A DNA stretch of 64,000 nt from Rhodocytophaga rosea (GTDB lineage Bacteria > Bacteroidota > Bacteroidia > Cytophagales > 172606-1), in contig NZ_CP048222.1 in NCBI RefSeq assembly GCF_010119975.1, forward strand, positions 5,618,501 to 5,682,500, in the 5' to 3' direction. The notes under the pieces are model-generated. The model was given only the letters and a program-made list of their open reading frames with translations. It did no database searches and was not told where the DNA came from. The translations under genes and the position numbers were made by a program. Of this stretch, positions 1 to 64,000 are shown one piece after another. How positions within the stretch are numbered: position 1 is the first letter of the stretch; every line of letters starts with the position of its first letter.

Positions 1-217
1 AGTAAAAGCGCCTTTATCGCAAATAAAACTGGTGCCAACCGGAGGTGTTACAGTCAATAACTTTACTGATTTTTTTAAAGCTGGTGCAGATGGTGTAGGG
101 ATGGGAAGTCAGCTATTTAATAAAACACTGCTTGCCAGCCGTGACTGGGATGGATTACTCACGCATTTTAAATCAGTACATCTGGCTTATGAACAACTTC
201 AAAACAAACAAAGCTGA
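1..217 (+). CDS. eda: 2-dehydro-3-deoxyphosphogluconate aldolase, C-terminal part
   Basis: The reading frame is already open at the window edge (frame beginning at base 2) and stops at 217, so only about 71 C-terminal residues are visible. KDPG/KHG aldolase splits 2-keto-3-deoxy-6-phosphogluconate into pyruvate and glyceraldehyde 3-phosphate. The visible part carries the family signature VPTGGV, then NNFTDFFKAGADGVGMGS, which matches the phosphate-binding end of the TIM barrel. A strong terminator overlaps the stop codon, so this is the last gene of its unit. Family assignment is firm; the upstream partner (often a KDG kinase) cannot be seen. Confidence 0.85.
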   Translation, partial: VKAPLSQIKLVPTGGVTVNNFTDFFKAGADGVGMGSQLFNKTLLASRDWDGLLTHFKSVHLAYEQLQNKQS

Positions 218-242
218 TTCTTGTGAAAATCAGCTTTGTTTT
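207..242 (+). terminator. Rho-independent terminator of the aldolase gene
   Basis: A perfect 13-bp inverted repeat (207-219 with 228-240) around an 8-base loop is followed by a run of T. It begins inside the last codons of the aldolase gene. Confidence 0.85.
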
Positions 243-287
243 ATCAAATATCAAATTATACTTAAAATCAATTCGATTTAGAAGCGG

Positions 288-1748
288 CTATCTTTTATCA
301 GTACGTTTTTCATAAAAGCCTTTGTCGTTAAACGGCTCCTGTTTATAAAAATCTTCCTGGCTGCCAGATCTCAGATTGTATTCTGGTGATAAAGTGGTAA
401 GCAATGTCCGTTCGTAGTCTCTGGTAACGGTTTCGCCGGTGTAAGATGGAAATTTCATTACCATGGCGCTATCTAAATTAGGTACCAGAACATAGTCGCT
501 GTTCTTATCGATAGTGGCTGCTCCTATAGGAATCAGTATGTGGCGGTTAGCTATGTTTTCACTTAGGTTGCCGGTAAATACGTTCACATCCAGATACCTT
601 ACTTTCATAGCCTCTACATCTACAATCAGTTCCTGCACTTTTCCGATTTCTTCACCTTTATTACCAATTACTGGCCAGCCGCGAACGTCCAGGTGTTTAT
701 CAGCCACCTCAAACTCTTTCTCCAATTCTCTCATCCGCTTCAGTGAAGAAATACGGTTACTCTCGCGGTTTCTAGCTATGTTCTCCTCTACCGTTTCCCT
801 CTCCCGAAGTAATTGTTGCTGGGTTTCCGCATGTGTCCGCTCAATCAAAAGTGTATCATCTTTCAGGCGGTTCATGCGCTCCTGGTATAGCTGATCTTGC
901 TGTAATTTTTCCAGTTGAATATTATATAATTCATCCTGGCGCATTTTTTCCTGTTGCACCTGCGTAATTTTATCCTGAATCAATTCCATATGCACTTGTT
1001 TTTCACGCCTGAGGTGCTCAATTTTCTCTTGCAGGCCTGTATCATTGTGCTGAATTTCGGTACGCAGCAGATTTATTTTCTGCTCATATTCCTGGTCGGT
1101 TTCCACTTTGTCTTGCTGTAATTCAGACACACGGCGGTTAAAGGCTTGTTTCGCTTCCTCCCAGTCGCGGATAAATTCCTCCCGGTCTTCCAGAATACGC
1201 TTTTTATAATGCGTTTCTGATTGTACTTCAGCTAATTTTTCCTGACGGAGTTTTTCCAGCCGCAGAATCTCTACATTCAGTTCATCTATTTTCTGCTGAA
1301 TTTCCTCACTGGCTTTACGCATTTTTTCCATGTGTTTTTCATCGGCTTCAACTTCTCGCATACGTATGCGCTCAATTTTTTCCAGATAGTCTTTTTCAGC
1401 AGCGGCTTGTTCCTGGTCTAAGCGGGCTACTTTATCCTGATAGGCATGGTCATGATTTTGCCTTTCTTCATGCAGCCTTGAAATTCTTTCTTCCAGCAGA
1501 TCATCTTTATATTGTTCCTCCTGGCGGAGTTTTACAAGCCTTTCTTCGAACTGTTGGTCATAAGCTGCTTTTTCCTGCGCCAGTTTTTCCATTCTGTCGT
1601 GGAACTGGGTATCAAGCTGCGCTTTTTGCTCCTGTAACCGTTGTAAATCTGCATTTGTCTGCTCACTGCGAACGGAATCTTCTCTGGAATTCGGTCTGTT
1701 TGCTCTGTCTGTCGTCATGGGGTTTGGAATTAATGGCTTATGGAACAC
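288..1748 (-). CDS. 18-residue-repeat coiled-coil protein with C-terminal PRC-barrel
   Basis: The 486-residue product has two parts. Residues about 30-345 are highly charged helix built largely from 18-residue repeats (49-156 as six exact units, 203-274 as four, then a 13-residue unit and one more at 288-305). The unit pattern is aromatic/aliphatic-x-E-K/R-aliphatic-x-K/R-L-x-x-E, with D near position 16. Residues about 353-430 form a PRC-barrel domain (VRGWPVIGNKGEEIGKV), a fold found in ribosome-maturation and photosystem proteins and in stress-related general proteins. There is no signal peptide, so a cytoplasmic location is likely. An internal ATG at 1718 (residue 11, MTTDRANRPN) is an equally good start. 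The small membrane-protein gene upstream may be co-transcribed. Function is unknown; a structural or stress role is inference. Confidence 0.75.
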   Translation of the reverse strand: MFHKPLIPNPMTTDRANRPNSREDSVRSEQTNADLQRLQEQKAQLDTQFHDRMEKLAQEKAAYDQQFEERLVKLRQEEQYKDDLLEERISRLHEERQNHDHAYQDKVARLDQEQAAAEKDYLEKIERIRMREVEADEKHMEKMRKASEEIQQKIDELNVEILRLEKLRQEKLAEVQSETHYKKRILEDREEFIRDWEEAKQAFNRRVSELQQDKVETDQEYEQKINLLRTEIQHNDTGLQEKIEHLRREKQVHMELIQDKITQVQQEKMRQDELYNIQLEKLQQDQLYQERMNRLKDDTLLIERTHAETQQQLLRERETVEENIARNRESNRISSLKRMRELEKEFEVADKHLDVRGWPVIGNKGEEIGKVQELIVDVEAMKVRYLDVNVFTGNLSENIANRHILIPIGAATIDKNSDYVLVPNLDSAMVMKFPSYTGETVTRDYERTLLTTLSPEYNLRSGSQEDFYKQEPFNDKGFYEKRTDKR

Positions 1749-1777
1749 CTGTTGTAGTACCTTTGATGACTGTACTA

Positions 1778-2011
1778 TTAAGCCAGAAAGGTTTCAAGCT
1801 TTGTAATCGTTACTTGCGGAATATAGCGTAAATGCCTAGCCGCCATTTCGGGTTGTTTGGCGGTTTGTAAATGGCTCACCCGGTTTTCAACCTGCATATT
1901 TCTAAAGACCAGCCATAATACGATAGCCAGCACCACCAGTATCCCCAGAATCCAGGGCCACACCCGCTTTGATTTTCGTTTAATAATAATTTCTGCCATA
2001 GCAATAGACAT
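1778..2011 (-). CDS. small single-pass membrane protein
   Basis: The product is 77 residues. A basic N-terminus (KRKSKRVWPW) precedes one hydrophobic segment at about residues 19-36, then a soluble tail of about 40 residues. The topology suggests an N-in anchored protein. It lies 29 bases upstream of the coiled-coil/PRC-barrel gene on the same strand, so the two may form an operon. An in-frame ATG at residue 5 (position 1999) could be the real start. I do not recognise the family. Confidence 0.55.
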   Translation of the reverse strand: MSIAMAEIIIKRKSKRVWPWILGILVVLAIVLWLVFRNMQVENRVSHLQTAKQPEMAARHLRYIPQVTITKLETFLA

Positions 2012-2211
2012 AAATGGTTAACCTATTTCTGCAATGGACGGATGGATCTGTTTGCTTAACAAGAAGATTGAGAGATTTACCTAAAAAATGATGGTTTGTC
2101 CATCCACTGCTTATTAGGATAGTCTACGGGATACAGAAGAGTTTGTTGGGGAGTAGCCCCTAAAATTGAAGCACCTCCCTAGAAAAGGCCAGATGTGAAT
2201 CTTAATAGAGA

Positions 2212-2265
2212 ATAAGAAGCGCTGAGTAATAAAAGTAAATTTCTTTCTTAGTCAGCGCTTCTTAT
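2212..2265 (-). terminator. long-loop inverted repeat downstream of the acyltransferase gene
   Basis: A perfect 14-bp stem (2212-2225 with 2252-2265) surrounds a 26-base loop, just past the stop of the acyltransferase gene. There is no strong T tract on the minus strand, so terminator function is uncertain. Confidence 0.4.
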
Positions 2266-2301
2266 AAATATGTTAATGAATTGATGAATAAAATATATCT
2301 T

Positions 2302-3525
2302 TTAAGCCTGCTCAGGCATCGAAATCAGGATGCTTTTTTCCTTATGAATTGGTTTTGTTTTTTTTTCTTTCATCCCAAACAGCAAACGGGTAATGCGATA
2401 AGGTTTGATAAAAAACTCATATGTCCCCATTGATAGGAAGAAGGTTACCACAACAATGAATATAAACTTAAGCATAATCTCCTCCTGCAACTGAATGGCA
2501 TAATATCCGATTACGACAATAAACGTCTGGTGCAGGATGTAAAAGGGATAAATGGCTTCGTTGGCATAGGCAAGCAGTTTGTTTTTGCGGTTCAGATAAT
2601 GTTTGCCATACCCTAAAAGAGCCAGTACCCAGAGCCAGGAATTAAACGCATTTAAACTCAGGTAGAGGGAATTAGGCAGATTATACGACCATTCTGGTTC
2701 CAGATCGTTCCAGCGCATAAAGTTAATAACCACAATACTAATAAAAGCCAGTTTGAGCGATAGCTTGCGTTTATTTTCAATCTGCTGCCAGAAGTCCGGG
2801 TGCGTATGAATAATGTAGCCAAACACAAACAGCAGGAAATAGAAAGTAAACATGGCCCAGTCAGAAATTAAATTCTGGTTTCCTGGCGGAAAAGCGACCA
2901 GCAAGGCTACATATGCTAGTGCCAGAGGCAGCCCAAAAACATAAATGCTCAGCTTAGCCAATGAATTGATAAGCCTTTTTCCCTGTGCTGATCGCAGGTA
3001 AAGGAAAAAAGGCAGTGCCAGCAACGAATACAAAAATAAATATGCGATAAACCACAGATGATGCCAGCTAAAACTCCCTTCCGGATAGGGTACAAACTGA
3101 AATACATTGGGATAGAATTCCAGGATTGAACTAAATTTTTGTCCCCGGAATAGCCGTTCGAAATAGATTTGTGGAGGTACTACTACAAACATCCCAAAAA
3201 TCAATGGAATCAGCAGACGGCTAGCCCGTTCTTTTACATAAGTGCAACTGCTGCGAAATCCCAGAGCATAACTGGTGCCTACACCGGAAATAAAAAACAG
3301 TAATGCCATCCGCCAGCGGGAAAGAAAATACATCCACTCCAGGAAAACGTAACTGGTTTCGTTATTTTTAATATGCCAGCCCCATTCAGCTGTAAAAATC
3401 ATTCCGGTATGATAAAAATGCAGTAATAAAATGGCTATAATTCTCAGCCAGTCCAGGTCGTAGCGCCTCTGACCGGTGAGCAAGCCTGATGAAGAATGTG
3501 GTAACATGGCAACTGTTTTTATCAA
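2302..3525 (-). CDS. acyltransferase family 3 membrane protein
   Basis: The 407-residue polytopic protein resembles acyltransferase-3 (OafA/OpgC-like) enzymes, which move acyl groups onto surface or periplasmic glycans. The N-terminal signature RRYDLDWLRIIAILLLHFYH holds the conserved Arg and His of the family's first membrane helix. About ten hydrophobic helices follow, including FFISGVGTSYALGFRS, which fits the family's second conserved block. A start at residue 8 (MLPHSSSG, position 3504) is as likely as the longer one. It stands alone, divergent from the Nif3-like gene. The substrate cannot be read from the sequence. Confidence 0.8.
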   Translation of the reverse strand: MIKTVAMLPHSSSGLLTGQRRYDLDWLRIIAILLLHFYHTGMIFTAEWGWHIKNNETSYVFLEWMYFLSRWRMALLFFISGVGTSYALGFRSSCTYVKERASRLLIPLIFGMFVVVPPQIYFERLFRGQKFSSILEFYPNVFQFVPYPEGSFSWHHLWFIAYLFLYSLLALPFFLYLRSAQGKRLINSLAKLSIYVFGLPLALAYVALLVAFPPGNQNLISDWAMFTFYFLLFVFGYIIHTHPDFWQQIENKRKLSLKLAFISIVVINFMRWNDLEPEWSYNLPNSLYLSLNAFNSWLWVLALLGYGKHYLNRKNKLLAYANEAIYPFYILHQTFIVVIGYYAIQLQEEIMLKFIFIVVVTFFLSMGTYEFFIKPYRITRLLFGMKEKKTKPIHKEKSILISMPEQA

Positions 3526-3726
3526 ATGTAGGGCAAATTTTACTCAGGAACGTATTTTCCGGTAAGATAGAACGACTGCCGGAAAGGATGCTACCGCATG
3601 GTGAATAAATTCTTTCTTCAACAAACAGGAACTTGCTTGATAATACCCATCTGGCCTATATCATTCCTGATTGCGGTAAACAGGAACCTGCATTTTCGGG
3701 TTATTCTTATTCATACACTTTTATAT

Positions 3727-4434
3727 ATGCCCTTACTCTCTGAGATCAGCTATTTTCTGGACGAGTATTTACAAGTAGGCCAGTATCCGAAAGAAAAACA
3801 TGGGATATGGAGACCAACTATTGCGCCAGTCAGGAAGATGGGATTGGTGCTGGAACCATGGCCTCAAATCTATGATTGGACTGCGCAACATGAGCTGGAT
3901 GCTTTATATGTTCATCGACCCTGGAAACTGAATCTGGAACAACTGCCTGAAAATACTGGTGTATTGAGTTATCATCTGCCTTTTGACGAAAAACTGACCC
4001 TGGGGTATAATCCTTTGCTGGCTGCACAATTGCAGATGACAGATATAGAGCCTATTGGCCAGAAAGAAAACAGGCCAATAGGCATGACTGGTATTATATC
4101 AACTGTCAGGGTTGAATGGTTTATTTCTCAGCTAGAAACTCTTTTTGGTCCGCCGGAGCAAATCTATAAAGGTGTTACAGGCGAAATAAACAAAGTTGCG
4201 GTAATGGGTGCAATGACTGAGAGCCTCGTCTGGGAAGTGGCCAGGAAAAACGTACAACTGTATCTGACCGGGCAGTTCAGAAAACCGGCTGTGTCAGCAG
4301 TTGCCCAGACAGGATTACATATAATTGCTGCTGGTCACCTGCAGAGTGAAAGATATGGATTACATGTATTGGCAAATCTGCTTACCAGTAAGTGGCCCGA
4401 TATACAGGTTGTACCGGCATCACATCATAAATAA
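3727..4434 (+). CDS. Nif3-like (YqfO/YbgI family) metal-binding protein
   Basis: The 235-residue product resembles the Nif3/DUF34 family of dinuclear-metal proteins, whose cellular role is poorly defined. Support comes from DALYVHRPW, in the place of the family's HH-P metal site, LSYHLPFDEKLTLGYN, matching the family's A-H-x-x-L-D block, and the C-terminal GHLQSERYGLHVLA, matching its G-H-x-x-[TS]-E block. The canonical HHP is changed to HRP, so the site is divergent. I chose the ATG at 3727 because the frame upstream (open back to 3598) is not typical of the family. The last 15 bases overlap the end of the convergent DUF3667 gene. Confidence 0.6.
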   Translation: MPLLSEISYFLDEYLQVGQYPKEKHGIWRPTIAPVRKMGLVLEPWPQIYDWTAQHELDALYVHRPWKLNLEQLPENTGVLSYHLPFDEKLTLGYNPLLAAQLQMTDIEPIGQKENRPIGMTGIISTVRVEWFISQLETLFGPPEQIYKGVTGEINKVAVMGAMTESLVWEVARKNVQLYLTGQFRKPAVSAVAQTGLHIIAAGHLQSERYGLHVLANLLTSKWPDIQVVPASHHK

Positions 4435-5202
4435 TACCGTCCATAGCACAGTTACCAGAATAATGTATATGAGGTAACTTAACACCAATGCCCAGATAGC
4501 CCTCAATATTCCCAGCAAGCCTTTAGTTGAAAAAAACTGCACAATAGCAAACACTATATATACATATCCCATTAATAGCAGAGTGTAGAAGAGGAGTTTA
4601 CTGGGAAGAGGAGAAAGAGGAAAGGCAAGCAGCAAATTTTGCAGACAATAAAACGCCATCGTCAGCCCGTAGATATATAAAGTAAATACCAGCAGCTCTG
4701 TAAAATTATAGTTCTTCCTGCGGTATACCATAAGCAAGGCAAGCGCTGTTAATGGAAGCATCAGGGTAGTAATGACTTTCAGATTGCCGTCAAAAATGTA
4801 ATTGAATTTTTGCATCTTCTCCTGCATCTGCGGACTATAAGAAGAGGTTAATCCTGCATCCTGCGTCATGGATTGACCGAGTTTCATCAGGTCTATGTTG
4901 AAAAGCGAAGAGATGACAAAGTACAAGGTCAGCAATATCAGGTAATACTGCAAGGGCTTGAGATAGGGCTTGCGGCGCCCTGCCAGGTATTCATTCACTG
5001 TATGACCTGGCCGGAGTAAAAGATTCCTGGTCGTATAAAAAATACCACTGTCAAAGCCCAGATAGTCGTGCAGGAATTCCTTATAAATTTTACGGAACGT
5101 AACCCGTTGTTCGGTACGTTTCTGCCCACAAACCGGGCAATAATTCATCTCCACTTCCGCTGTGCAATTCTTACAGGTGGCTGTTGTAAGGGTTTCTATC
5201 AT
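4420..5202 (-). CDS. DUF3667 zinc-ribbon membrane protein
   Basis: The 260-residue protein begins with a zinc ribbon (C10, C13, C22, C25: CKNC...YCPVCGQ). A conserved block F-Y-T-T-R-N-L-L-L-R-P-G-H follows, then NEYLAGRRKPYLKPLQYY, and then five hydrophobic helices. That order is diagnostic of DUF3667, a family common in Bacteroidota with no assigned function. The start codon places the first Cys at residue 10, as expected. It overlaps the 3' end of the convergent Nif3-like gene by 15 bases and is divergent from rdgB. Confidence 0.8.
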   Translation of the reverse strand: MIETLTTATCKNCTAEVEMNYCPVCGQKRTEQRVTFRKIYKEFLHDYLGFDSGIFYTTRNLLLRPGHTVNEYLAGRRKPYLKPLQYYLILLTLYFVISSLFNIDLMKLGQSMTQDAGLTSSYSPQMQEKMQKFNYIFDGNLKVITTLMLPLTALALLMVYRRKNYNFTELLVFTLYIYGLTMAFYCLQNLLLAFPLSPLPSKLLFYTLLLMGYVYIVFAIVQFFSTKGLLGILRAIWALVLSYLIYIILVTVLWTVLFMM

Positions 5203-5432
5203 AGAAGGTTATTATATAGCCAGAATAGATATAAATTAAAAGCACCAGTACTATTAAACTACCCATGATGCTGTACTGTATACTCCTGTGTATAGTTGAT
5301 TGGCGGCATCAGAATCAGATAGATCAGGAATTCGCATTGCAACCTTAAATAAATAGAAATATATATTTGGGTTTGAACTTGAGTAAATTTATCGGATTTT
5401 GCCGAATCATTTACTGGCTGACCCTGAATTGT

Positions 5433-6017
5433 ATGAAACTTTGTTTTGCTACCAATAATACCCATAAAATTGAAGAAATACATAACCTGCTTAGCGGAAG
5501 GTTCGAAATTTTAAGCCTGGAAGACATCGGATGCCGGGAGGAACTGCCGGAAAACCAGACTACTCTGGAAGGAAATTCCCTGGAGAAAGCCATGTATGTG
5601 TGGGAACATTTCGGTGTAAGTTGCTTTGCTGACGATACTGGCCTGGAAGTAGAGGCCTTACATGGAGAACCGGGAGTATATTCGGCCAGATATGCCGGTC
5701 TGCAAAGAAAGGCAGAAGATAATATGAACCTGCTCTTAAAAAATTTGCAAGGCAAAACAAACCGCAAGGCAAGGTTCCGGACCAGTATTACCCTTATTCT
5801 CAATGGTAAAGTGCATCAGTTTGAAGGGGTGGTAAATGGGCATATAGATGAAATACACAGAGGCACCAAAGGGTTCGGCTATGATCCTTTATTTGTTCCG
5901 GATGGTCATACCCGCACATTTGCTGAAATGGATATTTCTGAAAAAGGCAATATCAGTCACCGGGGAAAAGCCATTGAAGCCTTGGTCGCTTTTCTAATAA
6001 AAGAAATAGCAGAGTAA
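5433..6017 (+). CDS. rdgB: XTP/dITP diphosphatase (RdgB/HAM1 family)
   Basis: The 194-residue product hydrolyses non-canonical purine triphosphates (dITP, XTP) to monophosphates, keeping them out of DNA and RNA. Family signatures are ATNNTHKIEEI at the N-terminus, the ADDTGLEVEALHGEPGVYSA block (residues about 65-85), and KGFGYDPLF near the C-terminus. The frame is open upstream to 5367, but the ATG at 5433 (MKLCFATNN) puts the conserved strand at the usual place and gives the usual length. It is followed at 76 bases by the udk-like gene on the same strand. Confidence 0.93.
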   Translation: MKLCFATNNTHKIEEIHNLLSGRFEILSLEDIGCREELPENQTTLEGNSLEKAMYVWEHFGVSCFADDTGLEVEALHGEPGVYSARYAGLQRKAEDNMNLLLKNLQGKTNRKARFRTSITLILNGKVHQFEGVVNGHIDEIHRGTKGFGYDPLFVPDGHTRTFAEMDISEKGNISHRGKAIEALVAFLIKEIAE

Positions 6018-6093
6018 GTTCTGTATAAAAATGTGTGCCGGCAAGCTGTGAAATTTTATATACATAGGCAAAAAGCTTATTTTTATGCCCAGT

Positions 6094-6710
6094 ATGGAAA
6101 AACCTTATATTGTTGGCATTACAGGCGGCAGTGCTTCCGGCAAAACTTTGTTTCTCAGAAGCCTTTTGCGTGCCTTTTCGCCGCAGGAAATTTGCCTGAT
6201 TTCGCAGGACAATTATTACCGGCCCGCAGCCAGCAGCCTACTGACGAAAATGGTGTATATAATTTTGATACTCCGCTTTCTATAGATTTTGAACTGTATG
6301 CCCGGCATATTAAGGATTTGCGCAGTGGAAAACAGGTGGTGAAGCAGGAATATACCTTTAATAATCCCAATGCCGTTCCGCAAATGATTACTTTAGAACC
6401 TTCGCCTATTATTGTGGTAGAAGGTATTTTTGTGTTCTATTTTCCAGAAATCTCGAGCCTGCTCGATTTAAAGGTATTTATTGATGCAGCCGAACATATT
6501 AAATTAAAGCGCCGTATTGTGCGGGATAAAGATGAAAGAGGTTATGACCTGGAAGATGTATTGTACCGTTATGAAAAACATGTGGTGCCTACCTACGAAA
6601 AATACATTGCGCCATTTAAATCGGATGCCGATGTGATTATACCCAATAACCTGCACTTTGAAAAAGCACTCGAGATGCTCATCGTATTTCTAAAAAGTAA
6701 AACCCAATGA
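6094..6710 (+). pseudogene. udk: uridine kinase-like gene split by a -1 frameshift
   Basis: Uridine kinase phosphorylates uridine and cytidine with ATP or GTP in pyrimidine salvage. The 5' part (from ATG 6094, or 6085) encodes the P-loop GITGGSASGKT and ISQDNYYRP. The family sequence then continues in a different frame with QQPTDENGVYNFDTP and runs to the stop at 6710 with VVEGIFVF and IVRDKDERGYD. Restoring one base near 6226-6228 gives YYRPASQQPTDENG, with exactly the family spacing, and a product of about 205 residues, the normal size. No slippery heptamer is visible. Either the gene is a recent pseudogene or the base call is wrong. The stop overlaps the ktrA start (ATGA). Confidence 0.8.
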
Positions 6711-7399
6711 TACACAAATTTGCTGTTATTGGCTTAGGCCAGTTTGGAACATCCATCGCCCGTTCTCTGGCAATACGGGGAGCTGAAGTTCTGGCCATCG
6801 ACATAGACATGGAAAAAGTGGATGAACTGAAAGATGAGGTCGCCTATGCCGTAGCTTTAGATTCTACCGATGATAAAGCCCTGAAAGCCCAGAATATACA
6901 AGACATGGATGCTGTAGTAGTAGCCATAGGCGAAAATTTTGAAGCCCTCTTGCTTACAACGGTACAACTGATGGAAATGAATGTAAAAAGGCTCATTGCC
7001 AGGGCTGCTAATGCACATCAGCGGATGATCCTGGTAAAAATGGGCATCAAGGAAATTCTTTCTCCGGAAGATGAAGTAGGCCGCACCGTAGCTGAAATGC
7101 TTATCCATCCCAACATTAAATCTTATCTGCCTTTGCCGGATGATTATGAAATTGTGGAAGTAAATACCCCCAAACGGGTGGCCAACCGGACCATCAGCGA
7201 AATTGGTTTACGGGAACGGTATAATCTGAATCTGATTACTATTAAACGGATTTATGAGGAAAAACACCATGGGCAGGTAGTAAAAGTTCAGCACATTGTA
7301 GGCGTTCCCAAAGGCGATACGGTAATGTATGATACCGATGTGATGATTATTATGGGAAAAACCCACGATGTAGATAAGTTTATTGAAGTGAACAGGTAG
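6707..7399 (+). CDS. ktrA: KtrA/TrkA-type potassium-channel gating subunit
   Basis: The 230-residue cytoplasmic RCK protein regulates a KtrB/TrkH-type potassium channel by binding nucleotides. The N-terminal Rossmann domain has GLGQFGTS at residues 9-16 and the acidic strand end AIDIDMEKVDEL. The C-terminal RCK_C domain runs from about residue 142 to the end. Size and two-domain layout are typical of KtrA, not the double-length TrkA. The membrane subunit is not next to it. Its ATG overlaps the udk-like stop by the ATGA arrangement, suggesting translational coupling in an rdgB-udk-ktrA unit ended by the terminator at 7425. Confidence 0.88.
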   Translation: MIHKFAVIGLGQFGTSIARSLAIRGAEVLAIDIDMEKVDELKDEVAYAVALDSTDDKALKAQNIQDMDAVVVAIGENFEALLLTTVQLMEMNVKRLIARAANAHQRMILVKMGIKEILSPEDEVGRTVAEMLIHPNIKSYLPLPDDYEIVEVNTPKRVANRTISEIGLRERYNLNLITIKRIYEEKHHGQVVKVQHIVGVPKGDTVMYDTDVMIIMGKTHDVDKFIEVNR

Positions 7400-7424
7400 G
7401 TATTGTGATTTTACTCCTATATAC

Positions 7425-7458
7425 AAAACGGCGGCTTCACTTTGAAACCGCCGTTTTA
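7425..7458 (+). terminator. Rho-independent terminator after ktrA
   Basis: A GC-rich stem (7425-7437 with 7445-7457, one mismatch, 7-base loop) ends in a T-rich tail. It lies between ktrA and the convergent CPBP-like gene, and may act in both directions because arm 1 begins with A residues. Confidence 0.8.
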
Positions 7459-7497
7459 TTAAGTTCTAAATAATATTCGTTTCGATAATATTTATTA

Positions 7498-8565
7498 CTA
7501 TTCCAGGCTGAACTGAGGAATAGGCTGCTGTTTGTCTAATATCTTTTTCAGCCGCCATATCAGGAATAGTGTCAGCATGAAACTCATTACACCCAGGCTA
7601 TAATACAGCGTATCGTTCCCAACCAGATTTTTCCAGATCAGTAATTGATTGATGTGTTGTGGTTTTGCTAACATAATATGGAGCAATCCTGGCAATTGTG
7701 CGAAAATGACAACCATAATAGAAGGAATCAGTGAATGTGTCCGGTAGAAAAGCCATCCCGAAAACAAACCCATTAAGAATAGAGAAGGCACCCCATAAAG
7801 ATTTAACAAGCTAACCGAGTAAAATATACTGGCGCACATAATAGCTCCGGAAGGCTTATATTTCCTGAGCAAGCCTTTTAGGATAATCCCACGGAATAAA
7901 ATCTCCGATAATATGGGCCAGAGAATTCCAATACATACTATTGCAGGCAGAGGTTTGAAAAAATTCAGGTGATGAAAAATTAAAGCCTGATAACTCTCTG
8001 AAAGAGGTATTAAGGTAAAAACAGCTTCCATCCAGATCAGCCAAAGAAATAGAATACCCAGTATAAGCGGAAAAATAGAAGGCGGAAAAGGCCGTAACGG
8101 AAAGATATCTACTTTTGTAAAATTCTCTTCTTTCAACATTACTCTGGCTATAAGAATGACCAGAAACAAAGCTCCACATACCTGAATGGCCTGAATCAGT
8201 ATGATATGCTCATAAAAGAAATCGGGAGCACCCTTTTGAATAGGGCTAATAATGAAGCCGGAAAAGAATATAAAAAAGATGTAGACAAGCAGCAAGATGA
8301 ACGACTGCAAAATATTTGGATAAAATATTGATTGTCCATTCAGTAAAGTCCGTGTTTTTTTCTCTACCTGTTTGAGTTCTTGTTTTCCGAAGCGGCTCAT
8401 CACCATCTGGTAAGCCAGATTAAAATCTCTGCCTGCTGCCATTTCTGTTTCTACAGCCGTACAAATATGATCTAACAGGTCTTCGCCAAGGTCGGGATGA
8501 GAAATGCCTCGTTGGGCAATTTCATGTTTAATAAGTTCAGTTTGCTGTTGGGTGAGCGTTGTCAT
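7498..8565 (-). CDS. CPBP-like polytopic membrane protein with N-terminal helical prefix
   Basis: The 355-residue protein begins with a soluble helical prefix of about 85 residues, like the permease-prefix domains found beside PadR regulators, followed by about eight membrane helices. Residues about 215-290 resemble the CPBP (Abi, Rce1-like) fold: PILSEILFRGIILKGLLRKY matches the E-E-x-x-x-R motif, and GVPSLFLMGLFSGWLFYRT matches the later helices. The motif has only one Glu (SE for EE), and the FxxxH motif reads FYSVS without His. Protease activity is therefore doubtful. Its start overlaps the padR stop by four bases, so PadR probably controls it. Confidence 0.6.
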   Translation of the reverse strand: MTTLTQQQTELIKHEIAQRGISHPDLGEDLLDHICTAVETEMAAGRDFNLAYQMVMSRFGKQELKQVEKKTRTLLNGQSIFYPNILQSFILLLVYIFFIFFSGFIISPIQKGAPDFFYEHIILIQAIQVCGALFLVILIARVMLKEENFTKVDIFPLRPFPPSIFPLILGILFLWLIWMEAVFTLIPLSESYQALIFHHLNFFKPLPAIVCIGILWPILSEILFRGIILKGLLRKYKPSGAIMCASIFYSVSLLNLYGVPSLFLMGLFSGWLFYRTHSLIPSIMVVIFAQLPGLLHIMLAKPQHINQLLIWKNLVGNDTLYYSLGVMSFMLTLFLIWRLKKILDKQQPIPQFSLE

Positions 8566-8912
8566 AGAGAAGTAAAAGTTTGAAGACCAGGTTTGTTTAT
8601 CAATTCCTGCATGGTTTGCAGATAATCAGTGAGCTGGGTTATTTTTTCCTTGGCTTTGCTGTTGCCTTTCTGGGTAAGAGAGTAATAAATACGCACTCTT
8701 TCGCCAATTTTAACCTTTTCCGTAGTTAGCTCGCCCTCCGCTTTTAGCTTATGCAGAATCGGATAGATAGCCGCCTCTGTAATGGAGATTTTTCCTTCGG
8801 TTTGTTTTTTGATTTCCTGTGTGATCTGGTAGCCATACATTTTCTCCTGCTCCGATAAAAGCTTGAGAATAATGGTTTGCAGGCTGCCTTTGATGAGTTC
8901 TTGTGGATACAT
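8562..8912 (-). CDS. PadR-family transcriptional regulator
   Basis: The 116-residue winged-helix protein matches PadR: YPQELIKGSLQTIILKLL at the start, EKMYGYQITQEI in the recognition region, TEAAIYPILHKLKAEGEL and the wing RVRIYYSLTQKG. A C-terminal helix for dimerisation follows. The frame is open to an ATG at 8948, but I chose the ATG at 8912 because the family begins there and because an inverted repeat that looks like an operator lies at 8922-8942. It overlaps the membrane-protein gene by four bases. Autoregulation is likely by analogy with other PadR operons. Confidence 0.85.
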   Translation of the reverse strand: MYPQELIKGSLQTIILKLLSEQEKMYGYQITQEIKKQTEGKISITEAAIYPILHKLKAEGELTTEKVKIGERVRIYYSLTQKGNSKAKEKITQLTDYLQTMQELINKPGLQTFTSL

Positions 8913-8921
8913 GGCATAAAT

Positions 8922-8957
8922 ATATATAAGAATCTTATATATTGCCAACTTATATAT
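8922..8957 (-). promoter_or_regulatory. probable PadR operator
   Basis: A perfect 10-bp inverted repeat with a one-base centre (8922-8931 and 8933-8942, half-site ATATATAAG) sits 9 bases before the padR start. A third half-site in the CTTATATAT orientation lies at 8949-8957. Position and symmetry fit an autoregulatory operator; no binding data are implied. Confidence 0.5.
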
Positions 8958-9284
8958 TAATTTTTTTGATTCACGTTTAATCTCTGGTTAATATTGAAAT
9001 AACCACTAATAAAATGATCGGTCTTGTTTGCGAATAGTCAATTAAAATAAATCAAATCATCTGAGAAGTTCTCCTAAGTTAATATGCTTTAACAGTTTCT
9101 ATTCATAGAAATTACATTGCATAACGAAGACAAGTTTGCACCCTACACTTAGCCAGGGTATATTATAATAAGTAATTTGTAACTCACCTATAATCACTTG
9201 AATAGAGCTTTTTTCTATACTGATTCAATTGCTTGAAACGATTGAAGATGATATAAATGTCAGATAAATTGTGTTTACTTCTTA
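8958..9284. other. intergenic region without visible gene
   Basis: This AT-rich divergent spacer separates padR from the GAF-PAS gene. No ORF of convincing composition, RNA gene or strong hairpin was seen. It presumably carries the promoters of both genes. Confidence 0.6.
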
Positions 9285-10424
9285 ATGAATTCTACTTCCT
9301 TACATTCTATTGAAAAAGATCGTTTATCAAGTCTTTATCAATATAAGATATTAGATACGCAGCAGGAAGCAAGTTTTAATAATATTTGCAGACTAGCTTC
9401 ACAAGTTTGCCAGACTTCTGCAGCTATGATCACTTTTATTGATCATAGCAGGCAATGGATCAAAGCTAAAACAGGAGTAAATCTTATTGAAACGCCCAGA
9501 AACATCGCTTTCTGTGATTATACGATCCGGCAAAACGAGCTTTTCCAGATTACAGATGCATCCACTGATGAACGGTTTTATCAGAATCCTTTAGTAACTA
9601 ACGAACCATATATCCGGTTTTATGCAGGATTTCCTCTTCTCACCCCATCCGGGCATAGAATAGGTGCTTTGTGTGTAGTAGATATATCGCCAAAACAGTT
9701 AACGCAAGAACAAGAAGTTGCGCTCCGTGGCTTGTCAGAGCAGGTGATGCAATTAATGGAATTTCGTTACCTTATGGCTAAGCTTCATCAGGAGTATTTT
9801 GATAATATTGAACAGCAACAAATATTACTGGAGAACAAGTTAACCTTACGGGCGATTTTAGATAGTACCAATGATGGCCATATTCTAATTGATGCTAATT
9901 TTAAGATTCTCTCTTTTAATAAAGTAACGCAGCAAGCCTTTGAAAGATTTTTTAAACAATCCATCGCTATCGGAGAGGATTTCTGGCAATTGATAGCACA
10001 AATACCCGGCATTGAAGACGAATTTAAAAGTAACTTCAATATAGCGCTGCTTGGTAATAAAGTATCGATAGAAAAAAATATAGAAATCAAACCTGGTTTA
10101 TCCTTATGGTATTCATTTCAATTTTTGCCTGCCTATGATGAGTATGGCAGTATCATTGGAGTAACCTTAAATGCTTCCAATATTAATAAGCAGAAGCGTC
10201 TGCAACTTCGAATCTTGTCTCAAAATCAACGCTTACAGGATATTGCTAATTTCCAGTCCCATAAAATCCGCCGTCCGGTTGCCACTATGTTAGGCTTGAT
10301 CCAGATTTTAGATAAAACTACTCTGACAAAAGAAAACTCAGAATTGATTTCTATGCTTGAAATTACGGCCAGAGAACTGGATGAGGTTATACATCAGATC
10401 GTTCACAAAACGAATATGGCGTAA
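9285..10424 (+). CDS. GAF-PAS-DHp sensor protein lacking a kinase ATPase domain
   Basis: The 379-residue protein has a GAF domain (about residues 20-158; FCDYTIRQNELFQITDAS, YAGFPLL, GALCVVD). A PAS domain follows (about 185-305; LTLRAILDSTNDGHILIDA), then a dimerisation/phosphoacceptor helix with FQSHKIRRPVATMLGL (about 330-345), the H-box form common in Bacteroidota histidine kinases. It stops about 35 residues later, and no N, G1 or G2 ATP-binding boxes follow. It is therefore a truncated kinase, a phosphotransfer partner, or a sensor that works through another kinase. No response regulator is adjacent. Confidence 0.75.
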   Translation: MNSTSLHSIEKDRLSSLYQYKILDTQQEASFNNICRLASQVCQTSAAMITFIDHSRQWIKAKTGVNLIETPRNIAFCDYTIRQNELFQITDASTDERFYQNPLVTNEPYIRFYAGFPLLTPSGHRIGALCVVDISPKQLTQEQEVALRGLSEQVMQLMEFRYLMAKLHQEYFDNIEQQQILLENKLTLRAILDSTNDGHILIDANFKILSFNKVTQQAFERFFKQSIAIGEDFWQLIAQIPGIEDEFKSNFNIALLGNKVSIEKNIEIKPGLSLWYSFQFLPAYDEYGSIIGVTLNASNINKQKRLQLRILSQNQRLQDIANFQSHKIRRPVATMLGLIQILDKTTLTKENSELISMLEITARELDEVIHQIVHKTNMA

Positions 10425-10470
10425 ATATAGCTACCTTAGCTTTACTTGTTAGGAGCAAGCAGAATGGAAA

Positions 10471-10872
10471 ATGAAAACTTGCAAACTAAATTCGCTTATA
10501 ATTGCCTGGATATTCTGTATAGGACAGAGTTTTGGGGAGGCATTTCTAGGATTTATATTCACCAATGTTAGAATGGCAAGTGATGTAAATAATGAAGGTG
10601 CTATATTTTTTGCAGTCATAAGAATTTGCCTTACGCTGATTCCTTATTTGCTTGTGTTTCTGATTGCAAACATTATTTCACCAAGAATAAAACCATCTGT
10701 AATATCTTTTGTAATTAATTTACCAATTCTAATTTACTTTTACTCATCAGGAATGATTCAAAAAGACCCTGTTTCCTTTGTAGCAGGTTCCTTACTGATA
10801 AGCCTGATATTGCTTGCCATTGATAACAAAAGAAGAATAAAAAGATATTTGATAAATAGAGAAATAGATTGA
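10471..10872 (+). CDS. small four-helix membrane protein, likely a cassette gene
   Basis: The 133-residue product has four predicted membrane helices (about residues 8-32, 47-70, 76-94, 100-118) and a basic tail (NKRRIKRYL). I do not recognise a family. The gene sits between GTTAGGA at 10448-10454 and an attC-like hairpin whose first box starts 8 bases after the stop codon. That tight, promoterless arrangement is typical of integron cassettes. The cassette idea is inference from the flanking sites; the ORF itself has plausible composition. Confidence 0.6.
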   Translation: MKTCKLNSLIIAWIFCIGQSFGEAFLGFIFTNVRMASDVNNEGAIFFAVIRICLTLIPYLLVFLIANIISPRIKPSVISFVINLPILIYFYSSGMIQKDPVSFVAGSLLISLILLAIDNKRRIKRYLINREID

Positions 10873-10880
10873 GGCTATGT

Positions 10881-10940
10881 GCCCAACACCGTGCAGTCCA
10901 CCACCGGTCCAAGGTGGCGGCGGCACTTAATGCGTTAACT
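10881..10940 (+). other. integron attC-like recombination site
   Basis: The 60-base element begins with GCCCAAC (fits RYYYAAC) and ends with GTTAACT (near GTTRRRY). It has inner complementary blocks GTGC 10891-10894 with GCAC 10923-10926, and CCACC 10898-10902 with GGTGG 10913-10917. The right end, CACTTAATGC before GTT, resembles the right end of known attC sites. It is strikingly more GC-rich than its surroundings. The upstream GTTAGGA at 10448 pairs better with GCCCAAC than the downstream flank does, as expected for an inserted cassette. Confidence 0.5.
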
Positions 10941-10985
10941 CATTTTATTCACCAAGCTTATTTACAGAGCTTTTTTCCTGTTTCT

Positions 10986-11025
10986 CAAAAAGAAGGCAAT
11001 CATAACAATGATTGCCTTCTTTTTG
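10986..11025. terminator. strong bidirectional terminator
   Basis: A perfect 18-bp stem (10986-11003 with 11008-11025) with loop AACA has A-rich and T-rich flanks on both sides. It separates the small membrane-protein gene from the end of the NRPS operon and can serve both. Confidence 0.9.
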
Positions 11026-11059
11026 ACTAATACATTAAAGCTTTTGAAACTATTTAACC

Positions 11060-14000
11060 TTACCAGAATCTTTTCTCTTTTCCGAAATCAACCATCATGC
11101 TTGCCAGTTGCCCATTGAGTTCCTGCCAGTGAATATGAAGCTTATCCATAATACCTTTGGACCGATCTGATACCAGCATTACATTGCTCTCATTGATTTC
11201 CATAATCCGTACGTTTACGATAATGTGTTCGATAAATTCTTTCATGGCCGGATCTTCATATTTCTGAAGAATCAAATCCGGAAATTCATCCAATGACACT
11301 AATTGTACGTGTGGAAAATTTGGCTTAATTACCATTTGATACAGATTATTCAAGCTATACGTATGCGAATTGTATACATGAAATACATCATTCACCAGGC
11401 ATTTTTGCTTGGCAAATTTTACAATAGATTCTGCTGTAGTGTTGATGAACGAAAAATCATAAAACTGATGGTGCATGTCTGGCATGATGCCCAGGTTGAT
11501 GAATGAACGCAGCAACATATAGAAAGCATTGTTCTCCGTATTTTCCTGGAATTTACCCGTACTGTTATTGAATACCAGATTACCCACCCGGTAAACATTT
11601 GCCTCAACGCCTTCCTCCATAGCTTTGAATATGATGTTCTCGGCATCCAGTTTCGATTGCAAATAAATGGTATTATTTATATCCGGAATTTTCTGTACCC
11701 GGTCATATTCGCTGAATACATAATCTTGTCCGAAAGAAACGCCTGCTGTAGATACATGGTGTATCCGCTTGGGACGACCAGTTTTTGCCAGGTTCACCAG
11801 TTCCTGTACACCAATGGTGTTGCCTCTGTAATCAGCTTCCAGGCCATAGTGTTTTACATTCGCCGCCGGGTTAAAAATTGTATCAATCTTATTTGTAAGT
11901 GCTTGATAATTACCTTCTTCAATACCTAAAGAAGGCTTCTCCATTTCTCCGGCAACAATCTGTATTCTGTTGGCATATTGCGCATGAAACTCAGGCCCAA
12001 AAAAGAAGGAAATTTTCTTTAGTAACCGGTCTTTGGCGGCTGCCTCATTTTCTGCCCGTATCAATGTGTATATAATAGCAGAAGTCTGGGTCAATAATTC
12101 ATAGAGGAGATGAATACCCAGGTATCCGGTACTTCCGGTGAGTAAAACTTCTTTGAACTCTTGCTGTTCGCCGGGAATCTGGAAGGTATCTTGTTTGATG
12201 CGATCTCTGTACCAAACTTTTCTTTCTTCAGACTTCTGAATATCGGCTTTGCTCAACGGTTCTTTTTTCAGGCGCTTTAAAGTTTCCAGCAGATTACCTT
12301 TTTTATACACCAGGTTTTGGGATAACCCTCTGATGGTTGGATATTTAAAGAGGGTCGTGAGTTTAATCTGGTAATCTTTTGATAATTTATGCAGTACTTT
12401 CATAGCCTTCAGCGAATGGCCGCCCAGTTCGAAAAAGTTATCATGCACACTGATCATGGAAATACCTAATACCTCCTTCCATATTTCCACCAGTTGCTCC
12501 TCGATTTCATTTGCCGGTGCTTCATAGGTACTTTTACTCAATAATACCGGATCTGGTAGTTTTGCTATATCGAGTTTTCCATTGGCATTCAGCGGTAACA
12601 TATCTAATTGCATAATAGCAGAGGGTACCATGTAGTCAGGCAATTTGCCGGCTAAGATGGAAGCAATTTCCTCTGGGTTCATTTGGGAAGAAGCTGTAAA
12701 ATAGCCAGCCAGCGATCTGTCATCATTCTGGTCTTTTCTCACAACCACTCTTGCTTCCCGGATTCCACTGATATTCAGCAATTCGTTTTCTATTTCAGAT
12801 AATTCAATTCTGAACCCACGGATTTTCACCTGCGTATCGATTCTACCCAGAAACTCCAGTTCACCGTTTTCATTCCACCGAACCAGGTCACCAGTATTAT
12901 ACAACATTTCACCTGTTTTGAAAGGACTTGGAATAAAGCGCTGCTGGGTAAGTTTAGGACTATTTAAATAGCCTTTGGTCACACCATCGCCGCCCACATA
13001 CAAAATGCCTTCTGCACCCGGAATAACCAGCCTGTTTTTTTTGTCCAGCACATAGCAGGTTGAGTTGCTTAAAGGCTTTCCAATCGGTACTGGCCCTGCA
13101 TAGTACCTTTGTATGGTATGTGTGGTAGAAAAGAAGGTGTTTTCTGTCGGACCGTATCCATTTACTACTTTTGTAAGGGTATTATACTGATAAAACTTAT
13201 TGGCATGCCTGGTAGACAGAGCCTCACCGCCAATCAATACATAGGTAAGCTTATCAAATACCGTTACATCCTGTTCAATCAGTGCATGAAAGGCAGCCGT
13301 GGCCACAAAAGAAATGGTAATGTGATGTTGGTCAATATACCCCTTCAGTCTTTCAGCATTGAGTAAAAGATCTGTACTGATAATGTGCATCGGTAAGCCC
13401 ATGATAAGTGGAGCCCAGATTTCAAAGGTAGAAGCATCAAACTCCATTGGTCCGGTCTGAAGAATCTGGTCACTGGCAGCAAACTTTACATAATTGGTAT
13501 TGATAATAGTCCGCAACACGTTTTTGTGGGTGGCTATTACACCTTTGGGTTTTCCTGTAGATCCGGATGTATAGATGACGTAAGCCGCATCCTCAGGCTG
13601 GATATTTACACCTGGGAAAGTAGTATTGGCATGTGCATCGAGTTCTTTCATAGAATGCTGGTGCTTATGCCGTATATCGGTGCTGGTCGCTGCTGTTTTG
13701 TCTACATACAGCATCGCATCATAGCGGTACTTGGTAAGTTCATTCTCAATAGTATGAATTTTACCCGAAAAACGCACTTTATGAATTCCTAGAATATCAA
13801 ACCTGAGGTCTTCCAGGAAACTTCTGGAGTAAAAAATTTCATTGCTGAAATCTGTTTTTACCTTGTAACCTTTACCTATAGTATTCTTTTTGAAAGTATT
13901 TAAAGACTCAATGAACATTTCCCTGCTATCTTCATCCATAATGTCGCCCAGAAAGATAATGCCATTGTCTTTCATCAGGTGAACCACCTTGCTGAGTACA

Positions 14001-15628
14001 TCTCTCAGGTAATTATGCCCTTCAAAACACTGGATCACACTATTAATAATTACCAGGTCAAACTCTTTTTCTTCAACCTGATCTATTTCGTGCCCTGCCA
14101 GACTTTTTAGTTTGATATTGGTAATGCCTCTCTCCGCAATTAGCTTCTGGTTCTTTTCAATAATAACCCTTGAAAAGTCTGTTCCATAGTACAAAGCTGT
14201 ATGTGGCGCCAGTTCAAACATACTTATTCCGGAGGCGCAACCTATTTCTAATACACGGGTGTTTTTATTGAGCAGCGGCTTTAATTTTTTGACAATATTA
14301 TCCCGGTACTCATTCATTTCTGCCCTCGAAATGTTTTCTCCGGTATAACTGTTCTGCCAGCCACCACCTTCTATATCATCGGTAGCCGTTTCGCCTACAT
14401 GTTCCCAAAGCTTCTGGTTATTGAGCTCATTCTTTAAAGAGCTTTCTTCTTTTTCAGTATGAACATCCAGACTATCTATACAAAGAAATGTTTCAAAATG
14501 CGGACATTCCCATTGAAGTTTATTGAGCAGTTTGATATGGGACTTGGAAGAAAGAATTGTTTTTAACCGGGCATCGTTCAGGATCATTCTGATTCTTTCT
14601 GCCGGATATCTGGGCGAAATGGGCAGATACGAACCTCCGGCCTTGAGTATTCCCATCATACAAGCAATAGTATGATGCGACTTTTGTAAAAGTATTCCAA
14701 CTGGTTCTTCTCTGTTGATCTTTACTGTATTTTTCAAATACGCAGCAATCCTGTCAGAATACAAATCCAGCTCTTTAAAAGTTAAGGAACCATTCTCTGA
14801 CACTACCGATACCGCATCAGGAGTTTTACTCGTCCATTGTTTAAAAACCTGTACCAGGTTTGATCCGGATGGATAAGGAGCACTTGTATTGTTAAGCAGG
14901 TGCAGAAGCATATGCTCTTCTTCGGCCTCCATAATAGAAACTTCATCTACAGGCAGATCGGCCTTAGCCAGCAGGCAACTGATCGTATGCAGGTATTTTT
15001 TAGTAAAGTTTTTGACAAATTCTGCTGAAAATAGTTTTCCGTTGTATATACACTGTACTTCTAAGGCTGCTTCTGTTTTATGAAAAACAAAATCAAGCTC
15101 TGTTGCTTTATAGAAAAAGTGAATATTTTTTAGGAAAATACCTGTTTTGGGGATTTTATATGTATCAATTACATGAAGTGGATAGTGTTGCTGTTGATAG
15201 ACTGCTGCTATGGTCTCTTTTTCTGCTTTTAATACTTCCTTAAATGTGCTCTCAGGATTTAATGTAGCATAAATTGGTAACAGCTGCGCGCTAAAAAAAT
15301 CATGCACCTGCGTATTAGGTACCATCGTAGGAATACCCAGTTCCAACCCCAGCTGGCCTAAATACTTGTATAATAAAATTCTGTATGAGGCAACCAGAAT
15401 AATGAACATAGCCTCTGGATTTCCTTTGGAAGCTTTTTCTAATTGCGCCAGTAAGGCAGGATTAATCTGCAGGCTATACTTCTGTTCCTCATACTCAAGG
15501 GTCTGAAAGAAACTGTAAGGAAGTCTGGTTTCTTCCGTTTTTTTACCTAGTTCTTCCAGCCAGTATTTTTTGGCTCTGACAAATTCCGGTAAAGACAATA
15601 ACTGGGTCTTTTCAATAACATTTTCCAT
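11060..15628 (-). CDS. NRPS: C-lobe fragment, A interrupted by methyltransferase, PCP, terminal reductase
   Basis: The 1522-residue enzyme is the second and terminating module. Residues 1-245 match only the C-terminal lobe of a condensation domain, with no HHxxxDG. The A domain starts near 256, with core A2 at KAGGSYLPISP (329-339). A SAM methyltransferase is inserted at about 401-645 (VLEIGCASG, 459-467). Core A3, YVIYTSGSTGKPKG, resumes at 683. The specificity residues I align read DAFFLGGFFK, closest to Val/Ile-type codes. The PCP has GGHSLK with Ser1072. Residues about 1155-1522 form a thioester reductase: TGSTGYLG at 1164-1171, HVSTAG near 1291, and Tyr1322/Lys1326. There is no thioesterase, so release should be NAD(P)H-dependent, giving an aldehyde or alcohol. 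It lies 101 bases downstream of the first NRPS gene. Confidence 0.9.
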   Translation of the reverse strand: MENVIEKTQLLSLPEFVRAKKYWLEELGKKTEETRLPYSFFQTLEYEEQKYSLQINPALLAQLEKASKGNPEAMFIILVASYRILLYKYLGQLGLELGIPTMVPNTQVHDFFSAQLLPIYATLNPESTFKEVLKAEKETIAAVYQQQHYPLHVIDTYKIPKTGIFLKNIHFFYKATELDFVFHKTEAALEVQCIYNGKLFSAEFVKNFTKKYLHTISCLLAKADLPVDEVSIMEAEEEHMLLHLLNNTSAPYPSGSNLVQVFKQWTSKTPDAVSVVSENGSLTFKELDLYSDRIAAYLKNTVKINREEPVGILLQKSHHTIACMMGILKAGGSYLPISPRYPAERIRMILNDARLKTILSSKSHIKLLNKLQWECPHFETFLCIDSLDVHTEKEESSLKNELNNQKLWEHVGETATDDIEGGGWQNSYTGENISRAEMNEYRDNIVKKLKPLLNKNTRVLEIGCASGISMFELAPHTALYYGTDFSRVIIEKNQKLIAERGITNIKLKSLAGHEIDQVEEKEFDLVIINSVIQCFEGHNYLRDVLSKVVHLMKDNGIIFLGDIMDEDSREMFIESLNTFKKNTIGKGYKVKTDFSNEIFYSRSFLEDLRFDILGIHKVRFSGKIHTIENELTKYRYDAMLYVDKTAATSTDIRHKHQHSMKELDAHANTTFPGVNIQPEDAAYVIYTSGSTGKPKGVIATHKNVLRTIINTNYVKFAASDQILQTGPMEFDASTFEIWAPLIMGLPMHIISTDLLLNAERLKGYIDQHHITISFVATAAFHALIEQDVTVFDKLTYVLIGGEALSTRHANKFYQYNTLTKVVNGYGPTENTFFSTTHTIQRYYAGPVPIGKPLSNSTCYVLDKKNRLVIPGAEGILYVGGDGVTKGYLNSPKLTQQRFIPSPFKTGEMLYNTGDLVRWNENGELEFLGRIDTQVKIRGFRIELSEIENELLNISGIREARVVVRKDQNDDRSLAGYFTASSQMNPEEIASILAGKLPDYMVPSAIMQLDMLPLNANGKLDIAKLPDPVLLSKSTYEAPANEIEEQLVEIWKEVLGISMISVHDNFFELGGHSLKAMKVLHKLSKDYQIKLTTLFKYPTIRGLSQNLVYKKGNLLETLKRLKKEPLSKADIQKSEERKVWYRDRIKQDTFQIPGEQQEFKEVLLTGSTGYLGIHLLYELLTQTSAIIYTLIRAENEAAAKDRLLKKISFFFGPEFHAQYANRIQIVAGEMEKPSLGIEEGNYQALTNKIDTIFNPAANVKHYGLEADYRGNTIGVQELVNLAKTGRPKRIHHVSTAGVSFGQDYVFSEYDRVQKIPDINNTIYLQSKLDAENIIFKAMEEGVEANVYRVGNLVFNNSTGKFQENTENNAFYMLLRSFINLGIMPDMHHQFYDFSFINTTAESIVKFAKQKCLVNDVFHVYNSHTYSLNNLYQMVIKPNFPHVQLVSLDEFPDLILQKYEDPAMKEFIEHIIVNVRIMEINESNVMLVSDRSKGIMDKLHIHWQELNGQLASMMVDFGKEKRFW

Positions 15629-15729
15629 AAAACAGGTTGATTGATAATGTAATGACTGTATAAAGCTGGATTGATTTACATGAGTTATCCCTACCCGAAA
15701 GAGTATAGATAAAGCTAATTAATTACGCA

Positions 15730-18700
15730 TCAGATGTCGAATTCTACATCGGTTATGGTATTTTCAGTGAAGAGTTGAGCCCTCAATTCAGACAATTTGC
15801 TGTTGTCGATAAAGGTAATCTCTTCGAGAAGAGTAGATGGGGATGAAACTGCCTTGCCGGCTAGTTTAATAAAATTTTCGGCAAGCTTACACATGTATTC
15901 TTTGCTGAACATGCCGGTATTATACTCTACATCAATAGTAAATGAATCTTGTTGCTCTACAATAAAAAATGAAAAGTCAAACTTAGAAGTAGCTGTCGCA
16001 TTCTCATATTTTAATGTTAAACCTGGAATTGCCTGCTCGCTGAAAAAGTCAATATTCTGAACAATAAATAAGGTATCAATCAGCGGTACTTTTTTGTCAT
16101 TTCCGCTTAATCCTAGTTTGGAAACCAATAGTTCAAAGGGGTACTCCTGGAATTCAAAAGCTTCCAGAACCTGGTTTTTTATATTTATTACAAAATCACT
16201 GAAGGTTGTTTCTGTAGGAATAGTAGCTCTTAAGGCAAGCGTATTTACAAACATTCCCATCATTTGCTGCAATTCTTCCTTTCTTCTATTGGCAACAGCG
16301 GTTCCTACCACAATATCTTGCTGCTGGGTATATTTGGAGAGTAGCAGATAATATACGGAAAGCAAAAGCTGATAGAGAGATACATCTTCACTGAGCGCAT
16401 ATTCCTTTAGTTTCCATGTAAGCTCTTTATCAATGGTAAAAGATAATCTTTCCCCGGCAAAATTTTGTATATCAGCCGTACGGTCTGTTGGCATGGTAAG
16501 CCTGGGAATATTCCTGTAGGTATTCAGCCAATATTGTTCGTGTGCCTTAAAATAATCACTATTGGCATATTGAATAGTTTCCCATTCTGCATAATCTTTA
16601 TATTGAAGCGGCAGACTGGGCAAGGGTTCCTGGTTCAGCAAGCGTATAAATTCGTTAACCAATATACCCATGGATGTACCATCTGCAATAATGTGGTGCG
16701 TATTGAAAATAATGGCTATGCCTCCCTGAACTATCTCATAATATCCCACATGCAAAATAGGCGCTTTGCTCAAATCAAATGGGCGGACGAATTGTTTTGC
16801 TGCCCGGGTTAATTCACTGGCTTTTACTCTGCCACCTTCCAACAAATTAACCTCTATTTGAGTAAGTACTTCTTGTACTATTTCGTCAGATTGAATATCG
16901 AATCTCGTGCGCAATACTTCTTGCCTGGCATATAAAATTTGAAGCGCCAGCTGAATAGCTTCTTTTATGATCCGCTTTTCGAATTGCAGTACAATGGACA
17001 CATTATAGCTTACGTCCACTTTGTCTGTGCTATTCATCACAAACATCCTTTTTTGGGCAGCAGAAGTTGTATAATACTTTTTTACAGGTGCCGGAAGGAT
17101 AGGCTCATAGTAAGATTTCCGGCTTGTTTTTATCAGATCATGAATCTGGGTAATATGGGGCTTTTTATAGATATCCGACACAGATAAATCCACATTGAAC
17201 TCTTTGCTGATTTTAGCAGAAAGTTTAGCTGCTTTCAGAGAGTGGCCTCCCATGAGAAAGAAATTATCGGATAAATCCAGGTGCTGGATACCTAACATTT
17301 CTTTACAGATATCCAGTACCCTTTCCAAAGTTCCTTCCAGTGGTTGAGCTGCATTTACTGGAACAGGCTGATTTATAGCAAAAGGAGAAGGCAATGCTTT
17401 TTTATCAATTTTGCCATTATTCGTCATTTTGAATTCAGGCAGCCGCATAAACCAGTGGGGCACCATAAAGGCAGGGAGTTCCCCCAGTAATTTTTCACGG
17501 ATCAGCTCTGTTAAAATATCTTGTTCAGCCGTAAAATAGGCGCACAAATATTTTTCACCTTCATGCTCAAGAGCACAAACGAAGGCATTGGTAACAGGAT
17601 GTATCTGTAACAGCGCATGTTCGATAGCTCCAAGTTCTATCCGGTGCCCTAATATTTTTACCTGGTCATCTTTTCTCCCCAGGATAATCAGAGTTCCGTC
17701 ATCCAGCTTTTTCACAATGTCTCCTGCACGGTATATACGTTCCCCAAGTTTATTGGGTAGATCAAGAAATGCTTTTTGGGTAAGTTCAGGCTTGTTGATA
17801 TATCCTTTTGCCAGTCCTATTCCGCTTATGTAAAGTTCTCCAGTTTCGCCATCCGCTACGGGATTTAGTTCTTCATCAAGTATATAAAATCTGATATTTG
17901 GAATCGCTTTTCCAATAGGTATGTAGTTTTCGTACACATGCTCAGGCATTACCTGATAGACAGAAACACATACCGAAGCCTCTGTAGGACCATAAGCATT
18001 AAAATATCTCTTTGTCTGGCTGTAGTAAAGTGCATCTGATATATTACAGGCTTCACCGGCAGTCACTATAGTTTTAACAGTTTCAAACTCTGGGCGATTT
18101 AAGCTATTCAGGAAAACCGGAGGGAGTAAAATAAATGTAAGCCTTTTCTTATCGAGATAGCCTAAAAATAGATTTTTATCAAGAATGATATCCTTATCTA
18201 CAATTACCAGAGTTGAGCCTGATAATAAAGCAATAAAAATTTCATAAACAGAAGCATCAAAAGAAATAGAAGCAAACTGCAGTACTCTTTCCGATGGGCC
18301 AAGCTGGTACACAAAAATCTGATACAAGCACATGTTTATAAATCCTGCATGTGCTACCATTACACCTTTTGGGTTGCCAGTAGTACCGGAAGTATAAATA
18401 AGATAAGCTAAGCTTTGGGGATCTGAATATACCTGAAGGGTATGTTCTAAGTGTCCTTGTAATTGCGCTACATCAACTTCTTCGACCTGTGGATGATCGC
18501 CTATGTATGGAGAAGAAGTAACAATAAACCGGATACGGCTGTCTTCCAGCATGTAATTAATCCGAGCCGCAGGATAAGTAGGATCAATTGGTGCATACGC
18601 TGCCCCGGCCTTCATAACGGCCAGAATAGAAATGATCAAGTCAATGCCTTTATCTAGCTTTACACCCACTATGTCACCTTTTTGTATGCCTTTATTGGTA

Positions 18701-18897
18701 AGGTACCGGGCAACATAATTGGCTTTTTCATCTAAAGCCTGATAGGATATGGATTGTTCGTTATGAACTACTGCTTCCACATCCGGAAATTTCAGCGCAA
18801 TGGACTCAAAAATAATATGGATACTCTCATTCTTTGCACTAGTCAATAGCTGATTGCCTGTCACCTGGTTGAGTGACATATTGTTTTTACTGTTCAC
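15730..18897 (-). CDS. NRPS loading module: A-PCP-C
   Basis: The 1055-residue enzyme starts directly with an adenylation domain (about 25-505), so it is the loading module. Core motifs are LAYLIYTSGTTGNPKG (163-178), FDASVYE (213-219), NAYGPTE (300-306), and the A10 lysine in NNGKID (Lys496). The specificity residues I align read DAYLVAAVCK. The VAAVCK end is shared with many Phe/Tyr codes, so an aromatic residue is my guess. The PCP (about 520-590) has GGHSLK with Ser553. A complete condensation domain follows (about 605-1055) with HHIIADG at 734-740. Its acceptor should be the aminoacyl-PCP of the downstream protein. It is the first NRPS gene in the minus-strand pair. Confidence 0.92.
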   Translation of the reverse strand: MNSKNNMSLNQVTGNQLLTSAKNESIHIIFESIALKFPDVEAVVHNEQSISYQALDEKANYVARYLTNKGIQKGDIVGVKLDKGIDLIISILAVMKAGAAYAPIDPTYPAARINYMLEDSRIRFIVTSSPYIGDHPQVEEVDVAQLQGHLEHTLQVYSDPQSLAYLIYTSGTTGNPKGVMVAHAGFINMCLYQIFVYQLGPSERVLQFASISFDASVYEIFIALLSGSTLVIVDKDIILDKNLFLGYLDKKRLTFILLPPVFLNSLNRPEFETVKTIVTAGEACNISDALYYSQTKRYFNAYGPTEASVCVSVYQVMPEHVYENYIPIGKAIPNIRFYILDEELNPVADGETGELYISGIGLAKGYINKPELTQKAFLDLPNKLGERIYRAGDIVKKLDDGTLIILGRKDDQVKILGHRIELGAIEHALLQIHPVTNAFVCALEHEGEKYLCAYFTAEQDILTELIREKLLGELPAFMVPHWFMRLPEFKMTNNGKIDKKALPSPFAINQPVPVNAAQPLEGTLERVLDICKEMLGIQHLDLSDNFFLMGGHSLKAAKLSAKISKEFNVDLSVSDIYKKPHITQIHDLIKTSRKSYYEPILPAPVKKYYTTSAAQKRMFVMNSTDKVDVSYNVSIVLQFEKRIIKEAIQLALQILYARQEVLRTRFDIQSDEIVQEVLTQIEVNLLEGGRVKASELTRAAKQFVRPFDLSKAPILHVGYYEIVQGGIAIIFNTHHIIADGTSMGILVNEFIRLLNQEPLPSLPLQYKDYAEWETIQYANSDYFKAHEQYWLNTYRNIPRLTMPTDRTADIQNFAGERLSFTIDKELTWKLKEYALSEDVSLYQLLLSVYYLLLSKYTQQQDIVVGTAVANRRKEELQQMMGMFVNTLALRATIPTETTFSDFVINIKNQVLEAFEFQEYPFELLVSKLGLSGNDKKVPLIDTLFIVQNIDFFSEQAIPGLTLKYENATATSKFDFSFFIVEQQDSFTIDVEYNTGMFSKEYMCKLAENFIKLAGKAVSSPSTLLEEITFIDNSKLSELRAQLFTENTITDVEFDI

Positions 18898-18929
18898 TTC
18901 TACTAATTAAATAAATCAATTAAGGCTTA

Positions 18930-18952
18930 GTGCTGAGATCAATTCTCAGCAC
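18930..18952. promoter_or_regulatory. perfect hairpin between the STAS-like gene and the NRPS pair
   Basis: A 9-bp perfect stem (18930-18938 with 18944-18952) closes a five-base loop, 33 bases before the NRPS start. There is no T tract directly after it on the minus strand. It could be an operator, a leader hairpin or a weak attenuator. Confidence 0.4.
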
Positions 18953-18999
18953 ATAATAAATAAGCATTGGAAGAGTACAAGTAGGGGAGGTATTTTATG

Positions 19000-19389
19000 T
19001 TAGGACAACCACTTCTTTGCCTCTTCGAGTTTGGTAAAATTCTGTATTTCAATCTGCTGGTTCTGAACTGAAATAAGAATGTTTTTTGCGGAAGCCTGCC
19101 CGAACACATCTTCTGACATGATCACTCCTTGTTTTCTATAACAACCGGAGGAAACAGCTTTGGTAACCCATTCTGTACCTGCCCATTCCTGGTCTTTTAT
19201 ACCTAATACTTTCATCAACCGGATATCCGATACCCAATTTTTGATTTTATGTTTTTTAGCTATCTCTAAAGACTTATCTAAAGCATCTCTATAGCTGGCA
19301 CTAGGTATAAAACCCTTCCAGGTTAATAAAATAGCTGTAGAATCATTGGTTAATTCTGCTGTTACGAATTCATTCTGAAACTGGATCAT
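19000..19389 (-). CDS. STAS/SpoIIAA-like small protein
   Basis: The 129-residue cytoplasmic protein has alternating strands and helices like the STAS-like (SpoIIAA-type) proteins common in Bacteroidota: LTWKGFIPSASYRDALDKSL, then NWVSDIRLM, and a C-terminal FTKLEEAKKWLS. No catalytic residues are evident. It lies upstream of the NRPS pair on the same strand (102-base gap with a hairpin), so co-transcription is possible but unproven. Its role in the peptide pathway, if any, is unknown. Confidence 0.55.
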   Translation of the reverse strand: MIQFQNEFVTAELTNDSTAILLTWKGFIPSASYRDALDKSLEIAKKHKIKNWVSDIRLMKVLGIKDQEWAGTEWVTKAVSSGCYRKQGVIMSEDVFGQASAKNILISVQNQQIEIQNFTKLEEAKKWLS

Positions 19390-19858
19390 AAAACAAGATA
19401 TTTATAATATTAATATTTAAGTTTCCTTATAAAAGAGTCTGATCAAACCATCAGAAGTAATAAGCTTATTCCTGAACAGAAACTGAGATTGCAGCCCCTT
19501 TCTATCAGTTGTTTGATTTGATGTGCTTAAAATAAGTGAGTATCTCCTAAAGTAACAATTCGAATCCTTGCAAAATCGCCTGCTGTTCAATTAGGAAATG
19601 TAATTTTTTTAATATAAATAAATAAAAATACCTTGAAATCCCCTTTTTTGAATATAAAGTATTGTGTATTAAGGTAATTATGATGTGTTTAAATAGCTGA
19701 TAGTCAGCATACAATAACCTTATTTTTTGTCTTTGCCTATTTTCATTTAAATCCTCTCTTAAGTAGTATATTTTTTAATTATATATGGCCCTGACTTATA
19801 CCATGAATTGTAACTTGCAACGCTTTAATGTGAGTCTGCTATCCTATCTTATTACTAC
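19390..19858. other. divergent intergenic region, STAS-like gene / PPTase
   Basis: The 469 AT-rich bases hold no credible ORF. They must carry the promoters for the two divergent sides of the NRPS locus. TAACTTGC at 19809-19816, about 43 bases before the PPTase start, is a near match to the Bacteroidota -7 box. Confidence 0.5.
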
Positions 19859-20536
19859 ATGGCTGCTGTAATATTATATACCGATTATACCTATTGCATA
19901 TATGAAAGTCTGCTGGAAACCTATACAGACATTTTGCCACTGCCTGTACTAAAAAAAGCTGCTACATTCAGAAATTGGCAGGATAAGCAGGCTTTCATAT
20001 TAGGTAGGTTACTGGTGTGGAAAGGGCTCAAGTCCTTTCAGTATGAGGATAATTGTTTAAATCAACTTCAGATAAGCAGTTACGGAAAGCCGTATATAGA
20101 TCATCAGGTATTTTTTAATATTTCTCATGCAGGCAGGTATGTAATATGTGCGCTTAATAGCGAAGAAACCGGTATTGATATTGAAGAGATCCAACCTATC
20201 GAGTTAAATGATTTTAATGCCATTTTCTGTGCAGAGGAAAAATTCCAGTTGAGTAAAGCCAGTAATCCCTTACAGCAATTTTTTAAATTCTGGACAATTA
20301 AAGAAAGCGTGATCAAAGCAGAAGGGAAAGGATTATCCATACCTATGGATCAGGTTACTATATCACCTGAAGGCGCTGTATCCTATAAAGAAAAAACCTG
20401 GTATGTGAAAGAAATTGATGCTTTTCAGGATTATTGTTGTGTAATCGCTACTGCCACTCAACTCACATCTCTGATTGTAAAAAAAGTAAATTTCGATGTT
20501 GCCCAATCAACTGAAACTATAGTATCTTTAGTATAA
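19859..20536 (+). CDS. 4'-phosphopantetheinyl transferase, Sfp type
   Basis: The 225-residue enzyme moves phosphopantetheine from coenzyme A to the conserved Ser of carrier proteins, converting them to the holo form. All Sfp-type motifs are present: YGKPYI (GKP 76-78), FNISHAG (86-92), GIDIE with metal ligands Asp107 and Glu109, and FWTIKESVIKAEGKGL with Glu149 and Lys153. It is divergent from the NRPS pair and within 1 kb of it, so its likely substrates are Ser553 and Ser1072 of those proteins. It could also serve other carrier proteins in the cell. Confidence 0.92.
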   Translation: MAAVILYTDYTYCIYESLLETYTDILPLPVLKKAATFRNWQDKQAFILGRLLVWKGLKSFQYEDNCLNQLQISSYGKPYIDHQVFFNISHAGRYVICALNSEETGIDIEEIQPIELNDFNAIFCAEEKFQLSKASNPLQQFFKFWTIKESVIKAEGKGLSIPMDQVTISPEGAVSYKEKTWYVKEIDAFQDYCCVIATATQLTSLIVKKVNFDVAQSTETIVSLV

Positions 20537-20640
20537 TTTTATAATCAATTCTGCGCTGACCAGATGTACAGAAAACACCCAAACTTAATTAAATATTCCT
20601 TTTAAGATTTCCTGCAAAATACTTACTTTTGCAATCCTTT

Positions 20641-21000
20641 ATGTCGAAGAAAGCCAACATATTGCATATAATCAGTTTGTTTCTGGTTGTACTTACATTG
20701 ATAGGTACAGTAGCAGCAAAAAGCAGCCTGCTGCAAAAAGCCGGAAACAAAACTGTGTCTGTAAAAAAGACGCATAAACAGGAGCCTGAACAGCAGCATA
20801 CGGTTATCATACAGGCAGTAAGTTTTGAGGCTATTGTTTCCTTTGTACATTTCAATCTGTCGCAGGAATTCTATTTCGACTTTACACAAACTTTTAGCAG
20901 ACTACTGCTCTTCAAACATTTCAGTGTTGAGCAACCTTTATTCTTGCTGTCGTATTTTACAAATACCTTCTGTCATCATATTGCTATTAATGCCCCATAG
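20641..21000 (+). CDS. small hypothetical protein with N-terminal membrane segment
   Basis: The product is about 119 residues from the ATG at 20641 (MSKKANILHII); an upstream ATG at 20629 is also in frame. Residues 6-25 are hydrophobic and end near TVAAKSS, like a signal peptide or anchor. A basic polar stretch follows, then an aromatic-rich tail with His-His near the end. I do not recognise the family. It lies 147 bases upstream of secDF on the same strand, with an imperfect hairpin between them. Confidence 0.45.
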   Translation: MSKKANILHIISLFLVVLTLIGTVAAKSSLLQKAGNKTVSVKKTHKQEPEQQHTVIIQAVSFEAIVSFVHFNLSQEFYFDFTQTFSRLLLFKHFSVEQPLFLLSYFTNTFCHHIAINAP

Positions 21001-21015
21001 ATAGCTGTTTCCGGG

Positions 21016-21057
21016 TAAGGGTAACGCTATTGATATATCAGTTATACGCTACCCTTA
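21016..21057 (+). terminator. possible weak terminator or leader hairpin before secDF
   Basis: An 8-bp perfect arm pair (21016-21023 with 21050-21057) with partial pairing just inside lies between the small protein gene and secDF. The loop is large and no T run follows. Confidence 0.3.
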
Positions 21058-21147
21058 TGCATTCTTACGAATGGATTCTTGTTGAATAAACCCAATTCAA
21101 CTCCTCTCTTATTTTAATAATATTCAATATTAATTTTTTAAAACGCT

Positions 21148-24100
21148 ATGCGTAACAAAACCGGAATTATTACCCTCACAGCAATTATATCTTTGTTGTG
21201 TTTGTACTTCCTCTCTTTCACATTTGTATCCCGCAATGTTCAGCAGGATGCTACACAGTTTGCCACAGATTCAAAGGGAAAAGTAGATTTTACCAAAAGA
21301 CAAGATTATATGGACTCTTTATGGAAAGAGCCGGTGTATAATCTTGGATTTACCAAGTTCACTTTTGAAGAAGTAAAAGCCAAAGAAATCAACCTTGGAC
21401 TTGATTTACAAGGCGGCATGCAACTAACCATGGAGGTTTCACCAGTCGACATTCTCAAAGCGATGTCTGGCAACAGCACCGATCCTAAGTTTCTGGCTGC
21501 TATTAAAAGGGCAAATGAATTGCAAAAAAACAGCACTGATAAATATACAAATCTGTTTGCCAAGGCTTATGAAGAAGTAGAACCAAATGGCAGGCTGAGC
21601 CGCATTTTTTCTACGGCTGCCAATAAAAGTAAGATCAGTTATGAATCTTCCAATTCAGAAGTAATGAAAGTGATCGAAAGCGAAGTAGAAGACGCCATTG
21701 ATCGTTCTTTCGAAATTCTGCGTACCCGGGTTGATAAATTTGGTGTATCCAACCCTAATATTCAGCGTTTGCCTGGCACAGAGCGTATCCAGATTGAATT
21801 ACCTGGCGTAGATAATCCGGAAAGGGTGCGTAAGTTATTATCAGGTGTAGCCAAACTGGAATTTGCCGAAGTATGGGAATTACAGGAACTGAGCCCTTAC
21901 CTGCAACAACTGGATGATTACCTGGTGAGAACCGAAAAGCCAGCTACTGCTTCTGCTACCAGAGACAAAGATGCAGCGGCTTTATTAACCGATTCAACTA
22001 CCGCCAGTACTACTATACGTGCCGATACAACACAAGCTGATAGCCTGAAAAGCGAAATTACCAACCTGGAGCAACAATTAGCTGGTAAAACAGCCGGAAA
22101 AGATTCTACAAAAGCTGATTCGCTGACAAATCTGCAAAATCAAAACCAGGGGCTGTCTAAATATTTTCTTCCGATGATGGGTGGCTTGAGCGCCAAAGTA
22201 AGCGATACAGCCAGAATTAATAATATTTTAAACCGCGATGAAGTACGTACGTTCTTCCCGTATAATGTTCGTTTTCTGTGGGAAGTAAAAGCTATAGAAG
22301 GCACTGCCACAACTAGTGAAGAATATATTGTATTACATGCGGTGAAGAAAACCCGTGATGGTAAAGCTGCCCTGGAAGGAGATGTAATCGCCGATGCCCG
22401 TCAGGATTTCAGTCAGACTGGCCAGGCAGAAGTAAACATGCAGATGAATGCGCTGGGTGCTAAAAAATGGAAAAATTTAACAGCCAATAATGTAGGCAAA
22501 CGCATCGCTATTATTCTGGACGACAATGTGTATTCTGCACCTAATGTACAAAATGAAATTCCTAACGGAAGCTCTGTTATTACAGGTAATTTTACAGTAG
22601 AAGAGGCCAAAGACTTAGCCAATATTCTGAAAGCTGGTAAGCTGGCTGCTCCTACCCGTATTGTGGAAGAAGCTGTTGTAGGCCCATCTTTAGGTCAGGA
22701 AGCCATTACACAAGGTCTGGTTTCTACACTAGCTGGTTTGGGAATGGTCGTACTGTTTATGATCCTATATTACGGATCTGGTGGTGTGGTAGCAAATGTG
22801 GCCTTGTTGTTCAATATCTTCTTCATTATTGGTGTTCTGGCACAGTTTAATGCCGTACTTACTTTGCCAGGTATAGCCGGTATCGTACTTACCATGGGTA
22901 TGGCGGTTGATGCCAATGTACTAATTTTTGAACGTATTAAGGAAGAACTTAAAGCCGGACGGACATTGATGAAGGCGATTGAAGTAGGATATGATAAAGC
23001 TTACAGTTCTATTCTAGACTCTAATGCAACTACTTTTATTACTGGTGTAATTCTGTATGCATTTGGTTCTGGTGGGGTTAAAGGCTTTGCTGTTACCTTG
23101 ATGATCGGTATTATCTGTTCCTTATTTACAGCCGTATTCATTACCAGATTGATTATGGAATGGGTAGCCAAGCGCAAAGATGCCAAAGACATCACTCTCA
23201 CAACGTTTGCATCCAAAAACCTGTTCCAGCATATAAATTTTGATTTTGTGGGTAACAGAAAGAAAGCCTATATATTCTCAGGTGCATTCATCGCCGCAGG
23301 TTTAGTGCTGATGGCCTTTATGGGATTGAACATGGGCGTTGACTTTAAAGGAGGACGTATGTTTGTAGTGCAGTTTGATAAAGCTGTTGCTGCTGCGGAT
23401 GTCCGTTCTGCTTTAATGGACGATTTCCAGAATACTGGTATTGAAGTAAAAACCTATAATGGTGATAGCCAGTTAAAAATTACCACCAGCTATCTGATCG
23501 ATGAAGAATCTGATGAGGCGGATGAAAAAGTAAAACAGGCGTTGCTACAAGGGTTAAAAACCTATAACATTCAGCAAGATGATATTGTAAGTTCTGCGAA
23601 AGTTGGGGCAACAATGGCCGACGACATTCAGGATAGCTCTCGTACTTCTGTGTTGCTTTCTCTGGTAGCTATCTTTTTCTATATACTCATTCGTTTCAGA
23701 CAGTGGCAATATAGCCTGGGTGCGGTAGTTGCCTTAACACACGATGTATTATTTGTAATGTCAGCTTTTGCTATTGCAAGAATATTTGGTATCAACTTCG
23801 AAGTGGACCAAGTATTTATTGCGGCGATGCTTACGGTTGTAGGTTATTCCATTAATGATACGGTAGTTGTATTCGACAGAATCCGGGAGTTTGCAACTTT
23901 AGCTACCACCAAAGAAGAACTACCAAGTATTCTGAACCGCGCTATTAATCAGACCTTGAGCCGTACCATTATGACTTCCATGGTAACTTTACTGGTAGTA
24001 GTAGTATTACTGATATTTGGTGGAGAAGTACTGAGAGGCTTCTCTTTTGCCCTGACCATCGGTATTGTTTTCGGTACATACTCTTCTATCTTTATTGCTT

Positions 24101-24180
24101 CTCCGATTGTACTGGATCTTTCCAAAAAGAAAGTGACTCCAGTTACCGGCAAAACCCAGACAGCTGCTGCCAGAGCATAG
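21148..24180 (+). CDS. secDF: protein translocase SecDF fusion
   Basis: The 1010-residue protein fuses SecD and SecF, which pull exported proteins across the inner membrane using the proton gradient. Membrane helix 1 is at about 8-28. The SecD signature DLQGGMQL starts at residue 86. The SecD membrane block carries GMAVDANVLIFERIKEEL (about 585-605), and the SecF half begins near 700 with GVDFKGG (about 731). The second half repeats the membrane block with NDTVVVFDRIREF. The periplasmic part has a low-complexity Thr/Ala/Asp/Gln insertion at about 268-336. Fusion into one chain is usual in Bacteroidota. A strong terminator follows. Confidence 0.96.
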   Translation: MRNKTGIITLTAIISLLCLYFLSFTFVSRNVQQDATQFATDSKGKVDFTKRQDYMDSLWKEPVYNLGFTKFTFEEVKAKEINLGLDLQGGMQLTMEVSPVDILKAMSGNSTDPKFLAAIKRANELQKNSTDKYTNLFAKAYEEVEPNGRLSRIFSTAANKSKISYESSNSEVMKVIESEVEDAIDRSFEILRTRVDKFGVSNPNIQRLPGTERIQIELPGVDNPERVRKLLSGVAKLEFAEVWELQELSPYLQQLDDYLVRTEKPATASATRDKDAAALLTDSTTASTTIRADTTQADSLKSEITNLEQQLAGKTAGKDSTKADSLTNLQNQNQGLSKYFLPMMGGLSAKVSDTARINNILNRDEVRTFFPYNVRFLWEVKAIEGTATTSEEYIVLHAVKKTRDGKAALEGDVIADARQDFSQTGQAEVNMQMNALGAKKWKNLTANNVGKRIAIILDDNVYSAPNVQNEIPNGSSVITGNFTVEEAKDLANILKAGKLAAPTRIVEEAVVGPSLGQEAITQGLVSTLAGLGMVVLFMILYYGSGGVVANVALLFNIFFIIGVLAQFNAVLTLPGIAGIVLTMGMAVDANVLIFERIKEELKAGRTLMKAIEVGYDKAYSSILDSNATTFITGVILYAFGSGGVKGFAVTLMIGIICSLFTAVFITRLIMEWVAKRKDAKDITLTTFASKNLFQHINFDFVGNRKKAYIFSGAFIAAGLVLMAFMGLNMGVDFKGGRMFVVQFDKAVAAADVRSALMDDFQNTGIEVKTYNGDSQLKITTSYLIDEESDEADEKVKQALLQGLKTYNIQQDDIVSSAKVGATMADDIQDSSRTSVLLSLVAIFFYILIRFRQWQYSLGAVVALTHDVLFVMSAFAIARIFGINFEVDQVFIAAMLTVVGYSINDTVVVFDRIREFATLATTKEELPSILNRAINQTLSRTIMTSMVTLLVVVVLLIFGGEVLRGFSFALTIGIVFGTYSSIFIASPIVLDLSKKKVTPVTGKTQTAAARA

Positions 24181-24202
24181 AGAAAAAGAATTATTATATT
24201 GT

Positions 24203-24243
24203 AAAATACAAAAGCCCATCTTCAAGATGGGCTTTTGTATTTT
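24203..24243. terminator. bidirectional terminator after secDF
   Basis: A 20-bp perfect inverted repeat (24203-24222 with 24224-24243) has A-rich and T-rich ends. It lies between secDF and the convergent scpA. Confidence 0.9.
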
Positions 24244-24306
24244 CGCTAAAAGTGAAGGACTATAAAAAAATCATCAATGTAGCCCGAGTAGCTTCAGGTT
24301 TGAAAA

Positions 24307-25074
24307 CTATATCTTTTCAGAATTAACTAATACTGATTCTTTTTCCAATCGTTCTATATAAAAATTATTATACCCTTCACCAATATGTAAGGTGGCTGAT
24401 CCTGCCTGTAATAATTCCAGAATAGCCAGGAAATTATAGATAACAGCCATCTTTACCTGGTCTGCCAGAATCACTTCTTCAAATGTCAAACGCTGATTTT
24501 CTAATAGTTTTGCCAGAATGAATTCTTTCTGCTGGGCAATGGTATATGGATACTGTATAATGGTATGAACCGGTTTATTGTTTGCCTTTACAAAGCGGTC
24601 CATTACTTTCTGGAATACCTTCAACAATTTGTACAAATCCAGTTCCTGTAATTCTAAGTCTACATTGCTCTTTTCAGCGATAGTATGAAGTTCTTTGGCA
24701 ATATTGCCCCGTTCCTCCTTGTTTTGCCGGTCTGCCTCCAGCGTAGCCATATCTTGTATCACCGATTTATATTTTTTATATTCCAGTAGGTGGCGTACCA
24801 GTTCATCTCTGGGATCAATCTCATTGCCTTGTTCATCCACTTCATGTCTGGGGAGCAGCATTTTCGCTTTAATCCGCATTAAAGTAGCGGCTACCAGGAT
24901 AAATTCACTGGCCAGGTCCATATTTACGGCTTCCAGTTGTTTGAGGTAGGCTAAAAAGTCTCCGGTAATTTTGAAGATAGGGATATCATGAATGTCTAAT
25001 TCGTCTCTCTCAATAAAAAATAGTAGCAGATCGAAAGGTCCCTCAAATAGGGGAAGTTTTATCTCGAATGTCAA
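24307..25074 (-). CDS. scpA: segregation and condensation protein A
   Basis: The 255-residue kleisin bridges SMC heads in the bacterial condensin together with ScpB. The N-terminus FEGPFDLLLFFIERDELDIHDI is the ScpA signature (split here as FEGPFDLLL and IERDELDIHDIPI), followed by LASEFILVAATLMRIKAKMLLPR. The C-terminal winged helix (about 170-245) contacts SMC. Length is usual. scpB and smc are not in view. It is convergent with secDF and stands alone. Confidence 0.93.
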   Translation of the reverse strand: MTFEIKLPLFEGPFDLLLFFIERDELDIHDIPIFKITGDFLAYLKQLEAVNMDLASEFILVAATLMRIKAKMLLPRHEVDEQGNEIDPRDELVRHLLEYKKYKSVIQDMATLEADRQNKEERGNIAKELHTIAEKSNVDLELQELDLYKLLKVFQKVMDRFVKANNKPVHTIIQYPYTIAQQKEFILAKLLENQRLTFEEVILADQVKMAVIYNFLAILELLQAGSATLHIGEGYNNFYIERLEKESVLVNSEKI

Positions 25075-25564
25075 TCTGAATTAATCTTTAAAACGTATAT
25101 AAAGGTTTAGTCCATCGTACGCTGACGATAGTCCGTGGTATTAAATAAAATGATAAGCATGTCAGATTATTAACCTGCTCGTAAAATCCGGGCAAAAAAA
25201 TATTAATCAAGGTTGTTTTAAAATTATTTATAACGGTATAAAACACAATACTGACTTGTAAAAATACTTTTTTACCTTCTGATATATAACAGTATAACTA
25301 TTCATAAAATTTCCATGAATAAACCGTAATATATTCAATTTGCGATTTAATAATACAAAATCAGGTAAGAAATAATCGATATATAGCAAATAAATAATAC
25401 TATTTTTACTCCCTTCTATTAAGATTAGAAGTAACTTAGAACGGAAAATTTATTTTTTAGGTGGTTCTTAAAGGATTAAGTAAATTGCACAGCAGCTTTC
25501 TGAAAAAATTAGAGAAACATTTAATTGTTTTCATTGTTTAATTAATATCGAAAAACATTTATCC
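25075..25564. other. intergenic region scpA / dxs
   Basis: This is a 490-base divergent spacer, strongly AT-rich. No credible ORF, structured RNA or clear promoter pair was found. Confidence 0.5.
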
Positions 25565-27484
25565 ATGCTTATTAAGCCCGGCCCCCTTTTAGCTCAGATA
25601 GAGACTCCTGAAGATTTGCGAAAACTGGATTCCTCACAGTTGTACCAGGTCTGTACCGAACTCAGGCAGTTTATTATTGATAACGTATCGATCTATGGTG
25701 GGCATTTTGGGGCAAGCCTGGGTGTAGTAGAACTCACCATAGCCCTACATTATGTATTCAACACACCAAGCGACCAGCTGGTGTGGGATGTAGGACATCA
25801 GGCGTATGGACATAAGATTCTGACCGGCCGCCGGAAAAATTTTCATACCAACCGGACTTATAAAGGCCTTTCCGGGTTTCCTAAACGTAAAGAAAGTCCG
25901 TATGATACATTTGGCGTAGGTCATTCGTCTACCTCTATTTCTGCAGCTTTGGGAATGGCCATGGCTTCCCACTATAAAAAAGACGAAGAAAAACAACATA
26001 TTGCTATTATCGGTGATGGTGCTATGACTGCTGGTCTGGCGTTTGAAGCGATGAATCATGCAGGAGTAAGTAATTCAAACTTACTTATCATTCTTAACGA
26101 TAACTGCATGGCCATTGACCCAAATGTAGGCGCACTCAAAGACTATCTGACTGATATTACTACTTCTTCTACCTATAACCGGTTCCGGGACGAAGTTTGG
26201 AATATTCTGGGTAAGATCAGCAAATTTGGTCCGAATGCACAGGAGATCGTTTCCAAAATTGAAAGTGGTATCAAAGCTTCTATTCTTAAACAAAGCAATC
26301 TGTTTGAATCGCTGAAACTACGGTATTTTGGTCCGATAGATGGACATGATATTAATCACCTGACGAGTGTACTGGAAGACCTTAAACATATTCCCGGACC
26401 CAAAATCCTGCATTGCATCACCACCAAAGGCAAAGGATATGCGCTGGCTGAAAAAGACCAGACCAAATGGCATGCCCCAGGTTTATTCGACAAAGTTACC
26501 GGAGAAATACGCAAAAAAACCTATGAAACGCCTCAGCCGCCTAAATACCAGGATGTGTTTGGGCATACGATCGTAGAACTGGCCAAAACCAATGATAAAA
26601 TCATGGGGATTACTCCGGCTATGCCATCGGGTAGTTCGCTTAATATTATGATGAAGGAAATGCCTGAACGGGCTTTTGACGTAGGTATTGCTGAGCAACA
26701 TGCGGTAACATTTTCTGCAGGCCTGGCTACACAAGGCTTGGTGCCTTTCTGTAATATCTATTCTACCTTCATGCAACGGGCTTACGACCAGGTTATTCAT
26801 GATGTATGTATCCAGGATTTAAAAGTCGTATTCTGTCTGGATAGAGCAGGGTTTGCCGGCGCAGATGGGCCCACCCATCACGGTGCATATGACATTGCGT
26901 ATATGCGTTGTGTGCCTAATCTGGTGGTTTCTGCTCCTATGAACGAACAGGAACTCAGAAATTTAATGTATACAGCCCAATTGGAAGAAACCAAGGGTGC
27001 GTTTTCTATCCGCTATCCGAGAGGAGAAGGAGTAATGCCGCAGTGGCGAACTCCATTTGAAAAGATTGAAATTGGGAAGGGAAGAGTAGTAAAAGAAGGA
27101 AAAGATATGGCCATTCTCACTATTGGTCATATAGGAAATTATGCCGTAAAAGCCTGTGAGCAACTGGAGGCAGAAGGTATTGATGCAGCGCATTATGACA
27201 TGCGTTTTGTGAAACCTTTAGATGAACAGCTTCTTCATCATGTATTCAGCAAATTCTCTAAAGTATTAACAATAGAAGATGGTTGTCTGATGGGAGGTTT
27301 TGGCAGTGCTATACTTGAATTTATGGCCGATCATGGATATCAGGCGCAGGTAAAACGCCTGGGCATTCCAGATGCAATAATTGAACACGGTGAGCAGGTT
27401 GAGTTACATCGAGAATGCGGCTTTGATACAGAAGGAATTATCCGTACCATACATACGATGGTCGAAGTAGGAATTAAAGTATAA
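25565..27484 (+). CDS. dxs: 1-deoxy-D-xylulose-5-phosphate synthase
   Basis: The 639-residue enzyme condenses pyruvate and glyceraldehyde 3-phosphate to DXP, the entry step of the MEP isoprenoid pathway. The thiamine-diphosphate site shows GDGAMTAG (150-157) and the later LNDN. GHDINHL and the transketolase middle block FDVGIAEQHAVTFSAGLA follow, with the C-terminal domain ending in a dispensable tail. WDVGHQAYGHK holds the catalytic His region. Length is normal and there is no frameshift. It is monocistronic, with its own terminator. Confidence 0.96.
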   Translation: MLIKPGPLLAQIETPEDLRKLDSSQLYQVCTELRQFIIDNVSIYGGHFGASLGVVELTIALHYVFNTPSDQLVWDVGHQAYGHKILTGRRKNFHTNRTYKGLSGFPKRKESPYDTFGVGHSSTSISAALGMAMASHYKKDEEKQHIAIIGDGAMTAGLAFEAMNHAGVSNSNLLIILNDNCMAIDPNVGALKDYLTDITTSSTYNRFRDEVWNILGKISKFGPNAQEIVSKIESGIKASILKQSNLFESLKLRYFGPIDGHDINHLTSVLEDLKHIPGPKILHCITTKGKGYALAEKDQTKWHAPGLFDKVTGEIRKKTYETPQPPKYQDVFGHTIVELAKTNDKIMGITPAMPSGSSLNIMMKEMPERAFDVGIAEQHAVTFSAGLATQGLVPFCNIYSTFMQRAYDQVIHDVCIQDLKVVFCLDRAGFAGADGPTHHGAYDIAYMRCVPNLVVSAPMNEQELRNLMYTAQLEETKGAFSIRYPRGEGVMPQWRTPFEKIEIGKGRVVKEGKDMAILTIGHIGNYAVKACEQLEAEGIDAAHYDMRFVKPLDEQLLHHVFSKFSKVLTIEDGCLMGGFGSAILEFMADHGYQAQVKRLGIPDAIIEHGEQVELHRECGFDTEGIIRTIHTMVEVGIKV

Positions 27485-27502
27485 TTTTGTGAAGTTTAGA
27501 AT

Positions 27503-27535
27503 AAAAACCCGTGTATTTATTCACGGGTTTTTTGT
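27503..27535 (+). terminator. Rho-independent terminator after dxs
   Basis: An 11-bp stem (27503-27513 with 27522-27532) has an 8-base loop and is followed by T residues. Confidence 0.85.
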
Positions 27536-27685
27536 TTACAAACATTTTTGAGTTCTCTTCCTGAGAAAAATTAACTTGTGCTGAATTTTAATATTCTGTT
27601 TGGTGTAGAATAGTAGTAATGCGCTTCAATGCACAATAGCGTTTTGAACGCTATAATAATGACCTTTTAACTCTGTAATAAAATC

Positions 27686-28486
27686 ATGTTCGAAAATAAA
27701 AGCGCTGACCGTCTGGCAAAACTTCAGGCATTCGACCGCCTGCTTACCATTATGGATGAACTCCGGGAGCAATGTCCCTGGGATAAAAAGCAAACCATCG
27801 AAAGCCTCCGCCACCTAACCATTGAAGAAACCTATGAGTTATCGGATTCTATAATGGATGGCAATTTGCCGGAAGTTAAAAAAGAGTTAGGCGATCTAGC
27901 GCTGCACATTGTGTTTTATGCCAGAATTGCTTCCGAAACCGGGCAGTTTGATATAGCCGATGTCCTCAATGGTATCTGCGAAAAACTTATCAGCCGTCAT
28001 CCGCATATTTATGGCGATGTGAAAGCCGATACCGAAGAAAAAGTAAAGCAGAACTGGGAGCAATTAAAACTTAAAGAAGGCAATAAATCAGTATTGGGAG
28101 GAGTACCTGTGTCATTGCCCGCGCTGGTAAAAGCGATGCGTATTCAGGAAAAAGCGAGAAGTGCCGGTTTTGACTGGGAAGAGAAAAGCCAGGTGTGGGA
28201 GAAAGTAGAAGAAGAAATGCAGGAATTCCAGCAAGCGTTTGCAAACGAAAGCCATTTACAGCCGGAGGAAGCAGAAAAAGAATTTGGCGATCTGTTGTTT
28301 TCTTTGGTGAATTATGCCCGTTTTGTGAATATCAACCCGGAAACAGCTCTTGAACGTACCAATAAAAAATTTATCAAACGTTTTAATTACCTGGAAGCCG
28401 AAGCTAAAAAAGCAGGTAAAAATCTGCAAAACATGACCCTTGCTGAAATGGATGTATACTGGGAAGAAGCCAAAAAGCAGGAATAA
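27686..28486 (+). CDS. mazG: nucleoside triphosphate pyrophosphohydrolase MazG
   Basis: The 266-residue protein hydrolyses (d)NTPs to monophosphates and pyrophosphate as part of nucleotide sanitation. The first MazG domain has REQCPWDKKQT and the metal site Glu47-Glu48-xx-Glu51 with Glu67/Asp70. The second domain, after about residue 165, repeats the pattern (VEEEMQEF, EFGDLLFSLVNYARF). The two-domain layout and length match E. coli MazG. Its stop is 9 bases from the stop of the convergent membrane-protein gene. Confidence 0.94.
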   Translation: MFENKSADRLAKLQAFDRLLTIMDELREQCPWDKKQTIESLRHLTIEETYELSDSIMDGNLPEVKKELGDLALHIVFYARIASETGQFDIADVLNGICEKLISRHPHIYGDVKADTEEKVKQNWEQLKLKEGNKSVLGGVPVSLPALVKAMRIQEKARSAGFDWEEKSQVWEKVEEEMQEFQQAFANESHLQPEEAEKEFGDLLFSLVNYARFVNINPETALERTNKKFIKRFNYLEAEAKKAGKNLQNMTLAEMDVYWEEAKKQE

Positions 28487-28495
28487 CTAAAATAA

Positions 28496-29962
28496 TTATC
28501 GGTCATTGGTTGTTTGTGCATGATTGAAATTCTTTTGGCGCAGAAAAAGGAAGTACAATGATCCGAAAATGGCCAGGGCAATGCTTCCCTGCACTATATA
28601 CATGGTATCCGACATCCAGGGTCCTTGTGACATGAAATACTGCTGGTAGGGAAAATCCAGAAAATCACCACCAAAAGTCTCTGTATTGATGCGGTACCAG
28701 AATTTTGAAACCAGTAGGGAAAAGATAACAATCGCAATAAGGAAAAGTCTGGGAAAAGTATATTTTTCTAAAGCCACACAAAGTATCAATACAAACACTG
28801 GCCAGGCATTGATAAATTGCCTGGATTCTGAGCCGGCGCCTAGCAGTAAGTAGAGTAAAACAAATGCATGAAGCCCGGTTCCATACGTATTTACCTGTCT
28901 TATAAAATCCTTCCCGAAATATAATGCTAACAAAAATACTGGCCCGAAATAAACAAAATGTGCTACCAGGAAAACCAGTGGATTAGTAATCGCCTCTATA
29001 ACTACGTTGGCCAGAAATCCTTTATAATTCAGGATGGGTTCTTCAGAAGAAGATAAGAAACTGGTAAATACATAAATGATAGCAAACAAAAGGATGGCTA
29101 TTGCTGCTCGCTTCCAGGTTTGAGCGTTGAATAGTTCTTGAAGATACCAGTCGATCCGGGTTAGTTTATAGATAATAAAATACACATATATAATTGCCAG
29201 GATAGAGCTAATGGCAAATATCAAATTATCAGGCGGATTGACATACGGTTTGTCTTTTATAAAACGAGCGACTATAAAAACAACAGTAAATAATATGACA
29301 CCAAGTATAGCCAGCCATTTATTCCATTGCCTGAGGCTGTTTTCAGTAGAGTTCAGCCCATTTTGCACCGGTAGCACATACAGGAGCATTCCACAATAAA
29401 ATAGCGTGGGAAATGAAAATGCACCAATCACTGAGAGAAAAAGCAACCCTACTTTATACTTTCGCAGAGAACAGTAAAACATAAGAAGGCCAATGCTAAA
29501 AGCAATCAGATCGGTGAGAACTGGGTAATAGAAAGGCATTTTCAGTAAAGCATAATTAATAAAAATGCCTGAAAAACTTAATACTTTTCCTTGTGTACGT
29601 AATTGCAACTGCTGGCACAAAACCACCCATGCCCAGAAAGCAATACCGATTAATACAATATTAAAAGCGAGAAATGCTCTTATAATGTTTGTATCTGATA
29701 AAGGCAAGCCGGTTATGAATAATTCCCCATACACAATAGCAATAGGAAATATCCGCTGAAAGTAATAGGAGTTAATTTCCCGGTTCTGAATTTGTTGCTT
29801 AAAGTTTTTAAGAATACTGGCATATGCTTCTCCATCCCAGCCTAGTCCATTTTCTTCCTGAATATATTCCGGAAAAGCAAAATGAAAGATCATCACACAT
29901 AATAATAACCCGGCAAGCAAATAAGTTAGGTGTGCTTCAATAAATACAGATGTTTTTGTCAT
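28496..29962 (-). CDS. polytopic membrane protein, unknown (GT-C-like layout)
   Basis: The 488-residue protein has about twelve membrane helices. The first extracytoplasmic loop contains GWDGEAY (about 41-47) and YYFQRIFPI. An acidic residue in this loop and the overall topology recall GT-C glycosyltransferases that use polyprenyl-linked sugars. I cannot match a named family, so this is only a resemblance. It is convergent with mazG and divergent from rlmN. Confidence 0.6.
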   Translation of the reverse strand: MTKTSVFIEAHLTYLLAGLLLCVMIFHFAFPEYIQEENGLGWDGEAYASILKNFKQQIQNREINSYYFQRIFPIAIVYGELFITGLPLSDTNIIRAFLAFNIVLIGIAFWAWVVLCQQLQLRTQGKVLSFSGIFINYALLKMPFYYPVLTDLIAFSIGLLMFYCSLRKYKVGLLFLSVIGAFSFPTLFYCGMLLYVLPVQNGLNSTENSLRQWNKWLAILGVILFTVVFIVARFIKDKPYVNPPDNLIFAISSILAIIYVYFIIYKLTRIDWYLQELFNAQTWKRAAIAILLFAIIYVFTSFLSSSEEPILNYKGFLANVVIEAITNPLVFLVAHFVYFGPVFLLALYFGKDFIRQVNTYGTGLHAFVLLYLLLGAGSESRQFINAWPVFVLILCVALEKYTFPRLFLIAIVIFSLLVSKFWYRINTETFGGDFLDFPYQQYFMSQGPWMSDTMYIVQGSIALAIFGSLYFLFLRQKNFNHAQTTNDR

Positions 29963-30134
29963 GAATGCTGGAAAATGCCAATAGCTGTTCTTGGAGTATC
30001 AACCCATATTTTCCGGGCAATTTCTGTAAAACAAAGCGGCTTTCAAAGAATTATTATATCGCCTTCTATGTTATGGAAAAGCTGGTATAATATAGCATAA
30101 TTCAAGCGAACTCGCTGAATATGCCGGGTTTACC

Positions 30135-30142
30135 TATATTTG
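30135..30142 (+). promoter_or_regulatory. candidate -7 box of rlmN
   Basis: TATATTTG matches the Bacteroidota -7 consensus TAnnTTTG, only 7 bases before the start codon. No good -33 box is visible, and the leader would be very short. Confidence 0.3.
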
Positions 30143-30149
30143 CATTACT

Positions 30150-31223
30150 ATGATAGATATTCAACAGACGGCACCCAAAACCGTTGTCCTCAATAAAAAA
30201 GATATTAGAAAATTAAGCCTGCCGGAAATAAAAGATTTTCTGGTACAGCAAGGCGAGCAAGCCTTCCGTAGCAAGCAGATTTATGAGTGGCTCTGGAAAA
30301 AATCTGCCCACAGCTTCGATCAAATGACTAATCTTTCGGTGAGTTTGCGGCAAAAGTTAGGTGACCATTTTGTGATTAATGCAGTAAGCGTTGATAAGAA
30401 ACAGGTGAGCAGCGATGGCACTATTAAGTCGGCTTTCCGCTTGTTTGATACCCATCTCGTAGAAGGTGTACTTATTCCTGCCGATGACCGCATGACCGCC
30501 TGTGTTTCTTCTCAGGTAGGTTGTTCTTTAACTTGTAAATTCTGTGCCACTGGCTATATGGAACGGAAACGGAACCTGGAAGCCTCAGAAATATATGATC
30601 AAGTAGTTCATATCCGCAACCAGGCAGAAGGGCAATACAATACGCCGCTTACCAATATTGTATACATGGGTATGGGCGAACCTCTACTCAATTACGCCAA
30701 TGTTTTACAATCTGTAGAGCACATCACTTCGCCGGATGGATTGAACATGTCACCCAGGCGGATTACGGTTTCTACAGCCGGCATTGCCAAAATGATCAAA
30801 AAATTAGGTGATGACCAGGTGAAATTTAATCTGGCTTTGTCCTTGCATGCAGCCAATGATGTAAAGCGTAACCAGATCATGCCCATCAATGAAAGTAATA
30901 GTCTGGTTGCTTTAAAGGAAGCGTTGCAGTATTTCTATAAGAAAACAGTAACCAGAGTTACCTATGAATACATTGTATTTTACAATTTTAACGATACGAT
31001 AGATGATGCCCGTGAACTATATGAGTTCACCAAACATACGCCTTGTAAAGTAAACATCATCGAATATAATCCCATCGCCGAAGCTTCTTTTGTCAATACC
31101 TCAGAAGATAGTTTGTCAAAGTTTGCCGCTTATCTGGAAAATAAAGGAGTAATTGTGAATGTACGTCGCAGCCGGGGCAAAGATATTGATGCTGCCTGTG
31201 GCCAGTTAGCCGGAAAAAGTTGA
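30150..31223 (+). CDS. rlmN: 23S rRNA (adenine-2503-C2) / tRNA methyltransferase RlmN
   Basis: The 357-residue radical-SAM enzyme methylates A2503 of 23S rRNA and A37 of some tRNAs. The iron-sulfur cluster Cys are C125, C129 and C132 (CSLTCKFC), and Cys350 (DAACGQL) fits the second catalytic Cys. YMGMGEPLLN and RITVSTAGI are family blocks. Length is standard. The gene is monocistronic and convergent with the HAD gene. Confidence 0.96.
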   Translation: MIDIQQTAPKTVVLNKKDIRKLSLPEIKDFLVQQGEQAFRSKQIYEWLWKKSAHSFDQMTNLSVSLRQKLGDHFVINAVSVDKKQVSSDGTIKSAFRLFDTHLVEGVLIPADDRMTACVSSQVGCSLTCKFCATGYMERKRNLEASEIYDQVVHIRNQAEGQYNTPLTNIVYMGMGEPLLNYANVLQSVEHITSPDGLNMSPRRITVSTAGIAKMIKKLGDDQVKFNLALSLHAANDVKRNQIMPINESNSLVALKEALQYFYKKTVTRVTYEYIVFYNFNDTIDDARELYEFTKHTPCKVNIIEYNPIAEASFVNTSEDSLSKFAAYLENKGVIVNVRRSRGKDIDAACGQLAGKS

Positions 31224-31262
31224 TATAAGCGCAATTTATATATAATAGCAAGCAAAATGTAT

Positions 31263-31736
31263 TTATACATGTTGCCGTTTTATTTTTTGATATTCATCTA
31301 TAATTACCTGTGTCCAATCTTTTTCTTCGGGTTTAATCCATATCATTTTAAAGCCATAACGTTCTGATTCTATTTTAACTCCTTCCTGGTCGTCAATGAG
31401 CAGATCAATTCCGAACGCAGGTGGATATTTTGAGCAAAGAGGCCAGACAGCGTTTTTTCTTAAAATTCTGTTATGAACAGTTTGATTGATGATACCGGAA
31501 ATTACAATTCCATGTAAAAGAAATAATATTCGGATATAGAAGGTATTTCGATAAGAGGTGGTGTAAATCCAGACTTCTTCTCCTTGCTGCTGAAAGTACT
31601 GCATTAATTCAAGCGTACCTTCTCGAAGAGATTCTATCCCGCAGAATTTTCTGACCAATTGAGGCCATTTGCTTTTTAATGGAAGAGCATAGGCACTTTC
31701 TATCAGCGTTCCATCCAGATCAAAGGCGATTCTCAT
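31263..31736 (-). CDS. HAD-superfamily hydrolase-like protein
   Basis: The 157-residue protein starts with the HAD motif I FDLDGTL (residues 4-10: Asp5, Asp7). Motif II is probably IYTTSYR (Thr), and motif IV is LLIDDQEG. No cap domain is evident. These features suggest a small phosphatase, but a structural HAD cannot be excluded. The substrate is unknown. It is 77 bases downstream of gldG on the same strand. Confidence 0.7.
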   Translation of the reverse strand: MRIAFDLDGTLIESAYALPLKSKWPQLVRKFCGIESLREGTLELMQYFQQQGEEVWIYTTSYRNTFYIRILFLLHGIVISGIINQTVHNRILRKNAVWPLCSKYPPAFGIDLLIDDQEGVKIESERYGFKMIWIKPEEKDWTQVIIDEYQKIKRQHV

Positions 31737-31812
31737 CTATAGACAGGAGTATAAGTAGTTGTTCACCATAAAAGCTTCTACAGTGATGAATATAATTTTT
31801 AACAACAAGCTT

Positions 31813-33486
31813 TCAACTATTCACTGCCACCGCATACTTGCGTTTTCTGCCGTAGGCTCTGGCTATTCCAAATAAAACTATTAGTAAAACAGGAGCTACC
31901 AGGTTAATGACCTGCCATTGCAAACGTTCTTCCCGGATACGCAGCTTATCGAGAGGACGGAGAGCGATTTCCTTATTCCGGGCAGTTATTACGCCATTTT
32001 CATCCAGGAGGTAATCGATGGCATTCAGTGCAAAATCTTTGTTGGCAAAAGTGTTTTGAGAGAAGCGGTCGTAACCGAGGGGCAGGAATTTTCCCGTTTT
32101 TGGATTAATTTCATTGGTGGGCAAATCGCCATCTGAGCAAACAATAACTTTGGAAGCGTTGCCTGTTTCTTTGAATGTAGTGGAGCGAGGGTCAGCGCTG
32201 GTGATGCGGTTGGCAAAAAGCGAACGGAATTTGCCTTCCAGCAAATAGGCGGTTGGAAAACTTCCTTTCTGGTATAATGCCGGATTTAAGTCTAATGCTG
32301 CCTGGTTAAACGATACATGTGCCGGGGCTGGTACAAGCCTGGTATATTGCGATGTAAGCATTAACGGCGTTTTGACAATGCCAGTAGCTTTCACCGTATC
32401 CATCGTGCCCACATATCTTGTATACACTACATCCATATTGCGTACCACCGGATGTTTGGAAAATGTATTGAGTAATGGGTAATAGGGCCAGGGCATCGGC
32501 TTAATCTGCGGCTGATCGCCCATATTGCCGATATTTAAAGGGATAGAAGCTGACATTAAATCTTGTATCAGGTTCCCGTTCAACCGGACTCCATAGCGGA
32601 AGAACAGATCATCCAGATTCAGGTTATAAGGAAAGGCGTATGCGCCTTTTTCAGTCAGGCTATCCAGGCGCAGGGCATCTACAAAGAATAAAGCTTTGCC
32701 GCCATTTACAATAAACTGGTCTATCTTATACTTATCTTCCTCACTAAAAAAAGTATCAGGTTTGGCTACAATGATCAAATCCAGTCCCTGCAGATTAGGA
32801 GATTTGGGTAAGTCTACCGGATATACTTCATGGTATTCCTGTAATGAATTTACCAGGTCAGCAATTTCTGTTCCCTGCGGCTCTCCATGACCGAGTAAAA
32901 AACCGATCCGCTTTTTGTCTGTCACGCTTAATTTCCGCATGGCAGAAGCCAGTTCAAACTCTACATTCTCCACCGATTGATTCAATATCTGTTCTGAGCC
33001 TGTAGCTTTATTTCCTTTCAAGAGTAATACCGGTAACTCTTTTCCCTGATAACTCACCAGTGCTCCTGGAAAAATCAGTTTCTCAATCTGTCGGTCGCCT
33101 TCTTTGGCAAATAAATTAGTAGGTTGTATGCCTTTGCTGATAAGTTGCTGATAGAATTTACTTCTGGCTTTTTTGTCGACAATAGCACCGGGATCAGTAA
33201 AAGTATATTGAATGTTTTTTCCGCCATATACTGTGAATTCTTCCAGACGTTCCCGGATGGCTGTTTCGAGCCTTTTAAAGCCGGCTGGCAAATCATCACC
33301 TGCTAAATATACCGTTACAAATACCTGATCATCGAGGTTTTCCAGAATCTGTTCAGTAGCGGGAGAAATGCTATAGCGCTTGTCTTCGGTAAGGTCAATC
33401 CGGAAAAAGAGCTGGGTAGCGGCTATATTCAGCAGAATAATGATACCTATGCCGATACCAAATTGCAATAACTGTTTTTTCTTCAT
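31813..33486 (-). CDS. gldG: gliding motility ABC transporter accessory protein GldG
   Basis: The 557-residue protein is a member of the ABC-2 accessory family that includes GldG, needed with GldA and GldF for gliding and linked to the type IX secretion machinery in Flavobacterium. One N-terminal helix (about 7-29) is followed by FRIDLTEDKRYSISPAT, a family hallmark. A long extracytoplasmic domain contains LLGHGEPQG and ALFFVDALR, and a C-terminal anchor is at about 527-545. In flavobacteria gldF lies directly upstream; here the upstream gene is unrelated, so the partner is elsewhere or absent. Confidence 0.85.
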   Translation of the reverse strand: MKKKQLLQFGIGIGIIILLNIAATQLFFRIDLTEDKRYSISPATEQILENLDDQVFVTVYLAGDDLPAGFKRLETAIRERLEEFTVYGGKNIQYTFTDPGAIVDKKARSKFYQQLISKGIQPTNLFAKEGDRQIEKLIFPGALVSYQGKELPVLLLKGNKATGSEQILNQSVENVEFELASAMRKLSVTDKKRIGFLLGHGEPQGTEIADLVNSLQEYHEVYPVDLPKSPNLQGLDLIIVAKPDTFFSEEDKYKIDQFIVNGGKALFFVDALRLDSLTEKGAYAFPYNLNLDDLFFRYGVRLNGNLIQDLMSASIPLNIGNMGDQPQIKPMPWPYYPLLNTFSKHPVVRNMDVVYTRYVGTMDTVKATGIVKTPLMLTSQYTRLVPAPAHVSFNQAALDLNPALYQKGSFPTAYLLEGKFRSLFANRITSADPRSTTFKETGNASKVIVCSDGDLPTNEINPKTGKFLPLGYDRFSQNTFANKDFALNAIDYLLDENGVITARNKEIALRPLDKLRIREERLQWQVINLVAPVLLIVLFGIARAYGRKRKYAVAVNS

Positions 33487-33599
33487 TACACGTATTCAAG
33501 AACGCTAAAATAACGCAGTTTCTGTGAATAATGTGTAATGGGGTTTGAAGATAATTTGAAAGTGTTTTTTACGTATAAATCTGTTAGTGAAACAATCGC

Positions 33600-34229
33600 T
33601 TATGTTATATCTCTGGACCGCTTTTTCCATGGTTCTACTTTAATAAGCATTCCTAAGAAAAAAAATAACCAAGCAGGTAGAGGGCCTTGTATGAACATCA
33701 TATACCAAGGCATTTGCGTAATAACTGACTCATGTTTAGCCGTATCCGTCTTTGTTATTTTTGGGATAAATAATCTATTTTTTAAACTATACACTGTGCC
33801 ATCATTTGTTCTATAAGAGAATAATTTTGAAGGCCTGTAATTTTCAAAATCAATACTGTCACTTTCTGAGAGTAGCGTATTGCCGTCATGATCAAAAATA
33901 ATGAGACATTTCCCTTTAGCCGTTGCCACTACTATTTGTTGCTTTGAGTTGATTTGTATATAAAAACTTCCTGAAGAACCACATCCAATATGCCACTGCT
34001 TACGAAAATTACCTTCTTTGTCATAGGATTGAATTCTATGATAAAATTGTAATCCTAAGTAAGTATTGCCTTCTTCATCGGCTACTATATTACTAACATG
34101 TCCCCAAGGCAGTTCATTTGTAATATTGCCCGCTCCGGTGCTAAGAGGAAACGCACTTATGAAACCTATAAAGCCAACAATTATAAGCACAGAACTACTC
34201 CATTTTAATACTTTAGCCCGCATTTTCAA
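33600..34229 (-). CDS. membrane-anchored protein with beta-propeller-like core
   Basis: The 209-residue protein has an N-terminal helix (about 11-29), an extracytoplasmic core and a C-terminal helix near 178-195 with a basic end. The core repeats short strands typical of NHL/SMP-30-like propellers: NIVADEEGNTYLGL, IQSYDKEGNFRKQW, IFDHDGNTLL. It is too short for a full propeller. No family name can be given. It is upstream of gldG on the same strand (113-base gap). Confidence 0.55.
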   Translation of the reverse strand: MKMRAKVLKWSSSVLIIVGFIGFISAFPLSTGAGNITNELPWGHVSNIVADEEGNTYLGLQFYHRIQSYDKEGNFRKQWHIGCGSSGSFYIQINSKQQIVVATAKGKCLIIFDHDGNTLLSESDSIDFENYRPSKLFSYRTNDGTVYSLKNRLFIPKITKTDTAKHESVITQMPWYMMFIQGPLPAWLFFFLGMLIKVEPWKKRSRDIT

Positions 34230-34362
34230 TAATATTTAGACCAACTCAACTATAGTTAAGGTAGCTAATTTCTTAAACATACAAATCATGCAGTATTATT
34301 TATAAATAATACTTTACTTGAATACAGGAGTTATGTTCCGGATTGCGGAAGAGTGGGAAAAA

Positions 34363-35049
34363 TCAAATCAACAAATTCAGCTTTTGCAGCAACTTGTCTT
34401 TGTAGGAATTGCTGATGGGAAGTGGCTTATCGCCAATAAATAGTGTACCAGCTTCAATCTTGTCTATTTTTTGAATATTGACCATGTACGACCGGTGGAT
34501 ACGCATAAAATTGTCTGGCAGGCTTTCTTCCAGTTTCTGCATACTCATCAAGGAAAGGTAGGTTTTAGTAGCTGTTTTGAAAGACACATAATTAGATACG
34601 GCCTCTATATAGAGTACTTCTTTCAGGTTCAGTTTTACCAGGTTATGCCCGTCTTTTATAAATATTTCTTCAATACCCGGCTTACTATCCGCTTTGCTTT
34701 TCTTAATCTGATAGGCTTTTTGAACGGCTTTATAAAACCTCGCATAATTTACCGGTTTTAGCAGATAATCAATCACATGATAATTATAGGATTCCAGGGC
34801 AAATTCAGATGAAGAGGTAATAATAATAACAGGTATGGAAGGATTGATATTTTTAATCAGTTCCATACCTGTTACTTCCGGCATATCAATATCCAGAAAA
34901 ACAAGATCAAAGCTTTCAACAGCCAGCAGGTTCAGAGCATCTGTTCCGCTCTGACACTGAATGCTATATTCCAGAAAATCTACTTTCGAAACGAAATGGC
35001 TTAGCATATCGCATACCAGTGGGTCGTCGTCAATGATCAGGCACTTCAT
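34363..35049 (-). CDS. LytTR-family response regulator
   Basis: The 228-residue protein has a receiver domain (1-120) with acidic pocket Asp7-Asp9, phosphoacceptor Asp53 in LVFLDIDMP, Thr78 and Lys98. A LytTR DNA-binding domain follows (about 128-228) with VLYIEAVSNYVSF and MRIHRSYMVN. It should bind DNA direct repeats when phosphorylated. The usual partner, a LytS-type membrane histidine kinase, is not adjacent in this window. Confidence 0.92.
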   Translation of the reverse strand: MKCLIIDDDPLVCDMLSHFVSKVDFLEYSIQCQSGTDALNLLAVESFDLVFLDIDMPEVTGMELIKNINPSIPVIIITSSSEFALESYNYHVIDYLLKPVNYARFYKAVQKAYQIKKSKADSKPGIEEIFIKDGHNLVKLNLKEVLYIEAVSNYVSFKTATKTYLSLMSMQKLEESLPDNFMRIHRSYMVNIQKIDKIEAGTLFIGDKPLPISNSYKDKLLQKLNLLI

Positions 35050-35125
35050 TTTATGCAGAAAAGTGGAATAAACTATTAATTAACTAAAATATGTAGAATA
35101 CTATGAACGAATGGATATTAACTAC

Positions 35126-35710
35126 TTATACTCCTTCGGCAACCACCTGTTTTACATCTTCCGGCAGCATTCTTTTCAACAGGTTTTCAATACCTGCTTT
35201 TAAGGTAATCGTAGAAGAAGGACACCCACTGCAAGAACCCTGCAACTGCACCGTTACTACACCCTCGTGGTAGGAGTGGAAATTAATAGCGCCACCATCT
35301 GACTCTACCGCCGGACGTACATATTCTTCCAGCAGGTGTTTAATTTTTTGAACTACTTCCGGATCATCTTCTCCGGAGGGTTCTGTTTTGAGTGCTTCTA
35401 TTTTTTGAGCCGTAAAAATAGGCTTGTCATCTTCCATATATTCTTTAATGAATTTTTTCAGGGGAAGCATTACTTCTTCCCAGCTTACCGATTCATCTTT
35501 GGTAATGGTAATGAAATTGTTCATTAGAAATACCCGTTTTACATACTCAAATTCAAATAGGGCTTGCGCCAGAGGAGATTGGGCTGCACTTTCTGTATCC
35601 GGAAAATCGAACGTGGTATTATCCGGTACCAGCATGTAGTTAAGCACAAACTTCATTGAATTTGGGTTCGGATTAGATTCGGTATAGATATTTACGTATT
35701 TTTTAAACAT
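35126..35710 (-). CDS. Nfu-type iron-sulfur cluster carrier
   Basis: The 194-residue protein has an Nfu N-terminal domain (NPNPNSMKFVLN, about 13-95) and a NifU-like C-terminal domain (about 115-194) with SCSGCPSSTITL, the CxxC that holds a bridging 4Fe-4S cluster. It delivers clusters to apo-enzymes. The frame is open further upstream to 35863, but the terminator of rpmA lies there and the family starts at the ATG at 35710 (MFKKYVNIYTE). Confidence 0.9.
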   Translation of the reverse strand: MFKKYVNIYTESNPNPNSMKFVLNYMLVPDNTTFDFPDTESAAQSPLAQALFEFEYVKRVFLMNNFITITKDESVSWEEVMLPLKKFIKEYMEDDKPIFTAQKIEALKTEPSGEDDPEVVQKIKHLLEEYVRPAVESDGGAINFHSYHEGVVTVQLQGSCSGCPSSTITLKAGIENLLKRMLPEDVKQVVAEGV

Positions 35711-35826
35711 GGCAATAGAATGAGATTGAGTAAATAAAGTAGATGTTGTATGAATGAATTGAACTTCATTTGAGCCTATACATGTATACAAACAAATCCT
35801 ATAGCGTTTCGTTACCACAGGCATAC

Positions 35827-35860
35827 AAAAAAAGCACAAACTTTCGATTTGTGCTTTTAT
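35827..35860 (-). terminator. terminator of the rplU-rpmA operon
   Basis: An 11-bp perfect stem (35830-35840 with 35848-35858) with T-rich tail on the minus strand, just after the rpmA stop. Confidence 0.8.
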
Positions 35861-35878
35861 CAATTATCTGTTGTGTAC

Positions 35879-36160
35879 TTATTCAGCGGCTACTGCTTCT
35901 TCCACAGGGGCTGCGATGATATGTACATAGGACTTATCTTTTAAGCCTTTTTTGAATACAACCGTGCCATCTACCAAGGCAAATAATGTATGGTCTTTAC
36001 CTAAGCCAACATTAGTACCCGGATGATGTTGTGTACCCCGCTGACGCACCAGAATATTGCCTGCTTTGGCAACCTGACCGCCAAATAATTTTACGCCTAA
36101 GCGTTTGCTATGCGATTCCCTACCGTTCCGGGAACTACCAGCTCCTTTTTTGTGTGCCAT
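35879..36160 (-). CDS. rpmA: 50S ribosomal protein L27
   Basis: The 93-residue protein starts [16 protein letters not shown], the L27 signature near the peptidyl-transferase centre. There is no N-terminal extension of the kind cleaved in Firmicutes. [14 protein letters not shown] is the second conserved block. It follows rplU by 26 bases, the standard order. Confidence 0.98.
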
Positions 36161-36186
36161 GGTCTTTTAAATTTTTCAGCGATGAG

Positions 36187-36498
36187 CTATAAAGAAATGT
36201 TTTCGATTAAAACCTTGGTGAACTGCTGACGGTGGCCCACTTTTTTGCGGTAACCTTTTCTTCTTCTTTTCTTGAAAGAAATCACCTTTTCACCTTTTAC
36301 GTGCTCCAGGATTTTCCCAGAGATCGTGGCTCCCGAGATCGTAGGAAGGCCTACAGATATCTCCCCGCCATTATCGACAAGTAATACTTTGTCGAACACA
36401 ATGCCAGCGCCTGCTTCTCCTGCCAGTCTATGGACATAGAGAAACCGGTCTTTTTCTACTTTAAATTGCTGACCTGCGATATCAACTATTGCGTACAT
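36187..36498 (-). CDS. rplU: 50S ribosomal protein L21
   Basis: The 103-residue protein has the L21 start MYAIVDIAGQQFKV and the C-terminal basic block FKKRRRKGYRKKVGHRQ, which binds 23S rRNA. It is the first gene of the rplU-rpmA operon. A Bacteroidota -7 box lies 35 bases upstream. Confidence 0.98.
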   Translation of the reverse strand: MYAIVDIAGQQFKVEKDRFLYVHRLAGEAGAGIVFDKVLLVDNGGEISVGLPTISGATISGKILEHVKGEKVISFKKRRRKGYRKKVGHRQQFTKVLIENISL

Positions 36499-36532
36499 GT
36501 ATTTGATTGTTAATATTTTCCAAAACGGACTG

Positions 36533-36540
36533 CAAATTTA
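36533..36540 (-). promoter_or_regulatory. candidate -7 box of rplU-rpmA
   Basis: On the minus strand this reads TAAATTTG, an exact match to TAnnTTTG. A T-rich stretch lies at -33 distance. Confidence 0.45.
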
Positions 36541-36774
36541 GGAGATTCTATTTAATTAAAAAAATTTTTATTGCAAATAAGCAGGCTTCTCCTACTCAGA
36601 ATAACGATTTCTAAACTCCATTTATCTTATTTGCCTTCCATAGAATGTTTAGATAATAATTAACAGGGAAGGCTTAACTTAGGCTGACTACATTATTTTG
36701 CTAACTTATAGTGAATTTAAGCGTATATTTTATACCATAACTGTATAAGCGGATTCAACTAAGCCGGTAATTAG

Positions 36775-36805
36775 TTTCAAATAAAGTTTATAAGCTGTAC
36801 TTTTG
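36775..36805 (+). promoter_or_regulatory. candidate promoter of the GH3-family gene
   Basis: TTTC at 36775-36778, 19 bases, then TACTTTTG at 36798-36805: a near match to the Bacteroidota pair TTTG / TAnnTTTG. It lies 25 bases before the start codon. Confidence 0.5.
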
Positions 36806-36830
36806 CTTCAACTAATTAACCCATTCACTG

Positions 36831-38395
36831 ATGCCCATATTAGGTACACTTCTTAAAAAAGGAATTAAAATCAGGAAAATAATAGAGCAGGAGCGTATTG
36901 ATGCCACTGAATTGCAGCAAATGGAATTGCAAAAGCTGCTGATTAAGGCAAAAAATACTGAGTTTGGTAAGGCCTTTGGTTTTGATGAAGTGTTAACGGA
37001 CATGCAGTATGGAGGTGATTTTTACAAAAAGTACCGGGAAAATGTTCCTGTTTATTCCTATAATGAGATTTTTAAGCAGTGGTGGCACCGTTCGCTGGCA
37101 GGAGAGAAAAATATATGCTGGCCCGGAAAAGTAAAGTATTTTGCCCTGAGTTCCGGTACTTCTGAAGCCTCCACCAAACATATTCCCATCACCCGGTCGA
37201 TGATTAAGGCGATACAAAAAACCAGTATCCGCCAGATTTTGTCTCTTTCTAATTATCATGAACTGCCCAGTAAACTATTTGAAACCGGTATATTGATGCT
37301 GGGGGTAGTACTCATTTAAATTTTAATGGCTCTTACTTTGAAGGTGATCTAAGTGGCATCAGTGCAAGCCAGTTGCCCTTCTGGTTTCAGCATTTTTACA
37401 AACCTGGAAAAAAGATTGCCAAAATTCCCGACTGGAACAGCAAACTGGATGAAATTACCGAACAAGCCGCCGAATGGGATATTGGGTTTGTAGTAGGTGT
37501 ACCAGCCTGGATACAGATTCTGATGGAAAAGATCATAGCACGCTACAAGGTAAAAACCATTCACGACATCTGGCCAAACCTGATGGTATACGCCCATGGT
37601 GGTGTCTCTTTCGATCCCTATCGTAAAGGGTTTGAAAAATTGTTGGCCCATCCCATTACCTATATAGAAACCTATCTGGCATCAGAGGGCTTTATTGCAT
37701 TTCAGGCTTTGCCTAACCGCCGGTCTATGCGCATGGTGGTGAATAATGGCATCTTTTATGAATTTATTCCTTTTAATGACCGGAATTTTAATGGAGATGG
37801 CGAACTGGTAAGTAATCCGGAAACCTATATGATTCACCAGGTAGATGAAGGAAAAGAATATGCGTTGCTGCTCTCTACCTGTGCCGGTACCTGGCGTTAT
37901 CTGATTGGAGATGTTATCAAGTTTGTTTCCAAAAAGGAATCTGAAATAGTCATTACCGGGCGTACCAAGCATTTTCTGAGCCTGTGCGGGGAACATTTGT
38001 CGGTGGATAATATGAACAAGGCCATTGAACTAGTTTCGCAGGAACTCAATATTGCGATTAAAGAATTCACGGTGGCTGGCATTCCATACGACAGTTTATT
38101 TGCCCATCAATGGTACATCGGCACCGATGATGCCGTAGATGAAACTGTACTGAAGAATAAGATTGATGAGAAACTGCACCAGCTAAACGATGATTACCGG
38201 GTAGAAAGAAGTGCGGCTTTAAAAGAGGTTTTTGTAAAAGTACTGCCGACTGGTGCCTTTTATAAATGGATGAAACTGAAAGGGAAAGAAGGAGGACAGA
38301 ATAAATTTCCACGGGTGTTCAAAAAAGCACAATTACAGGAATGGGAGGATTTTGTTAAAAACTACGAATCAGAAGTGAATGCCAAACGTTTCTGA
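36831..38395 (+). pseudogene. GH3 (auxin-responsive promoter) family protein, frameshifted
   Basis: GH3 enzymes are ANL-type acyl-adenylating proteins that join acids to amino acids in plants; bacterial members have no settled role. The first part (36831-37319) has PVYSYNEIFKQWW and the ATP-binding loop ALSSGTSEASTKHIP. The rest (from about 37306 in another frame to 38395) has YLASEGFIAFQ, CAGTWRYLIGDVIKF and the C-terminal TRPV-like VERSAALKEV. A single extra G in the run at 37301-37305 (GGGGG to GGGGGG) reads through as MLGGSTHLNFNGSYFEG and gives about 521 residues, the normal length. A homopolymer error is the simplest cause; a true pseudogene is possible. Confidence 0.85.
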
Positions 38396-38458
38396 TAGGC
38401 TATAAATAAAAATAATATGTGTTACTGCCAGCTACGTATACTTATCAACGCAATATAG

Positions 38459-39079
38459 ATGCATGCTTTATTAAAAGGCATACTTTTTGGACTTTTATTA
38501 GCTGTTCTGATTGGACCTGTGTTTTTTGCCTTGCTGCAAACTGCCATTCATAAAGGCTTCCGTTCCGGTGTTCTGCTGGCAATTGGCATTTCCTTAAGCG
38601 ATACTATGTATGTAATGATCTGTTATGTGGGTTTTCTCCAGCTGTTTGAAAATGCACAATTTCAGGAAAGCCTGGCGATGGCTGGCGGCATGATTATGCT
38701 CATGTTTGGTATTTCTGCCCTGTTAAAACCGGTAAGCAGCAAAGCCAGCCTGATGTTGGAAAACCCTACACCAGGTACCTACCGCTATATTATCAAAGGC
38801 TTTGCCCTCAATGCCATTAATCCTTTTGTCGTCTTATTCTGGGTGGGAGTGATGAGTATGGTAAGTGTGCAGGAAAAATTTGAGGGCGTACAGGTATTCC
38901 TGTTTTTTGTGGGTACCATTTCCACTGTATTCCTTACAGACATTGCCAAAGCGTATGTAGCTCACCGCCTTAGTAAGTATCTCACGCATCATGTACTGAC
39001 GTGGATGAACCGGGGTGTAGGCGTAGCGTTACTGGGATTTGGATTGCGCCTGATTTATTACGCTTTTAAAGGTTTATAA
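38459..39079 (+). CDS. LysE-family amino-acid exporter
   Basis: The 206-residue membrane protein has six helices and the LysE/RhtB signature at the start: GILFGLLLAVLIGPVFFALL, with GFRSGVLLAIGISLSD. ALNAINPFVVLFWVGVM is the second conserved block with its NP. Export of an amino acid or related small molecule is expected; the substrate is not readable. It is 63 bases downstream of the GH3 gene on the same strand, and converges with the GT-C gene, overlapping it by six bases. Confidence 0.88.
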   Translation: MHALLKGILFGLLLAVLIGPVFFALLQTAIHKGFRSGVLLAIGISLSDTMYVMICYVGFLQLFENAQFQESLAMAGGMIMLMFGISALLKPVSSKASLMLENPTPGTYRYIIKGFALNAINPFVVLFWVGVMSMVSVQEKFEGVQVFLFFVGTISTVFLTDIAKAYVAHRLSKYLTHHVLTWMNRGVGVALLGFGLRLIYYAFKGL

Positions 39080-40831
39080 AGATACCTTCTCATATACTAC
39101 AGCTTCCGCATCTGAATAAATAACCTTATAATTGGCTAAAGAAATCTGTTCGGGAACAGCGTATTCCTTGTGAATAACCAGATATCTATATTCTTTTCCA
39201 CTTTCTGTTTGCTGCGAATCCAGGTCAATAGGTTTGCCATTGGTTTCATATTGAAACCGGATGCATAGCGCATATTCATACATATTCACAAAGATGATGT
39301 CAGCTTGTTTCTGGTAGAGGAGAGAAGATATATTGTCGAAACTATCGTAGAGATCAAATTTTTCTGGGGCTGTGTCTCTGTAAAACTGGAAGCTGTTAAA
39401 GCTAATGTAAAATGCAGAAATACCGGTAAGTATATATAATCTATAAACTGGTTTTTGTATGAGCCACGAAACAATATCAATTAAAAGCAGCGCCAGTATC
39501 AGGTACTGGAAAACAGATAGATACAAAATAAGTCGCTGAAACAGTAAAATCCGTTGACCCACAGAAATCACAAGCAAACTGAGCAGACAGATCAGAAACA
39601 AATATACCCACTTTCTACGATGGCTGGAATGTGCTTTACGAATTAGTATGATTATACAATATACAATCGTTAGTAATAGTAACCACTGTCCGAAAGGGAG
39701 ATATCCCCACATATTATCTGCCATGGAAAGCAAATGTGCTGGAATGTCGGCTATAAATGCATCCCAGGGCATAGCTACAACCCAGCTGTTTCCAGAGATG
39801 GCGTTCCAGCCATTGAATACAAACACAGGCAAATATAAAAGGAATGCACTTGTCAGAATACATACTGTGCAGAAACATAGCCTCAGGAAGCTGGCATATT
39901 CTTTTTGTGTGAGTAAATAGATGCCTGCAAAAAGCATAATACCTGTAAACGGATAGATAAATATAGGAATGGTGTAAAAACCAAGGACAGAACTGAGCCA
40001 GAGCCAGAAAAAAGGAGTGAAACGATTTTTCTTGATTTGTAAAATCGTAAATACACTCCGGATAGCAATTAATAGGCAAATCATCAACAGGCTATATCCC
40101 CGCCCTTGTAATCCATAGTACCATACACCGGCACTAAAGGCAAACAGTGCTGTTGCTAAAAGGGTAATGGTAAGATCGAAGAAACTTCGTATAACTGCCC
40201 AATAAACTACAACCAGTACAAAACCCATCAGGAAAGCAGGTATTTTCATTACCAGCCAGGGATCATCTATAAAGGCTGAAATAATTGTACACAGTATGGT
40301 AAAAAAAATATGATTATTCGGATTAGGATAATAGGCCATTGATACGCCCATACCTTTACTTACAAAATATAGGTAGGTGAAGCGCTCATCTATATGGAAG
40401 GGAACCTGATACAGAAAATACACCCGGCTAATTATAATTACAGCAAATAAACATAAGGTTATGTAGCGTTCAATAGCAGGCAAATGCCACCAGAATTCTC
40501 TGGCTTGCTTTATTGTATGGAAACTATAATTTCTAATCCGGTGCCATAGCAAAAACACCTGTTGATGCCGGTTCCAGGCAGCGATGCCAATAATTAGGCA
40601 GATAGTGGTGAGAAAGATAAGGCAAAACCTGAGCAGGGTAAACCGCTCCTGTGTAAGCAAAGTACTCCGGAATTTTTCAAGCTTTTCAGGATTATGATAG
40701 TTGCTAAATACTTGCTCCGTAAAGGTTTCGTGGGAAAAGAAAAATATTACGATAGTACAAACAGCAGGTATAGCTACCAGAAGTATCAGAAAAATGCGCC
40801 ATATACCTTTAGGCCAATCCATATTCAGCAA
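39074..40831 (-). CDS. GT-C glycosyltransferase (family 39-like)
   Basis: The 585-residue protein has about 12 membrane helices. The first extracytoplasmic loop has VPFHIDERF with Asp148-Glu149, matching the catalytic DE of ArnT/PMT-like enzymes, which take a sugar from a polyprenyl phosphate carrier. YYPNPNNHIFF after it fits the same family. A C-terminal soluble domain of about 90 residues follows. A start at residue 4 (position 40822) is possible. Acceptor and sugar are unknown. Confidence 0.75.
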   Translation of the reverse strand: MLNMDWPKGIWRIFLILLVAIPAVCTIVIFFFSHETFTEQVFSNYHNPEKLEKFRSTLLTQERFTLLRFCLIFLTTICLIIGIAAWNRHQQVFLLWHRIRNYSFHTIKQAREFWWHLPAIERYITLCLFAVIIISRVYFLYQVPFHIDERFTYLYFVSKGMGVSMAYYPNPNNHIFFTILCTIISAFIDDPWLVMKIPAFLMGFVLVVVYWAVIRSFFDLTITLLATALFAFSAGVWYYGLQGRGYSLLMICLLIAIRSVFTILQIKKNRFTPFFWLWLSSVLGFYTIPIFIYPFTGIMLFAGIYLLTQKEYASFLRLCFCTVCILTSAFLLYLPVFVFNGWNAISGNSWVVAMPWDAFIADIPAHLLSMADNMWGYLPFGQWLLLLTIVYCIIILIRKAHSSHRRKWVYLFLICLLSLLVISVGQRILLFQRLILYLSVFQYLILALLLIDIVSWLIQKPVYRLYILTGISAFYISFNSFQFYRDTAPEKFDLYDSFDNISSLLYQKQADIIFVNMYEYALCIRFQYETNGKPIDLDSQQTESGKEYRYLVIHKEYAVPEQISLANYKVIYSDAEAVVYEKVSL

Positions 40832-41144
40832 AGTAAGAACAAAACACCTAATCCTGTTTCTAAAAAGAAAATGTTCTTATTTCTACATGAATTTTTGTAA
40901 AAAAGAGGAGTTTCACCACCCAATTCCATACTTATTTAGTAAGAGCAAACGTTAAACTAAAAAGAAAATCTGCCTTTTTTTGTTGAATCGAATGTTTGTG
41001 AATGAAAAGAGAATAACAGTTTAGTACTAAATGGTAGATTTTCTGTAAAAATTAAAATTCTATGGGTACCGATACTAATATTTTTATATAAAGAGATAGC
41101 TTTACGAAGTTTTGCACCCATACTTATATTATTACTCTCTTACA
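40832..41144. other. divergent intergenic region, GT-C gene / lytic transglycosylase
   Basis: AT-rich, 313 bases. TAGCTTTA at 41096-41103 is a 7-of-8 match to the Bacteroidota -7 box for the transglycosylase gene. Nothing else was seen. Confidence 0.4.
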
Positions 41145-43334
41145 ATGAAGCGAAACCCCTTCTCTGTACTCATTTTAGTTTTTTCTCTGGTCAATTTTTC
41201 TGTTTTTGCTGCTGACGTTCCCTATACTGTAGATTTTGCTGGTATGAAACTCCGCATTAGCGAGCAAGGCCGCAAACGGATACAGGCAGATATGGATATT
41301 CTCCAGAAAAGTGATAAATATTTTCAGATGAAACTGGAACGGGTAGATATGTATTTTCCGGTGATTGAGAAAATTCTGGAAGAAGAAGGCTTGCCAGACG
41401 ACTTTAAATATCTGGCAGTTCAGGAGAGTTCATTGGTATCAGATGCAGTTTCAACATCAAATGCAGTAGGCTACTGGCAATTCAAAAAAGAATCAGCTTT
41501 AGAAGTCGGTTTGGTAGTAGATGGAGACATAGATGAGCGCAAGCATATTATTTCAGCGACCAGAGGAGCCGCCAGATATTTGAAAAGAAACAATAATTTT
41601 CTAAAAAACTGGGTATTTACCCTGCTGTCTTATAATGTAGGCCTGGGTGGTGCTAAAACGATGATAAACCAGCGGGATATTGGGGTGGAGAAGATGGATA
41701 TTGATGTACGTACGCACTGGTACATTATTAAATTTCTGGCCCACAAACTTGTGTTTCAGGATGAAATCGGCAAAAATACAAAGCCTGCTCTTACTTTGCT
41801 TCAGTATACAGATGTGAAAGGGAAAACCTTAAGTGATATTGCCAGGCATATGGAGGTTACCGCAGAGAATCTGGAAATGTATAACAAATGGCTGAATAAA
41901 AAGAGGGTACCCGAAAACAGAGATTATATTGTAATTATTCCTGCGCCTACCCATAAAGCCAGCGAACTAATGGCCCGCATGAATACACCAGTACCAGAGA
42001 CACCTGTGGCGGAAGGGTATACTGAACCTATTATCGCTTCACAATCTGACCTGAATACGGCTTTTCCGGTGCTAAAAGAGAAAAAGAGCCGCAGCCGTGC
42101 AAATAAAAAGGTGATTTTCTATACAGTGAATGGCAAACCTGGGGTACAGGCACAGCCAGGTGACAATATTGCTAAACTGGCCGATGCCAGCGGAGTTGCC
42201 AGGGAGAAATTCATTAAGTATAATGACCTGAAGGCGAATGAAGCACTGATTCCTGGTGAGGTATATTATCTGCGTAAAAAGCGGAATAAAGCTAAAGTAG
42301 ATGAGCATATTGTAACAGAAGGTGAAACCATGTGGCAGATTTCTCAGAAATACGGGATTACTTTAAGTGCGCTGCTAAAGAAAAACCGGATGAAACGGCC
42401 AGAAAAACTAAAACATGGCCGGGTAATATGGCTTCGTTCTACCCGTCCGTCCAGGGAACCAGTGGAAATCCGGGATGTTCCAAAGCCGCCTGTGGCTGTA
42501 AAAACACCATCTAAACCAGATCCAATACCTCAAAAAACAAATATTTCCAAACCTGCAGAGGAGAAGAAACAGACTCCTGTAAAATCTTCCGCAGAAAAAC
42601 CGCCAGTGACAAAAGTGGAAGAAAAGAAACCTGTTGCTAAGCCTCCGGTAGAAAAATCAGTTACAAAAGCGGAGGAGAAAAAACCAGTCGTAAAACCGGC
42701 TGAAGAGAAACAGGCGGCGAAACCGGTAGAAGAGAGCAAAGTAGTTGCAAAACCTGCTGAAGAAAAGCCTGAACCAGTTGTGGAAAAAAAGGAGCCGGTA
42801 AATGTAGCAAGCACTACTCAAAATGAGCCTGAGCCTAAGCCTGGCGCAGAAACTACCGAAGAGGAAGAAATAACAGAGCAGGAATCTGAAATAGAGAAAC
42901 CATCTGTGTCATCTACAGTAACTGATAAAGCGCCTGAGCCAGTAAAATCAGAAGTTTCACAGCCTGAAGAAACAAAGCCTATAGAAGGTAAAACACACAC
43001 GGTTACTACCGGACAGACTTTATATGCGATCGGAAAAATTTATAATGTGAGTATAGCTCAGTTACGGGAATGGAATAATTTAAAACCGTCTGATGGGTTG
43101 AAAATAGGGCAACTCCTGGTAATTGAAGCAGCACCTGCTCAACCAGTACAAGAAGAATTAGTGCAACAAGAACCTACGGAAGAGTTTATAGAATATACAG
43201 TCCGGAAAGGAGATAATTTATATAAGATTGCGAAAGAGTATGCCGTTACAGTAAAAGACATTGCCACGTGGAATAACAAATCAGACTTAGGAGTGTCTGT
43301 TGGTGAAATACTAAAAATTAAGTCCGGAAAATAG
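41145..43334 (+). CDS. lytic transglycosylase with five LysM-like domains
   Basis: The protein is 729 residues from the ATG at 41145. A signal peptide (MKRNPFSVLILVFSLVNFSVFA) is followed by an SLT-type domain (about 65-215) with catalytic Glu in LAVQESSLVSDAVS, GYWQFKKESALEVG and LLSYNVGLGG. This resembles MltD, which cleaves peptidoglycan strands to anhydro-muropeptides. Five LysM-like modules follow: three before a long Lys/Pro/Glu/Val-rich linker (about 460-620) and two at the end (HTVTTGQTLYAIGKIY and YTVRKGDNLYKIAKEY). The linker probably spans the periplasm. An in-frame ATG at 41112 would disrupt the signal peptide, so I reject it. Confidence 0.88.
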   Translation: MKRNPFSVLILVFSLVNFSVFAADVPYTVDFAGMKLRISEQGRKRIQADMDILQKSDKYFQMKLERVDMYFPVIEKILEEEGLPDDFKYLAVQESSLVSDAVSTSNAVGYWQFKKESALEVGLVVDGDIDERKHIISATRGAARYLKRNNNFLKNWVFTLLSYNVGLGGAKTMINQRDIGVEKMDIDVRTHWYIIKFLAHKLVFQDEIGKNTKPALTLLQYTDVKGKTLSDIARHMEVTAENLEMYNKWLNKKRVPENRDYIVIIPAPTHKASELMARMNTPVPETPVAEGYTEPIIASQSDLNTAFPVLKEKKSRSRANKKVIFYTVNGKPGVQAQPGDNIAKLADASGVAREKFIKYNDLKANEALIPGEVYYLRKKRNKAKVDEHIVTEGETMWQISQKYGITLSALLKKNRMKRPEKLKHGRVIWLRSTRPSREPVEIRDVPKPPVAVKTPSKPDPIPQKTNISKPAEEKKQTPVKSSAEKPPVTKVEEKKPVAKPPVEKSVTKAEEKKPVVKPAEEKQAAKPVEESKVVAKPAEEKPEPVVEKKEPVNVASTTQNEPEPKPGAETTEEEEITEQESEIEKPSVSSTVTDKAPEPVKSEVSQPEETKPIEGKTHTVTTGQTLYAIGKIYNVSIAQLREWNNLKPSDGLKIGQLLVIEAAPAQPVQEELVQQEPTEEFIEYTVRKGDNLYKIAKEYAVTVKDIATWNNKSDLGVSVGEILKIKSGK

Positions 43335-43380
43335 GAATTTGCTAAGGCAGTCTATTTGATAGCAAATATTGCTTTTTTAA

Positions 43381-43411
43381 GCCAGTTGGCTTGTATAACA
43401 AGCCAACTGGC
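43381..43411. terminator. bidirectional terminator, transglycosylase / cdd
   Basis: A 14-bp perfect stem (43381-43394 with 43398-43411) with three-base loop. T-rich tails lie on both strands, and it separates two convergent genes. Confidence 0.85.
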
Positions 43412-43434
43412 ATTTTAAGAATTGCTGTTGTGTA

Positions 43435-43920
43435 TCAACCCAGTAAATTTTTTCGTGTGAACTGGAGTGGTAATAAGGTGCTTATCGAAGGAATAATATA
43501 ACACGCATTATCACCTGATTGTAGAATGAGGCGGATAAGCTGATCCTGTTTACTTTCATATTCGAGCATAGCCTGACGGCAGGCACCACAAGGAGCAACC
43601 GGAATAAATGTATAATCAGTTCCTTTACAGGCAGCTACAGCAATAGCGATTATTTTCTGTCCCCGATGATTGGCACCAGTAGCGTAAATTGCGGTTCTTT
43701 CGGCACACATCCCGGAAGGATAGGCAGCATTCTCCTGGTTGTTTCCCAATACAATAGTTCCGTTTTCCAGCAAAATAGCAGCGCCTACATAAAAGTTAGA
43801 ATAAGGAGCATAAGCCTGTTCACAAGCTTGTTTGGCTTTGCTAAATAGATCTTTATCTGCCTCAGGCAACTCATTCACCGTATATTCTTCTATAAAAATC
43901 TTTAAATCTAATTTTTTCAT
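43435..43920 (-). CDS. cdd: cytidine deaminase
   Basis: The 161-residue enzyme deaminates cytidine and deoxycytidine to uridine forms in pyrimidine salvage. Zinc ligands are Cys72 and the pair Cys111/Cys114 (PCGACRQ), with proton shuttle Glu74 in CAERTAIY. AYAPYSNFYVGAAILLENG is the N-terminal signature. Length suits the small tetrameric class with a modest tail. Monocistronic. Confidence 0.94.
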   Translation of the reverse strand: MKKLDLKIFIEEYTVNELPEADKDLFSKAKQACEQAYAPYSNFYVGAAILLENGTIVLGNNQENAAYPSGMCAERTAIYATGANHRGQKIIAIAVAACKGTDYTFIPVAPCGACRQAMLEYESKQDQLIRLILQSGDNACYIIPSISTLLPLQFTRKNLLG

Positions 43921-44088
43921 GTTTTATATTCCCTTAATTTAGCACATTATCGTGAACCAAATTAAAAAGGGGATTAAATGTAATTGAATATAATTAATAT
44001 TCAAAATAATCTTAAATAGTTTATATCCTTATTAATTGCTTTAGTTTGGACACCATTTAAACGACAATTGAACCTAAACTTTATAGGT

Positions 44089-45480
44089 ATGACTTTTCCT
44101 TCAAACAATACCACACCAACGGAGAAAAAAATATTAATTCTGGGTGCCGGACGTTCTTCCACGTACCTGATAGAATATTTAGCCAAGCAAGCGCCAGAAC
44201 AAGGATGGAAATTAACAGTTGGAGACACTGACCTTGAACAGGCTCAGAGAAAAACAGAAATGTATCCGCATGTAGAGGCTATTCTGTTTAATATTTTTGA
44301 TCAGAAACAGCGTGAAAAACAAATCAGCCAGACAGATATTGTGATTTCTATGCTACCTGCGGTATACCATATTCATGTAGCGCGTACTTGTATCCGGTTT
44401 GGCAAACACCTGCTCACGGCTTCCTATATTTCACCTGAAATTAAGGAACTACACAAAGAAGCATTAAAAGAAAATGTGCTGATCCTGATGGAAATGGGTT
44501 TAGACCCTGGTATCGACCATATGTCGGCCATGCAGGTGATTAATCATTTAACCGAAAATGGCGCTAATATCACTTCTTTCAAATCATATTGTGGTGGCCT
44601 GGTATCTTCAGAATCTGATAATAATCCCTGGGGTTATAAATTTACCTGGAACCCCCGCAATGTGGTAATCGCCGGGCAGAGTACAGTTAAGTATATGGAA
44701 GACGGAGATTACAAATATATACCTCCTCATCAGATTTTTGCCAGAGCAGAACAAGTATCTGTAGATGAGTTTGGTGTTCTGGAAGCATATGGCAACCGCG
44801 ATTCGCTCTCTTACCGGGAAGTATACGGCCTTCAAAATGCGGATACGATTGTACGTGGTACCTTGCGTAAAAATGGATTTTGCAAAGCCTGGCAATTACT
44901 TGTAAAACTGGGTGTAACCGATGATAGTTATACGCTGGAGAATTCTGAAAACATGACCTACCATGATTTTGTGAGTACCTTTCTTTCCAATGAATCTGAA
45001 GAAAGCAAATCCATTGAGCAAAGGGTTGCCGAATACATGGGTGTTAGTGAGTCTGGTGAAGAAATGGAAAAACTGAAATGGCTTGGCATTTTCGGTGATG
45101 AAAAAATAGATCTTGCCAATGCCACCCCTGCACAGATTTTACAACAATTACTCGAAAGAAGATGGATGTTAGCGCCTAATGATAAAGACATGGTGGTCAT
45201 GCAGCATCAATTTAATTACGAGTTGAATGGAGAAAAGAAAAATCTGGTGTCATCTCTTATTATCAAAGGGGAGGATTCTATACACACAGCTATGGCCAAA
45301 GCGGTAGGTTTACCCCTAGCCGTAGCCGCCAAACTTATTATTCAGGGAAAAATAGATGCGAAAGGTGTCCAAATACCTGTGTGGCGGGAAATTTATGAGC
45401 CTGTGATGGAAGAACTGGAGCATCTGGGCATTCAATTCAAAGAACATACCGAAACAAGTGCTGGTAAAGTATCTGTATAA
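44089..45480 (+). CDS. saccharopine dehydrogenase-like oxidoreductase
   Basis: The protein is 463 residues from ATG 44089 (MTFPSNN; an ATG at 44068 is also in frame). It begins with a Rossmann loop ILGAGRSSTYLIEYL, then DIVISMLPAVYHIHVA and LLTASYISPEI, and the C-terminal catalytic domain with MEMGLDPGIDHMSAM and YCGGLVSSESDNNPWGYKF. This is the saccharopine reductase layout (Lys9-like). In the family it takes part in lysine catabolism, or in related opine-type reactions. No second lysine-pathway gene is nearby, so the exact reaction is open. Confidence 0.82.
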   Translation: MTFPSNNTTPTEKKILILGAGRSSTYLIEYLAKQAPEQGWKLTVGDTDLEQAQRKTEMYPHVEAILFNIFDQKQREKQISQTDIVISMLPAVYHIHVARTCIRFGKHLLTASYISPEIKELHKEALKENVLILMEMGLDPGIDHMSAMQVINHLTENGANITSFKSYCGGLVSSESDNNPWGYKFTWNPRNVVIAGQSTVKYMEDGDYKYIPPHQIFARAEQVSVDEFGVLEAYGNRDSLSYREVYGLQNADTIVRGTLRKNGFCKAWQLLVKLGVTDDSYTLENSENMTYHDFVSTFLSNESEESKSIEQRVAEYMGVSESGEEMEKLKWLGIFGDEKIDLANATPAQILQQLLERRWMLAPNDKDMVVMQHQFNYELNGEKKNLVSSLIIKGEDSIHTAMAKAVGLPLAVAAKLIIQGKIDAKGVQIPVWREIYEPVMEELEHLGIQFKEHTETSAGKVSV

Positions 45481-45525
45481 GTATTTTGTCTTGATTTGTT
45501 AAAAGCGGCATTTTGCTATATAATA

Positions 45526-45569
45526 AATAACCCAACCAATTTCATACTAAGGAAATCGGTTGGGTTATT
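45526..45569. terminator. bidirectional terminator
   Basis: An 18-bp stem with one mismatch (45526-45543 with 45552-45569) lies between the saccharopine dehydrogenase-like gene and the convergent EamA gene, whose stop it overlaps. Confidence 0.85.
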
Positions 45570-46458
45570 TAGCTTTATTTACCACGTATACGCCTAAAAT
45601 AATAGCGAGCATGCTCACATATTGTATCCAGTTGAGCGTTTCACCATCCAGAATTCCCCATCCCAAAGCTACTACAGGTATTAAATAGGTAACAGAACTT
45701 GTAAATAAAGGTCCGGACAATTGAATCACCTTGTTGAATATTATTGTTGCCAGGGCGGTTCCTACAATACCCAAGATCGAAATAAACCCCAATGCGCTGA
45801 TGCCTTCACTAGATAATACCAGATCCATATCTATATCTGTACTAAACAGATAGATGCCAGCCAGTGGCCCAACGAAGCACAACGAGAGAGCAGCGATATG
45901 TAAGGGTTTGATTCCAGCCAAATACCGGCTGATTAAATTACCATTGAGACCATAGCAGATGGTAGCTGCAACCGGAAGCAGGGCATAATAATTATTGAGC
46001 TGAAAATTGCCACTGGCATTCATAAAGATCAGCAATACACATCCGGCAAAACCCACTAAAATCCCTGTTATTTTCAGCATAGAAATTTGTTTCCGGAAAA
46101 ACAGTGAGCCAATGATAAGTGTAAATAAAGGGGTAAGTGCATTGAGGATTCCCGATACAGAACTATTGAGCTTAGTGCCAGCTATGGAGAATAGAAATGA
46201 AGGAATTAGATTGCCTAATAAGCCACATATAAATAGTATTCCCCATTTGCTGCGTGGTACTTTGGTTAGATGAATAATAGCTAAAGGCAATAAAATTACA
46301 GCTGCCAGTACTATCCGAAGCGAGCCTACCTGAGGGGCGCTATACACAGCTACTCCTTTTTTGATCAGAATAAATGAACTCCCCCAGATTAAAGCCAGAA
46401 TGATAAGTAAGATCCAGGCAAGGGTGGTTTTGTTTTCTTTTATCCGGGTAAGCGGCAT
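45565..46458 (-). CDS. EamA-family (DMT) transporter
   Basis: The 297-residue protein has ten membrane helices as two repeats of the EamA domain (about 14-145 and 158-293). LIWGSSFILIKKGV near the N-terminus is the family signature, with GILNALTPLFTLIIG in the first repeat. It probably exports a metabolite; the substrate is unknown. Its stop overlaps the shared terminator. Confidence 0.88.
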   Translation of the reverse strand: MPLTRIKENKTTLAWILLIILALIWGSSFILIKKGVAVYSAPQVGSLRIVLAAVILLPLAIIHLTKVPRSKWGILFICGLLGNLIPSFLFSIAGTKLNSSVSGILNALTPLFTLIIGSLFFRKQISMLKITGILVGFAGCVLLIFMNASGNFQLNNYYALLPVAATICYGLNGNLISRYLAGIKPLHIAALSLCFVGPLAGIYLFSTDIDMDLVLSSEGISALGFISILGIVGTALATIIFNKVIQLSGPLFTSSVTYLIPVVALGWGILDGETLNWIQYVSMLAIILGVYVVNKAK

Positions 46459-46581
46459 AAACTAATGGTGCTTGAAAAGGTACAGGTATTAAAGTCGGAT
46501 TGTATTAAGTATGCACTAATATTGCTTTGAGAAGATCTCATTTTAAATAATCTATTCAACTTCTCGGCCATGATACTCAAA

Positions 46582-46620
46582 ATAAAAGAGCAGAATTAAG
46601 AATTAATTCTGCTCTTTTAT
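46582..46620 (-). terminator. terminator of the NlpC/P60 gene
   Basis: A 17-bp perfect stem (46582-46598 with 46604-46620) with T-rich tail on the minus strand, 19 bases past the stop. Confidence 0.85.
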
Positions 46621-46638
46621 AAAAATATATGTTATTGG

Positions 46639-47823
46639 TTAATACAGTTTGGCGCTTTGCAGATGCAAAATATCTCCATTGGTTGTATTTAAAATCCTTT
46701 TAGCCCGCAAGAAACGCTTGGTATTTGACTCATCAAAGTTTGATGCATTTTTATCGATAGAACTGATTCGAACTTTGCCGGAAGAGTGAATAAACTCATT
46801 GTTTCCAATCCACATACCTACATGAATCACTTTTTCAGATGAATTAGACGTAGCAGGCTTTCCAAAAAACAGTAGGTCTCCAGGTTTTAGTTGTTCAAAT
46901 CCATGGGAAGTATCTATGGCATCTCCGGTGTGTACTTGCTGGGAAGCATCTCTTGGCAATACCATACCATTCAGAAAGTATACTGTTTTCGTAAATCCAC
47001 TGCAATCCACACCTTTTAAAGAAGTGCCTCCCCATAAATAAGGAATACCCATCAACTGTTTGGCCGTGCTTACCAGTGAGTTTTCTGAAGCTTGTATAGA
47101 AGCTACCCAGCTCGCATAAGGTTTAGCTGCAGATTTTGGTATATAACCTTCCCGTCCATCGGGATAACCAATTTTATAATAGTCACCGGTTTCCTCTTTT
47201 AATTGTAATACATTGCCACTTACCAGGTCAGATACAGGTTGTCCTTGCAAGGTGGGTTCAGTAAAAGAAACACCATATAAATTCAGATAAATTAATTTCT
47301 CCGTATTCTGCCAGGCAGTAAATTCCTGTTTATTCATGAGTTGAATACCACCTTCATCCACCCATGAAATATAATCATCGGGTGTTTGTACCTGATACCA
47401 GTAGCCTACTTTATTTAATACTTTCAGAGGCGTACCTAAAATTGCCTGTGTAGCCAGCTCTGATGAATGTTCAGGCTCGGAGCGGATATTGGCTACAGAA
47501 ATAGAAACGACACCATATGTTTTATCGCCGATAATTGGAGCAGGCAGCATATGTATGCTATCCTGGAAAGATACATTTTGCTCCTGTAAAGCCTGTATTA
47601 ATTTAGTCTTTGCTTCGGGTAAATTAGTTTCACCTTTTAGAATGACATTATTTTTTTTGCCTGAAGCTTCTACTTTGAAAATGGCTACTCTTTTGTCGGG
47701 TGCGTATTCCTGTTTAACAGACGTAACCATGCGTTTTATTGACTCATGAGACGCCATATTTTTACCCGACCTACAGGCCGAAACCAGCAGGAGCGTACAG
47801 CCTATTAGAATAATTCTATTCAT
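46639..47823 (-). CDS. NlpC/P60 peptidoglycan endopeptidase lipoprotein with SH3 domains
   Basis: The 394-residue protein has a lipoprotein signal (ILIGCTLLLVSAC, acylated Cys17). Two SH3b-like domains follow (about 103-160 with VVSISVANIRSEPEHSSELA, and 180-235). The C-terminal NlpC/P60 domain has GIPYLWGGTSLKGVDCSGF with catalytic Cys274, His335 in VIHVGMWIG and His346. It should cut gamma-D-Glu-diaminopimelate or related bonds in peptidoglycan stems. Monocistronic with its own terminator. Confidence 0.92.
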   Translation of the reverse strand: MNRIILIGCTLLLVSACRSGKNMASHESIKRMVTSVKQEYAPDKRVAIFKVEASGKKNNVILKGETNLPEAKTKLIQALQEQNVSFQDSIHMLPAPIIGDKTYGVVSISVANIRSEPEHSSELATQAILGTPLKVLNKVGYWYQVQTPDDYISWVDEGGIQLMNKQEFTAWQNTEKLIYLNLYGVSFTEPTLQGQPVSDLVSGNVLQLKEETGDYYKIGYPDGREGYIPKSAAKPYASWVASIQASENSLVSTAKQLMGIPYLWGGTSLKGVDCSGFTKTVYFLNGMVLPRDASQQVHTGDAIDTSHGFEQLKPGDLLFFGKPATSNSSEKVIHVGMWIGNNEFIHSSGKVRISSIDKNASNFDESNTKRFLRAKRILNTTNGDILHLQSAKLY

Positions 47824-48187
47824 TCAGATTTATATTTTTGTTTTAAACAACGAAAACCCTATACGTAAAAATGGGTAAAAAGGTCTGTACAAAAACGTAT
47901 AAAAGCAATCATTTATTTTACGTTTACTTTTGTAGATTCTTTTACCCTGGTATGTAAATTTTATGTATGGGATAGTAGTTAGTAACCTTGTTTTATTACA
48001 AATAATTTATCTATAAAGTTTAAAATACAACAATATATTTACAGCTGTTTCTTAGCAATATGAAATGTTTTTAAGGGAATACAAAATAATACTTTGCTCA
48101 ATTAGTACATTATCCAGGAAAGCATAGATTTTCTTATTACATGAGAGTAAAAAGCTATCTATGAATGGCTTATCAGCTAGATATAGA
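47824..48187. other. intergenic region without visible gene
   Basis: AT-rich 364-base stretch upstream of the NlpC/P60 gene and downstream of the barrel gene. No ORF, hairpin or clear promoter seen. Confidence 0.5.
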
Positions 48188-48859
48188 TCAGAAAGGAATT
48201 TGTAAACCTGCAGATAAGGCAATTACTCTGTTTTTTGAAGCCTGCGTCTGGTCAAAATCTGTAACACCCAGGCTATAGCGTATATCGAGAAATAAAGTGG
48301 CTTTTTCGCTGATGAGGTATCCTATGCCAATACCGGCATTGGCTGATACTTCTATCCGGTTGGCATCGAGTTCGGTGATATCAAGCGTATTTGGGGTTTC
48401 TGTAAATTCAATGGGTTCATCAATACTGGCAGTAGTGCCGAGTAAGTTGCTGCTCCCTCTTACCCTGCCATTGAGTAAATATCCAACACTAGGACCGGCA
48501 TTTACATACGCATGGATGGTTTCGTTGCCAAAGCTGAGTTTGAGCAGTAGGGGCAGTTCCAGGTAATTTAAACGATAGGTACCATCATAATCCACCGTAA
48601 GAAAACTTCCTTTAGCAGCAAACCCTTTCTGGGTATATATTATTTCAGGTTGAATAGACAGGAAGTTATCTCCGGTCAGGCTGTAATTTACTCCTACACC
48701 AGCTGTGAAACCTGTTACAATCTTTCTGTCTTCCCATATATTGTTTTCAAAAGCAACCGTGGAAAAAGTTAATCCTACTCTCGGAACTAACGAAATTTGC
48801 GCCTCGGCTTTTGTACAAAGCAACATAAACAGAATATATAAAAGATATATTTTATTCAT
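48188..48859 (-). CDS. outer-membrane beta-barrel protein (porin-like)
   Basis: The protein is 223 residues from ATG 48859, with signal peptide MNKIYLLYILFMLLCTKAEA cut before Q. The mature chain alternates strands typical of small Bacteroidota barrels (VGVNYSLTGDNFLSIQPEI, LELPLLLKLSFG, YVNAGPSVGYLLNG), and ends LSAGLQIPF with a terminal Phe as expected for BAM-inserted barrels. An in-frame ATG at 48880 is less likely. Function beyond an outer-membrane barrel cannot be told. Confidence 0.82.
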   Translation of the reverse strand: MNKIYLLYILFMLLCTKAEAQISLVPRVGLTFSTVAFENNIWEDRKIVTGFTAGVGVNYSLTGDNFLSIQPEIIYTQKGFAAKGSFLTVDYDGTYRLNYLELPLLLKLSFGNETIHAYVNAGPSVGYLLNGRVRGSSNLLGTTASIDEPIEFTETPNTLDITELDANRIEVSANAGIGIGYLISEKATLFLDIRYSLGVTDFDQTQASKNRVIALSAGLQIPF

Positions 48860-49132
48860 AGCTGTATCAATATAATACATTTTTTCAATAGTGTTTTCCT
48901 GATAAAAAAGGCTGGAAACTGATAGCGGAAATCATTTGAGCAAAAAGTGCCTATACGTACAACTTCAACCTAGGTTGCTATTCTCAAATGGTTAAAATAA
49001 TCTAACAGATGGTGAGCCGCCTTTGGTTAAGACTTGTCTTAAAGAGAGCTTTCGTATGTATTTAATTAAATTTATATTCAGCCTGTAGATGGCCAAATAT
49101 ACTATAAATGCATTATAACAAGTGCAGAAATA

Positions 49133-49939
49133 TTATTTTTTCTCTGCTATTATTTGCTCACGATGTTTGTGTTTGGGGTAGTTGAAAAGAAGGGAGGTGA
49201 GGATAGGTACGAAAAAAATAAGAACCGTAAGAATAGAAACATACAGATCGGTTTCTTCGCTATTGAGAAAATGATAAAAGCGGCTTGTTTTGTCAAATTC
49301 ACTGATATAAGCCACCAATAGTTTTATACCCAGTAAAGCAATTACTACAAAAGAAGTTGGTTCCAGAAAAGTAAAGCGTTCCATGAGTTTAACAAATCCC
49401 TGCGCCACAAAACGCATAGAGAGGATTCCCAGAAAAACACCGATCCAGATCAGGTAAAGGTTATCGGTAAAAGCAACGGCAGCAAAAACATTATCAATAG
49501 AAAAAGCAAGGTCCATAATCTCCACAAATACAACAGTAGCCCAGAATGGACCACCCATCAAGCGCAGCATGGTGCGGTAGACTTTATTGCTGTCTTTATT
49601 TAAGGTATCGTCATCATCTTTGGGAGTAGCTCTTGTTTTAAAGTAATTAATGGCCAGCCACAACAAATATAAGCCACCTAGGGCTTTCAGCCATCCGAAA
49701 TTGATAATCCAGGAAGCGAGTAATAAACACAAACCTCTGAAAACATATGCCCCGATAATGCCATACCGCAAGGCTTTAGCCCGTTGCTGCCTGGGCAAAT
49801 CCATTACCATAGTAGCCAGCACCGCAGCATTATCTACTGATAACAAACTTTCGATGATAATTAAATTAAGTACCACAAAAGCAGCAGCTTTCAAATCTTG
49901 CCCAAATAGCTGCTGTAAAACCTGAATAAGATAATCCAT
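49133..49939 (-). CDS. TerC-family integral membrane protein
   Basis: The 268-residue protein has about eight helices and the two TerC acidic motifs: LIIIESLLSVDNAAVLA near residues 26-42 and MDLAFSIDNVFAAVAF near 141-156. Family members take part in metal (manganese) homeostasis, or tellurite resistance in some bacteria. No tellurite-operon genes are near, so a metal-handling role is more likely. Monocistronic. Confidence 0.9.
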   Translation of the reverse strand: MDYLIQVLQQLFGQDLKAAAFVVLNLIIIESLLSVDNAAVLATMVMDLPRQQRAKALRYGIIGAYVFRGLCLLLASWIINFGWLKALGGLYLLWLAINYFKTRATPKDDDDTLNKDSNKVYRTMLRLMGGPFWATVVFVEIMDLAFSIDNVFAAVAFTDNLYLIWIGVFLGILSMRFVAQGFVKLMERFTFLEPTSFVVIALLGIKLLVAYISEFDKTSRFYHFLNSEETDLYVSILTVLIFFVPILTSLLFNYPKHKHREQIIAEKK

Positions 49940-50462
49940 ACAATGAACTCAGAATATCTGCAGTGTAAAAGTATATTGCTTATTAAATAATTAAGATTGT
50001 GGTTGTTATAATATAAAAGAGTTAGGAATGTTTGGATATGCCGGAAAATGTAAAGTAAGATATGCTGGTTGAATATATGGATAGAATGTGTATAAATTCA
50101 TTGTTTAGTATAATTGAGTTACTATTATGAAAAAGCCTGTATATGTTTATCCGGTAAAATATGTGTGCCTGTGCTTAATTACTCAAATATAAAAGATATT
50201 TGCAGGTTTAAAAACTCTATTACAGAATTCCCAATATGTCTTCCTTGGTTTAGCTTAAAATTAAAATGCCTTTCACATAAATCTCTTTTATAAATAATGC
50301 AGTAACGTGCGGTTAGCCAAATTTCTAAGTATCACGTATCCGGCTGTAAATAGAGCTGAATACCAGGAAAAAAATGAATAAGGTTACAGATAAATTTCTG
50401 CTAAATTATGAGCTATTTATTTGATGTTAACGTTTAAGGAATATACCCACCTCCTTACTGCC
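49940..50462. other. divergent intergenic region terC / PA14-OmpA
   Basis: About 520 AT-rich bases. The frame of the following gene is open back to 50421, but no good coding signal, RNA or strong hairpin was seen. Confidence 0.45.
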
Positions 50463-51653
50463 ATGAAAAAATTGTACGCTCTAATGGCTGTCAGTCTATG
50501 TATTCTGCAAATGGCAGCGGCTCAGGTAAAAAGTAATCTACCCATTTCTAGTAAGCCGGGTACAAAATTCGATATCACCAAAGCGCAGGGAGATGGATTT
50601 AAGGCTGAATATTATAATGGCTCCAACTTTGAGCAGAAGGTATTTACCAGGATAGAGAAAACGATTGATTTTGCATTATATGGCCGTGGCCCAGACCCCA
50701 GAATTGATCCAGGCTATTTCTCCGTACGATGGACTGGAAAAGTATATGCACCGGAAACTGGAACCTATACCTTTGTTTTTGTGGCTGATGATGGCGTTCG
50801 GCTATGGGTAAATAAAAAACTGGTGATTGACCGCTGGTACCTTAACCGCGCTACAGCCTTTACCGGCCAGATTGCTCTTACCGGCAAACAGGTACACGAC
50901 TTGAAAATAGAATATTCGCAAATGAAACCCAGTGCTGCTGTAGCCAGAGCTTCCTGGGCATTTGAAAAAGAACCTGAACAACCATTTAATCCGAACTATG
51001 TATTTAGCTCACCAGAAAAACTTACGCCTGTTGCTACACAAAAGAAAACAACACCAATAGCTGCAGCAAACAAAAAACCTGTGCCCCCTAAAACCGCTCC
51101 AGCTAAGACAGAGAAGAAACTAATAGGAGAAGTAAAGCCAGTAGCTAAAAAAGTGGTATCCAAGCCAGCCGAAGATGATGCCAATGACGATGTAGAAACA
51201 CCTGTATCACAGAAAAAGGAAACGCCCAAACCAGTCATTGAAAAACCAGCACCGCCTGAGGCGGAGACAAAAAAAGAAGCCGCACCGAAAGAAATATTCG
51301 AAAACCTGGAGGCAGGAAAATCCATCGTGCTCAATCATATTTTTTTCGACCAGAGCAAACATGAGCTCCGGCCTGAGTCATCTGAAGAACTCGATAAGCT
51401 GGTAAATACGCTTCAAAAATATCCCGGAATGAAGATCGCCATCACCGGCCATACCGACAATGTAGGGGACTTCAACCTGAATGTGCAGCTTTCCAGAGAT
51501 AGAGCCAAATCAGTAGCTGACTATCTGATTGCCAAAGGTATTGCCAGCGATAGGCTTGAATACAAAGGATTTGGCGGTTTGTATCCGGTATCTCCTAATA
51601 ACACAGAGGATAATAAAAAGAAAAACAGAAGGGTGGAATTTGCAGTGAAGTAA
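50463..51653 (+). CDS. PA14-OmpA fusion outer-membrane protein
   Basis: The protein is about 396 residues from ATG 50463, with signal peptide MKKLYALMAVSLCILQMAAA. A PA14 domain follows (about 35-180: FKAEYYNGSNFEQKVF, YFSVRWTGKVYAPETGTYT, FVADDGVRLWVN), a carbohydrate- or ligand-binding fold. Then comes a Lys/Pro/Thr-rich linker (about 190-280) and an OmpA C-terminal peptidoglycan-binding domain with ITGHTDNVGDFNLNVQLSRD and YKGFG. The combination suggests a protein that ties an outer surface glycan to the wall. An earlier ATG at 50421 would spoil the signal peptide. Confidence 0.88.
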   Translation: MKKLYALMAVSLCILQMAAAQVKSNLPISSKPGTKFDITKAQGDGFKAEYYNGSNFEQKVFTRIEKTIDFALYGRGPDPRIDPGYFSVRWTGKVYAPETGTYTFVFVADDGVRLWVNKKLVIDRWYLNRATAFTGQIALTGKQVHDLKIEYSQMKPSAAVARASWAFEKEPEQPFNPNYVFSSPEKLTPVATQKKTTPIAAANKKPVPPKTAPAKTEKKLIGEVKPVAKKVVSKPAEDDANDDVETPVSQKKETPKPVIEKPAPPEAETKKEAAPKEIFENLEAGKSIVLNHIFFDQSKHELRPESSEELDKLVNTLQKYPGMKIAITGHTDNVGDFNLNVQLSRDRAKSVADYLIAKGIASDRLEYKGFGGLYPVSPNNTEDNKKKNRRVEFAVK

Positions 51654-51748
51654 TTTTACTCCATAAATTTTCAATAAAGATTAAGATTTACTTTTCAATA
51701 CAGGCGCTCAGCCATATTAATTATTCCCTGATTTAATTTATTCTAAAC

Positions 51749-51781
51749 ACTTGTTTAGCAGACGGTCAGCTCCTATCTTTG
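51749..51781 (+). promoter_or_regulatory. promoter of rpsF-rpsR-rplI
   Basis: CTTG ending at 51753, 20 bases, then TATCTTTG at 51774-51781: a good match to the Bacteroidota -33/-7 pair, 47 bases before the rpsF start. Confidence 0.6.
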
Positions 51782-51828
51782 CAGGCTCAATTTTTAATAA
51801 TCCCTATTTTAAGTAAAAACAATTAATC

Positions 51829-52200
51829 ATGGAATTAAAAAACTATGAGACGGTATTCATTTTAACTCCCGTTTTGTCTGATGTCCAGATGAAGGATACT
51901 GTCGAAAAATTCAGAAAAGTGCTGACTGACAACGGCGCTGAAATCGTGCATGAAGACAATTGGGGCCTGAAAAAACTGGCCTATCCGATCGGGCACAAAA
52001 ACACAGGTTTTTATAACCTGATCGAATTCAAAGCACCTACTTCTTTAATTGGCGTTCTGGAAACCGAATACCGCCGGGATGAACGTGTGCTGAGATTCTT
52101 AAACACAGCATTAGATAAATTTGCCGTTGATTACAACGACAGAAAAAGAAGAGGTTTAGTAGGAAGAAAAAACACTGAAACGAAGGAGGCACAAGCATGA
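51829..52200 (+). CDS. rpsF: 30S ribosomal protein S6
   Basis: The 123-residue protein shows the S6 fold start [16 protein letters not shown] and [22 protein letters not shown]. It pairs with S18 on the ribosome platform. The C-terminal basic tail ([10 protein letters not shown]) is longer than in E. coli. Its stop overlaps the rpsR start (ATGA). There is no ssb gene between them, which is the Bacteroidota arrangement. Confidence 0.97.
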
Positions 52201-52448
52201 CACTGATGAACGAACCAATGCACAAAAACGAGAATAGAAAGAAATATTGTCGTTTTAAGAAAAATGGTATCCGCTATATCGATTATAAAGATGCCAACTT
52301 TTTGCTGAAATTTGTAAACGAACAAGGTAAAATCCTTCCCCGGCGGTTAACCGGTACTAGTTTGAAATTCCAGCGTAAAGTGGCCCAGGCCGTAAAAAGA
52401 GCCCGGCATTTAGCCTTGCTTCCTTACGTAACCGATTCTTTAAAATAG
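52197..52448 (+). CDS. rpsR: 30S ribosomal protein S18
   Basis: The 83-residue protein matches S18 ([44 protein letters not shown]). It starts within the rpsF stop, so translation is probably coupled. ATG codons at 52206 or 52218 are alternatives. It binds S6 and 16S rRNA. Confidence 0.97.
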
Positions 52449-52517
52449 ATATTTTATGTGTGAGTGAAGAATGCTTATTTCTTCATTGATACGCCAAACA
52501 TTCAAATTCATTTAAAA

Positions 52518-52961
52518 ATGGAAGTAATATTAAAAGAAGATATAGCCGGACTGGGTTACAAAAACGAAGTGGTACTTGTAAAACCAGGATATGGCCGTAA
52601 TTACCTGATTCCGCAAGGATATGCCGTGATTGCTAATTCTTCCAATAAAAAAGTAATGGAAGAAAACATTAAGCAGGCTGCGCATAAGGTAGAAAAAATC
52701 AGAAAAGATGCACAAGAGTTAGCCGATTCTATCGGAGATACTACCCTGGAGATTCCGGCAAAAGTAGGCGAAAGCGGAAAAATCTTCGGTAAAGTAACTA
52801 CCCTGCAAATCGCTGATGCCCTGAAAGCCAAAGGCTTTGATGTAGACAGAAAGAAAATCTCTTTCGAATCTGAAGTGAAAACAGAAGGAGATTATACCGT
52901 TCTGTTAGACCTGCACAAAGAAGTAAAGCACAAAGTAAACTTCAAAGTTGTAGCTGCCTAA
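52518..52961 (+). CDS. rplI: 50S ribosomal protein L9
   Basis: The 147-residue protein has the L9 N-domain (MEVILKEDIAGLGYKNEVV, then GRNYLIPQGYAV), the long central helix and the C-domain with GKIFGKVTTLQIADAL. The frame is open to an earlier ATG at 52464, but the family begins at 52518. Third gene of the operon, ended by the terminator at 53027. Confidence 0.97.
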   Translation: MEVILKEDIAGLGYKNEVVLVKPGYGRNYLIPQGYAVIANSSNKKVMEENIKQAAHKVEKIRKDAQELADSIGDTTLEIPAKVGESGKIFGKVTTLQIADALKAKGFDVDRKKISFESEVKTEGDYTVLLDLHKEVKHKVNFKVVAA

Positions 52962-53026
52962 TCTTAGTAGTGAGTACTTAGTAGTAAGATTGCTTTGATA
53001 TCTTCTAAATTTAGTAGCCTATAAAG

Positions 53027-53062
53027 CTAAAAAGCCGTTAATAATTAACGGCTTTTTAGTTT
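53027..53062 (+). terminator. terminator of the rpsF-rpsR-rplI operon
   Basis: A 16-bp inverted repeat (53027-53042 with 53044-53059), the inner pairs forming the loop, followed by T residues. Confidence 0.85.
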
Positions 53063-53141
53063 GCTATAACATTCAGATCAAATCGTTTATAAAAGGAATT
53101 CCTTTTAAGATCTTTTAATCTTCATACTTTATACTCAATAA

Positions 53142-54014
53142 CTATTGCTGTGCATTTTCCATCACATGTGGAATTACTTTTACCTGGTAATCCATGGTGT
53201 GCGAACCTATCGTTTTAAGTACTCCTTTCAGTGGGCTGCAATCACTATAATCGGCACCATGAGCCGCTTTAATGTGATTTAAATCAGCTAATAAATTATT
53301 GGTTGGATCGAAGCCATGCCAGCCATGTCCTGGAATAAAAGCTTCTGCCCAGGCATGCATTACAGCCGCTCCTACAAAATTAGTGTTTCCCTGGTTTAAA
53401 TAACCGGAAACGTAGCGGCAAGGAATGCGGTTTTTACGGGCCATGGCCAGAAATAAATGCGAATAATCCTGACAAACGCCTTTTTTTAGGAAAATCACCT
53501 CATCGGGTGTCGTATGTACATCCGTTGGATCGGTGTCAAATTCCAGCATGTCATAAATATACTGGTTGAGTTGCTGCAAAAAGTCAAATATTGATTGATC
53601 GGTTTTGCGGTATAGAATCAGATCGGAATATACATCAGAAATGGTGGTATACTTAGAGTATTCCAGATATAAATGATGGTCTATGTAGAAATCCCGTGAC
53701 AGCAGACTAGATTGTTCCTCTTTCAGCGAAAGCTGACTGATGTTATACGGATTATGGTGCACTTTTTCGACAGTGGCTTTCATACAAAAAGCAAAGTCGG
53801 TAAAAGGCTTAATCGTACGCAAACAAGCCACCTGTAAACCAAAAGGATTGCTGTGAAAGTACAATTCCTCTCCTAAGGTATTGGTAAAGTGAAGCTTGGT
53901 TATTTCCTGGGTTGCATCCTTGCAAGGTGCCACCAGAAACTCAAAATAAGCATCTGTTACTTGCGTCTCATATACATTGTGTGTATAATATTCTATCTGG
54001 TATTCGGTGGTCAT
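53142..54014 (-). CDS. transglutaminase-like cysteine peptidase family protein
   Basis: The 290-residue protein has an N-terminal beta domain (about 1-100) and a transglutaminase core with Cys181 (KKGVCQDYSHLF), His220 (VMHAWAEAF) and Asp236 (GFDPTNN), a complete triad. It is last in a three-gene operon with an alpha-E protein and a circularly permuted ATP-grasp. In the literature this trio is predicted to form and trim peptide bonds on an unknown peptide or tag; the target is not established. Confidence 0.92.
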   Translation of the reverse strand: MTTEYQIEYYTHNVYETQVTDAYFEFLVAPCKDATQEITKLHFTNTLGEELYFHSNPFGLQVACLRTIKPFTDFAFCMKATVEKVHHNPYNISQLSLKEEQSSLLSRDFYIDHHLYLEYSKYTTISDVYSDLILYRKTDQSIFDFLQQLNQYIYDMLEFDTDPTDVHTTPDEVIFLKKGVCQDYSHLFLAMARKNRIPCRYVSGYLNQGNTNFVGAAVMHAWAEAFIPGHGWHGFDPTNNLLADLNHIKAAHGADYSDCSPLKGVLKTIGSHTMDYQVKVIPHVMENAQQ

Positions 54015-54029
54015 AGGATAATTTCTTTC

Positions 54030-54977
54030 TTAATAAATTAAATATTTCTCTTCCAGCAGCCTGGCGATGTCGTAGATTTTATTGAGGGTATCACTCAAAA
54101 ATTCTACTATATCATCTTCCACTTCTTCAATCGTTAAAAACTTATACTGTGTGGCTATTCTTCCGGCCATAAAACTAATAGATCCTTTTCCTGTTTGCCC
54201 CTGAAAAGAAATATGCTCAATGGCTTCCTGTACCAGATTCAGGTTATACACAATAGACTTAGGAAAAGCCGGATTGAACAGCAGAAATTCCAGAGAATTG
54301 CGCCGGTTAGGATTTGCTTTATAATACCGCTTGTTCATATCGAAAGATTCGGCACTCATCAGTAAGGTAGTCCACTGGTAATTTTCAACCGGACCGCCCA
54401 GCTTGGCTGGATCAATCTTATCTATGTCTTTCAATTTGGTAATCAGTATCCTGGCTACCTGAATCGCACGTTCCATATGAATTCCCATCGCTATCAGCAT
54501 CCATACTTCATTGCGGATCAAGGTGTTATCTATATAGCCTTTGAGAACAGAACTGTTGCCTTCTACCTGCTGTGAAAATTCGTAGATGCCTTCGTCGAGT
54601 AATTTTTCTGCATCATAGCTATTCATCGTATGATAAAAGCGGTTGATGGCTTCCCACAATTCAAGAGAAATACAATCTCTGGCTCCTCTGGCATTTTCCC
54701 GTATAAATCCAATATTAGAAAGGATAGAGAACGGATTACTCTCATCTAAGGTTACAAAATAAAGTACTTCTTCATCAGTGAGTTGCGGATATTTTTGGTA
54801 ATAATTAGCTGTGATACCAGCCATGTTGAGGATGGATTCCAGTACAAATTCTTTGGTTTGCGCCAGGGGTGCATCCAGAGAAGATACATATTGTACTTTG
54901 GTATATCTGGCCAGATGTTCCGCCCGTTCGATATAGCGGCCCATCCAGAATAAACTGTTCCCGATTCTTGAAAGCAT
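54030..54977 (-). CDS. alpha-E domain protein (DUF403)
   Basis: The 315-residue, all-helical protein matches the alpha-E family: MLSRIGNSLFWMGRYIERAEHLAR at the start is the hallmark (Arg/Glu-rich first helices), with ENARGARDCIS and WMLIAMGIHMERA later. It lies between the ATP-grasp and transglutaminase genes, with gaps of 65 and 15 bases. A scaffold or partner role for the ATP-grasp is inferred from the conserved context. Confidence 0.92.
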   Translation of the reverse strand: MLSRIGNSLFWMGRYIERAEHLARYTKVQYVSSLDAPLAQTKEFVLESILNMAGITANYYQKYPQLTDEEVLYFVTLDESNPFSILSNIGFIRENARGARDCISLELWEAINRFYHTMNSYDAEKLLDEGIYEFSQQVEGNSSVLKGYIDNTLIRNEVWMLIAMGIHMERAIQVARILITKLKDIDKIDPAKLGGPVENYQWTTLLMSAESFDMNKRYYKANPNRRNSLEFLLFNPAFPKSIVYNLNLVQEAIEHISFQGQTGKGSISFMAGRIATQYKFLTIEEVEDDIVEFLSDTLNKIYDIARLLEEKYLIY

Positions 54978-55042
54978 TGAAATAAATAATAGTTGATAAA
55001 GTGGATTGGTATATTCGCTTGTTGAAAAATATTCAACAAAAA

Positions 55043-56614
55043 CTATTTGAAACCTTTCATTTCCTGTTTCATCGAGCCCATAGTTTGACTCATCGTATCG
55101 CCATTCATACTCTGGTGAATGACTTTTGATTCATAGTCGGACACAACCCAGGTATCTTTAGAGCCTCCGCCTTGAGATGAATTTACAATGAGACTACCCC
55201 TGCGGAGCGCTACCCTGGAAAGACCACCTTTGAGCACATACTGTTTATCTTTACCCAATAATGCATAGGTGCGCAGATCAATATGGCGGGGTTCAAAGCG
55301 GTTTTCATCTTCAATAAATGTAGCATGTACCGACAGCGACATAATGGGCTGGGCAATATATTTACGGCGGTTAGCAGTGATCACCCGCCTGAAATCTTCC
55401 CGTTCCTGTCTAGTGGAGTTGCTACCAATCAGAATACCATAGCCGCCGGATTCGTCTACTGGCTTAATTACCAGTTTTTCCATGTTTTCCAGCACATATT
55501 TGTATTCACTGTCAATTTCGCATCGGTAGGTATGTACGTTGTTCAGGATAGGTTCTTCACCCAGGTAATAGCGGATAATATCAGGCACATAGGTATATAC
55601 TGCTTTATCGTCGGCAGCGCCAGTTCCAGGTGCATTCAGTAAACTTACATTTCCTTCCCGGTAAGCCCCCATCAATCCTGGTACTCCCAGCACCGAATCC
55701 GGACGGAAAGCCAGCGGATCAATAAAATCATCATCCACCCGGCGGTAAATCACATCTACCCGTTTAGGACCGTAGATGGTTTTCATGTATACAAAGTTTT
55801 TGTCTACAAATAAATCCCGCCCTTCTACCAGAGGTATACCCATATTCAGCGCGAGAAAGGAATGTTCATAATAAGCAGAGTTATACATGCCCGGCGTAAG
55901 TATCACACATGTAGGGTTATCTACTCCTTCGGGAGCCACCGATTGCATGGTTGCCAGCAATTGCAGGGAATATTCCTGTACCGAACGTACATTGTATTTG
56001 CGGAACAGCGGGAATAAAGTCTTTTTCATAGCTTCCCTGTTAGAAAGCACATAACTTACCCCGGACGGACAACGCACATTATCTTCCAGTACATAATACT
56101 CCCCATCGCAGTGTTTGATCAGGTCAGTACCGGAAATGTGGTTGTAAATTTTACCAACTGGCGTAAAACCTAATATAGCTTTTGTATAATGTTTGGAACT
56201 GAATATCAATTCGGCCGGTACTACGCCATCTTTCAGAATGAGTTTATCGTGGTAAATGTCGTGGATGAACAGGTTAATGGCCATATTACGCTGGATAATA
56301 CCTTCTTCCAGCCGTTGCCATTCTTTGCCAGGTATAATTCTGGGGAAAAGATCAAAAGGGAAAATCCGTTCAACGCCTTTGGATTTATCGGAGTATACGG
56401 CAAACGTAACGCCCTGGTTAAAAAACGAAACTTTGGCATGTTCATTTAATTCCCTGAAGTCGTCTGCAGAAAATTGAGAGAACTGATCAAGTACCTGCTG
56501 ATAGTGTGGATTGATCAGGCCGCCATTTTCAAATACCTCATCCAGAAAGTGAGATTGTATCAGGTAATCAGCAAATACACCGCTATTAATTTGCGGAAGA
56601 GTTAAAGCGTTCAT
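55043..56614 (-). CDS. circularly permuted type-2 ATP-grasp protein
   Basis: The 523-residue protein belongs to the permuted ATP-grasp family (DUF404/DUF407). ATP-grasp features are VIKPVDESGGYGILIGSNS and RPDSVLGVPGLM, with the C-terminal HIDLRTYALLG; LEDNVRCPSGVSYVLSNREAM is the family signature. By family it should ligate a carboxyl to an amine using ATP, glutathionylspermidine-synthase style. It is the first gene of the operon with alpha-E and transglutaminase genes. Confidence 0.92.
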   Translation of the reverse strand: MNALTLPQINSGVFADYLIQSHFLDEVFENGGLINPHYQQVLDQFSQFSADDFRELNEHAKVSFFNQGVTFAVYSDKSKGVERIFPFDLFPRIIPGKEWQRLEEGIIQRNMAINLFIHDIYHDKLILKDGVVPAELIFSSKHYTKAILGFTPVGKIYNHISGTDLIKHCDGEYYVLEDNVRCPSGVSYVLSNREAMKKTLFPLFRKYNVRSVQEYSLQLLATMQSVAPEGVDNPTCVILTPGMYNSAYYEHSFLALNMGIPLVEGRDLFVDKNFVYMKTIYGPKRVDVIYRRVDDDFIDPLAFRPDSVLGVPGLMGAYREGNVSLLNAPGTGAADDKAVYTYVPDIIRYYLGEEPILNNVHTYRCEIDSEYKYVLENMEKLVIKPVDESGGYGILIGSNSTRQEREDFRRVITANRRKYIAQPIMSLSVHATFIEDENRFEPRHIDLRTYALLGKDKQYVLKGGLSRVALRRGSLIVNSSQGGGSKDTWVVSDYESKVIHQSMNGDTMSQTMGSMKQEMKGFK

Positions 56615-56799
56615 AATAACTGGGAAAGGTTATACCAATTTACCCAATTAAAATAAGGAAATGCTTTTAAAAAATGAAATATAATTTTACCTATTTCTAA
56701 GAATGCATAATTTTATTCCCTTAAAATGAGTTAAATGCAATTTAATATTGGAAGGATTAAAGGTATTGTGCTAGGTTTTAGATGAATCCAGAAACTTAT

Positions 56800-57294
56800 C
56801 TAAAAAAGCTTCATCTGCTGATAACCAGAATATGTTTGTTCATGTGCCAGCAACCACTTTTTCCGCCATAAGCCTCCGGCATATCCCACCAGGCTCCCAT
56901 CATGGCCTATTACCCGGTGGCAGGGGAGAAGAATACATATTTTGTTCTTGCTATTGGTATTGCCAATGGCTCGCATCGCATTCGGGTTGTTTAACTTCCG
57001 GGCCATTGCCATATAAGAAGTTGTTTTTCCGAAAGGGATATTTCCCAGTTCATGCCATACCTGCTGCTGGAAAGAAGTGCCTTCCAGCAAAGTAGGAATC
57101 GTGAAAGCCTTTCTTGCGCCACGAAAATACTCGTCTAACTGCTCCACACATTCTTTCAGGCAATCTGGCATTGAAACGCTTGGCGCTTTCTCTTTGGTTT
57201 CTACAAAGGAAACAGTAGTAACTGCTTTGTCCGTACTGTTGATTTCCATCAATCCAATGGGAGAGGAGAAGAAGGTGGTATAAGGGGATTCCAT
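56800..57294 (-). CDS. ogt: methylated-DNA-[protein]-cysteine S-methyltransferase
   Basis: The 164-residue suicide repair protein takes the methyl group from O6-methylguanine onto Cys125 in LLPCHRVIG. FQQQVWHELGNIPFGKTTSY is the DNA-binding helix-turn-helix, with the Arg finger in NAMRAIGNTN. It has no Ada N-terminal domain, so it is the Ogt type. Divergent from pxpA. Confidence 0.95.
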   Translation of the reverse strand: MESPYTTFFSSPIGLMEINSTDKAVTTVSFVETKEKAPSVSMPDCLKECVEQLDEYFRGARKAFTIPTLLEGTSFQQQVWHELGNIPFGKTTSYMAMARKLNNPNAMRAIGNTNSKNKICILLPCHRVIGHDGSLVGYAGGLWRKKWLLAHEQTYSGYQQMKLF

Positions 57295-57418
57295 ACAATA
57301 AGGATTAACTGTCCCAAATTAGTGATTTTCTAAAAATTTCTTGCTGATTACTTTTCCCTTGAATCTTTCTTTACATTTATGATGGGACTAAAGACACATG
57401 ACTAGTAAATAGAATTAC

Positions 57419-58180
57419 ATGGCCAATTCTTATATAGATTTAAACTGTGATTTAGGGGAAAGTTTTGGCGCGTATCACTTGGGTGCCGATGAGCAGATTT
57501 TGCCATATATTAGTTCTGCTAATATTGCCTGCGGTTTCCATGCCGGTGATCCTTCGGTCATGCGGAAAACAGTAAAACTGGCTATGCAGCATAAGGTAGC
57601 CATAGGCGCTCATCCTGGCTTGCCGGACCTGGTTGGTTTTGGAAGGCGTATGATGGTGATCTCACCGGAAGAAGCTTTTGATCTAATCGTATACCAGGTA
57701 GGGGCGCTTTGGGCATTTGTGCAGGCAGAAGCAGGGAAGTTGCATCATGTGAAACCGCATGGGGCTTTATATAATATGGCAGCAGTTAACGGTAGATTAG
57801 CTGAAGCCATTGCCGAAGCCATTTTCAAAGTAAATCCTCAACTCATACTATACGGACTGGCTGGCAGTGAACTCATCAAAGCTGGAAATAAATTAGGTTT
57901 ACAAACGGCGCAGGAAGTATTTGCCGACCGTACCTATCAGCCAGATGGCACCTTAACACCACGGAATTTGCCTCACGCCCTACTTTCAGACCCAGCACTA
58001 GCCGCCAGACAAGTAGTTGATATGGTGAAACAAGGAAAAGTGAAAGCTTTAACAGGAGTGGAAATATCCATTCAAGCAGATACAGTTTGTATTCATGGAG
58101 ATGGATCACAAGCTGTGACTTTTGTGCATACCATCCGGGAGTTTCTAAGTAGAGAAAGTATAATTATCCGGGCAGTATAA
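57419..58180 (+). CDS. pxpA: 5-oxoprolinase subunit A (LamB/YcsF family)
   Basis: The 253-residue protein has the LamB/YcsF signature [43 protein letters not shown] and [10 protein letters not shown]. With PxpB and PxpC it opens 5-oxoproline to glutamate using ATP. PxpB and PxpC are not adjacent; instead an NRAMP-like transporter follows, as in the ycsF-ycsG order of Bacillus subtilis. Confidence 0.93.
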
Positions 58181-58315
58181 TGTATGGCTAAATGGCTATA
58201 TTGTTACATTAGCTACGCTGAACTTCGTTTGTTGAATGGTTAGATTGTTGATTTCTTTACAGATTAAGGAATATTACTCGCTCATTTACTCAATCTCCTA
58301 TTCACTCACTAACCC

Positions 58316-59512
58316 ATGACTACTGAACACCGCCGGAACTGGAGCATTGGACTGGGTGCCGCTTTCCTGATGGCAACTTCTGCCGTAGGTCCTGGATTTC
58401 TGACCCAAACTACCGTCTTTACCCAGAGTTTAACTGCCAGTTTCGGATTCGTCATCCTGGTTTCTATACTACTAGATATAGGCATACAACTCAATATATG
58501 GCGGATCATTGCTGTTTCCGGGAAACGGGCTCAGGAAATTTCCAATACTTTACTACCTGGATTGGGTCTGTTTATTTCTTTTCTGATTGTACTGGGTGGG
58601 TTTGCTTTTAATATCGGGAATGTAGCCGGCGCAGGGTTGGGATTGAATGTATTATTTGGACTATCAGTAGAAAATGGCGCTGTTATTACAGCTATTTTAG
58701 CGATAGGTATATTTTTGCTGAAAGAAGCCGGAAAAATCATGGACCGCTTTGCCCAAATAATGGGTGCAATAATGATCATTCTAATTATATATGTAGCAAT
58801 TGTTGCAGAACCTCCGGTGGCAGAAGCTGCCTACCGAACCTTCTGGCCCCAGCAAATTGACCAAATAGCCATTGTAACGCTGGTTGGAGGGACGGTGGGC
58901 GGATACATTACATTTGCCGGTGGGCACCGCTTGCTGGATGCTGGAATTCAGGGAAAATCTGTTTTGCCACAAGTAACCATGAGTGCGATATCTGGTATCG
59001 GATTGGCTTCAATTATCCGTGTTTTTCTCTTTCTGGCCGCTCTGGGGGTAATTAGCCAAGGCCTTACCTTGGATGCTGAAAATCCGCCTGCATCTGTGTT
59101 TAAACTGGCAGCCGGTAGGATAGGATATGCTTTATTTGGAATTGTGATGTTTGCTGCGGCCATCACTTCAGTGGTAGGTTCTGCCTATACGTCAGTTTCT
59201 TTTGTCAAATCGTTTCATCCGGCTTTATTTAAATACCAGAATATACTTGTCATCGGATTCATTTTAATTTCAACACTGATTTTTATCAGCATCGGAAGAC
59301 CAGTAAAACTGCTTATTCTAGCTGGTGCCCTCAACGGACTTATTTTACCTATTACACTGGCTACAATGCTAATTGCTGCTTACCAGTCAAAAATTATAGG
59401 TAACTACAAACATCCGATCTGGCTTACCCTATTCGGCTGGCTCATAGTATTACTTATGGCGTATATGGGTGGGTTTACTTTGGTGAATCAATTGGGGGAT
59501 TTGTGGGGATAA
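58316..59512 (+). CDS. NRAMP-like transporter (YcsG type)
   Basis: The 398-residue, about eleven-helix protein resembles NRAMP carriers but diverges at the metal site. In helix 1 the usual DPGN reads GPGF (TSAVGPGFLTQTT). Helix 6 reads GGTVGGYITFAGGHRLLDAG where metal carriers have MPHN. These changes are typical of the YcsG-type subgroup found next to pxpA, so metal transport is doubtful. It may move a pxpA-linked substrate such as 5-oxoproline, which is inference. Confidence 0.8.
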   Translation: MTTEHRRNWSIGLGAAFLMATSAVGPGFLTQTTVFTQSLTASFGFVILVSILLDIGIQLNIWRIIAVSGKRAQEISNTLLPGLGLFISFLIVLGGFAFNIGNVAGAGLGLNVLFGLSVENGAVITAILAIGIFLLKEAGKIMDRFAQIMGAIMIILIIYVAIVAEPPVAEAAYRTFWPQQIDQIAIVTLVGGTVGGYITFAGGHRLLDAGIQGKSVLPQVTMSAISGIGLASIIRVFLFLAALGVISQGLTLDAENPPASVFKLAAGRIGYALFGIVMFAAAITSVVGSAYTSVSFVKSFHPALFKYQNILVIGFILISTLIFISIGRPVKLLILAGALNGLILPITLATMLIAAYQSKIIGNYKHPIWLTLFGWLIVLLMAYMGGFTLVNQLGDLWG

Positions 59513-59565
59513 TCTTGAAAATAGATGGATTGATTACCTGTTTGTCTCCAAATAGTTAGAAATCT

Positions 59566-59985
59566 TTAGAGGCATTGACTTTCTAGTCTTTTAAAAATCC
59601 TTTTTTTATAAGCTTTGATTTTAATCTTTTTGGCTTGTAATTCTCTATCTTGCTCAACTTTCTTTTGTTCTTCTTCCAAAAGAGGAGAGCGATAATATAT
59701 CATGGGCAGTAAAACAACATGTAATGGGCAATTACCCTTTATCAGTTCACGCTTAATGAACATTCCTGCGTAATGAACTTCTAACTCTTGACTTTCCTCT
59801 GGAATCGAAAAAGTGAATTCTCCATTTTCATTAGTAGCAGTTTTAAATTCAGCATTAAGAGTTTGGATAACTGCTCCGGCTATAGACTGTAAATCTTTAT
59901 CTATGATTTTTCCGGAGACTGTTATCTGCTGGCTAAATCCGTCAATTATACCTAAATATAAAATTGTAGAGAATAATAGTTTCAT
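59566..59985 (-). CDS. carboxypeptidase-regulatory-like domain protein
   Basis: The 139-residue exported protein has signal peptide MKLLFSTILYLGIIDGFSQ and one CarboxypepD-regulatory-like beta-sandwich (ITVSGKIIDKDLQSIAGAVI, then ATNENGEFTFSIP). That domain is common at the N-terminus of SusC-like receptors, but here it is alone, with a basic C-terminal tail (AKKIKIKAYKKRIFKRL). Its stop lies 53 bases past the transporter stop, convergent. It is three bases downstream of hemH and probably co-transcribed. Confidence 0.7.
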   Translation of the reverse strand: MKLLFSTILYLGIIDGFSQQITVSGKIIDKDLQSIAGAVIQTLNAEFKTATNENGEFTFSIPEESQELEVHYAGMFIKRELIKGNCPLHVVLLPMIYYRSPLLEEEQKKVEQDRELQAKKIKIKAYKKRIFKRLESQCL

Positions 59986-59988
59986 TTC

Positions 59989-61089
59989 TTACACATACAG
60001 CTTTTGCGTATTTGCTTTCACCAGATCTGACAGGGTATCTACCCACAACGGATGATTATTGAGGCTTTCTACGAGTTGCCAGTGCTTGCCGCCATTCTTC
60101 TCAAACAATTCTTTATATTCTTCGCCTACTTCTATCGTAGTTTCCAGGCAGTCGGCTACGAAAGCAGGAGAAAATGCCAGTACGGATTTTATGCCTTTTT
60201 TAGTTAGTTCCAGAATTACATCATCCGTATAAGGTTTTATCCAGGGATCTTTGCCCAGCCGGGACTGAAAGGTAACGGTATACTTGGATTCAGAAATATT
60301 TAAGGCTTTGGCAAGCAAACGGGTAGTTTCGAAGCATTGTGCCCGGTAACAGTGCCGGTTTCTGACACCCCAGCTTGCGCAACAATCTCCTTGCAGACAA
60401 GTATTACTACTATCGCCTTTGCGGATCTGCCGTTCGGGCAGGCCATGATAGGTAAATATAAAATGATCGTACTTGTATTTCTCCAGGTGTTTTTTGCCTA
60501 TGCTAGCAAAAGCTTCAATAAACTTGGGATGATTCAGAAAATAATTTACAAAGCTGACCTGCGGAATAATCTGCCAGTTGCTGATGATCCTCATTACCTC
60601 TTCATACACAGAACCAGTAGTAGCCGAAGCATATTGCGGAAAAAGCGGAATCACAATAATATGCTCGAAGCCTTTGTTATTAAACTGCTCCAATGCCGAT
60701 GCAATACTTGGATTCTGGTAGCGCATACCCAACATAACTTTATAGTCAGCACCTAATTGTTGCTGCAACAAGGCTGTTACATCTTCACTGTAAAATTTCA
60801 GCGGTGAACCTCTGTCTGTCCATACCTGCTTATATACTTTAGCTGATTTTGGCGACCGGAAAGGAGCAATAATCAGATTCACCAGCATCGCTCTGGAAAC
60901 AAAAGGAATATCTATCACCCTTCCATCCATTAAAAACTCACGCAGGTATTTGCGTACATCCGGCACCGAAGGGCTGTCTGGGGTTCCCAGGTTTACCAGC
61001 AATACCCCAATTCGGGGCGAAACTGAAGTAGTGCCGGTAGAATCAGGTTGCTGCGAAGCGGTGGCTGTAACAGGAGCAGGGCTTATCAT
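59989..61089 (-). CDS. hemH: ferrochelatase, with Cys-rich insert
   Basis: The 366-residue enzyme puts iron into protoporphyrin IX, the last step of haem synthesis. It shows VLLVNLGTPDSP (29-40), PLFPQYASATTGS, the active-site His215 in YHGLPER, and the Glu in TTIEVGEEY. Between His215 and the next helix lies a cluster of five Cys (231, 236, 237, 247, 252), where the internal 2Fe-2S cluster of some bacterial ferrochelatases sits. The first ~25 residues are a low-complexity extension. It is the first gene of a possible pair with the small exported protein. Confidence 0.94.
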   Translation of the reverse strand: MISPAPVTATASQQPDSTGTTSVSPRIGVLLVNLGTPDSPSVPDVRKYLREFLMDGRVIDIPFVSRAMLVNLIIAPFRSPKSAKVYKQVWTDRGSPLKFYSEDVTALLQQQLGADYKVMLGMRYQNPSIASALEQFNNKGFEHIIVIPLFPQYASATTGSVYEEVMRIISNWQIIPQVSFVNYFLNHPKFIEAFASIGKKHLEKYKYDHFIFTYHGLPERQIRKGDSSNTCLQGDCCASWGVRNRHCYRAQCFETTRLLAKALNISESKYTVTFQSRLGKDPWIKPYTDDVILELTKKGIKSVLAFSPAFVADCLETTIEVGEEYKELFEKNGGKHWQLVESLNNHPLWVDTLSDLVKANTQKLYV

Positions 61090-61280
61090 AATTAAAAAAT
61101 ATACAGGTCGTGGATTTGCCAGGTAAAATGTTGTAAAACCCGGCTTTCAAATAACCTATTTTGCATTACGAATGTTTCATGATTACCTGTTTTAACACAT
61201 CCATGCAGAAACAGAATAGCCTTATTCAGATGCATAAAAAGTTATGTGACAAGCCTGGCTTTATCTATATCAAAGCTATT

Positions 61281-62354
61281 CTATATATACTCGGCTCCTT
61301 TAGACTTGGCATCCGCCACAAATTCTTTTACCTTCTGCTCTTCGTCTTTTTTGCAGATCAATAATACATTATCGTATTCAGCGACAATATATCCATCCAG
61401 GCCTTGTACCACCACAAGCCGGTCTTTAGGCGTTTTAATAATGCAGTTTTTGGTATCATATAGCATCACCTGGCCATCGATTACATTCTGGGCGGAATCT
61501 TTATGCGAAACTTCATACAGCGATTTCCAGGTTCCCAGATCAGACCAGCCAAAATCACTCAGCACTACATACACTTCGTTACTTTTCTCCATGACCCCAT
61601 TATCTATAGAAATATTCTTACAGAAGGAATAAGTCTTTTTGATGAAAGCTTCTTCTCCATCGGTATAATAAACTTTCTTTCCTCCTTCAAACAAATCAGC
61701 CATTTCATCCAGGTGAAGCTGGAAGTTTTTCATAATTGCTTTGGCATTCCATATAAAAATACCGGCATTCCACACATAGTCGCCGCTTTCAAGAAACTGC
61801 TGTGCCAGTTCCAGGAAAGGTTTTTCTGTAAACGTTTTTACTTTCTTAATGTCTGCATCGGCATTAGGGATGTATTGAATATAGCCGTAGCCAGTATCAG
61901 GCCGGCTGGGTTTAATGCCTAGGGTAATCAGGATATCACGTTTTTCAGTAGCATCCAGCGCTTTTTTAATGGTGCGCTTAAATTCTTCTTCTTTTAATAT
62001 AATATGGTCGGCAGGTGCTACTACAATATTGGCATGCGGGTTTTTAACTGCAATTTTATAACTGGCATACGCAATACAAGGGGCTGTGTTCCGCCGGGTA
62101 GGTTCCAGCAGGATCTGGTCGGGGGTAAGAAAAGGAAGCTGTTTTTGTACGAGATCCTTATAATCGACACTAGTGACAATAAAAATATTTTCGGGAGGAC
62201 AAATGCCGGTAAAGCGGTCAGCGGTTTGTTGTAATAATGTTTTTCCGGTGCCCAATACATCATGAAATTGCTTGGGGAAGTCTGTACGGCTAAAAGGCCA
62301 GAAACGGGTACCTACACCGCCGGCCATAATTACAACATAATTATTCTGTGTCAT
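61281..62354 (-). CDS. manC: mannose-1-phosphate guanylyltransferase
   Basis: The 357-residue enzyme makes GDP-mannose from mannose 1-phosphate and GTP, for polysaccharide and glycoprotein synthesis. The nucleotidyltransferase loop AGGVGTRFWPFSR and the PKQF lysine site are at residues 11-30, with EPTRRNTAPCIAYA and GYGYIQ further on. A short left-handed beta-helix C-terminus follows, with no isomerase domain, so it is the single-function type. Monocistronic. Confidence 0.93.
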   Translation of the reverse strand: MTQNNYVVIMAGGVGTRFWPFSRTDFPKQFHDVLGTGKTLLQQTADRFTGICPPENIFIVTSVDYKDLVQKQLPFLTPDQILLEPTRRNTAPCIAYASYKIAVKNPHANIVVAPADHIILKEEEFKRTIKKALDATEKRDILITLGIKPSRPDTGYGYIQYIPNADADIKKVKTFTEKPFLELAQQFLESGDYVWNAGIFIWNAKAIMKNFQLHLDEMADLFEGGKKVYYTDGEEAFIKKTYSFCKNISIDNGVMEKSNEVYVVLSDFGWSDLGTWKSLYEVSHKDSAQNVIDGQVMLYDTKNCIIKTPKDRLVVVQGLDGYIVAEYDNVLLICKKDEEQKVKEFVADAKSKGAEYI

Positions 62355-62832
62355 GGTTTAAAGTTTGAACTGCAAAGGTAAGGATAGTTTTGGTTTTGAT
62401 GAATGATGTAATTAAAATATAACTATTCTAATATATAATTTTATTATTAGTAGCCTATCTGCAAAATTTTGTATGGTAAAGTGTAAATCCGTATTTTAAA
62501 CAATTTTATTCAAGCTTTACTATTATATAAGTTGTAAATTGTTAAATTTATAATAATTTGCTGATTTTTAGCAAGTTATTATTTGTGTGGTATTTGCTAA
62601 ACTGATTTGCAGCTAAGTACAATTCTATAGCCAGAACAGATGATGCAATAAGCTTAGTTCTTCGTACTGGAGAAAAGTATTTTTATAAAGAATATAATTT
62701 CTTCCTGATAAAGCTTTAATTTTTTATTTGTACTTAATATTTTTTATTAACTTCAAATTATATTTTTGTTATTATGTAACTTTGGAAACAAAGATAGAAA
62801 AAGCGATACATTTTGTTTAAGTAGTTTGAAAG
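62355..62832. other. divergent intergenic region manC / recQ
   Basis: About 478 bases, strongly AT-rich, no credible ORF. A candidate recQ -7 box is listed separately. Confidence 0.5.
62777..62784 (+). promoter_or_regulatory. candidate -7 box of recQ
   Basis: TAACTTTG, an exact match to TAnnTTTG, lies 48 bases before the recQ start. The -33 region is weak. Confidence 0.4.
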
Positions 62833-64000
62833 ATGTTAACAGAACAAGCACCGAATCTTAAAGATAAGCTCAAGGAAATATTTGGTTACAGCCAGTTTAG
62901 AGGCAACCAGGAAATCATCATTCAAAATATTCTGGCTGGCAGGAATACATTTGTGATCATGCCGACCGGTGCAGGGAAATCGCTTTGCTACCAGTTACCT
63001 GCGCTTTCGACCACAGGTACAGCTATTGTTATCTCGCCTCTTATTGCGCTGATGAAAAATCAGGTGGATCAGCTGAATGCAGTTGGGGTGAATGCACAAT
63101 TTTTAAACTCTACCCTGAGTAAAGCTGAAATTACCAAAGTTAAAAAAGATACGCTCACTGGCGCCATTAAACTTTTATATGTAGCCCCTGAGTCACTCAC
63201 CAAAGAGGAGAATGTGGCTTTTCTGCAAAAGGCCAATATCTCATTTGTAGCGATCGATGAAGCCCATTGTATTTCAGAATGGGGCCACGATTTCCGCCCG
63301 GAATACCGCAAGATCAAAACGATTATTGATAACCTGGGAAACCTGCCTGTGATTGCCCTTACGGCTACCGCTACCCCTAAGGTGCAGCTCGATATACAGA
63401 AAAACCTTCAGATGGAAGAGGCTGCGGTATTTAAATCTTCTTTCAACCGGAAAAACCTGTATTATGAGATCAGGCCGAAAACCGACACCAAGAAGCAGTT
63501 GATTAAATACATTAAAAATCATAAGGGCAAATCAGGAATTGTGTATTGCCTGAGCCGCAAGAAAGTAGAAGAAATTTCCGAACTGCTCAATGTAAATGAT
63601 ATTAAGACACTGCCCTATCATGCCGGTCTTGATCCGCAGGTGCGCATGAATAACCAGGATGCTTTCCTAAATGAGGAAGTGGATGTAATTGTAGCCACCA
63701 TTGCGTTTGGAATGGGTATAGATAAGCCCGATGTGCGTTTTGTGATCCATTATGATGCGCCTAAATCACTGGAGGGCTACTATCAGGAAACCGGACGGGC
63801 CGGAAGGGATGGCCTGGAAGGCAACTGTATTATGTTTTACAGCTACAATGATATTTTGAAGCTGGAAAAATTTAACAAAGATAAGCCGGTTACCGAAAGG
63901 GATAATGCCAAACACCTGCTTCAGGAAATGGCCGCCTATGCTGAGTCTTCGGTGTGCCGCAGAAGGCAACTGCTGCATTATTTTGGCGAACATTTAGACA
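62833..64000 (+). CDS. recQ: ATP-dependent DNA helicase RecQ, N-terminal part
   Basis: The gene runs off the window, with 389 residues visible. RecQ unwinds DNA 3' to 5' in recombination and fork repair. Motif 0 is FGYSQFRGNQEI, Walker A MPTGAGKSLCYQLPA, DEAH-box IDEAHCISEWGHDFRPEY, motif III ALTATAT, motif V VATIAFGMGIDKPDVRFVIH, motif VI YYQETGRAGRDG. The zinc-binding region starts at the edge (SSVCRRRQLLHYFGE). The ATG at 62833 gives the standard start. The HRDC end is outside the window. Confidence 0.95.
   Translation, partial: MLTEQAPNLKDKLKEIFGYSQFRGNQEIIIQNILAGRNTFVIMPTGAGKSLCYQLPALSTTGTAIVISPLIALMKNQVDQLNAVGVNAQFLNSTLSKAEITKVKKDTLTGAIKLLYVAPESLTKEENVAFLQKANISFVAIDEAHCISEWGHDFRPEYRKIKTIIDNLGNLPVIALTATATPKVQLDIQKNLQMEEAAVFKSSFNRKNLYYEIRPKTDTKKQLIKYIKNHKGKSGIVYCLSRKKVEEISELLNVNDIKTLPYHAGLDPQVRMNNQDAFLNEEVDVIVATIAFGMGIDKPDVRFVIHYDAPKSLEGYYQETGRAGRDGLEGNCIMFYSYNDILKLEKFNKDKPVTERDNAKHLLQEMAAYAESSVCRRRQLLHYFGEHLD

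Follow-up and report, generated by a model that had tools for sequence, protein, structure and literature searches.

A putative two-protein nonribosomal peptide synthetase with reductive release and a methyltransferase-interrupted adenylation domain in Rhodocytophaga rosea

Introduction

AusA/AusB of Staphylococcus aureus combines an A-T-C-A-T-R logic with a PPTase and reductive release, takes Val first and Tyr second, and is the sole nonribosomal peptide synthetase (NRPS) cluster of its genome (PMC12153313). The natural role of dipeptide-derived rings is described as open (PMC12153313).

Methyltransferases (MTs) nested in adenylation (A) domains occur in other lines. TioS methylates backbone amines (PMC8949500), and the MT of thalassospiramide TtcC, inserted between motifs A2 and A3, is recorded as N-methylating (PMC11355689, Table 2). 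These two enzymes belong to the thiocoraline and thalassospiramide lines, and the source passages mention no reductase directly behind the module. The A domain of MarQ, from the maremycin pathway, is likewise interrupted at A2/A3, but its MT, like that of TioN at the same position, is a side-chain enzyme that methylates sulphur (PMC11355689). Maremycins E and F are counted among the microbial pyrazinones, and the source of their C5 and C6 substituents is not clear (PMC4210894). In Corallococcus, the coralinone synthetase CorA makes a methylated pyrazinone as a single NRPS-based enzyme; here the methyl group sits at C5 and is put on by a PKS part instead of an A-domain MT (PMC10979478). A similar domain series, A-PCP-C-A(MT)-PCP-R with a PF08242 MT, is found in one 2486-aa protein encoded on a plasmid of Nostoc sp. 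NIES-3756 (WP_067776562.1), which is annotated only as an NRPS and is uncharacterised.

Here we describe a locus in a 64,000-nucleotide window of the Rhodocytophaga rosea genome that, from its domain content, looks like a two-module NRPS with reductive release, a variant of a known machine type and not a new type.

Results

Organization of the locus

The block comprises the following features.

19859..20536, forward strand: Sfp-type 4'-phosphopantetheinyl transferase (PPTase), divergent
19390..19858, no strand: intergenic region shared by the divergent PPTase and the 129-aa gene
19000..19389, reverse strand: protein of 129 aa with weak SpoIIAA/STAS likeness; its gene opens the row and is part of the block
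15730..18897, reverse strand: NRPS1, 1055 aa, A-PCP-C, GTG start; initiation module and sole complete condensation domain
11060..15628, reverse strand: NRPS2, 1522 aa, halfC-A(MT)-PCP-R

An ORF check placed the reading frames where the initial annotation had put them. A scan of the genome contigs returned a single poor match. NRPS1 and NRPS2 together have 2577 residues and are accompanied by one PPTase. A thioesterase, a transporter and a further module were looked for in the block using the ORF list and Pfam, and none was found, as previously annotated; Pfam detected no PKS domain in the block either. The PPTase, described from the outset as a divergent Sfp-type enzyme within 1 kb, matches PF01648 (E 4.6e-16) and lies 469 bp from the 129-aa gene.

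The initial annotation had recognized both NRPSs and the PPTase but overlooked the linked 129-aa gene. Its product scores under the 25-bit cut-off of the SpoIIAA-like family PF11964 (13.9 bits, E 0.089), the best of three orthologues reaching E 0.00026, and its structure model (mean pLDDT 64) gives weak fold matches to SpoIIAA-like structures, the best at E 1.3e-3. The protein possibly has a regulatory role. Two simple promoter patterns of the TTTG/TAnnTTTG consensus type gave no match in 19390-19858.

Domain architecture of NRPS1 and NRPS2

NRPS1 is divided as follows.

17410..18807, reverse strand: A domain, code DAYLVAAVCK, final K assumed
17143..17325, reverse strand: PCP, motif GGHSL
15799..17079, reverse strand: complete condensation domain, HHIIADG at residue 734
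15733..15771, reverse strand: C-terminal tail, ending D-V/I-E-F-D-I/L in 3/3 orthologues

Pfam assigns AMP-binding to residues 31-366, PP-binding to 525-585 and Condensation to 607-1033, the A-PCP-C order annotated before. The Condensation match covers profile positions 3-450 of 456 (E 8.7e-98). A starter C domain is absent, the N-terminus of NRPS1 being the A domain directly. The conserved tail is a possible docking motif.

NRPS2 contains six segments.

14903..15607, reverse strand: half condensation domain, C-terminal lobe only, without HHxxxDG, kept in 3/3 orthologues
14432..14893, reverse strand: A domain, N-terminal part to and beyond motif A2
13694..14431, reverse strand: methyltransferase between A2 and A3, LEIGC at residue 460, NSVIQ at 529-533
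12575..13660, reverse strand: A domain core A3-A10, code DAFFLGGFFK, final K assumed
12317..12499, reverse strand: PCP, motif GGHSL
11063..12142, reverse strand: terminal thioester reductase, GSTGYLG (1165), S1293-T1294, Y1322, K1326

Pfam finds AMP-binding in two stretches (E 8e-78) and PP-binding at residues 1044-1104. The A(MT)-PCP-reductase order of the initial annotation stands, but a half condensation domain at the N-terminus had escaped it: residues 8-242 match only positions 183-456 of the 456-position Condensation profile. This half-C may be a docking or C-A platform. The structure model of residues 1-660 is uninformative (mean pLDDT 43), and the assignment of the half-C and the MT insertion rests on sequence. 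We rejected a frameshifted full second C domain because only 101 bp separate the two NRPS genes and 30 codons precede the NRPS2 start in its frame of 1552 codons from stop to stop. That the half-C arose as a duplicate of the C domain in NRPS1 is not supported (18.6% identity over 145 residues, E 7.6e-4).

The reductase belongs to the NAD_binding_4 (thioester reductase) family (residues 1163-1388, E 8.8e-43), and all three orthologues keep GSTGYLG, the ST pair and YxxxK unchanged. Its nearest match among solved terminal reductases is 6vtj (4.2e-29); the AusA R domain, 4f6c, matches at 3.8e-25.

Comparison with AusA and other synthetases

The two proteins together provide two A-PCP units, one complete C domain between them and a terminal R domain. 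This order, together with AusA ranking first among the curated models for each protein, bears out the earlier reading of a two-module line with reductive release. AusB is likewise the best curated model for the PPTase. Membership of the AusA family itself was rejected, NRPS1 (708.6 bits) and NRPS2 (653.1 bits) scoring far under the equivalog cut-off of 2500 of model NF047350; splitting a protein lowers what each part scores. The PPTase scores 82.9 bits against a cut-off of 225 for AusB model NF047349. Compared with AusA, the system here consists of two proteins, carries an extra half-C, has an MT interrupting its second A domain, and shows a reversed predicted residue order.

WP_067776562.1 is about 31-39% identical to NRPS1 and NRPS2 by domain. 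It differs in being a single protein without a half-C and in having its MT after A8 (A8 at 1474, MT motif 1606). No PPTase or SpoIIAA-like gene is annotated in the 27.6 kb around it.

The one-contig R. rosea genome holds three Condensation matches, all within NRPS1 and NRPS2, and these two genes are also the only condensation locus in the draft genomes of the two other species with orthologues (congener G040, and G051). Sequence alone would be compatible with iterative use, or the pair might work with distant partners to give a product of more than two residues, but with condensation matches confined to NRPS1 and NRPS2 in all three genomes a longer assembly line is highly improbable.

The inserted methyltransferase

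The MT insertion is bounded by A2 (residue 329) and A3 (686) and thus lies within the A domain. Its best Pfam family is PF08242 (residues 460-558, 53.5 bits), the family given for NRPS N-MTs in a table of PMC2613160. Among solved structures, TioS with its interrupted A domain is by far the closest relative (5wmm, 1.1e-21; runner-up 1.1e-7), and an (N/H)SV-x-Q motif is common to the MT, TioS and A8-type relatives.

Similar A(MT at A2/A3) modules occur in the same phylum, in genomes G011, G355 and G625 and in genus g179, with MTs 35-56% identical. In the first three another module follows, giving longer lines, and in g179 a thioesterase follows in the two genomes examined. The 56% identical relative, in G011, sits inside an A domain coded DFWNIGMVHK, which we take to be a Thr code. 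An MT lineage found both in this A domain and in the aliphatic-coded ones of the present locus fits a target shared by every residue.

The MT is probably a backbone N-methyltransferase, which would make the product N-methylated at N1; the likeness to TioS and PF08242 sharpens what had been annotated as a possible methylation. An inactive MT, or one methylating a side chain or carbon, would lead to an unmethylated reversed phevalin-type pyrazinone or to a side-chain-methylated one. TioN and MarQ, also A2/A3 enzymes, give side-chain methylation a precedent (PMC11355689), and belonging to an MT family is no proof of activity. We nevertheless consider these outcomes unlikely: no other domain of NRPS2 is as conserved as the MT (174/246 residues unchanged across the three orthologues), the MT keeps an intact SAM motif, the solved structure closest to it is a backbone N-MT, and the aliphatic side chain that we predict offers neither O nor S to methylate. 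Coralinone-type 5-methylation was rejected because the CorA methyl comes from a PKS part (PMC10979478), which the block lacks by Pfam.

Substrate prediction

Both A-domain codes in the initial annotation were recovered from motifs and an alignment instead of a trained predictor, with nine positions read and the final K assumed. We take DAYLVAAVCK to be an aromatic-like and DAFFLGGFFK an aliphatic-like code. The first is identical in the three orthologues and the second differs in each, so the earlier 'Val/Ile-like' is reduced here to 'aliphatic'; the aromatic call is retained. From code tables we predict the aromatic residue first and the aliphatic second. This is the reverse of the Val-then-Tyr order of AusA (PMC12153313), as had been proposed. 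The searched codes had no match in the literature searched, and four code fragments are absent from the main text of the code survey PMC12283262.

Distribution and mobility

Whole NRPS2 was found in 3 of the 390 genomes searched in the order, including the R. rosea genome; the three are different species and the block is conserved in them. The initial annotation had overlooked the two other species and the empty site described below. NRPS1 is 73% (G040) and 57% (G051) identical, and NRPS2 75% and 67%, in both cases below the identity of Dxs (89% and 73%). Against the congener, NRPS2 has pS 0.73, with synonymous sites near saturation, and pN 0.14; it is under purifying selection, which together with the Pfam E-values speaks against a chance pattern.

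7400..20617, no strand: segment missing between trkA and a 123-aa orf in G040 (empty site; right border approximate)

G040 carries the block at another place. This empty site and the patchy distribution suggest movement of the block, by horizontal transfer. Its GC content differs little from that outside the island (38.6% against 39.9%).

Discussion

The PPTase would arm both carriers. NRPS1 would load an aromatic residue whose amine stays free, probably Phe, Tyr or Trp, and NRPS2 an aliphatic one of the Val, Leu or Ile class, whose backbone nitrogen the inserted MT would methylate on the NRPS2 carrier. The C-terminal C domain of NRPS1 would couple both residues across the protein boundary, docking probably via the tail of NRPS1 and the half-C of NRPS2, which is catalytically empty. 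The reductase, with NAD(P)H, would free an aromatic-(N-methyl)aliphatic aldehyde. Attack of the free amine on the aldehyde would close an N1-methyl-dihydropyrazinone ring, with possible oxidation to a 1-methyl-3-arylmethyl-6-alkyl-pyrazin-2(1H)-one. On balance we judge it somewhat more likely than not that NRPS1 and NRPS2 make such a dipeptide aldehyde and, through it, a 1-methyl-dihydropyrazinone or pyrazinone. The reading frames, the sequence of domains with their core motifs intact, and their conservation are observed; substrates, N-methylation, docking, the aldehyde, its closure to a ring and the function are predicted from them.

R domains may release by two or four electrons, and alcohols are also possible. 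The product might stay a linear N-methyl dipeptide aldehyde, or an alcohol after a second reduction, and could, for instance, inhibit proteases. We find this improbable: the free amine is positioned for six-ring closure, which the turn favoured by an N-methyl amide makes easier, and it would not be acylated, NRPS1 beginning with an A domain. On the side of a linear product, non-oxidised phevalin has been credited with protease inhibition (PMC12153313). Aldehyde to pyrazinone, as the initial annotation had it, appears the likeliest chemistry for the predicted product.

For Phe/Val, the computed [M+H]+ values are 245.1648 (dihydropyrazinone) and 243.1492 (pyrazinone). An unmethylated Phe/Leu pyrazinone would have the same mass as the latter, and telling the two apart takes MS/MS or labelled methionine. 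As none of the three genomes has a second condensation locus, no other NRPS would hide the phenotype of a deletion.

NRPS2 is a clean test case for whether an A2/A3 MT acts on an aliphatic backbone and for the purpose of a retained, catalytically empty half-C. The three orthologues, with differing second pockets, are a natural experiment on A-domain specificity beside a constant MT and reductase. If the proposed route is true, it would be a very small genetic route to N-methylated dipeptide aldehydes or N-methylpyrazinones. More speculatively, and with considerable doubt, the block could be a transferable signalling or inhibitor cassette for N1-methylated (dihydro)pyrazinones with a fixed aromatic and a species-specific aliphatic side chain, the half-C serving as docking platform. 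The second pocket would then diversify as methylation and reductive release stay constant, giving one chemical dialect per species.

Gene block and domain architecture

The two-protein non-ribosomal peptide synthetase (NRPS) line of the Rhodocytophaga rosea window is real, conserved and under purifying selection, and the initial annotation described it well. Domain and motif searches bear out its two large minus-strand ORFs, namely NRPS1 with adenylation, carrier and condensation domains (A-PCP-C) and NRPS2 with A(MT)-PCP-reductase (MT, methyltransferase), as well as the divergent Sfp-type PPTase.

Genes of the block (window positions)
11060-15628, minus strand: NRPS2, 1522 aa, A-PCP-reductase with the MT inside the A domain (Pfam domains and motifs)
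15730-18897, minus strand: NRPS1, 1055 aa, A-PCP-C (Pfam domains and motifs)
19000-19389, minus strand: 129-aa gene, 102 bp before NRPS1
19859-20536, plus strand: Sfp-type PPTase, divergent from the NRPS row (Pfam)

The window genome (one contig of 8,983,451 bases) holds just three Condensation matches, all inside NRPS1 and NRPS2, and one PPTase match besides that of the block. With full-length NRPS2 as the query, 101 of 390 genomes searched in the order give some match at 1e-30; residues 1-1522 are matched, among the matches listed, in three, namely the window's own genome, the congener G040 (75% identity) and G051, a genome of another family (67%). The gene order of the window (129-aa gene, NRPS1, NRPS2, with the PPTase divergent) recurs in G040 and G051, and these draft assemblies have no Condensation matches other than the complete NRPS1 domain and a half domain in NRPS2. 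Compared with G040, NRPS1 and NRPS2 have pS of 0.71-0.73, with synonymous sites near saturation, and pN of 0.14-0.15; the PPTase is looser (pS 0.68, pN 0.26). In G051, a type II thioesterase-like gene adjoins the PPTase (PF00975, E 2.8e-37; stretch L037 18255-18950, plus strand), whereas ORF and Pfam searches of the window's block found no thioesterase.

The 129-aa gene, which the initial annotation did not include, adjoins both orthologous lines (78% identity in G040, 69% in G051). Its product matches a SpoIIAA-like profile weakly and does not reach the curated cut-off: the lowest E among the three members is 0.00026, and the window's member has 0.089. A low-confidence model (mean pLDDT 64) gives weak fold matches to SpoIIAA-like structures. 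Because a profile of the protein has eight matches in the window genome, itself counted, its family is not special to NRPS.

Half condensation domain of NRPS2

The condensation domain of NRPS1 is complete (profile positions 3-450 of 456) and contains HHIIADG. The initial annotation overlooked that NRPS2 also carries an N-terminal half domain: residues 8-242 match only the C-terminal part of the profile (183-456 of 456), and HHxxxDG is absent. Since the lobe with this motif is missing, the half domain should not catalyse alone. Among solved structures, it is nearest to the C-terminal lobe of a C domain from a tyrocidine synthetase (2jgp, E 1.2e-6). All three orthologues keep it, as the least conserved domain of NRPS2 (104 of 245 residues invariant, versus 174 of 246 in the MT and 239 of 360 in the reductase); conservation of a 35-residue linker is lower still. 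The tail of NRPS1, D-V/I-E-F-D-I/L, is conserved among the orthologues, and together with the half domain it may have a docking or C-A platform role.

Specificity codes

The NRPS1 code, DAYLVAAVCK, is identical in all three orthologues and resembles GrsA-type Phe codes. The NRPS2 codes are DAFFLGGFFK in the window, DAFFLGLVVK in G040 and DAFFLGIVFK in G051 (last K assumed in these and in the NRPS1 code); the pocket is hydrophobic, and three of its positions vary across the orthologues. These codes lie near those for Leu, Ile and Val. Identities to G040 and G051 over A3-A5 are 84% and 75% for NRPS1 and 69% and 66% for NRPS2; those of the NRPS2 MT are 85% and 77%.

Insertion site and probable target of the methyltransferase

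The MT was correctly recognized in the initial annotation, but not its position: a motif scan places it between A2 (residue 329) and A3 (residue 686). The usual insertion site is A8/A9, and the A2/A3 insertions on record include S-methylating (TioN, MarQ) and N-methylating (thalassospiramide TtcC) enzymes (accessible text of PMC11355689), so the site cannot decide the type of methylation. The best solved relative is TioS (5wmm, 1.1e-21; runner-up 1.1e-7), which methylates backbone amines (PMC8949500, accessible text). The top Pfam MT family, PF08242, is given for NRPS N-MTs in a table of PMC2613160. In another searched genome, G011, the same MT lineage (56% identical) stands beside the code DFWNIGMVHK (last K assumed). 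This is presumably a Thr code. Its pairing with this lineage and the aliphatic pocket of NRPS2 favour backbone methylation. Our tree of 18 MT domains leaves out side-chain MTs and hence does not decide between backbone and side chain.

Predicted reductive release and product

The reductase contains GSTGYLG, an ST pair and YLQSK; the glycines, S1293-T1294, Y1322 and K1326 are invariant in the three orthologues. It is related to solved terminal reductases, among them that of AusA, the aureusimine synthetase of Staphylococcus aureus. In the AusA system, Val-Tyr-type aldehydes become imines and then pyrazinones, the oxidation being likely spontaneous (PMC12153313, accessible text). By this chemistry, the NRPS1/NRPS2 line would release an aromatic-(N-Me)aliphatic aldehyde, which would give a 1-methyl-3-arylmethyl-6-alkyl-dihydropyrazinone or pyrazinone. 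Computed [M+H]+ values for the Phe/Val case are 263.1754 (aldehyde), 245.1648 (imine) and 243.1492 (pyrazinone). We infer every step of this chemistry.

Distribution of the methyltransferase

The MT is present in two of eight genomes searched in the window's own family and one of ten in that of G051. A search with the domain alone gives matches in 15 of 395 phylum genomes at 1e-8 and, at 1e-20, in 4 of 395 from the class, own genome counted; these samples overlap, and G040 and G051 are among the matches of neither. In eight of 12 further closer relatives, motifs show the MT preceded by A2 and followed by A3; two have A3 after it with the A2 pattern unmatched, one fragment has A2 only, and G867 was placed in neither class (short matches in G743 and G526 were left out). 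More distant relatives (27-29% identical) have the insertion after A8 in four of four.

A(MT)-PCP is followed by a further module in G011, G355 and G625 and by a thioesterase in the two genomes scanned of the genus g179, and no second A(MT)-PCP-R (R, reductase) was seen in the phylum among the parts of lines inspected. Reductases do occur near such A(MT) lines, however, which argues against a sharp border. One case is G697 (g179): upstream of its A(MT) line, at the limit of the stretch inspected, there is an ORF with a reductase domain (L062 2-1276, plus strand; PF07993, E 4.3e-43). At least two other NRPS2 matches extend through the reductase (G011 674-1509, on a different contig from the G011 A(MT), and G180 666-1431).

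The g179 genomes are small (2.2-3.3 Mb) and belong to another class. Their lines (L057, L058, L061, L062) are multimodular, with an A2/A3-inserted MT and the code DGHDIGAVxK; those in L057 and L058 end in a thioesterase, and in L062, from the one genome scanned for it, the line is followed by a PPTase gene.

Genomic context

In the window, trkA and a 123-aa ORF flank the island that holds the block. At the corresponding site in G040 these two genes are adjacent, 103 bp apart with nothing between, and SecDF, ScpA and Dxs follow in the same order. The alignment of the window trkA runs to the stop codon at 7399 and picks up again in the right flank near 20618, so the window has some 13.2 kb extra. 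Besides the block, this island contains:

9285-10424: kinase-like gene
10471-10872: 133-aa ORF

Neither was found in the stretches around the G040 and G051 blocks, and they are therefore not counted in the block. The segment that the G040 site lacks further includes genes for a PadR-type regulator and for a membrane protease of Rce1-like type (7498-8948, minus strand).

The G040 block is on another contig with different neighbours. Transposase ORFs (PF13751, PF05598; L035 18264-19809, minus strand) occur just beyond it. From two genomes, insertion in the window cannot be told from loss of one of two places in G040. Dxs is 89% identical to G040 and 73% to G051, so the block identities fall short of proving horizontal transfer.

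Elsewhere in the window, a GH3-family gene seems split over two frames (36831-37319 and 37373-38395, plus strand). The first ORF matches positions 3-111 of 304 of the GH3 N-terminal domain; the second matches the last part of the N-terminal domain and, beyond it, the middle and C-terminal ones. A row of transglutaminase-like, Alpha-E and circularly permuted ATP-grasp genes (53142-56614, minus strand) represents a widespread, poorly understood gene set.

Comparison with known systems

In the accessible open-licence PMC literature, we found neither an NRPS with an N-methylated pyrazinone as its assigned product nor a product of this kind from Cytophagales; a survey of gene clusters in Bacteroidetes (PMC9248904) describes no dimodular reductase line in its accessible text. 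The nearest architecture found is WP_067776562.1 of the Nostoc sp. NIES-3756 plasmid pNOS3756_1, annotated only as NRPS (L072 8395-15855, plus strand). It shares the order A-PCP-C-A(MT)-PCP-R, but is a single protein with the MT after A8, whereas our line is split over two proteins with the MT at A2/A3. None of 1334 plasmid records matching NRPS2 reaches 80% coverage of it at a single location.

The overall logic is thus not unique; what sets the line apart is the MT insertion at A2/A3, the division into two proteins with a half condensation domain, and the variable second pocket. As a hypothesis from three sequences, we propose that the first residue, methylation and release are fixed, while the second residue may change between species.
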